Assembly (NCBI GenBank): GCA_009746045.1
Contig: RPFO01001203.1
Span: 1-64,000, forward strand
DNA length: 64,000 nucleotides
Direction of reading: 5' to 3'
Source: Mesostigma viride
Lineage: Eukaryota > Streptophyta > Mesostigmatophyceae > Mesostigmatales > Mesostigmataceae
In this document: in pieces, positions 1 to 64,000 of the stretch
How the letters are laid out: each line of letters begins with the position of its first letter
Position numbering within the stretch: the stretch's first letter is position 1
The notes under the pieces: generated by a model
What the model saw: the letters and a program-made list of their open reading frames with translations, nothing else
Told to the model about the DNA's origin: nothing
Database searches by the model: none
Program-made: the position numbers and the translations under genes

Positions 1-389
1 TCGCCTGTTCGTCGGCACCTTTTCGTCTCTAGTCCTTTTCGAGTCGAAATCGCCTAAGTCCTTGGCCTCGGCGAGCAGTCTGAGGGCCTAGGGCGCGTGC
101 GACGCGTCGTGGGGCGTCGATACTACAGGCGTGGTACGGCGGGCACGGGAACTAAGCGTACCACGTCGTACCGTCCGACAACGTGACCAGCCTGCGCGGG
201 GCGCGGGGAATTAACGGGGCGTACATGGAATTCTACTTCAGACGATACGGAATTACTTCAAAATACGGTGTACTACGCCGTACCGCCCTGCAACGCGTCA
301 GATCTGCGCGGGGCGCGGGGAATCAACTTGACGTACAGGGAACTTTACTTCAGACGCTACGGATCTACTCGAAGTACTCCAAACTAGCC

Positions 390-615
390 GACGTAAGTTT
401 GAAGTACGGAAACCCACGTTGTACTAGTTTGTATTACCTAACTGGCCAGTGACGTAAGTTTGAAGTACGGAAACCCACGTTGTACTAGTTTGTACTACCC
501 AACTGACTAATTACGTAAGTTTGAAGTACGGAAACCCACGTTGTACTAGTTTGTACTACCCAACTGACTAGTTACGTAAGTTTGAAGTACGGAAACCCAC
601 GTTGTACTAGTTGTA
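390..615. repeat. 62-bp tandem repeats, left arm
   Basis: About three and a half units each begin GTAAGTTTGAAGTACGGAAA and run through an ACTAGTTTGTA segment. The mirror is at about 15829-16060. The stretch 1-390 outside the repeats has no credible gene; its short reading frames are repeat-derived. Confidence 0.85.
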
Positions 616-654
616 CTACGCCACACGTGTCCCAGCCATCGCGCGAGACATCTG

Positions 655-990
655 CCACGTGTCGTCATCGACGGTGCACGTGTCGGTCATCGACGGTGCC
701 ACGTGTCGGTCATCGACGGTGCCACGTGTCGGTCATCGACGGTGCCACGTGTCGTCATCGACGGTGCCACGTGTCGGTCATCGACGGTGCCACGTGTCGG
801 TCATCGACGGTGCCACGTGTCGGTCATCGACGGTGCCACGTGTCGGTCATCGACGGTGCCACGCGTCGGTCATCGACGGTGCCACGTGTCGGTCATCGAC
901 GGTGCCACGTGTCGGTCATCGACGGTGCCACGTGTCAGATCGACGTGCCACGTGTCGGTCATCGACGGTGCCACGTGTCGGTCATCGCGT
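655..990. repeat. 23-bp G-box array, left arm (15 copies)
   Basis: Fifteen near-identical units of CCACGTGTCGGTCATCGAC plus four more bases are arranged head to tail. Each unit holds CACGTG, or CACGCG in one copy. CACGTG is the core of the plant G-box recognised by bZIP and bHLH factors. The mirror in the right arm also has 15 copies. Reading frames across it are low-complexity artefacts. Confidence 0.9.
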
Positions 991-1218
991 GACGGCGCGG
1001 GTCATCGCCGGGTCCGAGGACGTCTATAGGACTTAGCCGATTTCGGTCGCGAGGCCGCGGGTCCTACCTAGTGCATGATGGGCGCGCGTGGGATGACTCG
1101 TTGAGCAAGACAAGAGGGTTCCTTTATTCATAATTAAATAGTGCATTACATGACGAGGCTCTCGTTTCGAGCCTCCAATAGGAGGAGCTTGGTAGGGCTG
1201 TCCACCCCTAAGTTCCCA

Positions 1219-1934
1219 CTAAAAATCCGACAGGTCGTCATCGTCCTCGGACTCGTCCAGGGTACCGTCAGAATCGCGGTTCCAGCCTGGATTCCAGTCG
1301 TCGTCCTCGTCGAACGGGTCAAAGTGCTCGTCGAACATGAGATCGATAACGTCCCCCTCGGAGCGTTCGCGGATGAGCTTGCACTTCTTGTCACAGGCCG
1401 CGGAGGGGTGGCCGAAGTCCCTGAGGACCTGCTCGCCGGCCTCTTCGGCGATCTGGTAATCGCAGACGCGCGCGTAGTCCATGCGCCACTCGAAGAACCC
1501 GTCGTGTTCGCGGCAGCGCTTGCAGAGGATGTCGCATTCCTCGCCCCCGTGGAAATGCCGCTTCATCCTCATGAGCGCAACGCGCGTCGTCCTGCGCCCG
1601 CACCGTCGGCAATGAGCGTGGGGCTTCTTGAACAGCTTGCGAGGCCGGATCGGGTCGCGACGGGCCGCGGCGGCCTGCTTGTGAGTCAGGTAAGAATCGT
1701 CTCCCTCGCGCGGCTTTCGGGGCGCCCCGGGCGCCTGGGGAACCGTGTCGGCCTGCGGGGGGCGCGGACAGCACGCGAGGGAAGAATGCACGATCGAGGT
1801 CAGCGAGAGAAACAGGACAAGCGGACACGCGAACAGACTCGGGGAAGAATGGCGGACAGAGAGAGAGTCCTCGCGCCCTCAATTCTTACCTGGACGACCG
1901 CGCCGGACACCGGGGAGGAATTGGGAGTGGCCAT
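1219..1934 (-). CDS. Cys-rich zinc-binding-type protein with acidic tail (left arm copy)
   Basis: Two exons, 1890-1934 and 1219-1752, are joined by a GT-AG intron (1753-1889). They encode 192 aa, the same protein as the right-arm copy. The only coding difference I noticed is silent (GGC against GGA in a glycine codon), so both copies of this gene are intact, unlike its neighbours. A CATAAA element lies just upstream of the start, and AATAAA (as TTTATT, near 1132) lies beyond the stop. The long open frame on the opposite strand (1141-2040) is its shadow. Confidence 0.75.
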
Positions 1935-2147
1935 TTGGGGGAAGATTTCGGGAGATGGGGAGAGGGCTTTCGAGGCCGTGTCTCGAGTGAGAGCTCGTTG
2001 CGTGGGATGCCCGGACAGAGTGGGTGTCCCGTTTATGTAGTGGCGACGGGCTCCCACGGACGGCCAGGATGATCCTCCGATCCACGGTGTGCCAATCACT
2101 CTGCCTGCGCCGCGCCAACCGATCCGATCGGACGCTGCTCGTATCCT

Positions 2148-3008
2148 ATTGGTGGATACTCCAAGCGCCGCGCCAGAGACGGGTGTACCCTCTGTTCCAC
2201 CCTCCCTTTTTGCCCTCTTCACCCCTTTTTTGACCCCCGAAAACCCCCTTCCCGACCCCCGAGAAAGCCCTGTTCCGGTGTTCCGGCCCACCCCCCCTGG
2301 GCCGGTATCATTTGAAAAAAAAAATTTTCTGGGACCGAAATCCTTCGTTTTGGACTTAGCCGTTTTCGGCCTCTCCTCTTCCCCTTTCTCTCCTCCCTCT
2401 CCTTTCTCTCTCCCTCTCCTTTCTCTCTCCTCTCCCTCTCTCTTCTCCCCTCTCTTCCCGTCCCTATATATCCAGGGGTATAGGGTTCTATTTATTTATT
2501 TTTCCTATAAAATCAGTTTTAGAAAAGATACCGGCACGCCATCCCGGAAATAGGATATATAAGACGGTGTCCTATTCACGCCCCACGGTTAAATAGGACG
2601 AATAGCCGCCTATATATACCGTTCCTATTCCCGGAGGGGGCGTGCTGGTATCATTTATAAAACTGATTTTATAGGAAAAATAAATAAATAGAACCCTATA
2701 CCCTGGATATGTAAAGACGGGAAGGGAGAGGAGAGAGAGGGGAGAGGGAAGAGAGAGGGAAGAGAGAGAGAGGAGGCCGAAATCGGCTAAGTCCAAAACG
2801 AAGGATTTTGGCCCCAGAAAATTTTTTTTTTCAGATGATACCGGCCCAGGGGGGGTGGGCCGGAACACCGGAACAGGCCTTTTTCGGGGTCGGGAAGGGG
2901 GTTTTCGGGGGTCAAAAAAGGGGGTGAAGAGGGCAAAAAGGGAGGGTGGAACGGAGGGATGCACCCGTTTCGGGCCGAATCGGCGCGGCGCTCCGAGTAT
3001 CCTCCAAT
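2148..3008. repeat. Nested palindrome within left arm
   Basis: A second inverted repeat is centred near 2584. Its outer ends are ATTGGTGGATACT (2148-2160) and its near-complement (2996-3008). Its core is CCTATT, a 15-nt loop, and AATAGG. Each half holds a pyrimidine- or purine-rich run of alternating CTC/TCT, an A-tract followed by TTTTCTGGG, the GGACTTAGCC motif, and ATTTATTTATTTTTCCTATA. TATATAAG near the centre resembles a TATA box. No gene is visible. The mirror is 13436-14290. Confidence 0.9.
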
Positions 3009-3355
3009 CGGATCGCTCCGTTCGGCGGGAGATCCACGGGGCGGATGTGAACCGCACCTCTCTTCTGGCGCCGTACTCCTAGTATCCACCAATGAAAGGC
3101 GCGCGTACTACCGAGTGACCGGGACGGACCTAGACGGTGACGGATGTAAGCATAAGGCACGTGGCGTCAACGCGCACGGACGCGCCCGGATAGCGGGCTT
3201 GGGACTTGGCCGAATTCGCGGGTCCGCGGTCCTAGCTATGCGCATCTAGCTACCGTGGGAACATGATGGACTCATTGAATAGGGTTCATACACTCTTTTA
3301 TTCATAAATAGGCGGGGTTAAAGCACGTATCTCCTATCTACCCTGGCTATCTACC
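3009..3355. other. Intergenic region 3' of the shared-domain gene, left arm
   Basis: This holds ATTGGTGGATACT on the minus strand (3081-3093), a variant of the GGACTTAGCC motif (near 3206), and the minus-strand AATAAA signal (TTTATT, near 3297) of the gene ending at 3356. I see no coding sequence. Confidence 0.6.
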
Positions 3356-4523
3356 TCACGCGGCGCGCGCGTCGGCGAGGACGCGGGCCGGGGACACGCC
3401 GTCCTCGTGGTATACGGCGGGCACGCCGCGGCTGGGCGGGATGGAGCTGATGCACACGGCGCGCACCCAGGTGGACCCGTCCGTCCTCCGCTCGTACTCC
3501 AGGAACACGTTGGCATTTGGCCGCTTGGAAAGGCCGGCCCGACGCGCCTCGTGCGAGGACAGGATCGCAGCGAGCGGAGTGCGAGCGAAGTCCCTCAGTG
3601 GGACGAGTCCGATCGTGCGCCCCGGCCGGCCGGCGTGGCGAAAGGTGCGGTACACAGTGCCGTCCGGCGCGGTCGCCGGCTCGCTCAGCCAGTAGTCGGC
3701 CCCGACGCCGACTTCGTATGACGGGATCACTTCCACGAACTTCCCCGCGGAGTCGACCCAGCGCGTGCGGCCCTTGGCGTCGTCCTGTCTGCGCACGGTC
3801 GGGTCGCGCGCCACGTGCGCGAACACGGACGAGGCCAGGTGTCGCTTGGTCAGGGGGCCGAATGCGGGCCAGTCCTTGACGCGGTCGGAAAAGTTGGGAA
3901 ACTCGCTGCCGTCCGTCGTCATCTCGGCGGCGGGCCGCTTCTTGGTCGCGGGACGAGGGGCGGGCGCGGGACGAGGCGCGGGCGCGGGCGCCGGCGTGGG
4001 CGGGAGGACGGTGTCGGAGCCCTGCGCCCACGTGCCCGTTTCGTGGGACGGCGAGGCGGGGAAGCCGTAGGCGTCCGCGAACGAGCTGACCGGCGCGCTG
4101 TGCTTGAGCGGGCCGACCACTTGGCTGGAGGCGTCGGTGATGTCCGCCAGCAGGAGGTACGTCCACGGCCCCACTCGCGCGCCTTCGGGGGGCGGGGGAG
4201 GCGCGGCGACGAGCGCGGTGTCCGCGGGGCTGTCCGGGGTCGATTCGCCGCCGGACGCCGCCCCGGCGCAGTCCGGGTCGATCTCGTCGAGCGTCGGGAA
4301 GCTTCCCCATCCCAGCCCTCCATGATGTCCACGTCCTGCATGGTGCGGATGCGAGCATAAGATGCGCGAGTGTGTTAGAGGGAAGAATTCGAGGGGCCAG
4401 ACATGCGCGAGGATGGCTAGATGGGGGAAGAATGCATCTGCTCACCTTTTCGGGGAACAGGCGCAGGATGTCGAAGGACAGTTCGGAGAGGCAGCGCAGG
4501 TCGGGCGTCTGTGCGGAATCCAT
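3356..4523 (-). pseudogene. Shared-domain protein, left arm copy, frameshifted as read
   Basis: The exons mirror the right-arm gene: exon 1 is 4446-4523 and exon 2 is 3356-4335, with a GT-AG intron between. As written, this copy lacks one C in a short homopolymer near 4315, just inside exon 2, so the frame breaks after about 33 residues. The remainder stays open in the right-arm frame. Exon 2 is 980 nt here against 981 nt in the other arm. A sequencing error is as likely as real inactivation. CATAAAG near 4631 (minus strand) fits a TATA element. Confidence 0.7.
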
Positions 4524-5097
4524 GGAGGAAGAATTGGTGGGGAGAGAGTTGGAGAGTCGGAGAGAGCTGGAGAGCTGGACTCGAGAGAGCTGGAGAGCAG
4601 GATGCCCGGACAGTCCGGTTGTCCTCCTCTTTATGCGTTTTTCGTGGGCGAACGGACGCTCCGGATTCGCCGCGATCGGAGGGTCGCCAATCACCCCCGT
4701 GGATAACGCCGATCGTGTGCCAATCACGGCCGACCGTCGGATGGGCCGGGCATCTCCCGCGCCGCGCCATCGTTACCGTGGAGCTGCGCTAGTATCCACC
4801 AATGGGACGCCGGCGATCCATACCGCGGCCGGGACTTAGCGATTTCGGGACTTAGCCATTTTCGGGACTTTGCGACATTGGGACTGTCCCGGCGTCCTGC
4901 TACTCTAACGTCATCGCGCGCGGCCGCGGTCGGGACTGCCTACTTGGGACTTAGCGTCCTACGTGTGCATGATGTTGAGACTTGAGACGGGAACATGCAG
5001 GCAAGGCTTTATTAATCAATAAAATGGTGTTAATCACAAGTCGCTATCTACATGTACACATGATAGCCCCCGGGCTATTCGATAGGATCGTCGCCGC

Positions 5098-6612
5098 TCA
5101 GCAGGAGCGGGCGGCGAGCAAGAGCTGGGCGGGCGTCAGCCCGCGCGCGTGGTACGACGCGACAGTGGGCCGGGCATTGGTCGTCTTGACGAGGGCCACG
5201 GCGCGAACCCACTGCGAACCGTCCGCGGCCGTTTCGGTCTCCAGGATGACGGAGCCGTGCCTCGCCCGGCCGAGTCCGCACTCGTTGAGATCGTCTACGG
5301 ACGGCAGGGAGGCCAGCGGGGTGGACGGAAAGTCCCTCAGGGGCACCAATCCGATCGTACGGCCGATGGCGACGCAGCGGGTGAAGACGGGCGCCGAAGT
5401 CGGCCCGTCGGGCTGGGCCAGCCACTCCTCTGGCCGGCCCAGGCGGGGCTTGAGCTCCGGGACTTCTCGACGCAGTTGCCTCTCGAGTCCTCGTAACGCT
5501 TACCGACGAGGACGCACGTGGTGTCCTTCACGAGCGCCGCCACGACGCGCTGGGTCTGCGGCCCGAACGCGCGCCAGTCGCCTATGCGGGCCGAGAAGTC
5601 CGGCAGGGCGGACGGTGCGGGCAGGGCGGACGGAACGGACTGGACGGGCAGGGCGTACGGGATTGAGGAGGACGGGACGGATACTCGGGCGGTCTGGACG
5701 GACGTCGGCGCGCTCGACGCGCTGGACTCCTGGCGCCGCGCCGTGCGAGGCCTCTTGGGCACGGGGGGCTGCGCGGGCGCGTCGACCGTATCCGGCGCTG
5801 GTTGAAGTAGCTGTCGCCGTAGTTGATGAGGAGTTCCTCCCCCTCGCGGATGTCCCTCAAGGCGTACACGCGGGAGGACAGCAACGCGTCGTTGGGAGTC
5901 TTGAACTCGCAGTTCTGAATGCCCCGGCCCTCGTTGTGGTTGATGAAGGCCGTTTCGTTGCAGTACGTGTCCGCCTCCAGGCACACCGCGTACGTCCGTC
6001 CGTCGAAGAGCGTCAGACGGTAGCATCCGTCCGTCTTCACCTGGGCGGACGACGTGTCCAGATCTCCGTCTGGCAGCCTGTAGTACCGCACCAGGGCGCC
6101 GCCGTACACCCCGATCTCGTCTCCCGCCTTGAAGTCCCGGCCGGCGAACGCGCCGAACGGGCCGTGCGGGTCGTTAGCCGGGAGCGCCCTGACGCGGATC
6201 CGGTCGTTGAGGGAAGATTCGAGCATCCCGAGCTGGGCGCCCACTTCGAGCGTCGGGCACCCCGGGGTCACGGGGGCCGACACGTATTTTATCTTCTGGC
6301 CGCTGCACCCGACCCTGCGGGCCAGGTGCACCTCACTGGGGAGGTACATCCGAATGTACATCTTTTCCGCGGCGCGCACGTTCTTCTCGAATTCTTCTTC
6401 GTGTCGGGGGCGCTTGGCCTGCGTCGGGGAAGAAACGGGCGATCAGGCGCACGGGCAAACAGGTGAGGGAAGAAACGGTGGGTCAGATCGTGTGTGATAA
6501 CCAGGGAGACGGGGCGAAGGAAGCCGCGGTTCGAAGGGGAAGAATTGCTTACCGCGCGGACCTTGGCGGCGGTGCAGGGGTTGGGGGAAGAAACGGTAGC
6601 AGCCGATGCCAT
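5098..6612 (-). pseudogene. SET-domain protein, left arm copy, frameshifted as read
   Basis: Exon 1 (6553-6612, 20 codons) is intact, and the intron (6419-6552) has GT-AG ends. Exon 2 (5098-6418) reads through the whole SET domain. It then lacks one base near 5797, just after the SET C-terminal tyrosine motif, and one near 5463. The right arm has the missing bases at both places but lacks others. Comparing arms implies an uninterrupted protein of about 460 aa. An AATAAA signal (as TTTATT, near 5010) follows the stop. Confidence 0.7.
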
Positions 6613-6734
6613 GGCAAAATAGAGAAGTGTGGGAGGCTAGCTGGGAGCTGGTTTGCTGGAGTGATGGTCGAAGGAATGACAAGACCCGGGTCCTGTGCCC
6701 ACTATGTAGTCCTCGGGTGTCCGGCGGTTACGGG

Positions 6735-7115
6735 ATCGACGCACGGGAGCGATTGGCGAGATCGACGGTGGGTGATTGGCCGGCGCGGACGGGCCTGGAC
6801 GGACGTATCCACGGCACGCCAATCACGGGCACGCCAATCGGGCGAGCCAGTCCCGATCGGACGGCTGCCAATCCCCCGGGCCGCCAATCGGACGAGCCAA
6901 TCCCGTCCGGTGATTGGCCCTCTTCTGGACGGGCCTGGACGGGCGTATCCACGGCACGCCAATCGCGGATCCGCCAATCGGACGGGCCAATCTCGCCCGA
7001 GTGATTGGCCGGCCGCGATCGGGTCCCACAAGAGATAGGATGGTCGGATGCGTGCCACGTGGCGCATATTGATTGGCTGGCGTCTGATCGCCCATCGCGC
7101 CATCCCGTCCGATGG
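6735..7115. promoter_or_regulatory. Bidirectional CCAAT-box promoter, left arm
   Basis: At least 13 copies of GATTGG or its complement CCAATC lie in both orientations between the divergent SET gene (minus) and H3-tail-like gene (plus). They are embedded in longer repeats such as GCCAATCGGACG and GGGCGTATCCACGGCACGCC. TATAAG at 7117-7122 lies about 100 nt before the plus-strand start. Dense CCAAT boxes are classic NF-Y sites. The mirror lies between 9222 and 9829. Confidence 0.8.
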
Positions 7116-7219
7116 GTATAAGTTCTTGGGGGGTGTTCGGATCTCGTCACCAAGCTCTCCGCTCTCCGCAGCTCGAAAAACCCGCAACCCTCCCCATTCT
7201 TCTCCAAAGCCCCCCAAAA

Positions 7220-7668
7220 ATGGCCCCACGCACCAAGGAGTCCGCCCGCAGGCAGGCGAATTATTCCATCACGGGACGCTTCCTGGCCGAGCCATGGCGC
7301 AACCATCCTCTCGTCACGAAATCATTCGAGGATGAATTCGCAGCGTTCGCCGAAACGCTGGAAGACCTCCCTATTCCTCCCTCAGGCCAGAGGGTGGATA
7401 TCGTCGAGGTGGACGCTGGCTCTTCCGCCGCGTCGCCCGTAAAGTCGTTCTACGACCTCCAGAGGGTCGTTTCGGCCCTTCGTTTTGCCCGCGCCGCGAA
7501 GAGGGCACGGGTGAACGCGCCGATTGTCGCTGGCGATGCGCCGGTTGACGGCGATGTGGCGGGCGCAAGTGACGCTCGGCCCAAGTCTCCACGCGCTGAC
7601 GTGGATTGTGAGTTGGTGGCGAGATCGTGACGTCCTCCAGTGGCGAGAAATTCGTTGTCGCCGAGTGA
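7220..7668 (+). CDS. Small basic protein with histone H3-tail-like N-terminus (left arm copy)
   Basis: The start at 7220 is preferred because TATAAG (7117-7122) is about 100 nt upstream and the mirror copy conserves it. The N-terminus, MAPRTKESARRQ, resembles the histone H3 tail ARTKQTARKS at R2, T3, K4, A7 and R8. The rest has a conserved-looking FEDEFAAFAETLED segment and a basic AAKRARVN stretch that could be a nuclear signal. As written the frame stops at 7630 because one G is missing near 7617. The mirror copy has that G and continues to the stop at 7666-7668, giving 149 aa. AATAAA is at 7733-7738. There is no intron. I know of no family match. Confidence 0.65.
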
Positions 7669-7744
7669 ACAATGACCCTGGAAATCCCGACTGACGGGAT
7701 CCACGGAGGCCATTAAATGAAATGGATTGAATAATAAAGCGATT

Positions 7745-8209
7745 GTTACCCCATTCTTGTGTGAATGCATGTCCACGTAGATAGGATCGCGCGGAATCTA
7801 GGATGGCATGACAAGTGGCATGTTCATAGAGATCCTAGATTCTGTTCAGGCTGTTCAGGCAATCCGATCCCGCTGACGTCATCGTTGACCATGATGCAAT
7901 ATAGGATTTTGCGACGGAAAACGGCCACGTGGCACGCGCGGAAGTAGCGTGTAGTGTATCCAGGGTACGGATCACGGAATCGAAAGAGTACGGCCCAAAA
8001 AAAATATCTAAAGCGCATAGTATAAAATGAAGAATCTCAGATACGGTGGATCCTGGGATGTCCAGGGAGGTGTCAGAGATCCGAATATTCGATCGTAACC
8101 GTCGCCTGAACAGGATCTGGGACGTCCAGGGACCCTTGGGTGTACGGACATGACGTCATCTGCTGACGTCAGCACGCCGAGTCGTCGAGTGGTGACGTCA
8201 CCAGGTGCC
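7745..8209. promoter_or_regulatory. Palindrome-proximal control or origin-like region, left arm
   Basis: This non-coding stretch is full of short symmetric motifs. GAATCTAGGAT (7794-7804) and its complement (7832-7842) form an inverted repeat with a 27-nt spacer. CCTGAACAG or its complement occurs several times (near 7844-7860 and 8105). TGACGTCA, a CRE/bZIP palindrome, occurs at 8151-8158, 8164-8171 and 8193-8200, with a TGACGTCAT near 7874. The layout resembles a replication origin or a heavily regulated terminus; that function is inference. Confidence 0.5.
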
Positions 8210-8232
8210 AGCGGAGAAAGCCCGCCCAGGGA
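8210..8232. other. Asymmetric 23-nt centre of the palindrome
   Basis: The arms pair perfectly up to CCAGGTGCC (8201-8209) and GGCACCTGG (8233-8241). The 23 bases between them are not self-complementary, so a folded strand would leave them as a single-stranded loop. This is the geometry expected of a hairpin terminus or of an inverted duplication formed by template switching. Confidence 0.9.
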
Positions 8233-8241
8233 GGCACCTGG

Positions 8242-8291
8242 TGACGTCACCACTCGACGACTCGGCGTGCTGACGTCAGCAGATGACGTCA
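8242..8291. promoter_or_regulatory. TGACGTCA cluster, right side of centre
   Basis: Perfect 8-bp palindromes TGACGTCA at 8242-8249, 8271-8278 and 8284-8291 mirror those on the left. Together there are six sites within 141 bp around the centre. TGACGTCA is the consensus for CREB/ATF-type and many plant bZIP proteins. Confidence 0.8.
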
Positions 8292-8773
8292 TGTCCGTAC
8301 ACCCAAGGGTCCCTGGACGTCCCAGATCCTGTTCAGGCGACGGTTACGATCGAATATTCGGATCTCTGACACCTCCCTGGACATCCCAGGATCCACCGTA
8401 TCTGAGATTCTTCATTTTATACTATGCGCTTTAGATATTTTTTTTGGGCCGTACTCTTTCGATTCCGTGATCCGTACCCTGGATACACTACACGCTACTT
8501 CCGCGCGTGCCACGTGGCCGTTTTCCGTCGCAAAATCCTATATTGCATCATGGTCAACGATGACGTCAGCGGGATCGGATTGCCTGAACAGCCTGAACAG
8601 AATCTAGGATCTCTATGAACATGCCACTTGTCATGCCATCCTAGATTCCGCGCGATCCTATCTACGTGGACATGCATTCACACAAGAATGGGGTAACAAT
8701 CGCTTTATTATTCAATCCATTTCATTTAATGGCCTCCGTGGATCCCGTCAGTCGGGATTTCCAGGGTCATTGT

Positions 8774-9222
8774 TCACTCGGCGACAACGAATTTCTCGCC
8801 ACTGGAGGACGTCACGATCTCGCCCACCAACTCACAATCCACGTCAGCGCGTGGAGACTTGGGCCGAGCGTCACTTGCGCCCGCCACATCGCCGTCAACC
8901 GGCGCATCGCCAGCGACAATCGGCGCGTTCACCCGTGCCCTCTTCGCGGCGCGGGCAAAACGAAGGGCCGAAACGACCCTCTGGAGGTCGTAGAACGACT
9001 TTACGGGCGACGCGGCGGAAGAGCCAGCGTCCACCTCGACGATATCCACCCTCTGGCCTGAGGGAGGAATAGGGAGTCTTCCAGCGTTTCGGCGAACGCT
9101 GCGAATTCATCCTCGAATGATTTCGTGACGAGAGGATGGTTGCGCCATGGCTCGGCCAGGAAGCGTCCCGTGATGGAATAATTCGCCTGCCTGCGGGCGG
9201 ACTCCTTGGTGCGTGGGGCCAT
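8774..9222 (-). pseudogene. H3-tail-like small protein, right arm copy, frameshifted as read
   Basis: This is the mirror of the gene at 7220-7668. ATG is at 9220-9222 and the stop at 8774-8776. Here the C-terminal end is intact, but one C is missing near 9078, breaking the frame about 48 residues in. The two arms are thus broken at different places, and each supplies the base the other lacks. The minus-strand AATAAA signal (TTTATT) lies just below the stop, near 8705. Confidence 0.65.
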
Positions 9223-9828
9223 TTTTGGGGGGCTTTGGAGAAGAATGGGGAGGGTGCGGGTTTTTCGAGCTGCGGAGAGCGGAGAGCTTGGTGACGAGAT
9301 CCGAACACCCCCCAAGAACTTATACCCATCGGACGGGATGGCGCGATGGGCGATCAGACGCCAGCCAATCAATATGCGCCACGTGGCACGCATCCGACCA
9401 TCCTATCTCTTGTGGGACCCGATCGCGGCCGGCCAATCACTCGGGCGAGATTGGCCCGTCCGATTGGCGGATCCGCGATTGGCGTGCCGTGGATACGCCC
9501 GTCCAGGCCCGTCCAGAAGAGGGCCAATCACCGGACGGGATTGGCTCGTCCGATTGGCGGCCCGGGGGATTGGCAGCCGTCCGATCGGGACTGGCTCGCC
9601 CGATTGGCGTGCCCGTGATTGGCGTGCCGTGGATACGTCCGTCCAGGCCCGTCCGCGCCGGCCAATCACCCACCGTCGATCTCGCCAATCGCTCCCGTGC
9701 GTCGATCCCGTAACCGCCGGACACCCGAGGACTACATAGTGGGCACAGGACCCGGGTCTTGTCATTCCTTCGACCATCACTCCAGCAAACCAGCTCCCAG
9801 CTAGCCTCCCACACTTCTCTATTTTGCC
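9223..9828. promoter_or_regulatory. Bidirectional CCAAT-box promoter, right arm
   Basis: This mirrors the left-arm promoter, with at least 13 CCAATC/GATTGG boxes between about 9350 and 9700. It drives the H3-tail-like gene to the left and the SET gene to the right. CTTATA near 9320 (minus strand) is the TATA candidate for the former; ACATAGT near 9734 is a weak candidate for the latter. Confidence 0.75.
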
Positions 9829-11344
9829 ATGGCATCGGCTGCTACCGTTTCTTCCCCCAACCCCCTGCACCGCCGCCAAGGTCCGCGCGGTAAGCAATTC
9901 TTCCCCTTCGAACCGCGGCTTCCTTCGCCCCGTCTCCCTGGTTATCACACACGATCTGACCCACCGTTTCTTCCCTCACCTGTTTGCCCGTGCGCCTGAT
10001 CGCCCGTTTCTTCCCCGACGCAGGCCAAGCGCCCCCGACACGAAGAAGAATTCGAGAAGAACGTGCGCGCCGCGGAAAAGATGTACATTCGGATGTACCT
10101 CCCCAGTGAGGTGCACCTGGCCCGCAGGGTCGGGTGCAGCGGCCAGAAGATAAAATACGTGTCGGCCCCCGTGACCCCGGGGTGCCCGACGCTCGAAGTG
10201 GGCGCCCAGCTCGGGATGCTCGAATCTTCCCTCAACGACCGGATCCGCGTCAGGGCGCTCCCGGCTAACGACCCGCACGGCCCGTTCGGCGCGTTCGCCG
10301 GCCGGACTTCAAGGCGGGAGACGAGATCGGGGTGTACGGCGGCGCCCTGGTGCGGTACTACAGGCTGCCAGACGGAGATCTGGACACGTCGTCCGCCCAG
10401 GTGAAGACGGACGGATGCTACCGTCTGACGCTCTTCGACGGACGGACGTACGCGGTGTGCCTGGAGGCGGACACGTACTGCAACGAAACGGCCTTCATCA
10501 ACCACAACGAGGGCCGGGGCATTCAGAACTGCGAGTTCAAGACTCCCAACGACGCGTTGCTGTCCTCCCGCGTGTACGCCTTGAGGGACATCCGCGAGGG
10601 GGAGGAACTCCTCATCAACTACGGCGACAGCTACTTCAACCAGACGCCGGATACGGTCGACGCGCCCGCGCAGCCCCCCGTGCCCAAGAGGCCTCGCACG
10701 GCGCGGCGCCAGGAGTCCAGCGCGTCGAGCGCGCCGACGTCCGTCCAGACCGCCCGAGTATCCGTCCCGTCCTCCTCAATCCCGTACGCCCTGCCCGTCC
10801 AGTCCGTTCCGTCCGCCCTGCCCGCACCGTCCGCCCTGCCGGACTTCTCGGCCCGCATAGGCGACTGGCGCGCGTTCGGGCCGCAGACCCAGCGCGTCGT
10901 GGCGGCGCTCGTGAAGGACACCACGTGCGTCCTCGTCGGTAAGCGTTACGAGGACTCGAGAGGCAACTGCGTCGAGAAGGTCCCGGAGCTCAAGCCCCGC
11001 CTGGGCCGGCCAGAGGAGTGGCTGGCCCAGCCCGACGGGCCGACTTCGGCGCCCGTCTTCACCCGCTGCGTCGCCATCGGCCGTACGATCGGATTGGTGC
11101 CCCTGAGGGACTTCCGTCCACCCCGCTGGCCTCCCTGCCGTCCGTAGACGATCTCAACGAGTGCGGACTCGGCCGGGCGAGGCACGGCTCCGTCATCCTG
11201 GAGACCGAAACGGCCGCGGACGGTTCGCAGTGGGTTCGCGCCGTGGCCCTCGTCAAGACGACCAATGCCCGGCCCACTGTCGCGTCGTACCACGCGCGCG
11301 GGCTGACGCCCGCCCAGCTCTTGCTCGCCGCCCGCTCCTGCTGA
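9829..11344 (+). pseudogene. SET-domain protein (putative lysine methyltransferase), right arm copy
   Basis: Exon 1 is 9829-9889, the intron 9890-10023 (GT-AG) and exon 2 10024-11344. The SET fold is recognised by GAFAGRDFKAGDEIGVYGG (N-SET), FINHNEGRGIQNCEF (the NH..C..N cofactor pseudoknot) and GEELLINYGDSYF (catalytic Tyr region). A Pro/Ser-rich linker with PKRPRTARR, a likely nuclear signal, follows. The last 170 or so residues are homologous to the C-terminus of the next gene. SET enzymes transfer methyl groups from S-adenosylmethionine to lysines, often on histones. This copy has one extra C in exon 1 (near 9862), lacks a G in the SET domain (near 10303) and lacks a T near 11113. The other arm has none of these three defects. 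AATAAA is at 11429-11434. Confidence 0.75.
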
Positions 11345-11916
11345 GCGGCGACGATCCTATCGAATAGCCCGGGGGCTATCATGTGTACATGTAGATAGCG
11401 ACTTGTGATTAACACCATTTTATTGATTAATAAAGCCTTGCCTGCATGTTCCCGTCTCAAGTCTCAACATCATGCACACGTAGGACGCTAAGTCCCAAGT
11501 AGGCAGTCCCGACCGCGGCCGCGCGCGATGACGTTAGAGTAGCAGGACGCCGGGACAGTCCCAATGTCGCAAAGTCCCGAAAATGGCTAAGTCCCGAAAT
11601 CGCTAAGTCCCGGCCGCGGTATGGATCGCCGGCGTCCCATTGGTGGATACTAGCGCAGCTCCACGGTAACGATGGCGCGGCGCGGGAGATGCCCGGCCCA
11701 TCCGACGGTCGGCCGTGATTGGCACACGATCGGCGTTATCCACGGGGGTGATTGGCGACCCTCCGATCGCGGCGAATCCGGAGCGTCCGTTCGCCCACGA
11801 AAAACGTAAAGAGGAGGACAACCGGACTGTCCGGGCATCCTGCTCTCCAGCTCTCTCGAGTCCAGCTCTCCAGCTCTCTCCGACTCTCCAACTCTCTCCC
11901 CACCAATTCTTCCTCC
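11345..11916. promoter_or_regulatory. SET gene 3' region and promoter of shared-domain gene
   Basis: After the SET gene's AATAAA come three direct copies of the GACTTAG/GACTTTGCG motif. ATTGGTGGATACT (11639-11651) follows, then GTGATTGGCACACGATCGG and GTGATTGGCGACC (CCAAT boxes). The left-arm mirror has GCATAAAG where this arm has CGTAAAG, so a TATA element is plausible there. The 5' leader is a run of CTCTCC/AGCTCTC repeats. Confidence 0.55.
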
Positions 11917-13088
11917 ATGGATTCCGCACAGACGCCCGACCTGCGCTGCCTCTCCGAACTGTCCTTCGACATCCTGCGCCTGTTCCCCGAAAAGGTGAGC
12001 CAGACCTGCATTCTTCCCCCATCTAGCCATCCTCGCGCATGTCTGGCCCCTCGAATTCTTCCCTCTAACACACTCGCGCATCTTATGCTCGCATCCGCAC
12101 CATGCAGGACGTGGACATCATGGAGGGCCTGGGATGGGGAAGCTTCCCGACGCTCGACGAGATCGACCCGGACTGCGCCGGGGCGGCGTCCGGCGGCGAA
12201 TCGACCCCGGACAGCCCCGCGGACACCGCGCTCGTCGCCGCGCCTCCCCCGCCCCCCGAAGGCGCGCGAGTGGGGCCGTGGACGTACCTCCTGCTGGCGG
12301 ACATCACCGACGCCTCCAGCCAAGTGGTCGGCCCGCTCAAGCACAGCGCGCCGGTCAGCTCGTTCGCGGACGCCTACGGCTTCCCCGCCTCGCCGTCCCA
12401 CGAAACGGGCACGTGGGCGCAGGGCTCCGACACCGTCCTCCCGCCCACGCCGGCGCCCGCGCCCGCGCCTCGTCCCGCGCCCGCCCCTCGTCCCGCGACC
12501 AAGAAGCGGCCCGCCGCCGAGATGACGACGGACGGCAGCGAGTTTCCCAACTTTTCCGACCGCGTCAAGGACTGGCCCGCATTCGGCCCCCTGACCAAGC
12601 GACACCTGGCCTCGTCCGTGTTCGCGCACGTGGCGCGCGACCCGACCGTGCGCAGACAGGACGACGCCAAGGGCCGCACGCGCTGGGTCGACTCCGCGGG
12701 GAAGTTCGTGGAAGTGATCCCGTCATACGAAGTCGGCGTCGGGGCCGACTACTGGCTGAGCGAGCCGGCGACCGCGCCGGACGGCACTGTGTACCGCACC
12801 TTTCGCCACGCCGGCCGGCCGGGGCGCACGATCGGACTCGTCCCACTGAGGGACTTCGCTCGCACTCCGCTCGCTGCGATCCTGTCCTCGCACGAGGCGC
12901 GTCGGGCCGGCCTTTCCAAGCGGCCAAATGCCAACGTGTTCCTGGAGTACGAGCGGAGGACGGACGGGTCCACCTGGGTGCGCGCCGTGTGCATCAGCTC
13001 CATCCCGCCCAGCCGCGGCGTGCCCGCCGTATACCACGAGGACGGCGTGTCCCCGGCCCGCGTCCTCGCCGACGCGCGCGCCGCGTGA
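11917..13088 (+). CDS. Spliced nuclear-type protein sharing the SET protein's C-terminal domain
   Basis: Exon 1 is 11917-11994 (26 codons), the intron 11995-12107 (113 bp, GTGAGC to ATGCAG) and exon 2 12108-13088, for 352 aa. This arm is intact. Residues 1-70 are acidic. A Pro/Ala-rich linker ending in ATKKRPAAE, a possible nuclear signal, lies near residue 150. The C-terminal 180 or so residues align with the end of the SET protein: DFSARIGDWRAFGP matches NFSDRVKDWPAFGP, GRTIGLVPLRDF is identical, and both end GxxPAxxLAxxR-like. There is no SET domain here, so this may be a partner or competitor of the enzyme through the shared module. AATAAA is at 13142-13147. I know of no named family. Confidence 0.8.
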
Positions 13089-13435
13089 GGTAGATAGCCA
13101 GGGTAGATAGGAGATACGTGCTTTAACCCCGCCTATTTATGAATAAAAGATTGTATGAACCCTATTCAATGAGTCCATCATGTTCCCACGGTAGCTAGAT
13201 GCGCATAGCTAGGACCGCGGACCCGCGAATTCGGCCAAGTCCCAAGCCCGCTATCCGGGCGCGTCCGTGCGCGTTGACGCCACGTGCCTTATGCTTACAT
13301 CCGTCACCGTCTAGGTCCGTCCCGGTCACTCGGTAGTACGCGCGCCTTTCATTGGTGGATACTAGGAGTACGGCGCCAGAAGAGAGGTGCGGTTCACATC
13401 CGCCCCGTGGATCTCCCGCCGAACGGAGCGATCCG
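13089..13435. other. 3' region of shared-domain gene
   Basis: This contains AATAAA (13142-13147), a GGCCAAGTCCC variant of the repeated motif, and ATTGGTGGATACT at 13351-13363. No gene is seen. Confidence 0.6.
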
Positions 13436-14290
13436 ATTGGAGGATACTCGGAGCGCCGCGCCGATTCGGCCCGAAACGGGTGCATCCCTCCGTTCCACCC
13501 TCCCTTTTTGCCCTCTTCACCCCCTTTTTTGACCCCCGAAAACCCCCTTCCCGACCCCGAAAAAGGCCTGTTCCGGTGTTCCGGCCCACCCCCCCTGGGC
13601 CGGTATCATCTGAAAAAAAAAATTTTCTGGGGCCAAAATCCTTCGTTTTGGACTTAGCCGATTTCGGCCTCCTCTCTCTCTCTTCCCTCTCTCTTCCCTC
13701 TCCCCTCTCTCTCCTCTCCCTTCCCGTCTTTACATATCCAGGGTATAGGGTTCTATTTATTTATTTTTCCTATAAAATCAGTTTTATAAATGATACCAGC
13801 ACGCCCCCTCCGGGAATAGGAACGGTATATATAGGCGGCTATTCGTCCTATTTAACCGTGGGGCGTGAATAGGACACCGTCTTATATATCCTATTTCCGG
13901 GATGGCGTGCCGGTATCTTTTCTAAAACTGATTTTATAGGAAAAATAAATAAATAGAACCCTATACCCCTGGATATATAGGGACGGGAAGAGAGGGGAGA
14001 AGAGAGAGGGAGAGGAGAGAGAAAGGAGAGGGAGAGAGAAAGGAGAGGGAGGGAGAGAAAGGGGAAGAGGAGAGGCCGAAAACGGCTAAGTCCAAAACGA
14101 AGGATTTCGGTCCCAGAAAATTTTTTTTTTCAAATGATACCGGCCCAGGGGGGGGGCCGGAACACCGGAACAGGGCTTTTCGGGGTCGGGAAGGGGGTTT
14201 TCGGGGGTCAAAAAGGGGTGAAGAGGCAAAAAGGGAGGTGGAACAGAGGGTACACCCGTCTCTGGCGCGGCGCTTGGAGTATCCACCAAT
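13436..14290. repeat. Nested palindrome within right arm
   Basis: This mirrors the element at 2148-3008, centred near 13860 (CCTATT 13847-13852, AATAGG 13868-13873). It lies between the AATAAA of one gene and the promoter of the next. The purine/pyrimidine runs differ in length between arms. Confidence 0.9.
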
Positions 14291-14504
14291 AGGATACGAG
14301 CGAGCGTCCGATCGGATCGGTTGGCGCGGCGCAGGCAGAGTGATTGGCACACCGTGGATCGGAGGATCATCCTGGCCGTCCGTGGGAGCCCGTCGCCACT
14401 ACATAAACGGGACACCCACTCTGTCCGGGCATCCCACGCAACGAGCTCTCACTCGAGACACGGCCTCGAAAGCCCTCTCCCCATCTCCCGAAATCTTCCC
14501 CCAA

Positions 14505-15220
14505 ATGGCCACTCCCAATTCCTCCCCGGTGTCCGGCGCGGTCGTCCAGGTAAGAATTGAGGGCGCGAGGACTCTCTCTCTGTCCGCCATTCTTCCCCGA
14601 GTCTGTTCGCGTGTCCGCTTGTCCTGTTTCTCTCGCTGACCTCGATCGTGCATTCTTCCCTCGCGTGCTGTCCGCGCCCCCCGCAGGCCGACACGGTTCC
14701 CCAGGCGCCCGGGGCGCCCCGAAAGCCGCGCGAGGGAGACGATTCTTACCTGACTCACAAGCAGGCCGCCGCGGCCCGTCGCGACCCGATCCGGCCTCGC
14801 AAGCTGTTCAAGAAGCCCCACGCTCATTGCCGACGGTGCGGGCGCAGGACGACGCGCGTTGCGCTCATGAGGATGAAGCGGCATTTCCACGGGGGAGAGG
14901 AATGCGACATCCTCTGCAAGCGCTGCCGCGAACACGACGGGTTCTTCGAGTGGCGCATGGACTACGCGCGCGTCTGCGATTACCAGATCGCCGAAGAGGC
15001 CGGCGAGCAGGTCCTCAGGGACTTCGGCCACCCCTCCGCGGCCTGTGACAAGAAGTGCAAGCTCATCCGCGAACGCTCCGAGGGGGACGTTATCGATCTC
15101 ATGTTCGACGAGCACTTTGACCCGTTCGACGAGGACGACGACTGGAATCCAGGCTGGAACCGCGATTCTGACGGTACCCTGGACGAGTCCGAGGACGATG
15201 ACGACCTGTCGGATTTTTAG
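14505..15220 (+). CDS. Cys-rich zinc-binding-type protein with acidic tail (right arm copy)
   Basis: Exon 1 is 14505-14549 (15 codons), the intron 14550-14686 (137 bp, GTAAGA to CCGCAG, phase 0) and exon 2 14687-15220, for 192 aa. The central part has CRRCG, then a basic MRMKRHFH stretch, then CDILCKRC and a later C-x-C-like pair. This is consistent with one or two zinc-binding knuckles, although no named finger class fits. The final 40 or so residues are strongly acidic (DEHFDPFDEDDDW, ESEDDDDLSDF), as in activation domains or histone-binding tails. ACATAAAC near 14402 fits a TATA element, and AATAAA is at 15311-15316. Both arms encode the same protein, so it is the best-supported gene of the element. 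Confidence 0.82.
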
Positions 15221-15449
15221 TGGGAACTTAGGGGTGGACAGCCCTACCAAGCTCCTCCTATTGGAGGCTCGAAACGAGAGCCTCGTCATGTAATGCACTA
15301 TTTAATTATGAATAAAGGAACCCTCTTGTCTTGCTCAACGAGTCATCCCACGCGCGCCCATCATGCACTAGGTAGGACCCGCGGCCTCGCGACCGAAATC
15401 GGCTAAGTCCTATAGACGTCCTCGGACCCGGCGATGACCCGCGCCGTCA

Positions 15450-15791
15450 CGCGATGACCGACACGTGGCACCGTCGATGACCGACACGTGGCACCGTCGA
15501 TGACCGACACGTGGCACCGTCGATGACCGACACGTGGCACCGTCGATGACCGACACGTGGCACCGTCGATGACCGACGCGTGGCACCGTCGATGACCGAC
15601 ACGTGGCACCGTCGATGACCGACACGTGGCACCGTCGATGACCGACACGTGGCACCGTCGATGACCGACGCGTGGCACCGTCGATGATCGACACGTGGCA
15701 CCGTTGATGATCGACACGTGGCACCGTCGATGACCGACACGTGGCACCGTCGATGACCGACACGTGGCACCGTCGATGATCGACACGTGGC
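15450..15791. repeat. 23-bp G-box array, right arm (15 copies)
   Basis: This is the mirror of 655-990, written as ACACGTGGCACCGTCGATGACCG. Two copies have CGCGTG. Three copies near the outer end have GATCGA where others have GACCGA; in the left arm the matching outermost copy appears as a deletion. The copy number is the same in both arms. Confidence 0.9.
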
Positions 15792-15828
15792 AGATGTCTC
15801 GCGCGATGGCTGGGACACGTGTGGCGTA

Positions 15829-16060
15829 GTACAAACTAGTACAACGTGGGTTTCCGTACTTCAAACTTACGTAACTAGTCAGTTGGGTAGTACAAACTAG
15901 TACAACGTGGGTTTCCGTACTTCAAACTTACGTAATTAGTCAGTTGGGTAGTACAAACTAGTACAACGTGGGTTTCCGTACTTCAAACTTACGTCACTGG
16001 CCAGTTAGGTAATACAAACTAGTACAATGTGGGTTTCCGTACTTCAAACTTACGTCGGCT
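15829..16060. repeat. 62-bp tandem repeats, right arm
   Basis: Mirror of 390-615. From 16061 to 16447 the arm continues without a gene. Confidence 0.85.
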
Positions 16061-16447
16061 AGTTTGGAGTACTTCGGAGTAGATCCGTAGCGTCTGAAGT
16101 AAAGTTCCCTGTACGTCAAGTTGATTCCCCGCGCCCCGCGCAGATCTGACGCGTTGCAGGGCGGTACGGCGTAGTACACCGTATTTTGAAGTAATTCCGT
16201 ATCGTCTGAAGTACAATTCCATGTACGCCCCGTTAATTCCCCGCGCCCCGCGCAGGCTGGTCACGTTGTCGGACGGTACGACGTGGTACGCTTAGTTCCC
16301 GTGCCCCGCCGTACCACGCCTGTAGTATCGACGCCCCACGACGCGTCGCACGCGCCCTAGGCCCTCAGACTGCTCGCCGAGGCCAAGGACTTAGGCGATT
16401 TCGACTCGAAAAGGACTAGAGACGAAAAGGTGCGCGACGACAGGCGA

Positions 16448-16883
16448 TATCACTGTACCAGGGCGCATGTATAGTACATTTCGTGCCATGTGGCGACGGC
16501 ACAATAGACGAGATGCACGAAGCTCGCCAGTGCAGCAAATGGATATATAACGAAAGCAATGGTCGCCTGGCACGGAGAAGGGGCACACGATTGGATATTT
16601 AAGGATATTTAACGATTTATTGACGCATGCGATCCGGGGCATCGCCCCAAACGCGTAGATACTAAATGTCGATGTCGAAAAAGCGAGCAGCGTTCGGCAT
16701 TGTTGTCTGTCAACCGATGCATTTCCAGGTCATCACGTCCATGCCAGCGGACAGGAGACGGTTAGGACGTAACGCCAGCGTCTGGAACGCGTTTATATTG
16801 CGTCGACGTCTTCCCACGCATTGCCATCGTCTCCCCTTTCCATTTTCGTCGACGAAACTCACGCAATATCCGACAACGACGCC
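16448..16883. other. Region between palindrome and flanking gene
   Basis: Single-copy within the window. TTTATATT at 16792-16799 is a plausible TATA element for the following gene. No gene is seen. Confidence 0.5.
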
Positions 16884-17426
16884 ATGAATCCCAGGCCCAC
16901 CAACGCAGGGGGCGAGGCGATGGCGATGGTTGAAAGCTTGCACATCGCGTGCAGCCAGCTCGCGAATCGACTGCGCGATGCCAGGACGTCGCTGAGGCGC
17001 GTCTGTCGCGAGCATGGCGAATTCGAACAGCGCCTGAGCGACGTCGACAATGAATCCCCCGTTCACGCGATCCACGACGCGTGCCTCGGCCCCGTGACAG
17101 AGGATGGAGGACGCATCCTGCTGTTTCACATCACGTGGGACAGCGGCGAACAGGAGCTCGTCCAGGTGACCAGTCTCAACACAGGCTGCGACGATGCGGT
17201 CAAGGCGATGGCTGCCACATTTTCGTCTACTCGTAACCTGCCAGCAGGGGGGCACGTTCCCGTGACGCGAGAGGAAATGCTGGAGTTGTGGTCGATGCAC
17301 TTGCGCCTGCACGGGGTGATGGAGGCCGTTTTCCCTCCTCCCATAATTGGCCAGGGGACGATGCAGGGGATGTTGTTTGACCCCAGCACCCCCCTGGATT
17401 TCAATGCCATGTTTGCTGGCTGGTGA
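16884..17426 (+). CDS. Unknown 180-aa protein beside the palindrome
   Basis: The frame is open from 16821, but ATG at 16884 sits at a plausible distance from TTTATATT (16792-16799). AATAAA follows at 17479-17484, the same signal used by the palindrome genes and unlike the two host genes. There is no visible intron. The protein is mostly helical-looking at its N-terminus (heptad-like LHIACSQLANRLRDARTSLRRV) and has a later VTREEMLELWSMHLRLHGVM segment. I recognise no domain. By position and signals it could be the next gene of the same element; if the palindrome continues leftwards, its mirror would lie before base 1. Confidence 0.6.
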   Translation: MNPRPTNAGGEAMAMVESLHIACSQLANRLRDARTSLRRVCREHGEFEQRLSDVDNESPVHAIHDACLGPVTEDGGRILLFHITWDSGEQELVQVTSLNTGCDDAVKAMAATFSSTRNLPAGGHVPVTREEMLELWSMHLRLHGVMEAVFPPPIIGQGTMQGMLFDPSTPLDFNAMFAGW

Positions 17427-17589
17427 CATAAGTGGCTACTTGATAGCCATGATAATGACCTACCATGGCAATTGAATTAATAAAGGCATGATGTTCTCCA
17501 TGACAATGAGTTCTAGGAATTAGGGTAATTCATATTATTATTAATGTCTGCCTGGCCATTCCCCAGGAAAACGGGGTCACTCTGCAAAA

Positions 17590-17820
17590 ATTTTGCTGCG
17601 TGGCTGGAAAGGAGGGTGCGTGGCTGTGTGGCTGCGTGGCTGCGCTGCTGCGTGGCTGCGTGGCTGCGTGGCTGCGTGGCTGCGTGGCTGCGTGGCTGCG
17701 TGGCTGGCTGGGGGGGGGGGGGGGTGCCGGGTGCGTGGATGCGTGGATGTGTGGCTGGGTGGGTGCGTCACTGCGTGGCTGGCTGGCTCTGTGGCTGCGT
17801 GGGCGGCTGGATGGCCGGGT
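17590..17820. repeat. GCGTGGCT minisatellite
   Basis: Imperfect 8-bp repeats of GGCTGCGT, with a run of G at about 17710-17723. Reading frames here are low-complexity. A short open stretch after GCATGCAG near 17905 could be a terminal exon, but nothing supports it. From 17820 to 18490 I see no gene. Confidence 0.85.
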
Positions 17821-18492
17821 CAGCGTGGCTTCGTGTTCAATGGGATGCTAATATGTTGTTGCCTTTGGATGCCACAGTTCATGGATTCTTTTGTTCACAT
17901 GCAGGTGCTGCCGTCTTCCCCATCGACGTCGTCAAGACCGATGTCGCCAAGAAGGATGATGCAATCACTCTCGGCCATGTTTAACTCATGTGGGCCTTCA
18001 TGGCCATACGGGAAATATTATTGAATCATTTCTTTGACACTGAGTTGGCACTATACGCAACACCTTTGATGCACATGAGTGCAGGGCGCATGTGTTGAAA
18101 CCATGCAACCATGGCGATCCCTCAAAAAGTTTGGTTATGTAATAAGTGACACAATTATTCCGGACGTATGATGGCCCAACGTCCTGTAAGGTTGAGTTGT
18201 CTTGGAGGAGGAGCGTGATGACCGCGGAAGCCGCGTGGGTGTCTGTAGTGCTATATCTTGAAGATGTACGGTCTTGGAAGAGTTATGGTCTTGGAATCAT
18301 ATAATAATGAGCTTGGAATAAAGTTGCGGGCAGCCTTCAATTGGCATATGCTGTCTCATTGCGTTAATGGGTCAATTGTCTTAGTTTATATAATGTATAT
18401 CTTGGGAAACTCATTGCTTCAATAAAATGCATGCTAGGCGCAATCAACCCCCACAAACACATCTGAAAACTGCACAGTGCATCAAATGTATC

Positions 18493-19339
18493 CTAGACAA
18501 AAAAATGTATCCTAATCCGGTAAAACCACCCGGAAAGGTTTTGATAGCAGGCGGTACCCGTCATCGGCGACAGCACCGGAGTATCGGGAAAAGGAAACAC
18601 ACCTGGCTTGCCGAAACCAGATTTCCAGACAGTCTTGGCTGGCTCCTCAGTGGCAGGAGTGTCGTTAGGAAAAAACGAATCATCGAGCTCAGCCTCACCG
18701 CTCGGCACCGGACCCTCCGCACCCTTCTGGTAAACAAAGTCGTCATCGGAAGCGTCCGAGACAACGCTCTCGCTTTCCGCCGCCTTGGTCTGACGGCGCC
18801 TTTTCGGGGCGTGGCTGATGGCTGGGTTCTTCTTCGGGTTGCCGACAGCGCGCTTCCCCGGCTCGCGTCGCTTGACCGGTGTGGGCAGCTCGATATCCTC
18901 GGATTTGTCGTCGTCGTCCTCGCCGGCATCAGAATCGCTATCCTGGCCCTGCTCGCTATCATCGTCACTGCTACCTGCCGTTGGGACCTAAGTTCCTGGC
19001 TGCGCATTCTTTCACTAGAGCTTCGTACTCATCTGAGCTGCACGAATATATGAAAATCTGCTCACGGGTGAATGGGTACGTGAGCTTGTCGTCCGGGAAA
19101 TAGCACCGTGCACCATCTCCGGACCTGTTCACTGTCACTACCTTGCCCGGCAAACGTACCTCGCTGTGTTTTTCCCCATACTGCTCTATCGCCCAGTCTA
19201 GTCCGAATTTTTCCACTGGCACTGCCATGAAAATGCCCTTCTTTACCTTGAAAGTCCGTATATCTGCCTGCATTTCGCCATGTCTACGTCCGCGCTCCCC
19301 CCTTTCTTCGCATCCTTCGTTTTCGTACGTTTTTGTCAA
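18493..19339 (-). pseudogene. Broken nuclear-type ORF pair, possibly piggyBac-like
   Basis: Two consecutive frames on the minus strand look coding. 18971-19339 has KKGIFMAVPVEKFGLDWAIE and GKVVTVNRSGDGARCYFP, ending near GPNG. A shifted frame then runs from about 18970 to 18493 with an acidic SSDDDSEQGQDSDSDAGEDD block and the basic KRRREP/KRRRQT-type stretches. The two would be continuous but for a one- or two-base shift near 18970. Acidic plus basic N-termini of this kind precede DDE domains in piggyBac-like transposases, and a TTAA-CCCCTAAA end lies upstream at 20089. No DDE domain is visible, so the assignment is weak. Confidence 0.4.
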
Positions 19340-19526
19340 TTTTTTTTACCGCCCAAACCTGCATGCACCAGGGTACCCTGTTGACTTTGACCAGGGTTTC
19401 CACCCTGATACGGTGGTCAAATACGGTCAGACAAGTGTCCTACGGATAGAGTGAATCTAGATCTGGCCGGGCCCACTTCAAATGTTCCGCCGTCCAAGCC
19501 AAGTGTGTGACACTTTTTCGCTATTT

Positions 19527-19865
19527 TCGCAAAAAAAAAAATAAAATTTCGCACGAGTTCGCGTGATTTTCGCGTGATTTTCGCAACATTTTCACACATT
19601 TTCGCACGATTTCGCTCGATTTCGCACAATTTTGCATGATTTCGCACGATTTCGCATGGATTTCAACCAAGGGTCGTTTTGGGGAGTGACGTTTGACAAA
19701 ATTTCGCATGAATTCACACACGTTGTGGACATCAAAATTTTTTACCGTCGACATTTTTCACATGAAATTTCGCACGATTTCAGCAAATTTCGCACGATTT
19801 CAGCAAATTTCACACGATTTCAGCAAATTTCGCACAATTTCGCACGATTTCGCACGACGAATCAC
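19527..19865. repeat. TTTCGCACGA-type short repeat array
   Basis: Many imperfect copies of ATTTCGCACGATTTCGCA, with spacing of 10 to 20 bases. It lies between the broken ORF above and the CCCCTAAAC/TTAA end at 20086-20092. Such arrays occur in subterminal regions of DNA transposons. From 20093 to 20600 I see nothing identifiable. Confidence 0.7.
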
Positions 19866-20599
19866 TCTGCAGAGTGACGATCGTCGAAAAAGTCGAAAAA
19901 ACGACAAAAAGTGTCACACTTTTCGGAACATTTGTTTGAAGTGGGCCCGGCCATCTTTTCGGTGGTCTAGTTGGTTCCCGCCAAAACCTTCCCGCCAAAT
20001 CCCTACAGGGCGCACAAACTCATGCCGAATGTGAGGCATGAGAAAAACTCGCATGCAGTCGAAAATCGGCACGAGGACGGTTTAGGGGTTAATTATTTCT
20101 ACCGACCTCTGCCCAGCCTCTCTAAGACCGCCATCCTACTCGACGTTGCTTGCATGTCAGCCTGCAATAGCAGGTTGCAGTTGTGCACTATTTAGGTGCT
20201 GTATACGTCGTCAAGCCGTGCATACATCGTGAGGATTGGATGTTGATGGTTTATATTTCGTTGATTGTGCAAGAAGATCAGCTAGGTGCCCATAATCATT
20301 GTGTATAATCATGTGTTGTTAGCATCTTGCCACCATTTGCTAGCATGCATTCCAGCGTCATCTTTGCCTGCATGTAAGCTCATGGATCACTCAACCTATC
20401 CAAGCCTTGCATTACACGTGCCTCTTTCTTTCAGTATTGCACGCGTTAATTGTGGAATGAAAACCCAGCACCTCCGTTCCCACGAGGCATGTGCTCAACA
20501 CGTTGTGAGACACATCAATCCAAAAACGCGTTTTTGTTCCCTGGTAATTATTTCAAGATAGGCTAATAGTCAGTTTGGCCTCAAATTTGGCACCAAGGT

Positions 20600-21245
20600 A
20601 CCTAATCAGATATCTTATGATGCCATGTGGTCAAAAAAGTTTTTGGGAGTCGGCACCATGGTAACATGGTGACATTTGCTAGCATAAAATACCGCACTTT
20701 TAGCACTTTCTGGCATGCATGCGTATATGAATGACACTAAATGAACTCAGTTGGGGCTATAACTTTGCACATGTTATAAACACATCCCATGCAGCATGCC
20801 CACAAAGTTTCAGGCTGGTTGGATCACAAAATGGTGACAGATGCTAGCATAAATACCCCCAAAATGCAGTTTTTCAGGGTTTTCCAAGGGTTTCATCACA
20901 CATATGCATATATAATGACACCAAATGAACTCAGTTGGGCGTGGAACTTTGCACATGTTCGAAACACATCCCATGCAGCCTGCCCACAAAGCTTCAGGCT
21001 GGTTGGATGACAAACTGGTGACAAATGCTAGCATAAATACCACAAAAATGCAGTTGTTCATGGTTTTTCAAGGGTTTCATCACACATGTGCATATATAAT
21101 GACATCAAATGAACTCAGTTGGACCTGGAACTTGGCACATGTTCGAAACACATCCCATGCAGCCTGCCCACAAAGCTTCAGGCTGGTTGGATGACAAATT
21201 GGTGACAGATGCTAGCATAAATACCACAGAAAAAGCAGCTTTCTA
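20600..21245. repeat. 184-bp tandem repeat, about three units
   Basis: Units share ACACATCCCATGCAGC, CCACAAAGCTTCAGGCTGG and GATGCTAGCATAAATACC, with a period of about 184 bp. The first unit is the most diverged. Frames at 20789, 20925 and 21109 are translations of the repeat. Confidence 0.8.
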
Positions 21246-23162
21246 TTGTTCTTACGAGGGTTTCATGGCAATCATTCCACCTTGGTGTACAGAAGGTTCC
21301 AAACAACACATCATTACACTATGCATCAAATTTACAATGCAGGAAGGCATACTTGGGGGCACAATGTCCAGGAAAAGGCCTCAATTGAGGCCTTTTTTAT
21401 ATTGGGTGTTGCATGCAGCCAAACAACTTTTTTCCAAATATGAGCATAGGCCATGCATTATTATGATTGTTTTGGGGTTGCCAGCACTTAACATCAGTCA
21501 TATAGCCCCAATACCTATTTAATTATGATTTGACAAAACAGGGTGTCGCTGCGGTGGCACCATAAACACAGCATGACCATAGATGCAAGCAGAAAAAAGG
21601 CGGTAGTACTCAGTTCCCTCTGCCTCTTAGGTGTCTTTTGGACCTTTCGAGGTTTCCCCACAACACGGTAAGCATGGCATGACATGGCATGCTCCCCCAA
21701 GGGACGCCTCATACACAATTGCACGGCCGGGGCTGTCGCGCAGCACTGCAGGCAGCAACAGCCTGCCATGGGTATTGCACGTAACCATGAGGAATCCAAA
21801 GCCTCTATTACAAACACGCACAAGGATCATGCATTATAATGATAGGTGTGACCTTCCAAGCGCTTAGCTTCACTCACATAGCCCCAATATCTACGTTGTT
21901 ACGGTATATTCTGACAGGGGTTTGCTGCCGCGGCAGCAGATGAACAGCACATGGCAAGATATACAAGCATAACTGGACACCATTTGCACTGTCTTCTAGA
22001 CCTCTAGCTTGATTTTAAGCTTTGCAAGGGTTGCCTGAGACATGGCCAGCATGGCAGGACCTGCCATGCTTCTTATGGAAAGCAAACACGTCTACACAGT
22101 GGGGGCCAGCCGCAGAGCACTGCACGAAGTAAGATAGCCTGCCTTACGTCACCTCGGCATTAGGCGCCGATAGGCAGCTAAAAACTGGCGATATCACAAG
22201 CAAATCGATGCCATTCCCTTTCTACCACCAGGACGCACTTACCTTTCACACCCCTCACACCCGGGATCACTAAGCACGCATATGCGTTGGCGCTGAACGT
22301 GGCTGCATCAGAAAAGCTGTTCAAGCTCGGCGTTTTCAAGTTGTCCGGAAGCGATGCAGCCCGCTAATCTGGCCGGACAGACGCTCCATGCGTCGTCCAT
22401 TGACGTATGAAAGCGGCTGCAGCGGCCTCACCAGCGCTGTTCGCATACTTGCGCTCCCATATCTGGGGGCGCGCGCGCGTTTATTGTCCGCAACCCAGTT
22501 TTTCCTAGCTAAAAACACCCCTTCCTCTACCTATGGATTCACGACGAAAGGCTCGAATATAACCACCAGCGCCCCTTTAGTCACGGCTGCCCCAACATCC
22601 CCCCCCGCCGTTCCGCTAGTCTCCTTCCCACCATATCGAAGCATCGTCCTGCTGGCAGGCGCACTATCAACGCCATCTATACGCCCCATCTGAACTTCAC
22701 TAACCTGGCATTCAGCACACAAATAACGACCCCACGAATTTATAAATCGGCTTTTGACACATTTAGCGGTCGGGCTAGCTTCAAGGATAATTTATCTGCC
22801 CAACGCGCTCCATACTGCTCGAAATGATGCACGAACGTGGCCATACGGTCCATTTTACTCGAGGCCGCCATGGTCGTGCATTCGTGAAAATTCCTCGTCC
22901 CGTTGCACGAAAGTGGCCAAAATAGGTACTTTTCCACCTCACGTATTTTTCAGTAACCGTCGACCCCTGTCGACCCCAACGGGTCAGGACGCTCAGCACA
23001 TGTACCAGATTCGCGCCATTGGGGCCGGACGACCCATAGGACCGGTCCTTCCCGCCAAAATACCGTACTTTGTGAGATCTTGGTGAAAAAGGCCTCAATT
23101 GAGCCAAAAGGCCTCAATTGAGGCCTCTGGACACTGAGACCATGACTATAGTACAATGCTAT
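21246..23162. other. Gene-free repetitive stretch
   Basis: No credible gene. It contains two copies of the perfect palindrome AGGCCTCAATTGAGGCCT (within 21374-21396, and 23109-23126). Around 22750-23100 there is a segment with GCACGAACGTGGCC and GCACGAAAGTGGCC that looks transposon-derived. Confidence 0.5.
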
Positions 23163-26100
23163 GGGGAGGGTCCCATAGAAATATATCAAAACTTACCCCC
23201 CCTAATAACTACAGAAATGCAACTGACAACCACTGAATGATGTTTGGGGACCATAAACATGATGTTTGGGCATGCATACCACCACTTGTTGGGGGTACTA
23301 CCCCCAGCCATACACCGGCTATGAGCTAAAAATAGAAAAAAACGCTGTCCGGGGCACATCTTGCCCAGAACAGTGGGAGAACCAGTTGCATGAAAAAAGT
23401 AATACCCATATAAAAATGTCATGGGACATGGTTTCTACCTAATTGGATCAACAAAATCAGCACATCCCTTTGAGTTATTAATTTTTGGGCCAAAAATACG
23501 CTTTTTTAGGCAGGGCGTCCCCATACACACTCATAACACATCAATTAGGCCTAAAAAGTAATAGTCAAATTCTGTCATGACCATAGAAGGCACTGTCAAA
23601 GTTTGGTGGCATTCTGAGCTCAGCTGTAGCAGTTATTAATTTTGGCAGTTGGCCACCTGTGCAGACGCTAAGGAAGGCATTAGTGAGTATTAAGGCACAC
23701 TAACACTTCCTATGCCATCCAAAAGGCTCCTGACCATGCCCAATTCGACCACAATGTACAAGGAGGTGGCTGGGCACGTCATGTGCCCTTGCCTTACCTC
23801 GACACGGGCAACCTGTTGCGTGTGTGCACAACAATGAGGCAGGTAGCTCTACATGCCTAGCCGACACTTCTAAAGCATATTTCAGGTTTATGGTGTGGGC
23901 ATCATCCCAAAACCAAGCTCAAACACACCCTAGAAAGCCATATCCACTAACTCGTCGTCTGTCCCTGGTCCTCTACGGAGGACTGAGTTGAACTCAGTCC
24001 TCTCTAGAGGACCGAGTTTTTGGGTTTCGTAGAAAATTCGCCCCGGTCAGAATGTTTGACAAAAAAATTCTCTCAAAATTTATTCAAATACTACGTGAAA
24101 AGATCTTTCTTGGACATATTTTTGGGATTTTTTTGGATTTGGTATGAGCGGCTAAATGTACGGTCAAAGTACAGGTGGTAAGGGTACTTTTCCACGTGAA
24201 ACGCGAGTTCCGGAAATGCACGACCTAGCCATGGCGGCTCGCGCCCATGCATGCAGTTTACGTTTGCGGACGAGTTAGCTGTCCAAACTCAGGAAATAGA
24301 TTTAACATGCCGTAAAGATGATAAAAGTACATTTTTAGCTCGCGGGGATGCGATTTACCCGGTGTCGGCACTGTTCTTGCTGGAAAAAACTGCGATATAA
24401 GGCAGGTCGACGGAATTGATGGCTGCGCTTGCTTTCCGGCGCAATTTCAATGGCTGACAGGTTTCTTTCTACATTTTAACATGCATTGTATTAGAATAAA
24501 TTGAGTGACAGTATAGATTTGAGTATTTCAACCATTCTGTCACGTCATGGTCTATGTGCCGCAAAGTGCCACTTTTGCGGGCACCGCCTGGGCCAAGGTA
24601 ACGCCAGCCGTGCCAGGTAAAGCCGGATAATCGTTGCCTCTTCGTTTCTTGATGTTCGTACATGAGTTTAAGCTTGCGAGGCGTTGTCAGGTTCAAGTAT
24701 TGATGCTCTTTCTTGACCGTTGCCTGCCCTCTCCAAAACCCCCTTTTCAGATGATGTTATCAGGCATTTGCCTTGACCCAGTGTAGTTGTGCAGGGTTTT
24801 AGGAGCTGTGCAGGTTTAAACACCTTCATATATGTTAGTTATTCTTTTGCTACGTTCATACTGCATGATTTTGAGGCCACGGGCCGCGTCAAGGGTGCAT
24901 TCAAGCTTTTACGGGTGAGTGAAAAGTCTTGGTGACAAACCACTGCCATCATGTGCCAGCAACTATGTTGGCCACATCATGGCAAGGCAAAACAGTTATA
25001 GCCATATCTATTGTTGTTAGAAACAATGGAAATATGCTTAACCTACCCATTATATTGGTGGTTGACACTTATAACATAACCCTTTGTTGGTAGGGTATCC
25101 AAGCCCATTCCCTACATGCATGCATAGGCTCTCACTACATGATAAGGTATGATATACCTGAAGTATGATGATGCAAGTGTGTTGTCCTGTAATGCTTGAA
25201 GGGAAATGAGTTGATTGGGATGGTTGGTGGCCACGATGGTGTGTAGTATGACCGCACTTACATGCTAGCAAAGTTAGCAAAAGCCCCATTCCTCTCCTGA
25301 GGACTGAGAGTTTTTTAATTGTTTCAGGCAGTTGCAGTGGCCAAATCGAGCCCAGTTTTTTTCCACGTTTCAAGAACTATATTGTTTACATGCCTATATT
25401 TTTTCTTCATGCACGAGGATTTGATTGAATTTTTCCCACTCGTTCTTATCCCGAAAAATGCAAATTCGCGAGGGGTGCCCATCGTCCGTGTAATTTTCAG
25501 GTGTTCGGGTCAAGTTTTCACATATGCAGTATTTTTGCCAACAAAATGACATCTAGTACACCCCCGATCCACATCAAACCATTTGGGATGGACCCCCCAC
25601 CTAGTCGCTACACGCGGTTGAAAATTGTCAACTCAGTCCTCCTGTGAGGACTGAGTTGGGACAGACGACGAGCTAATTGCCGAACAAGGGTAACAACAGA
25701 CAGTCCACAGAGAAAGCAGAATCATCATACATGCTGCTTGCCAAGGCTTCTTACCATGGTTACCTTGCCTTGCTAGCATATGAATTAGCGCTCTCCCATT
25801 TTAGTGGGAGAAAGGCCAACAAGACAACGATAACCCCTACCTACGTGCAGTTCCACCCATGCAGTATGCCCCTCAGAAAAACCACTGCCACCTTTCTTTC
25901 CAGCGCAATTGTTTGCCAAGAAACAAACTCAAGCTTGTGAGCCTCTAACCACAATGAAGCCTCTGCTAAGAAAGGCCGCGTCAATATTCACACAAAACTG
26001 AGTGCTGTTAGCAATCTCCTTCCAAGAAACCACTCAGCAAATCCCTGACAACTTGACGATATGCCACGGTCACGCTTTGACACATCCCAGCCATGCAACG

Positions 26101-26783
26101 TACATAAAAACCACTGAAAGGTGCCAGGAATCTGGCGATGCGCAGCACGGAATGGCATTATACCTGGCGCTAACTGCACGGAAAAAAGCCGAAAACTTGC
26201 GTTGATAACCCATAAAGGAAGCGAAACATTCATAGGGTCACGTTGATCACACGATCGTACCATTACCGGAATTGTCCTTCGCCCAGCGGCGCAAGAAAGA
26301 ACAACCTTCCATGGAATAATAAGACGCGCATCCCGCGAGCCTGGAGAGTGTCTTACCGATCATGACGGAAATCTTGCCGAAACCCAGCAAATTTTTTAAA
26401 GCTTTACCAATAACGATTTAAACGCATCCTTGACGCTAGGTAAAGCCCATAAAACTTGACAATCACCGCCGCCAGCGTGCATTCTAATTTATTCCTCTCG
26501 ACGAAAACATCAGATTGGACCCCCGTGGCGATGGTCATCAATAAAATCATCGACACTGCAAAAAACGCGAACTCCGCTACGAAGTAGTATCATTTACTCA
26601 TCGTCTTTAAGATTCGCTCAGTTTCTCTGCATTCCGCGAGCTATCTTTTTCTACTCTGCCTGAAAGCACGTCGCCATGGCCAGCTCCGGTAGGGGTGCGC
26701 GCCCCGTGCACCACTTTTTCACGGTACGGACGGGTATACCGCGAATTTTTCGGCGCCAAAATATTCGCGCCGGGACCGTCCCC
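23163..26783. mobile_element. TIR element family X, copy A, with nested insertion
   Basis: The ends are GGGGAGGGTCCC and GGGACCGTCCCC, an 11/12 inverted match. It closely matches copy B (40245-43316) along its length, except that copy A holds a 1722-bp insertion (23951-25672). Its right flank is TTAA; the left flank (CTAT) is not, so its target duplication is imperfect. No long coding frame supports a transposase, so it is probably non-autonomous. Confidence 0.75.
23951..25672. mobile_element. 1722-bp TIR element with CTAA target duplication
   Basis: The ends are CTCGTCGTCTGTCCC and the exact complement GGGACAGACGACGAG. CTAA is duplicated at 23947-23950 and 25673-25676. Copy B of the host repeat reads CCACTAATTGCC at this point, an uninterrupted empty site that proves both boundaries. 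Subterminal AACTCAGTCCTC palindromes lie inside each end. Parts of the left interior (about 24170-24390) resemble the 1699-bp elements. It encodes nothing convincing and is probably mobilised in trans. Confidence 0.9.
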
Positions 26784-27102
26784 TTAATAACACAGCTCTA
26801 GCCAGCTAGCTAGCTAGCTATATAGTGGCTAATGCCACACCCGGGGGCACGTTCTCACGGCCCTGCTGCATCCTTTTCCTTTTCTTCTTCTCTGCATCTG
26901 ACAGGGGCCTGCCCCCCATCTTCTCATCCACCAGCCTGGTGAGCACCCTGACGTTGGTGACTTGCGTCCGCTACCCTACCCCCATGGCACGCTTGGCCCT
27001 ACGCTTGGTGAAGGTGGAGGGGTGGGTGCGACAGTTGGTCTGGCCGGGTTTTCATCACCCCCTTCCTCCAGTGCATGCGTGTGCTCCAACGCCTAAGCAG
27101 AG

Positions 27103-27677
<575 letters not shown>

Positions 27678-27685
27678 TCATACAT

Positions 27686-28217
27686 ACCCTCCCTCCCTCC
27701 CTCCCTCCCTCCCTCCCTCCCTCCCTCCCTCCTCCCTCCTCCCTCCCTCCCTCCCTCCCTCCCTCCTCCCTCCCTCCCTCCTCCCTCCCTCCCTCCCTCC
27801 CTCCTCCCTCCTCCCTCCCTCCCTCCCTCCCTCCTCCCTCCCTCCCTCCCTCCTCCTCCCTCCCTCCCTCCCTCCCTCCCTCCCTCCCTCCCTCCCTCCC
27901 TCCCTCCTCCCTCCCTCCCTCCCTCCTCCTCCTCCCTCCCTCCTCCCTCCCTCCCTCCCTCCCTCCCTCCCTCCCTCCTCCCTCCCTCCCTCCCTCCCTC
28001 CCTCCCTCCTCCTCCCTCCCTCCCTCCCTCCCTCCCTCCCTCCCTCCCTCCTCCCTCCCTCCCTCCCTCCCTCCCTCCCTCCCTCCCTCCTCCTCCTCCC
28101 TCCCTCCCTCCCTCCTCCCTCCCTCCCTCCCTCCTCCCTCCCTCCCTCCTCCTCCCTCCCTCCCTCCCTCCCTCCCTCCCTCCCTCCTCCTCCCTCCCTC
28201 CCTCCCTCCCCCCTCCC
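27686..28217. repeat. (CCCT)n/(CCT)n polypyrimidine microsatellite
   Basis: About 530 bp of CCCTC and CCT units form a pure pyrimidine strand, abutting the GCAC tract. Mirror-symmetric polypurine/polypyrimidine DNA can form triplex (H-DNA). Leu-Pro-Pro-Ser frames are artefacts. Confidence 0.97.
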
Positions 28218-28219
28218 TC

Positions 28220-29560
28220 GATCATTCATACACCCGTTCATTCATGCATGCAGCCGCTCATCATTAACACGCCTCCGTTGGGAAACTCACGGGGTATGAA
28301 CTATGAAACGGGCGGTAAGAAAGGAAGAAGGAGCCGCCTCCCCAACATGCCGCCCGGCAAAGGCAGCGATGGGCCGTCCAGGAGGGAAACACTGCGCTTT
28401 GCCTTGTACGCCGGGGTGCGCAGGCGACGTGCGGGCACTGTCGCGTGTAAATTTGCCTGCCCGCCCCAGTCCTTCTCGGAACGCCTCCCCAGAGCATGCC
28501 GTCATGGTAAGAGCTCTTTTCGCCCGTCGCCGGAAAAACAAGAATACGCCGGTTAATGACCAGAAAATGGGCACAACGGTCTGAAAGTGCCAAAAAACAC
28601 CCATCTTACTCCTAGCTGCAGTTATATTCAGATGATGGTCAAACTTGGTGGCAAGCTTCCTTATGATACCTAGTTTTAATGTGCCAAGTTGCACCTTGGC
28701 TGGTTACATGGTGCTTACTGAACGGTGACGTCGAAAAGCATTAAAAACGCAAAAAATGCCAATTTTATTCATTATTAATTGCACAAACATCACAAATCAT
28801 GTCTGCTTGACCTGTAAATGGGTAGATAACTTATTTACATCACATTTAGCTTACCTACCAAATTGCACCCGAGTTAGACACGGTTTGGAAAGCAATTATG
28901 CTGTCAAACGTCACACAAAGCCTATTTTAGGCATTTTACTAACAAGTTGATGCCTCCATTAATACAAATGAGCTTAGATTCACCTAGAAATTGTTAAACA
29001 CATCATTTGTGAAGTATGAAGCCTAACTAGGAACTTGCATCTTACAATTAATTGCAGTTAATGACAATATTCTGCTGTCACATGTCACTGCGATGCCAAA
29101 TTAAGACATTCATTACACCGTAGGTGGTGGGAATGATCTCAGTTTGGCTTGAAATCTGGCAGGCAGTTATGCTGCACCATGCTACACAAGTCTCCCAAGT
29201 TTTACTGAGATTGCACATCAGATGGCGAAAAAACTGTGACGTGTGCCAGCAGCCAACAACTCGCACTTCCTAGAAAGTGCACACCTCCAAGCAAGCAACT
29301 GAGGTCCTAGTGAGCTTAAACTTGGTACCACTCTGTATAATGATATACACATCAATGAGAACGAGACATCCAGCAACTAGCCATCGTAAAATCACCAAGT
29401 TGTGACATGTGAAAGCATAAGAATGCCAGTTTATTCGTCTATCTATAACACACATCAATAACACATGGAGAGCCCACTGGCCACCATTGAAGAGCCCTCG
29501 CATGGCATGCATGCAAACGTCATGCTATGCCTTCATCAAGCTGCATGCCCTGCACGTCGA
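28220..29560. other. No gene identified
   Basis: AT-rich sequence from 28585 on, with degenerate repeated phrases such as CAGTTTGGCTTGAAATCTGGCA that also occur near 20570. It probably represents old non-autonomous element copies. Confidence 0.5.
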
Positions 29561-29561
29561 C

Positions 29562-31435
29562 TCATTTTGCTGCAGCCCGCATGTGATCCAGCATCCTCTT
29601 CCTTGCTCGTTGTTCCGCATAGGAAAGTGGCATGCAGAGTCGGTGTGCCAACTCTTGGCGCACCATGCCAGCATGCATGCTCTGCGCAAGTGCACCAACG
29701 CCCATGGCCCTTCCACGCTTGTCAGTCCCAGTTTTGACACGCTTGTTAGAGCGGTGTGCATAGGTCACCTTGTTCACATGGTGGAGGTGTTCTAAGGCCT
29801 CCCCCGAAAACAGGCGCAGGTCACCCAACTCACGAATCTGAGATGGGATGTGGGCCACCAGGTCGTGCATGTATGTGGTGACATGCTCGGGGGCAGTGAA
29901 AGAGATGAAAGAGGCAACATAAGTGGCTGCCAGCTCCTCTACCTCGGCTGCCTTTGCCTCCCGCTTGGGCCCCCCTGGCCCATCATCATCAAAGTCACAC
30001 AGGGCCTCCCAGACATCCTTCAAACCCTGCCACACCCTGGTCAGCTCCTCCCTGTCCACATGCGACTCTGCATCCTCATCAGCGTTGTGCTGGCAAACAA
30101 TGTTCACACACAGATGGAATTTGTCCAGCAAGGTCTCAGCCTCCCTTCCAATGACATGTGGCTTCTCAACTGCCTTAGCACTGGCATTCTTAGATGGTGC
30201 TTTCACATACTTCTCCTTAATAAACACGCCCATCTCATCATGCAACACCTTCAGCATTTCTGCCTCCTCGCCCTTATGCATCCGTGCCATGATGGTCCTG
30301 TCCAGGAGTGCACATACATTATTGAGAAGGCAGTGAAGAAGACAGGTTGGGTGTTCACAGTGCTCAACGGGGAGGAGAGGGGTGCAGCCCCACTTCTGGC
30401 CAAAGTGGTCCCGGGCATGCTGCCCTGCCTTGCTCTCGTTCCTTGGCTCTGTGGCTCTGAGCTCTGCCTGGGTATGGAAAACCTTGCCGCAGTGAGGGCT
30501 GGGGCACTTGAAAGGGGCAGTGGGATCAACCTGCACATCGTGGGCTAGCTCCCTAGCCAGCTGCACAGTGCGGGGTGAGAAGTGCTTGGATGCCTCCAGG
30601 TCACCGAACTTGGCCTTGGGGCATGTGCACTTGTTGCAAGGGTACTGGTGTGAGCATCCTGCTTGCCCTCTCTCTGCATTCACATATGCCTTGTCCCCCC
30701 CCCCGAGCATCCTGACAACCGGCACGCGCCTCCCATCACCTAAGTGCACCCCCTCCGCTTCAAGGACCTCCCCATACTCTCGGATGAGCCTAGCATAGCA
30801 GGCCTTTAGCGCACCATGGTTGCTATCAGAGCCCACATACATGACCATGGAGTGCAGGTCGGTGGGGGATGACATCGGACACCCCCTTGCCAGCTCCAGG
30901 TCTGCAGGCAACACATGGATGACTATGGAGACATACTTCTGGCTGCGAGAGAGTGAGGCTGCATCAGACTGCCATGACCTGTATCAAGACGCCATCCTCA
31001 TGCAGGACATTGCCAAACTTGTTCTCAAGGTGGGTGATCTCCTTCTCCAGGGCATAATGCAGTGACCTGCTCACAAATAGGCCATCATCACGCTGCTCTA
31101 CTAATTGTGCTGGGACGATCATGGACTGCCGCAGCTTCTCCAACTCATAAATACTAGGCAGCATGGGCATCTCAACGTCCATGACTTTCACCGGTACCCA
31201 GACCCCCTCCTCCTCGTCATAGGTGTGAGACAAGGACATCCTGGCAAGCTGGTAGTCACGCCTCCCTATAGCTGTAGCCTGCCTTGCAAGTAACTAGCTA
31301 GCAGCCTCAGCATTCCAGTGCTCTCTGACCTTGGCGAAAGCCTGTTCTGCAACAGCCTTGTCGATGCCAGCAGCGTGCACGACTTGTGAGGACGTATCGG
31401 GGAAGGCTTTGTGAAATGCTACCAGTGCATCCACC
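29562..31435 (-). pseudogene. DDE-type transposase, catalytic part, decayed
   Basis: A 450-codon frame (29562-30914) continues upstream through a one-base frameshift near 30985, a second frame (30964-31239) and a TAG stop near 31300. It then runs to the TTAA where another element has inserted. Acidic positions spaced as in RNase H-like transposases include SDAASLSRS, YVGSDSNHGALK and LFSGEALEHLHH. Cys-rich motifs CSHQYPCNKC and CPSPHCGKVFH lie between them, and HDLVAHIPSQIRELG precedes the last acidic site. The layout recalls the RAG1/Transib style, but I cannot assign a superfamily. At least three lesions make it inactive as read. Confidence 0.6.
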
Positions 31436-31439
31436 TTAA

Positions 31440-33138
31440 CCCCTCATTGGTCTTGCAGCCGATTTTCCGCCAAAAATCGACTTGCAGCCGATGCATCGGC
31501 TGCTCTGCGGGGGACCAAATTGCGCGAAAACTATTGAGAATTAGGAAACGTTTAGCTGAGAAGATTGAAAGTTTATAATTTTCCTCACAGCATGGTACTA
31601 GGGTTCGCATACTTCTGACAAAGTTATAGAGGTGTTCTGGCCGGTCAAAGTACAAGGGGTCAGGGTACTTTTTCACGTAAAACGTGCATTCCGGAAAACG
31701 ACGACCTGGCCATGGCGGCTTGCGCCCACGCATGGCATTTACGTTTGCGTTCGAATTTTCTGGCCAAACTTAGGGAATTGATTTTATACGTCCTAAAGAT
31801 GCTACAGGCCAATTTTTGGTTCGCGGGAATGCCATTTGATAGGTGTCGGCAGCGTTCTTGCTGGAAAAAACTGCGATCAGGCCGGACGATAGAAACGTTG
31901 ACAGCAATACCTTTACGGCGTATTTTAAAGGATATATTGGTTTCTTTGTACTTATTATGATACATAGTAGTCATAAACGTGCAAGGGCGGCAAGAAATCG
32001 CCGAATCTAGCGACCATGCTGCACAACTTTGGTGTGCCGAAATGCGCCATTTTGCGGCCACCGCCTGGGCCAAGGTAACGCCATCCATGCCTGGTAAAGC
32101 TTCAGCATCGTTTTCCTATCGATGTTTGACATTTATATATATGTTCTAGCTTGTGTAGCACATTCTTTTTGCATTATTCATGCTCTTTCTTGACCCTGGC
32201 CTGGCCCCTTTCTAAAACACCCTTCTTAGATGCTTCCCTCAGTCAGTTGACCTGCCACAGTGTGATGGTGATAAGTTTTAGATGCTGTATGGGTTTGAAT
32301 ACCTCCATATATGTTTGTTATACATTTCCCATACACATATTGCATGATTGTGAGGCAGTTGGCTGGTCTCTGTGGCATCATCAAGCACGTAACTGGTGAG
32401 TAAAAGCTTCCCATTGACAGCATGTGCCACCAGGTGTGCTGGCCATCACCTGGCAAGCTATATCAGCTTAGGCCTAGTTTATCCTTGCTAGGGCAGGCTG
32501 AAATAGGCTCAACGTCACTAGTTTGTTGGTGGCTGCCTCCTATAATGTATGCCTTGCGTAGGGTATCCGTACCACGTTACCTACGTGCATGGACAAGGTG
32601 GCACCTGCACATAGGTGCCATGTAAGGGCAGTGTGATGATGCAGTTATGTTTCCCCATCATTGTGGAAGGGAAATGTATTGTATGGCATGGTTGGGGGCC
32701 ATATTAGTAGGTATTAGTAGGTAGTATGCCCACCCCTACCCCCTTGGTTGCTTTTTACCAACGGTACCCCTATGGGCTGTACTGGGTGTAACTGCTGGTA
32801 TACCCACCCAAATGATGACCCCAATGGCTCAAACTGTTCAGCAACTAATTGTTTATCATCCCTGAAGTGGTAGGTGCCTAGGTCTTATAACATAATTCAA
32901 AATGCACATTCTACCAAAAATGAAAACGCGCGTCTCGACCCCCCTAACTTTGGCGGTAGTTTTCTATGGCCTACCCTGCAGATATGTTAGGTTGTGATAG
33001 CTCACCCCGAAGGGCAACTCATGGACATGCTTGACCCCCAAGGACAGCCCTTGGATGTTGGTAGGTTGGGTGTGGGGTGGTTTGCAAATTTAGCATTTTG
33101 CAGCCGATTTTTCGGCTTTAAATGGGACCAATGAGGGG
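31440..33138. mobile_element. 1699-bp TIR element, copy 1 (TTAA target)
   Basis: The ends are CCCCTCATTGGTC and GACCAATGAGGGG, with TTAA duplicated at 31436-31439 and 33139-33142. It interrupts the minus-strand transposase frame: removing it restores the TCG-CTT-AAG-GTG reading across the junction. Internal subterminal motifs GCAGCCGATGCATCGGCTG and GCCGATTTTTCGGC are palindromic. There is no real coding frame. Copy 2 is at 36543-38241 in the opposite orientation with the same length. Confidence 0.9.
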
Positions 33139-33142
33139 TTAA

Positions 33143-34791
33143 GCGACTCTGCCTCCCCATACCTCTGCTGCAGAAACTCAGCAACATCGCTTGACAGCAA
33201 ACGTGCCCGCCTAGCATCGTCCTGTGGCAACAAGTCTGCCTTCCTTGGGGGATGATACCCAGCCTTCCTGCCCCCCTTGCCCTTCCTGCCCACCCTAAGT
33301 GATGCTGGTATGGCACGGCCCCTCCAGCCATGAGCGGATTGAAGAAACACTCCCATCCTTCTAGTCTTCTTCTTGAGTTCATCCTCCAGCTCTGCCACTT
33401 TTGCTGTCAACTTAGTCTCACGATCCTTGCCAAGGCTGACATCATGCAGTGCTGCCTTGAGCTGCCTTCTAAGCGACTGAACAAGTCTTGGTTCCGTGCT
33501 GCGTGGCTGCAAAGTGCTGACAGGCGTGACGGTGGACACCTGAGTTGGCCTAAACCTCCCAGATGAGCCCCTTGCATGGTGGCGGTTGTCATGATTTCCC
33601 GAGCCTTGCTTCATGCTCTGCATGCACATTAAAATGCCGCGTCATCATCACACAAGCAGCAACACAAGTGCCAGGCATGCACTTATTAAAGGCAAGGTCC
33701 ATACCTGCCACAAAACTGGGGAGTGCTCAAGGACGATAGTTGACTTGGCGGAGAAGGCACCAGTCGATGTTGTTGGCCCAGTGACCGAGGTTGTTTACCA
33801 GCAGTGCCTCTATAAACCGCTGGAAGGCAGGGGTGATCTGGGCCAGCTCCACGTCGCTCAATGTGTTCACCCTCCCCCCCAGCGGGCCTGTGATGCGCAC
33901 ATCACGAGCAGTGACACGGCGAGGCAGCCTAGGTGCAGCAGCACGCCGAGCACGTGCACGTGTGACAGGGCGAGCCTCCTCCTCCTCACTCCCGCTAGCG
34001 CTACCCTCATTGCCAAGCAAGTCAGCACGCCAGTTCATTGGTGCTGAGGCAGGAGGTGGGTTATTCAAAAGCCATTGCATGGCTGCATCGCGTGTGGCTT
34101 GTGGGATGGCTGGCACAGTGCAGTTGGCTGTGCTCCTGTCTAAGGCACGCGAGGCAGCCACACGCTGGACAAAATTCCTCACCCCTTCTACCGTGTTCCT
34201 CCCCCCAACCCGTTGGCAGCAAGCTCGTTGAATTGATGATCCCTAGCCACATTCACACTCCCCATTGGGTTTACCACGACCCAGCTGAAGTGAACTGTCA
34301 ACTTGGTGATGCCCTGGTGGGGAGATTGAGTCCAAACAAGCTTCATGGGACTCAGGGGCCACAACACCTACACTGCCAGCTGAAAACAACACTGCTCCCT
34401 CCCATTTATTCTCCCCAGGCACAGCCTGCTTGAGGAGATCTTGAATGTCTCGAGGAAGCATCAATAGGCGCACTTTACGCTTCTTTGGCGCTGCCTGGTC
34501 ATCCTCACGCTCGCGGCTCCAGTTTTCTATTAGGCGCCCGTAATTTGTAAACATGGTGCGCTCAATCGGCTCAGGAAAAGGAGACACGCTGGGAAACTTG
34601 TTGGCGAAAGGTGTGGGCTTCACTAAGCTGTAAATGCGGTTCTGGACGTGTGCGTACCACTCTCTTGTGTCGACTCCAGCCATGCAGCTCGCGTCTGTGC
34701 CGCAGGAATCACAGACGTAGTTGAGCGACGCGTGCAGGCGCTCATCGCACCTTGGGCACGAGAGTAGCGAGGGATGTGCTCTGGAAGCCAT
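33143..34791 (-). pseudogene. DDE-type transposase, N-terminal part
   Basis: Reading from 34791, MASRAHPSLLSCPRCDERL and a later CDSCG form a zinc ribbon. APKKRKVRLL is a nuclear signal. The next segment (34182-33727) is acidic and basic by turns, and the following one (33617-33143) has a predicted coiled coil near TAKVAELEDELKKK. A GT-AG intron fits 33618-33704. The segments are not all in one frame, so either further introns or decay separate them. The last segment is cut by the 1699-bp element at 33138 and resumes at 31435. Confidence 0.5.
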
Positions 34792-35242
34792 TTAAACGGC
34801 CTGAGAAAGTGGAACGACCAAATTCGAAGAAACCAAACAGTGGCATATTTTTACGTTAGTGCACCATTACCGCTCCCGCAAGCACCTCCCAGCAACAACA
34901 TAATTTGCGGTAGCGCAGCATTTACAATGGCAGTCGTTTTAACAAAAAGTTTTTCGGTCAAAAATTTTTGAATTAGTCATAGAATCGAGGGAGCGGCTTA
35001 CCTCGAACTGCACTGTCGCCGTTTTCGATAAGTTTCCGGTGTGACTTTTTGGGGGTCCACTGCAAAATGCAGCGGACCTGACCCGGCCGACCTCGCGAAA
35101 ATGCCCGCCCTTTTTCTGTTTTCCTGAAAAAATGGGCCGATTTCTTTAGGATAAAAAAATATCTACGTGAAGTAGATGAGTTATGAAGGCTCAAAATGAA
35201 TTCGCTGTCCGCAATGTGTTCTCAGGACGGTCGCTAGGATTT

Positions 35243-35503
35243 TCACGGCCGCCATGGGTGCTGCGTGACTTTTTGCCTCGTCGTCACCTTCCCGCCCACC
35301 AGATTTTCGGGATCTCGCGCCAATTTGGTGACGGAGTAAGTTGGTCGTTTTTGGCGGGGGTACGGACCGTTGTGGGGGGTTGTCGACGTTATAAACCAGT
35401 AGCTGTGGTTTTTCCCGCACCCCGAGCACACCCCGGACGGGGACAGCAAGCCCCGCCCGCAGGATAAACACCGGGCGATGTTGCTGCGCCCAAGGGAAGT
35501 CAT
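35243..35503 (-). pseudogene. Second zinc-ribbon ORF fragment
   Basis: An 86-codon frame begins MTSLGRSNIARCLSCGRG and has CSGCGK downstream, the same CxxC...CxxC layout as the N-terminus of the transposase 450 bp away. It may be an N-terminal exon of the same locus or a second truncated copy. The sequence from 35510 to 36538 shows no gene; a GC-rich end-like stretch is at 35983-36020. Confidence 0.4.
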
Positions 35504-36542
35504 ATAGCTGCAAGAAAAGACGTAAAAGCGATTAAAAGCACGACATGCAGTGTTGCCCCTGTCAGCGCTCCTATAATTCTCACTTTTTTGCGGAAGGGGC
35601 GTAAAAATCGGAAACGCAAAATTAAGGGAAATCCATCGCTGGGTTTCTTTGAAATGATGTTAGGAACTGGTAGAACGTGTTCGCTTCCACCGTCAAGTAG
35701 TTTGGGCAACGAGACCTTACCTTAAAGATGCACGGGGCTGGTCGGACGGCGAGCAAAAACTGCGCCAACTGCGTGCTTGTCCTCGTTCACACCCAATACA
35801 GCAGCGTTTCGCGAGTTTTTTTGTGAATATTATTTTTCCCTATGACAATGCCGTTCGAACAAGCGAAATCCGGTACACAATGGCTTCGTATTCCGTGAGC
35901 AATAAATTTTCAGCTACCATAGCCGTGCACACCGAATTTCAGTCAACATTGCACGCGCGCACCGAATTTCGTCAACTTTCGCGCGGGAATTACCGGGGCG
36001 GTACCGGCGCTGCGCCGGATTGATGTGGGATGATGCTTTGGCTATGGCTGCCTGATTCAGTCATATTTGGTCATCCAGTCATGATGTTTGATGCATGTTT
36101 GATGCTGTATAACTTATACAACACCTATTTTCAACGTTTTGACCCTCCAAGCTCACTATGGCCCCGTTTATGGGGCTCGTGTCGTTGCGTCATGTTGTGA
36201 AGAGCTCTCATTTTTCCCACTGCGTTGTACTGCGTTGTAATTGTGATGCTAATGAAAAATAGCTCCAGTGGCCCAATGGGCCTGAGTTTTGTTTCACAGC
36301 GCCTGCATATGTTGCCCATAGCTCGTGCAAGAAGCCAGATTTTTTTCATGAACCATTTGTGAATAAGCACATGACTTGTGACCTAGGGTCAAGAAATCGC
36401 GGTCATGGTCAGACCCCCCTGTATTCAAACCAGTGTATCTCTCTAATGAATTAGCATTTTGTAGGTCTGAGGAGCTCAAAAAGTTCTTTGATTGATGGGC
36501 TTTCAGGAAAGTATATACATGACCATGAAAAAAATTCCTTAG

Positions 36543-38241
36543 CCCCTAAATGGGCAGAAATACTGCCGATGCATCGGCTGTAACTTCACAATTTTGCAAA
36601 CCAGATGCCATCCAACCCACCCATATCCAATGGCTGTCCTTGGGGGCCAAGCATGTCCATGAGTTGCCCTTCGGGTTGGTATATCACAACCTTACATATA
36701 TGCAGGGTAGGCCATGTATAACTGCCTTCAAAGTCAGGGGGGTCAAGACGAGCGTTTTCATTTTTGGTAGAATGTGCATTTTGAATTATGTTGTAAGAGC
36801 TAGGCACCTACCACTTCAGGGATGATAAACAATTAGTTGCTGAACAGTTTGAGCCATTGGGGTCATCATTTGGGTGGGTATACCAGCAGTTACACCCAGT
36901 ACAGCCCATAGGGGTACCGTTGGTAAAAAGCAACCAAGGGGGTAGGAGTGGGCATACTACCTACTAATACCTACTAATATGGCCCCCAACCATGCCACAC
37001 AATACATTTCCCTTCCACAATGATGGGGAAACATAACTGCATCATCACACTGCCCTTACATGGCACCTATGTGCAGGTGCCACCTTGTCCATGCACGTAG
37101 GTAACGTGGTGCGGATACCCTACGCAAGGCATGCATTCTAGGAGGCAGCCACCAACAAACTAGTGATTTTAAGCCTATTTCAGCTTGCCCTAGCAAGGAT
37201 AAACTAGGCCTAAGCTGCTATAGCTTGCCAGGTGATGGCCAGCACACCTGGTGGCACATGCTGACAATGGGAAGCTTCTACTCACCGGTTACATGCTTGA
37301 TGATGCCACAGAGACCAGCCAACTGCCTCACACTCATGCAATATGTGTGTGGGAAATGTATAACAAACATATATGGAGGTATTCAAACCCATACAGCCTC
37401 TAAAACTTTTCACCATCACCCTGTGGCAGGTCAACTGACTGAGGGAAGCATCTAAGAAGGGTGTTTTAGAAAGGGGCCAGGCCAGGGTCAAGAAAGAGCA
37501 TGAATAATGCAAAAAGAATGTGCTACACAAGCTAGAACGTATATATAAACGCCAAACATCGATAGGAAAACGATAACTCAGCTTTACCAGGCATGGATGG
37601 CGTTACCTTGGCCCAGGCGGTGGCCGCAAAATGGCGCATTTCGGCACACCAAAGTTGTGCAGCATGGTCGCTGGATTCGGCGATTTCTGGCCACCCTTGC
37701 ACGTTTACGACTACTATGTATCATAAAAAGTACAAAGAAACCAATATATCCTTTAAAATACGCCGGAAAGTTATTGCTGTCAACGTTTCTATCGTCCGGC
37801 CTGATCGCAGTTTTTTCCAGCAAGAACGCTGCCGACACCTATCAAATGGCATTCCCGCGAACCGAAAATTGGCCTGTATCATCTTTAGGACGTATAAAAT
37901 CAATTTCATGAGTTTGGTCAGAAAATTCGAACGCAAACGTAAATGCCATGCGTGGGCGCAAGCCGCCATGGCCAGGTCGTCGTTTTCCGGAATGCACGTT
38001 GTACGTGAAAAAGTACCCTGACCCCTTGTACTTTGACCGGCCAGAACACCTCTATAACTTTGTCAGAAGTATGCAAACCCTAGTACCATGCTGTGAGGAA
38101 AATTATAAACTTTCGATCTTCTCAGCTAAACTTTTCCTAATTCTCAATAGTTTTCGCGGCATTTGGTCCCCCGAGAAGGGGCCGACGTGTCGGCTGTAAC
38201 TCAGTTTTAGGCGGAAAATCGGCAGCCAGACCATTTAGGGG
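36543..38241. mobile_element. 1699-bp TIR element, copy 2 (TTAG target)
   Basis: The ends are CCCCTAAATGG and CCATTTAGGGG, flanked by TTAG at 36539-36542 and 38242-38245. The interior matches copy 1 in reverse over its whole length. Parallel translated frames (for example 32226-32456 minus and 37225-37455 plus) differ at only a few residues. The target differs by one base from TTAA, giving a TTAR preference. Confidence 0.88.
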
Positions 38242-38859
38242 TTAGGTGCTATACGCGTTCTAAAAAAAGCTTACAACGCGATATATCGCGTTCTAATTAA
38301 AAAAACACGGGTTAATTAATTTATAACATTTAATATGGTAGCTCGAGCCCGCCATGATCTTATCCGCTTTTGAGTCTTTCAGGATGATGGATATCGCGTT
38401 TGCATGCCATCATTATGTCCTAGACTATCACTTGGATGACATATCCACAGCAATAGAGCACTCATGTGTGTGATTGCGGTTTCCTGGAGACTCCAGGAAA
38501 CCGTCGCGACAACTGGCGCCTCAGCCAGATCTCAAGGTGCTAGCTCCGGATTGTACTGAAGGATGCCGACAAGATGTCAGCAGAAGAGCAGGCCGCTGTG
38601 GCGCACCGGGACGACTTCCTGGCAGTCTTCGACGCCAGGGGCAGTCGCCAGCAGTTACACGCCATTCCGCCGCCGGGTGATATTTCAGTGATCGATCCTT
38701 CGCGGTATCGCTGCCAAGTACCGTCTGGCTGCCCGCACCCTCCCCTCCTTGCCTCCGCGCCGACAGCTTGCTGTCCACCGGCCGCCATGCGCGCACCGAC
38801 AGTGGTCGCGCCGCTAGGCAGATGCTCCGCCGCAACCTAGGGACCCGACCGCCAAACCT

Positions 38860-39973
38860 GGGCTGCAAGCGGCTCTGCGGGTCGCCTACGAGCAGGCTGA
38901 GAAGGCAGACGCTCAGCAGATGGTGAAGGACCTGCGCAGCTGTTAGCAGAAGCACGACGGCAAAGGGGCCTGGTTCTGGTACAAGCGCCTCGGGCCGACC
39001 CGGACGGCCTCGGCCGGCCCCACCGCCACGACGTTCCCGGCGCCCCAGCCAAGTGGCTTCGTACCTGGGCCGCGGCCACTAGCCATGCCGAGGGCGTGGG
39101 GACAGCTGCGCCGCCCCCGCCCCTGCTCCCAGCCGCCGCCGCCCGCCCGGAGCCCGCCCCGGCCCCGCCTTGGTCAGCGGCGGACTACCTAGCCCCCCCG
39201 CTGATCGGCCCGCTTGGCGACCCGTCAGACATGGCCTCCTTTCACCTCTCGCGAGGTCACGGACTCAGGCGGTCCAGAGTCTGCGTTACGACGCCGCCAC
39301 CGGCTCCGACGCGCTTCCAGCCGCCGTTGCCGGTGAATTAAACTTGCAGCCAAATTCGAGGACACTGGTGTCATGCTGCTCTTCCGGGATATCTGCAACC
39401 GCCTTCTGCTGTCGTCGCAACCGCCTCCAGCGGCCTGGCAACACAGTTTTCGCATGCACGATGCTGTACAAACAGGACCTGTTTAAGGTCCTCGTCCTTC
39501 CTGTTCTTACATATGGGGCCGAGACGTGGACCCTCACCGCCGTCGGACCTGGCCCGCAAGCTGGACGGCGCGGTCACCAACATGCTGCGATCCATTTTCA
39601 GAGTAGGATATGCTGCTCATGTCCACAATGAGGACCTGTACCTTGGCATGCCATATATCACCATGCAGCACCATTAAGCAGCGGCGCCTGCAGCTAGTTA
39701 CTAGGGCACTTAGCTCGCACCAACCAGGTAGACACCTCACGTGGCCCCCCCGCGGGACTGCGCCCAGCTCAGCCTGGCCGGCACCTCCTTACGTGGGCCG
39801 GGCCCCGTGATGCTAGACGCCGCAAGGCCCGCACCTTCAAAGAACAGCTCGTAGAGGACATGGGGGGCCTAGGCCTCTCCGTGATTTGGAAACAGATTAT
39901 GGACAAGGCCAAGTGGGCCCAGGTCATCGAGGACAACGAGCCCCGCCCCGTGGGGAAGCGCCCGCATGCGTAA
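38860..39973 (+). pseudogene. LINE reverse transcriptase remnant
   Basis: Several frames carry non-LTR retrotransposon ORF2 hallmarks: GKGAWFWYKRLG upstream, REVTDS near 39250, KFEDTGVMLLFRDI-like sequence near 39360, and TLYKQDLFKVLVLPVLTYGAETWTLT-type residues near 39460-39540, the post-RT region of L1-like elements. The end is GLGLSVIWKQIMDKAKW, with the stop at 39971-39973. Frameshifts and stops are frequent. The 3' region (39974-40210) ends GGGAGCACGAGTCTAATTAA, followed by a (TTAA)n tail. Confidence 0.7.
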
Positions 39974-40214
39974 ACATACGGGAATTAAGCACGCCAGACA
40001 GGTCCCCTAGGGTAGAGTTGATGTTGATAGATTTTGTAGATAGATGTTGTAGATTCTGATTTCTGATTTGGCACGCCGCAAAGGTGAAAACCATTTGCGT
40101 TCAGTGCCGGATAGCTGTTGTAGATAGATTAGACCGGTACGTAGGACTGTTTGCACCCATCCATCCATCCATCGGGGTTAATGCTCCATGACTCCCCAAC
40201 GGGAGCACGAGTCT

Positions 40215-40244
40215 AATTAATTAATTAATTAATTAATTAATTAA
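40215..40244. repeat. (TTAA)n tail of LINE
   Basis: Tandem TTAA immediately follows the LINE 3' end. Element copy B is inserted in it, and TTAA resumes at 43317-43368. Confidence 0.9.
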
Positions 40245-43200
40245 GGGGAGGGTCCCATGGAAATGTATCAAAACTGAAGCCCCCTAATAACTACAGAAAT
40301 GCAACTGACAACCACTGAATGATGTTTGGGGACCATAAACATGATGTTTGGGCATGCATACCACCACTTGTTGGGGGTACTACCCCCAGCCATACACCGG
40401 CTATGAGCTAAAAATAGAAAAAAACGCTGTCCGGGGCACATCTTGCCCAGAACAGTGGGAGAACCAGTTGCATGAAAAAAGTAATACCCATATAAAAATG
40501 TCATGGGACATGGATTCTACATAATTGGATCAACAAAATCAGCACATCCCTTTGAGTTATTAATTTTTGGGCCAAAAATACGCTTTTTTAGGCGGGGCGT
40601 ACCCATACACACTCATAACACATCAATTAGGCCTAAAAAGTAATAGTCAAATTCTGTCATGACCATAGAAGGCACTGTCAAAGTTTGGTGGCATTCTGAG
40701 CTCAGCTGTAGCAGTTATTAATTTTGGCAGTTGGCCACCTGTGCAGGCGCTAAGGAAGGCATTAGTAAGTATTAAGGCACACTAACACTTCCTATGCCAT
40801 CCAAAAGGCTCCTGACCATGCCCAATTCGACCACAATGTACAAGGAGGTGGCTGGGCACGTCATGTGCCCTTGCCTTACCTCGACACGGGCAACCTGTTG
40901 CGTGTGTGCACAACAATGAGGCAGGTAGCTCTACATGCCTAGCCGACACTTCTAAAGCATATTCCAGGTTTATGGTGTGGGCATCATCCCAAAACCAAGC
41001 TCAAACACACCCTAGAAAGCCATATCCACTAATTGCCCAACAAGGGTAACAACAGACAGTCCACAGAGAAAGCAGAGTTATCATACATGCTGATTGCCAA
41101 GGCTTCTCACCATGGTTACCTTGCCTTGCTAGCATATGAATTAGGGCTCTCCCATTTTAGTGGGAGAAAGGCCAACAAGACAACGATAATCCCTACCTAC
41201 GTGCAGTTCCACCCATGCAGTATGCCCCTCAGAAAAACCACTGCCACCTTTCTTTCCAGCGCAATTGTTTGCCAAGAAACAAACTCAAGCTTGTGAGCCT
41301 CTAACCACAATGAAGCCTCTGCTAAGAAAGGCCGCGTCAATATTCACACAAAACTGAGTGCTGTTAGCAATCTCCTTCCAAGAAACCACTCAGCAAATCC
41401 CTGACAACTTGACGATATGCCACGGTCACGCTTTGACACGTCCCAGCCATGCAACGTACATAAAAACCACTGAAAGGTGCCAGGAATCTGGCGATGCGCA
41501 GCACGGAATGGCATTATACCTGGCGCTAACTGCACGGAAAAAAACCGAAAACTTGCGTTGATAATTAACCCATAAAGGAAGCGAAACATTCATAGGGTCA
41601 CGTTGATCACACGATCGTACCATTACCGGAATTGTCCTTCGCCCAGCGGCGCAAGAAAGAACAACCTTCCATGGAATAATAAGACGCGCATCCCGCGAGC
41701 CTGGAGAGTGTCTTATACCGATCATGACGGAAATCTTGCCGAAACCCAGCAAATTTTTTAAAGCTTTACCAATAACAATTTAAACGCATCCTTGACGCTA
41801 GGTAAAGCCCATAAAACCTGACAATCACCGCCGCCAGCGTGCATTCTAATTTATTCCTCTCGACGAAAACATCAGATTGGACCCCCGTGGCGATGGTCAT
41901 CAATAAAATCATCGACACTGCAAAAAACGCGAACTCCGCTACGAAGTAGTATCATTTACTCATCGTCTTTAAGATTCGCTCAGTTTCTCTGCATTCCGCG
42001 AGCTATCTTTTTCTACTCTGCCTGAAAGCACGTCGCCATGGCCAGCTCCGGTAGGGGTGCGCGCACCGTGCACCACTTTTTCACGGTACGGACGGGTACC
42101 GCGAATTTTTCATATAACTGCACGGAAAAAAACCGAAAACTTGCGTTGATAACCCATAAAGGAAGCGAAACATTCATAGGGTCACGTTGATCACACGATC
42201 GTACCATTACCGGAATTGTCCTTCGCCCAGCGGCGCAAGAAAGAACAACCTTCCATGGAATAATAAGACGCGCATCCCGCGAGCCGGGAGAGTGTCTTAT
42301 ACCGATCATGACGGAAATCTTGCCGAAACCCAGCAAATTTTTTAAAGCTTTACCAATAACAATTTAAACGCATCCTTGACGCTAGGTAAAGCCCATAAAA
42401 CCTGACAATCACCGCCGCCAGCGTGCATTCTAATTTATTCCTCTCGACGAAAACATCAGATTGGACCCCCGTGGCGATGGTCATCAATAACAACAATCAT
42501 CGACACTGCAAAAAACGCGAACTCCGCTACGAAGTGGTATCATTTACTCATCGTCTTTAAGATTCGCTCAGTTTCTCTGCATTCCGCGAGCTATCTTTTT
42601 CTACTCTGCCTGAAAGCACGTCGCCATGGCCAGCTCCGGTAGGGATGCGCGCACCGTGCACCACTTTTTCACGGTACGGACGGGTACCGCGAATTTTTCA
42701 TATAACTGCACGGAAAAAAACCGAAAACTTGCGTTGATAACCCATAAAGGAAGCGAAACATTCATAGGGTCACGTTGATCACACGATCGTACCATTACCG
42801 GAATTGTCCTTCGCCCAGCGGCGCAAGAAAGAACAACCTTCCATGGAATAATAAGACGCGCATCCCGCGAGCCGGGAGAGTGTCTTATACCGATCATGAC
42901 GGAAATCTTGCCGAAACCCAGCAAATTTTTTAAAGCTTTACCAATAACAATTTAAACGCATCCTTGACGCTAGGTAAAGCCCATAAAACCTGACAATCAC
43001 CGCCGCCAGCGTGCATTCTAATTTATTCCTCTCGACGAAAACATCAGATTGGACCCCCGTGGCGATGGTCATCAATAAAATCATCGACACTGCAAAAAAC
43101 GCGAACTCCGCTACGAAGTGGTATCATTTACTCATCGTCTTTAAGATTTGCTCAGTTTCTCTGCATTCCGCGAGCTATCTTTTTCTACTCTGCCTGAAAG

Positions 43201-43316
43201 CACGTCGCCATGGCCAGCTCCGGTAGGGGTGCGCGCACCGTGCACCACTTTTTCACGGTACGGACGGGTACCGCGAATTTTTCGGCGCCAAAAATATTCG
43301 CGCCGGGACCGTCCCC
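40245..43316. mobile_element. TIR element family X, copy B, with triplicated right end
   Basis: The ends are GGGGAGGGTCCC and GGGACCGTCCCC, with TTAA on both sides (40241-40244, 43317-43320). It lacks the 1722-bp nested insertion of copy A (empty site near 41029). The last 588 bp or so occur three times in tandem (junctions near 42115 and 42703), including the same 107-codon frame in each. No transposase is recognised. Confidence 0.88.
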
Positions 43317-43529
43317 TTAATTAATTAATTAATTAATTAATTAATTAATTAATTAATTAATTAATTAATGTGTGTGATCCACTATATCCCCCCCCCCACT
43401 TAATCCCGCGCCACCCACTAGCTGTCAAACCTGGCTACGTGCGCGCCAAACTATGTGCGCATTTCCCATGAATACAGCAAATTGTATGTGCTGCCAATCC
43501 TGCCTGCGCCCGCGTGTGCAAACCCGCGG

Positions 43530-43770
43530 GAGGCACGCCAGACAGCTCCCCTAGGGTAGCGTGTTGTTTAGATAGATGTTGTAGTTAGTGATGTTGTTTA
43601 GATAGATGTTGTAGGTAGATGATGTAGATAGATTAGACAGGTAGGACTGTTTGCACCCATGCATCCATCCATCCATCGGGGTTAATGCTCCGTGACTCCC
43701 GGCCCAACGGGAGCACGAGTCTGATGATTCAATGAATGAATGAATGAATGAATTAATTAATTAATTAATC
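43530..43770. repeat. Orphan LINE 3' end with TGAA/TTAA tail
   Basis: This repeats the 39985-40240 sequence: GCCAGACAGCTCCCCTAGGGTAG, the TAGATAGATGTTGTAG run, CATCCATCCATCGGGGTTAATGCTC, and GGGAGCACGAGTCTG, followed by (TGAA)n and (TTAA)n. It marks the 3' end of another insertion of the same LINE family. From 43770 to 44440 there is no gene. Confidence 0.75.
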
Positions 43771-44347
43771 CTGCCTGCTTGTCACAACACATTTCAGGCT
43801 TTGGCGTGCTCAGGCTATGAGCGAGGCGTGTGCGCATCAATCGAATCAGCCTGCACGGCAGCAATGCCATAATGATTACGCGCGACGCTCAGTCATCATG
43901 ACATAATGACTGTGCCGCGTCCGATATCTACCAGCGGTAGACTGAACATACTACAAAAGTAAATATTCAGCCACAAGCGTCGTAGGGTTGGGTTCTAGCA
44001 TCCGGCGCGGCGCTTCACACCGGCCGGTACCCAGACTTGAACAAATCCAAGCCAAACGGCTACCGCGGAACCAAACCAACGGAACTGAACTGGCCGTAAT
44101 TGATTCGGTGAACAGCCGTTTCTCGAGTGCACGGACGTAAATGATCACGGATGTGACATGGATGTGAATGGAGATGAAAATGTGTAGCCTTGTTCATTGA
44201 AATTATGGATTGCTATCGCTAAGCGCGACTAGATGACCTAGGCGGTGGGGCCGGAAATCTTGCTCTATCAGGGCGTGGTTTAGAGTACAGTATTACTGTT
44301 CGGCTGTCTGCCGACAAAACTGCCTCACAAAGCAACTTGAGATGCCA

Positions 44348-44352
44348 TTACA
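44348..44352 (-). terminator. TGTAA poly(A) signal of the AlaRS gene
   Basis: TGTAA (TTACA on plus) lies about 100 nt beyond the stop. TGTAA is the established poly(A) signal of chlorophyte algae. Confidence 0.5.
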
Positions 44353-44449
44353 TATCCTATGATGATTGTCACACTCAACTAAAAGAAATGATGTGACGAC
44401 CAGAGCAGCCTCTGAATGGGCAGTTCATATGACAAGCGCCGTCAGCCAT

Positions 44450-57164
<12,715 letters not shown>

Positions 57165-57507
57165 GGAGGCATGCGCTTGCGGTTGACAGGGACATGATGA
57201 AGAAGTCGGATGAAAAAAGTGACCCTATGTTAGGAATAATTCCAAAGGTTGGCCCTGGCAAAGCCCAGGGTGCCTGCGATGGCATGCACCTACGCGCAGA
57301 GAGCCGTTGCCCTGCGCTTGCAGGAGGCACTGGACTGGATGGCAGGGAAGGGGGAAAGGGAGGGCAAGGGACAGGATGGCAAGTGCTGTGGACAACAATA
57401 GCTTGCTTCCTTGTATTGCTACTCAATAAGGATTAGAAAAAATCCACATAGGCAAACATGGCATCGTTGCAAGCCCACATGGGCGTCATGCATGGAAGCC
57501 AGCAGTG

Positions 57508-57543
<36 letters not shown>

Positions 57544-59767
57544 GAAGCGAGGAGGTTTGTCGTACACAAATATTTTGTACGTATGGTGTAAGAGGCGCGG
57601 TAGGTTACAGGACTCGTCTCATATCGCAGGGAGGTTACCAGCCAGGTACTCAGTCCGGTATTTGGACAACTGAACAATGATGTGAAGACACGGAACAGAT
57701 TGGAACAAGAATTGCGAGCTCTTTAATCCAGTTATTTTGCCAACACTAAAAAGAATGTCTATGGCCACAACCAGTTATCTATCATATGTCATCGTAACCA
57801 GCGCACTGGTGATTGTGCTGTTTTATAAGTAAAATCCCCCAAATGTTGCGATGGCTGCAACCATGTCTACTTTATATGAATAGCAAAATTCCAGAAGCCG
57901 AAGACGCATCTAACTGGCGGCATGTGAGCATCAGCTTACCATTTTTGTACGTACCACGACATTTTCCCGCTTGACTAGGCGCGGCCGCTAAGCGGAATAT
58001 CCCAAGGGCACTTGATCGGGGGAGAAGCGGAGACCGGAGGGATGCGCCACCTCTGCAGGATCCCGAAAGTGGCAGGAAGCCTCCGAGACAGGCTTTGGAG
58101 ATAACCTTTGCCGTTGCTGTTTGGGGGTATTAGGAAGACGTCGGCGGACACTGTTAAACTTTATCAAAAAATAGGGCTACATCCTGAAAAATACCATGAT
58201 CATTGGAATTTTTCGCACGAATTTCAAAATCTGATTAATTTTTTAGTCTCGAAATAGGATAAGCAGGCGAACGTGGCTTACCTACGGCAAGTCCAGGGGT
58301 GTGGACGGCATTGAAATGAGCATGGCGGGAGATAAGATTGGAATGCGACGTGAGCCCCGCACTTAATGACCTCATTTTGAATCTGCGCGTATGGATTAAC
58401 GCACAACGGCGGTGCAAAGGCTCTTTAGTTCATGTGGCTGAAGGACACTCGATACCCGCGGCAGAGCGGCTACAGCTTCCAAGCAACCGTACTGCGTAAT
58501 TCACCTAGCAGCCGGTGATGCCGCGCGGTGAAATCCTGTGAGTTCTTCTTCTCGCAAATAGTAAAATCAGATTTGCGTCGTGACTCAAAGACCCCTGCAC
58601 GCGCCCACAAGTCGCATGACTTAATTGACATGAGCAATTAAGGCGTTTATGGCGATCGTGTTGACGTGTATAATGGCGGTGGCGATGCCAGCACAATTCG
58701 GTTAAATCTCGTGGGCTACGTGGAGCCGTGCAGACGCTCGGCTGACCAACTGGCATGCAAAACGGATAAATCGCAGCCTGGACAGGTCGCGGGTCGCGGA
58801 GCGGCGAGCAGCGAGCTCGTACCTAGTCTGTAGTCCGTAAAGTTAACCAAGGTATGCCACAATTAGGTCTCAATTAGGTAGTGTGGGCGGTTCCGCTTAC
58901 GGCACTGTAGATAGCAGCTGATGGGAACATGCAGAAAACTTAGGACCGCTAGCCCCTGCGCGGGTTTGAACTGGGGACTTCCGGATCCGACGGAACGACC
59001 AGTAAAAACAATTAGGTAGTCATATCGCCGTGGCCCGTGGGGCATCACTCATTGGCATTTGCGGGCACTTTGCCTAGATTGTATGCCGGCAACTCCTTTT
59101 AGTTTCTGCACTTGATATTAGTAACTTCATGTCCTTGCGTCTCGCTGCTCCTACAGTACTCGACTCAACTCGACAGTACAGTATCCGTTCCCGAAAAGAA
59201 CTGGGATACTCCGATTGTAAGTTCACTGTGAGTTGTAGCTGCCTTCGTCGTCTGCCCTGCAAACCTGCTTGAGGCTTGAAGGCTTGATCACCGGAAAAAA
59301 AAGGCTTGATCACCACGTTGGCAAGTGGCGCACGACCCAGGCTGCACCGGGTAATATTTTGTTGTCCGACCCTGGTCTGACGGAGTGACGGTGTCCTTCT
59401 CCCTGCATTCTCGCGTACGTTATGTGGGAAGTAAATTGTTTTGAATGTGGATACAGCTATGAAGATGCATACGAAAAGTTTTCTAGTGGCGCTTACTTAA
59501 CCTGAAACGCAAGGTCCGCGCATTAGACGTCCATGCATATTCTCAGGTTGGCGAAATGTTTCCACGGATGCGGCTGGCACGACGTCGTTTCCGTCATTCT
59601 GGATGATTGATAGAGCCTTAGGCGGGGCGTTCCCGGCAAGTAGGAGTATGGTAGGTATTCCCGCATTATCCACCATGCGTCCTTCTTGCCGTCGACAGAA
59701 CGTGCAGTCGTGGAAATAAATACACGAGGAATGACGGACATGTAACCGGGCGCAGAGCAACGTCATC
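57165..59767. other. Intergenic region between AlaRS and the GT29 gene
   Basis: This is the shared upstream region of two divergent genes. It contains a 30-base G run (57511-57540), which is often a sequencing weak point. No coding frame, tRNA or repeat family is convincing between 57700 and 59760. Promoters for both genes must lie here, but I cannot point to a TATA element. Confidence 0.6.
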
Positions 59768-59838
59768 ATGCATCTTCTTCGCCATGCTCAGGACATGGAA
59801 GAGACAGCTCAGCTTACTTTTAGGAAGCTCAGTGGCAC

Positions 59839-59893
<55 letters not shown>

Positions 59894-62800
59894 CAACAGC
59901 AGCATGAAGAAAATACCAGCACCCGGGGCTCCCGTGGACAAGGCCATCGCTTTGGCCTTGCCAAGAGTTTGGAGGCGCTTTGGGACACCATGCTCGGTGT
60001 TGGTCGTCAGCAATGGATAGCGGCGTTTGGCAGCGAAACGTTTGCTCAACGCAGAAACACGATAACGTTTGTAGGAATTGCGGGGTCAATACTTTTAGGG
60101 ATGCTCTTAGTGGTTGCCCTGGGAGCTATGGGCAAGGGGTCGACTCCCGAAAACACCATGCGAAGTGAGTATGCGTCCTATACCATGAAAGTGAGATTAC
60201 TTTGCGTGTCGGCTTTATGCTCGCCATTTTGTTGTCTGACTGTTCTGTTAGATGAGCTCCGAATGTGCATCAGATGCCGCCTTGTTCCCACCTGTGCGCA
60301 TGCCCCTGCATACTTCTAGTATTAGAATGAAAATAATTTTGCTTTCATTATAAGCGCTATATTTATACCAGCCACACCTGCCCTTGCCCACGTCTTTTTC
60401 CCCTCCACATTCACGTGTTTATTTTCTGACGCTTTCTCCCCCCCTTGCTCCTCTTGCTTCTTGCTGCCTGCGCGCGCGTGTGGCGGCACCCCATCCTCAA
60501 GCAGGAGCGAGCGGCTCGGCCCTGCTGCGCGTGCCCCACCCCGACGCAATTGAGATCTATGACTACAACGACCCGCTGCCCGACGACAGCAATGACGATG
60601 CTGCCAATGAGGCGCCATCACGGGACCAGGCTCTCTGGGCCGGTGACCAGGGTGCAGATGCGGACAGCGACCATGAGGAAGAGGAAGGGGAGGAGGATGG
60701 GGCGAAGCAGGAGAAAGAACCAGAAGGCACACCAACGGCGGAGCCTGCCCATGTGCCTTCTGCAGTCCCTGCACCCGAAATGTTGGCGGGTGTGGCCGCG
60801 GCACGCAGTACGGTGGTCCCCAGAAAGACGGGTGAGGGGTGGCGGCTGCTAGCATTGGTGCATGCTGAATGGTCATGGCTGGACAGGGTGAGGGGACGGT
60901 GCAATGTGCTCCTGACACCTGGCAGGCTGCCTCCAAGCGCAGCCATCCGTCATGCAGTAGGGTGTAATGTAACATGGGGGGGCGGTCTACATGCGGGCAA
61001 CATCTTGTCTCTGCTACAACTCTGTAGCCAGATGCTGCAGGGTGCTACCACTGGCCGTTTGGGCTGCTTTACAATGCACCATGACCACGCTTGCCCCCAC
61101 ACCATCCGATGGCTCCTTCATCCCTTCTCTTGCATCGCCCTCTTCCCCGTGTTTGGCATGCCTGCGCTCCACTGCTCCCTCTCTCTTTTCCTGTGCGCAT
61201 ATGGCTGCGCCGTCAGGATGGCCATGCACGTGCGTGCGCTCCGGCCGTCATGTACATCCCTTTTGCAGTCACAAACTCTCCCTCGCATCCATGTGCCCAT
61301 TTGACTACATTCGCTGGAAACCAAGCGATCTGCTTTCCTGTTCCCTCTCATCTTGGATTGGTTACAGGCCAGGTCTGCGATTCTCTCCCACACTTCCACC
61401 CAACCTCATGCTTGGATGACACCTGTCCTCTCCCTCTCCCCCACCACTTCCCCCTCCCCCTGCAACCCCCCCAGTCGTGGTGGACCCTGAGTACCACCGT
61501 CAAGGGGGCACCTCCCGCGAGTCGGAGCGCGTGCGCCTGGCGCTGCCCTACGGCCGCGTGACCGACTTCTGCCGAATCGAGGCGATGTGGAACCGCCTGT
61601 CCCTCGTCAAGGAGCTGGATGACTGGGACAACCAGCCGCGCATGCTGAGGCCTGAAGGGCAGGAGGGCAAGGACACCGACGACAGGTCATGGCTGAGGGC
61701 CGAGGGGAAGAAGTGGTGGGAGGACGCAGACCAGGCGGGGGAGTACGGTGACGGGCAGCGGAAGAGGCGGCGGCTTGCGTGGTCCTCCCGCAGCCGCGCA
61801 GGGCATGGCGCCGTCTTGAAGGACTGGGACGAGCTGGCACATCTCAAGGACGCAAAGGACGGCAAGAAGGGTTCGTCGCACGGCAAAGACAGCAAGGACA
61901 GGATGGGGTCCCAGAGCAAGGCGGTCGGGGGCGGTGGCTGGCTGGTCCGCGGAGGTGATAGCAGGGGCAAGGGCAGAGGCAGCTGGGCGAGTGTTCTTGA
62001 AGCGGGTCGCAAAGAGAGGGACAGCCACTTCCCGGTTATAGGGAACCCTTCCCTGCTGGCCAAGGGCGCAAAGGGAGGGGACAAGACCATGCGTGTGGCG
62101 TCGCCTCACCACCTGATCAGCCCGCTCCACTTTGACCTGCGAAGCGATCATCACGAGGACACGTCGGAGGATCTGCGCGCCAAGCCCCGGCTGCACTACA
62201 TCCCGACCGACTTCCAGGAGCCGACAGTGCGCGCGATGCGGGACGCGACCGCCGTGCTGCACCTGCTGGCGCCCGCACAAGGTGCCAGCTGCCAGCAAAC
62301 AGGCATCGCGTGCGGTCCACCGGGCAACAAGGTGGGCCTGCACATGGCCGACGGGTCATGGGGCGCATGTGCGGTGGTGGGCACCGAGCGCAGCCTGCGC
62401 AAGCGCACGTGGGGGGTGCTGATTGACCGCCATGACACGGTGATTCGTTTCGGGTACAGCCCCATCCTTGGCTACGAGACTTCGATCGGCACGCGCACGA
62501 GCGTGATCCACATGTACAAGGACGCCGGGCAAGCGCTCACGGTGCCCAAGAACCTGGGCGTGCACTCGCCTGACATCTTGTACTGGGGCCGCAACGATGA
62601 GCTCCCTCGCGACGTGGACGTGACGGGCGTGGACAACAAGCCCCTCGTGCGCACGCGCGCGCTCTCGTCCGCGCGCGGCCTGGAGGACCTCAAGCGCGTG
62701 CTCAGGCCTTACATCTACGACGCGGAGAAGAAGACTGCCTCGCTGGGGGCGATTCGCAACCCGGACGGCTCCCCTATCTTTGCCTCGGTCCCCTCGGGCA

Positions 62801-63024
62801 ACTCCAACTTCTCTGCTGGGTTTGAGGTCGTGTTCACGCTGCTACAGTCGAAGCTGTGCAAGGAGATCAATCTGTTTGGGTTCTTGCCCGCTGTGGATGC
62901 GGGCACATATTTCGGGACTGGGTGGGAGGAGACGGACCACCTGGGACCCGGCACGCTGCTGGTGGGGGTGGAGCATGGGGTGTACCGGCTGGCCATGGCT
63001 AACGGGCTGCTGTGTGTTGCGTGA
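59768..63024 (+). CDS. Sialyltransferase-like glycosyltransferase, family GT29
   Basis: The exons are 59768-60164, 60505-60831 and 61475-63024, with GT-AG introns and matching phases, giving 757 aa. The layout is a type II Golgi enzyme: a short N-terminus with a polyglutamine tract (CAG repeat 59840-59899), one membrane segment (ITFVGIAGSILLGMLLVVAL, about residues 99-118), an acidic stem (SDHEEEEGEEDG), then the catalytic part. Sialyl motif L is visible from CAVVGTERSLRKRTWG through IDRHDTVIRFGYSPILGYET to IGTRTSVIHMY. Motif S is near FSAGFEVVFTLLQSKLCKEI with NLFGF. A late TDHLGPG...GVEHGVYRLA resembles the motif III/VS region. GT29 enzymes use CMP-linked acidic sugars; in algae the donor is often not known. 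TGTAA is at 63151-63155. Confidence 0.85.
59840..59905 (+). repeat. CAG repeat encoding polyglutamine
   Basis: Near-pure CAG (with CAA near the 3' end) sits in exon 1 of the GT29 gene, translated as Gln in the gene's frame. The neighbouring frames read poly-Ser and poly-Ala. It is probably length-variable between strains. Confidence 0.9.
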
Positions 63025-63150
63025 CCGCGGCTCTCCTTTTTTCTACAACGGGGAGGCTGCGAGTGCTCCCTGGCTCACATGGCATGGTTTGACGTGAAAA
63101 GGTGTTGTCTGGACGACTTCTCTGGGTGGCCTGTTACCAAATTTTGTCCT

Positions 63151-63155
63151 TGTAA
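63151..63155 (+). terminator. TGTAA poly(A) signal of the GT29 gene
   Basis: TGTAA lies 127 nt after the stop, the green-algal type of poly(A) signal. Confidence 0.5.
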
Positions 63156-63429
63156 GGTTGACCCGGGCTTTGACGTTATTTTTGTTTCAAGTATTCGGAT
63201 CGCAGTCGGTCTGGCTGGGAATATGCTGAGAGTGCATAGCCCGCATGGAATGGGACTTCGTTTAATCCATGGGTGTGCTTTTTGGGAGGGAAATGTGTTG
63301 TGATTCTTCGCTCAATCCTGGGCGTGTTCCATGTGGCCAATGCTCGAGCATGGCAGTTCAGTTTACTGTAATCCATTTAGACGTCATGGAGCGCAAGGTT
63401 GAGACCATTATATTGCTACCACAGCCAAA

Positions 63430-63661
63430 CGGTGCAAGGGACCCCGCACACACCGGGACCAACTAGCGGCAGACATGGGGCCCCCAGGTCTCCCAGTGAT
63501 ATGGAAAAAGATGCAGGACAGGCTGGCTTGGCGTAGGTAGTGGAGACAACAAGCCTCTTCCAGTACCTGGAAGGCACATCTCACCCTCCATTAATTAATT
63601 AATTAATTATGTGCTACAGATACTCCCAACGGAGTTATGTTCCTAATTAATTAATTAATTA
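63430..63661 (+). mobile_element. LINE 3' fragment with (TTAA)n tail
   Basis: The translated MGPPGLPVIWKKMQDRLAW matches the GLGLSVIWKQIMDKAKW end of the LINE at 38860-39973. The (TTAA)n runs at 63590-63608 and 63640-63661 look like its tail. Confidence 0.6.
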
Positions 63662-63699
63662 ATGAGAAGCTTGATGGGGGCACTTTGGATGCACACCCC

Positions 63700-64000
63700 T
63701 CTATAGTTGCCGAGGTCAGCGGGCGACCGCTTGTTCTTGTACAGCATCGCGCGAAAACTGTACACGACAGCAGAATGCGGTACGTTGTGCACAGACATCC
63801 CGGAAGAGCAGCATGACACCAGTGTCCTTAAACTCGGCGGTGAGTTTCACGACCGCGGCCGGAATCTCGTCTGAGCCTGTGGCTGCAGCGAGACGACTAT
63901 CAGATACAGATACAATACATGACGAGCCACGAGGTAGCCATGGCTGTCGGAGCTCATAACTTTCACGTTTGAGCACCGAATTCAGCTGTGAATATCACAA
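63700..64000 (-). pseudogene. LINE reverse transcriptase fragment, opposite strand
   Basis: The minus-strand frame (63716-63976) has ATGSDEIPAAVVKLTAEFKD and GVMLLFRDV, the same segment as ATGSDALPAAVAGE and VMLLFRDI-like sequence near 39300-39400 on plus. It is truncated by the window end. Confidence 0.65.

Follow-up and report, generated by a model that had tools for sequence, protein, structure and literature searches.

We analysed a 64,000-nt window of the Mesostigma viride genome (the window being the whole stretch), which starts at base 1 of its contig (C1731). Self-BLAST revealed that positions 1–16447 pair with their own reverse complement at 99.4% identity and, together with the arm alignment, placed a 23-nt loop at 8210–8232. 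The initial annotation had described a 16-kb palindrome; its two arms and its loop were confirmed, but both edges had to be redrawn. The left arm is truncated, since the contig itself starts at the first base of the window. On the right, homology with the other aligned copies continues to 17595 (17596 in one) and then stops, in six of six, so that position 16447 is no boundary and the right arm extends to 17595. A full arm measures about 9.3–9.36 kb (8233–17595) and the whole palindrome about 18.5 kb; the 16-kb unit with four genes reflects truncation of this longer element by the contig. In the window copy the second arm stops at the contig start, where the junction with the second flank is not seen. 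The features are as follows.

1–8209, minus strand: left arm, truncated where the contig starts and lacking the distal 1.15 kb
1219–1791, minus strand: gene for the Cys-rich acidic protein, left arm
3356–4341, minus strand: second gene, left arm
5098–6612, minus strand: SET gene, left arm, frame-shifted at places that differ from the right-arm copy
7220–7630, plus strand: gene for the 149-aa basic-start protein, left arm, frame-shifted near its end
8202–8240, no strand: tip hairpin, an 8-bp stem (CAGGTGCC/GGCACCTG) flanking the 23-nt loop at 8210–8232
8233–17595, plus strand: right arm, complete
8774–9222, minus strand: 149-aa basic-start protein, right arm, frame-shifted here; Mesvir1 relative P0015
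9829–11344, plus strand: SET gene, right arm, frame-shifted relative to P0001; exon 1 from 9829, GT-AG intron at about 9890–10023, exon 2 from 10024
11917–13088, plus strand: second gene (carrying the SET protein's C-terminal module), right arm, GT-AG intron at about 11995–12107
13431–14295, no strand: nested imperfect palindrome of ~0.86 kb and ~80% identity, which occurs again in module X (below)
14648–15220, plus strand: Cys-rich acidic protein, right arm, the coding exon probably beginning after the AG near 14686
15452–16055, no strand: tandem repeats with 23- and 61-bp units, close to the outer end
16821–17426, plus strand: fifth conserved frame, 201 aa, beyond the coordinates first annotated
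17573–17595, plus strand: outer end GGGGTCACTCTGCAAAAATTTTG, the same in other copies

As originally proposed, each arm carries genes for a SET protein, a Cys-rich acidic protein, a small protein with a basic start, and a second protein whose C-terminal module matches that of the SET protein (40% identity over 185 aa). The genes are also spliced, as proposed, the GT-AG introns of the SET and second-protein genes matching Mesostigma gene models. The count of four genes did not survive, since a fifth conserved frame lies inside the element; this frame has no breaks and shows 95.0–98.5% identity in six of six other copies. The SET domain scored 43 bits against a curated profile cut-off of 22.4. 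As printed, the two window arms are separated by 57 alignment events, including many 1-nt indels by which the frame is shifted in either arm. Frames in other copies are mostly open, but of the five other copies that cover SET exon 2 only two carry it intact, a count to which both read errors and genuine decay may contribute. Relatives of the three element proteins searched were found exclusively in M. viride. Rfam and tRNA scans each returned zero matches, and neither the PHROGs comparison nor megablast against phages yielded anything informative.

A palindrome that touches contig base 1 and whose arms differ largely by small indels might be suspected of being a fold-back artefact of long reads at the end of a contig, the more so as the available text of the genome report describes an assembly of the species from PacBio RSII reads (PMC6947507). 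We nevertheless regard this explanation as extremely improbable. All 24 candidates were scored and the palindrome centre lies at 24 loci, in full at 16, and two inverted arms were present at all 15 loci read out of those 16, several lying deep inside megabase scaffolds; the 15 two-armed loci refute a lone read artefact as a general explanation. The loop bears no adapter trace, and same-locus arms are separated by 2–8 substitutions in 11 of 14 loci. Two further palindromes (C2210 and C1454) possess both ends, the centre match being absent, which counts against the favoured reading given below. Copies at contig ends (C1095 and C1402) had suggested a hairpin telomere at chromosome ends, which was rejected because other copies lie inside megabase scaffolds.

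A single exact outer end adjoins 14 different flanks and recurs in six of six aligned copies; exact ends in many flanks are a trait of DNA transposons. The 24 loci and 14 flanks exclude a host cluster present once per genome, the outcome named at the outset as contrary to the proposal. A broader variant of that idea is an ordinary cluster of host genes multiplied by segmental duplication, and abundant segmental duplications are reported for the species in the available text of PMC6947507; some copies also have flanks in common and could represent one place, either duplicated or assembled into alternative contigs. Block duplication does not, however, give one exact outer end against 14 different flanks, and the restriction of relatives of the three searched proteins to M. 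viride likewise speaks against this origin, which we consider very unlikely. The earlier proposal of a selfish element or integrated DNA virus is therefore upheld in its first half, that of a selfish multi-copy element, whereas its second is not shown, no viral hallmark gene having been found among the frames scanned. We somewhat favour the view that the palindrome is a mobile DNA element of M. viride, present in many copies and mainly in the form of an inverted dimer, with arms of ~9.3 kb joined tip to tip.

Eight of the nine two-ended copies carry a fixed 48-bp linker and a repeated module, X, on one side, and a target duplication of at least 2 bp was found in none of the nine. X also occurs by its own end, which likewise carries GTGACCCC, against three different flanks where the palindrome is absent. 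Scaffold C1 holds a composite of 87.7 kb in which two palindromes are oriented towards each other with inverted X between them; TGA stands at both of its outer flanks, and both interior samples read N. None of six X frames matched a Pfam family above the cut-off, comparison of one of them with solved structures gave nothing informative, and no transposase was detected among the frames scanned (those of the element and the six of X). Within the assembly sequence, neither a replicase nor a free hairpin form was found.

The one-sided linker and X, together with the C1 composite, also bear on a viral explanation, in which a large endogenous virus with a linear genome would have fused telomeres, seen as the palindromes, with its hairpin-ended arms joined tip to tip. 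This is conceivable but doubtful, as is its corollary that each arm would be a long terminal repeat of an integrated or concatemeric form, with X as part of the virus body. In one gene model (P0013) the N-terminus of the second protein is joined to an EsV-1-7-type Cys motif, just below the Pfam cut-off. According to the available text on PBCV-1, its 2.2-kb inverted repeats end in short, partly unpaired hairpins with 35-nt loops, similar in plan to the arms described here, but they lie at both ends of a 331-kb free virus genome (PMC7019647), whereas the Mesostigma element has ~9.3-kb gene-bearing arms fused in chromosomal DNA. A SET enzyme (vSET) in chloroviruses is a further likeness. The integrated Ectocarpus phaeovirus element EVEc, in the portion of its description consulted, likewise contains an internal palindrome resembling telRL, thought to be resolved to hairpin telomeres, but this is a short site within a large virus genome (PMC13236599), in contrast to a palindrome of about 18.5 kb. 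Against the viral explanation, no capsid, polymerase or packaging genes were found among the frames scanned (DNA_pol_B_2 gave zero matches, with the control likewise silent), five of five scans of viral contigs gave no relative, the sampled interior of C1 reads N on both occasions, and X stands by its own end at three flanks that lack the palindrome.

The centre carries a short inverted repeat with a spacer, a trait of fold-back palindromes. An 8-bp stem with a loop of 13–23 nt was present at all 15 loci read, whereas the loop sequence differs between loci, with eight forms among the 15. Substitutions per 1.7 kb averaged 3.7 between the arms of one locus vs 10.8 between loci, a within-locus closeness that none of 20000 random pairings equalled. 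The partner arm was, however, the nearest or tied for nearest in only 8 of 28 arms, so within-locus copying is not a full account. Two copies (C777 and C1579) start exactly at 8202, the base of the stem. In C1579, element-end sequence lies immediately left of the tip, which identifies this copy as a one-arm deletion and rules out a tip lying free in host DNA; the left side of C777 was not element sequence in the comparison made.

If the palindrome is such a mobile inverted dimer, its origin would be a linear form with one arm, a strand of which turns back on itself at the tip before being copied. Turnaround or gene conversion may then keep both arms alike, and processing at the tip could alter the loop or remove one arm. 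Mobility would probably require a recombinase, perhaps provided by X, that acts on the outer end. Palindromic gene amplification in Tetrahymena rDNA starts from a short inverted repeat, and the central short inverted repeat and two long identical arms seen here fit fold-back copying of that type; unlike the rDNA, the Mesostigma element is dispersed and mobile and has a single, exact outer end. Foldback-type DNA transposons also consist of long inverted repeats with almost no interior, but the arms of the Mesostigma element are filled with genes and nearly identical, and neither a known transposase nor a target duplication was found.

More tentatively, the self-complementary inverted dimer might represent a new class of eukaryotic selfish DNA: a linear replicon of ~9.3 kb with a hairpin tip, turnaround copying and exact-end integration, which would possibly travel beside a helper X and carry its own spliced genes, headed by one for a SET enzyme that would act on host chromatin. 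The titles and abstracts consulted on Mesostigma in connection with giant viruses, virophages, palindromes and mobile elements, and on palindromic elements of algae, a scope outside which most subscription papers fall, contain no description of the element. Near-perfect long palindromes are generally considered unstable. Here one stands at many sites of a single genome, with genes unbroken in several copies, offering a natural system for the formation, persistence and breakage of long palindromes. It is also a candidate for a DNA replicon with hairpin ends in a streptophyte alga.

Manipulation of host chromatin had also been proposed. The SET domain lies above its cut-off, but the histone-tail likeness of the basic-start protein is near chance: the likeness score is reached by 608 of 20000 shuffles of the N-terminal 20 residues, and among 1102 other ATG-started N-termini of the window two score higher. 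Mimicry of histone H3 is therefore kept as a weak sequence likeness, and the footing of the chromatin claim is one SET domain. Of the steps proposed, the least supported is a possible action of the predicted SET protein and its partner proteins on chromatin of the host, which would keep the element expressed. Because a SET enzyme heads its genes, the element allows a direct test of whether mobile DNA acts on chromatin.

Self-BLAST of the window returned positions 1–16447 as an inverted self-match (99.4% identity), and alignment of the arms placed a 23-nt loop at 8210–8232, as the initial annotation had claimed. Its choice of 16447 as the element edge was not sustained: homology in six other copies from the same assembly crosses this position and stops at 17595 (n=5) or 17596 (n=1), followed by distinct sequence of its own in four of the six and by a common module in two (C770 and C1929). 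Genome search placed the window at bases 1–64000 of contig C1731 (72,500 bases in total; assembly 439.9 Mb, 2243 contigs), and the left arm is cut short because the window's left edge is the contig start. This is likely the published NIES-296 assembly, described in PMC6947507 as 442 Mb, produced with PacBio RSII, Canu and Pilon.

Revised arm
8233–17595: complete arm, based on the ends of six aligned copies

A query spanning the centre (7950–8490) was run against the whole assembly, with 24 of 24 candidates scored, and matched the entire centre on both strands at 16 loci.

Loci matched by the centre query
Full centre (16): C1731, C97, C797, C1 (twice), C1690, C1461, C223, C446, C474, C117, C1324, C113, C2076, C317, C1762
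Partial centre (8): C1929, C1095, C1402, C1106 (three times), C777, C1579

All of the full-centre loci but C1762 were read with their flanks, the window's own included, 15 in total. All 15 carry two inverted arms, with 96.9–99.9% identity to the window's right arm at loci other than the window; at C797 the second arm stops after 0.43 kb at the contig end. Several copies sit far inside megabase scaffolds, which, together with the two-armed form at every locus read, rules out a chimeric read as a general explanation of the palindromes. Some of the 24 loci may be alternative contigs of the same place, so separate insertions would be fewer than 24; C117, C1402 and C1095 may be one locus, since C117 unites left and right flanks seen singly in C1402 and C1095, respectively.

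The outer end, queried as the last 300 bases (39 of 39 candidates scored), adjoins 14 different flanks, and nine copies retain both ends, including C2210 and C1454, which gave no centre match in the assembly search.

Two-ended copies and outer flanks
Two-ended copies (9), 9.6 to 19.6 kb: C2210, C2076, C97, C117, C1454, C1 (twice), C1324, C1579
Flanks 1–6: window; C1402 (also left of C117); C1824 (also right of C97); C1095 (also right of C117); C2022; C446 (also C2076)
Flanks 7–14: two outer sides on C1; C1324 (also C1762, for 140 bp); C2210; C1579; C1454; C777; C1690

N runs lie at or close to the element in C1824 and C2022. One side of eight of the nine two-ended copies continues through a fixed 48-bp linker into another repeat, module X, and C117 is the sole two-ended copy with other DNA at both sides. 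No target duplication reaching 2 bp was found in any of the nine.

Module X, whose 8.8 kb were read in C1929, is a repeat in its own right, with at least 86 matches from the scoring of 22 among 188 first-look candidates. In C1929, C770, C2210, C576 and C317 the palindrome adjoins X position 1. At least eight other matches begin at positions 47–49, and in the three of these that were read a different flank precedes CAACCGCTTCGCGACG each time. By eye, CAA followed by GTGACCCC occurs at similar offsets in both the X end and the palindrome end, which suggests from sequence that one recombinase could act on both. None of six X frames contained a Pfam family above cut-off, and one gave a weak laminin-G match. 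On scaffold C1, two palindromes are opposed across an inverted X, and the outer flank of each shows TGA. The 87.7 kb between their outer ends is a scaffold distance, since the interior is N in both samples taken.

All 15 loci read share the stem CAGGTGCC/GGCACCTG at the centre, and the loop it encloses takes eight forms (13–23 nt). No adapter trace was found. The motif TGACGTCA occurs eight times in the window (1.0 expected), always near the centre. Matches in C777 and C1579 start at 8202, the stem base; in C1579 element-end sequence (17375–17396) lies six bases to the left, and most of one arm has therefore been lost. C1929 retains 161 bp of the second arm; in two of the C1106 copies 31 bp remain past the loop, ahead of a flank common to both. 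Breakage at the stem base would be the result expected from cleavage of an extruded hairpin.

This anatomy suggests a fold-back-and-copy origin, in which the tip of a linear form would fold back, the folded tip would be copied into an inverted dimer, and insertion would proceed via the outer end. Alternatively, the arms may be the terminal repeats of a large virus, joined to each other through hairpin ends, with analogues in PBCV-1 (PMC7019647) and in the internal telomere-like site of an Ectocarpus endogenous virus (PMC13236599). A polymerase-family search was negative, and its control was silent as well.

The fold-back origin can be set beside the divergence between arms, compared at 14 loci (C797, with its cut arm, omitted). 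Same-locus arms differ by 0–8 substitutions per 1.7 kb beside the centre (mean 3.7), against 10.8 between arms of different loci, and none of 20000 random pairings was as low as the same-locus mean. An arm's own partner is nearest, or tied, for only 8 of 28 arms, which counts against the simple picture. The window's arms are 57 alignment events apart, many of them 1-nt indels, and frame shifts relative to Mesvir1 proteins affect the SET and 149-aa genes in both arms, at differing places. Among other copies, the fifth frame (16821–17426) is intact in six of six, the 149-aa protein in all four that contain it and SET exon 2 in just two of five; the breaks may be read errors in repeats or genuine decay.

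The gene content proposed earlier was largely borne out: the SET frame exceeds the Pfam cut-off (43 versus 22.4 bits; best solved relatives EZH2 and KMT5A chains, with weak E-values), the second protein shares its C-terminal module, and the SET and second genes contain GT-AG introns at the joints of Mesvir1 models. The supposed histone-tail character is weak: 608 of 20000 shuffles resemble the H3 tail at least as well as MAPRTKESARRQ does. Searches at E ≤0.001 returned 11 clusters for the SET frame, three for the 172-aa frame and three for the 328-aa frame (just the 8000 candidates with most words in common scored). All 16 distinct identifiers are labelled jgi/Mesvir1, the name used for Mesostigma viride. 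Model P0012 fuses the SET, second and acidic proteins in window order and starts with sequence across the centre, on the opposite side, as expected of a gene prediction running across the palindrome. In the Mesvir1 model P0013 (Mv06694), the second protein's N-terminus is fused to a Cys motif of EsV-1-7 type (24.7 bits, cut-off 25), a tail absent from the window and loci compared.

Two motifs recur within the arms. ATTCTTCCC has 10 matches in the window (0.5 expected), all within the arms. By our placement they fall in the introns of the SET and second genes or in one that the acidic gene probably has, which may point to a shared origin of these introns or to a splicing signal. GGACTTAGNCGATTTCG occurs 12 times on both strands (0.01 expected), confined to the two arms, and is a possible protein-binding or replication site.

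Recurrent motifs
ATTCTTCCC: 9897, 12010, 12055, 14589, 14652 and mirror positions
GGACTTAGNCGATTTCG: 45–61, 1029–1045, 2352, 2778, 3202, 4848 and right-arm mirror positions

Elsewhere in the window, self-BLAST detected a 1.66-kb inverted repeat (94.5% identity, 3.5 kb spacing) and a tandem duplication, and other regions contain repeats and conserved domains.

Other features of the window
27106–28219: long GCAC-type and CCCT-type tetranucleotide arrays, as repetitive open frames
31432–33091 / 36590–38248: inverted repeat
41527–43283: tandem duplication, ~1.17 kb, 98.6%, offset 588 bases
48869–51642: 60-bp minisatellite, ~46 copies, 97% matches, several frames open, adjoining an alanyl-tRNA synthetase exon (52169–52846, Pfam E 4.6e-47)
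61585–63024: glycosyltransferase family 29 (sialyltransferase) frame, 55.6 bits (cut-off 23)
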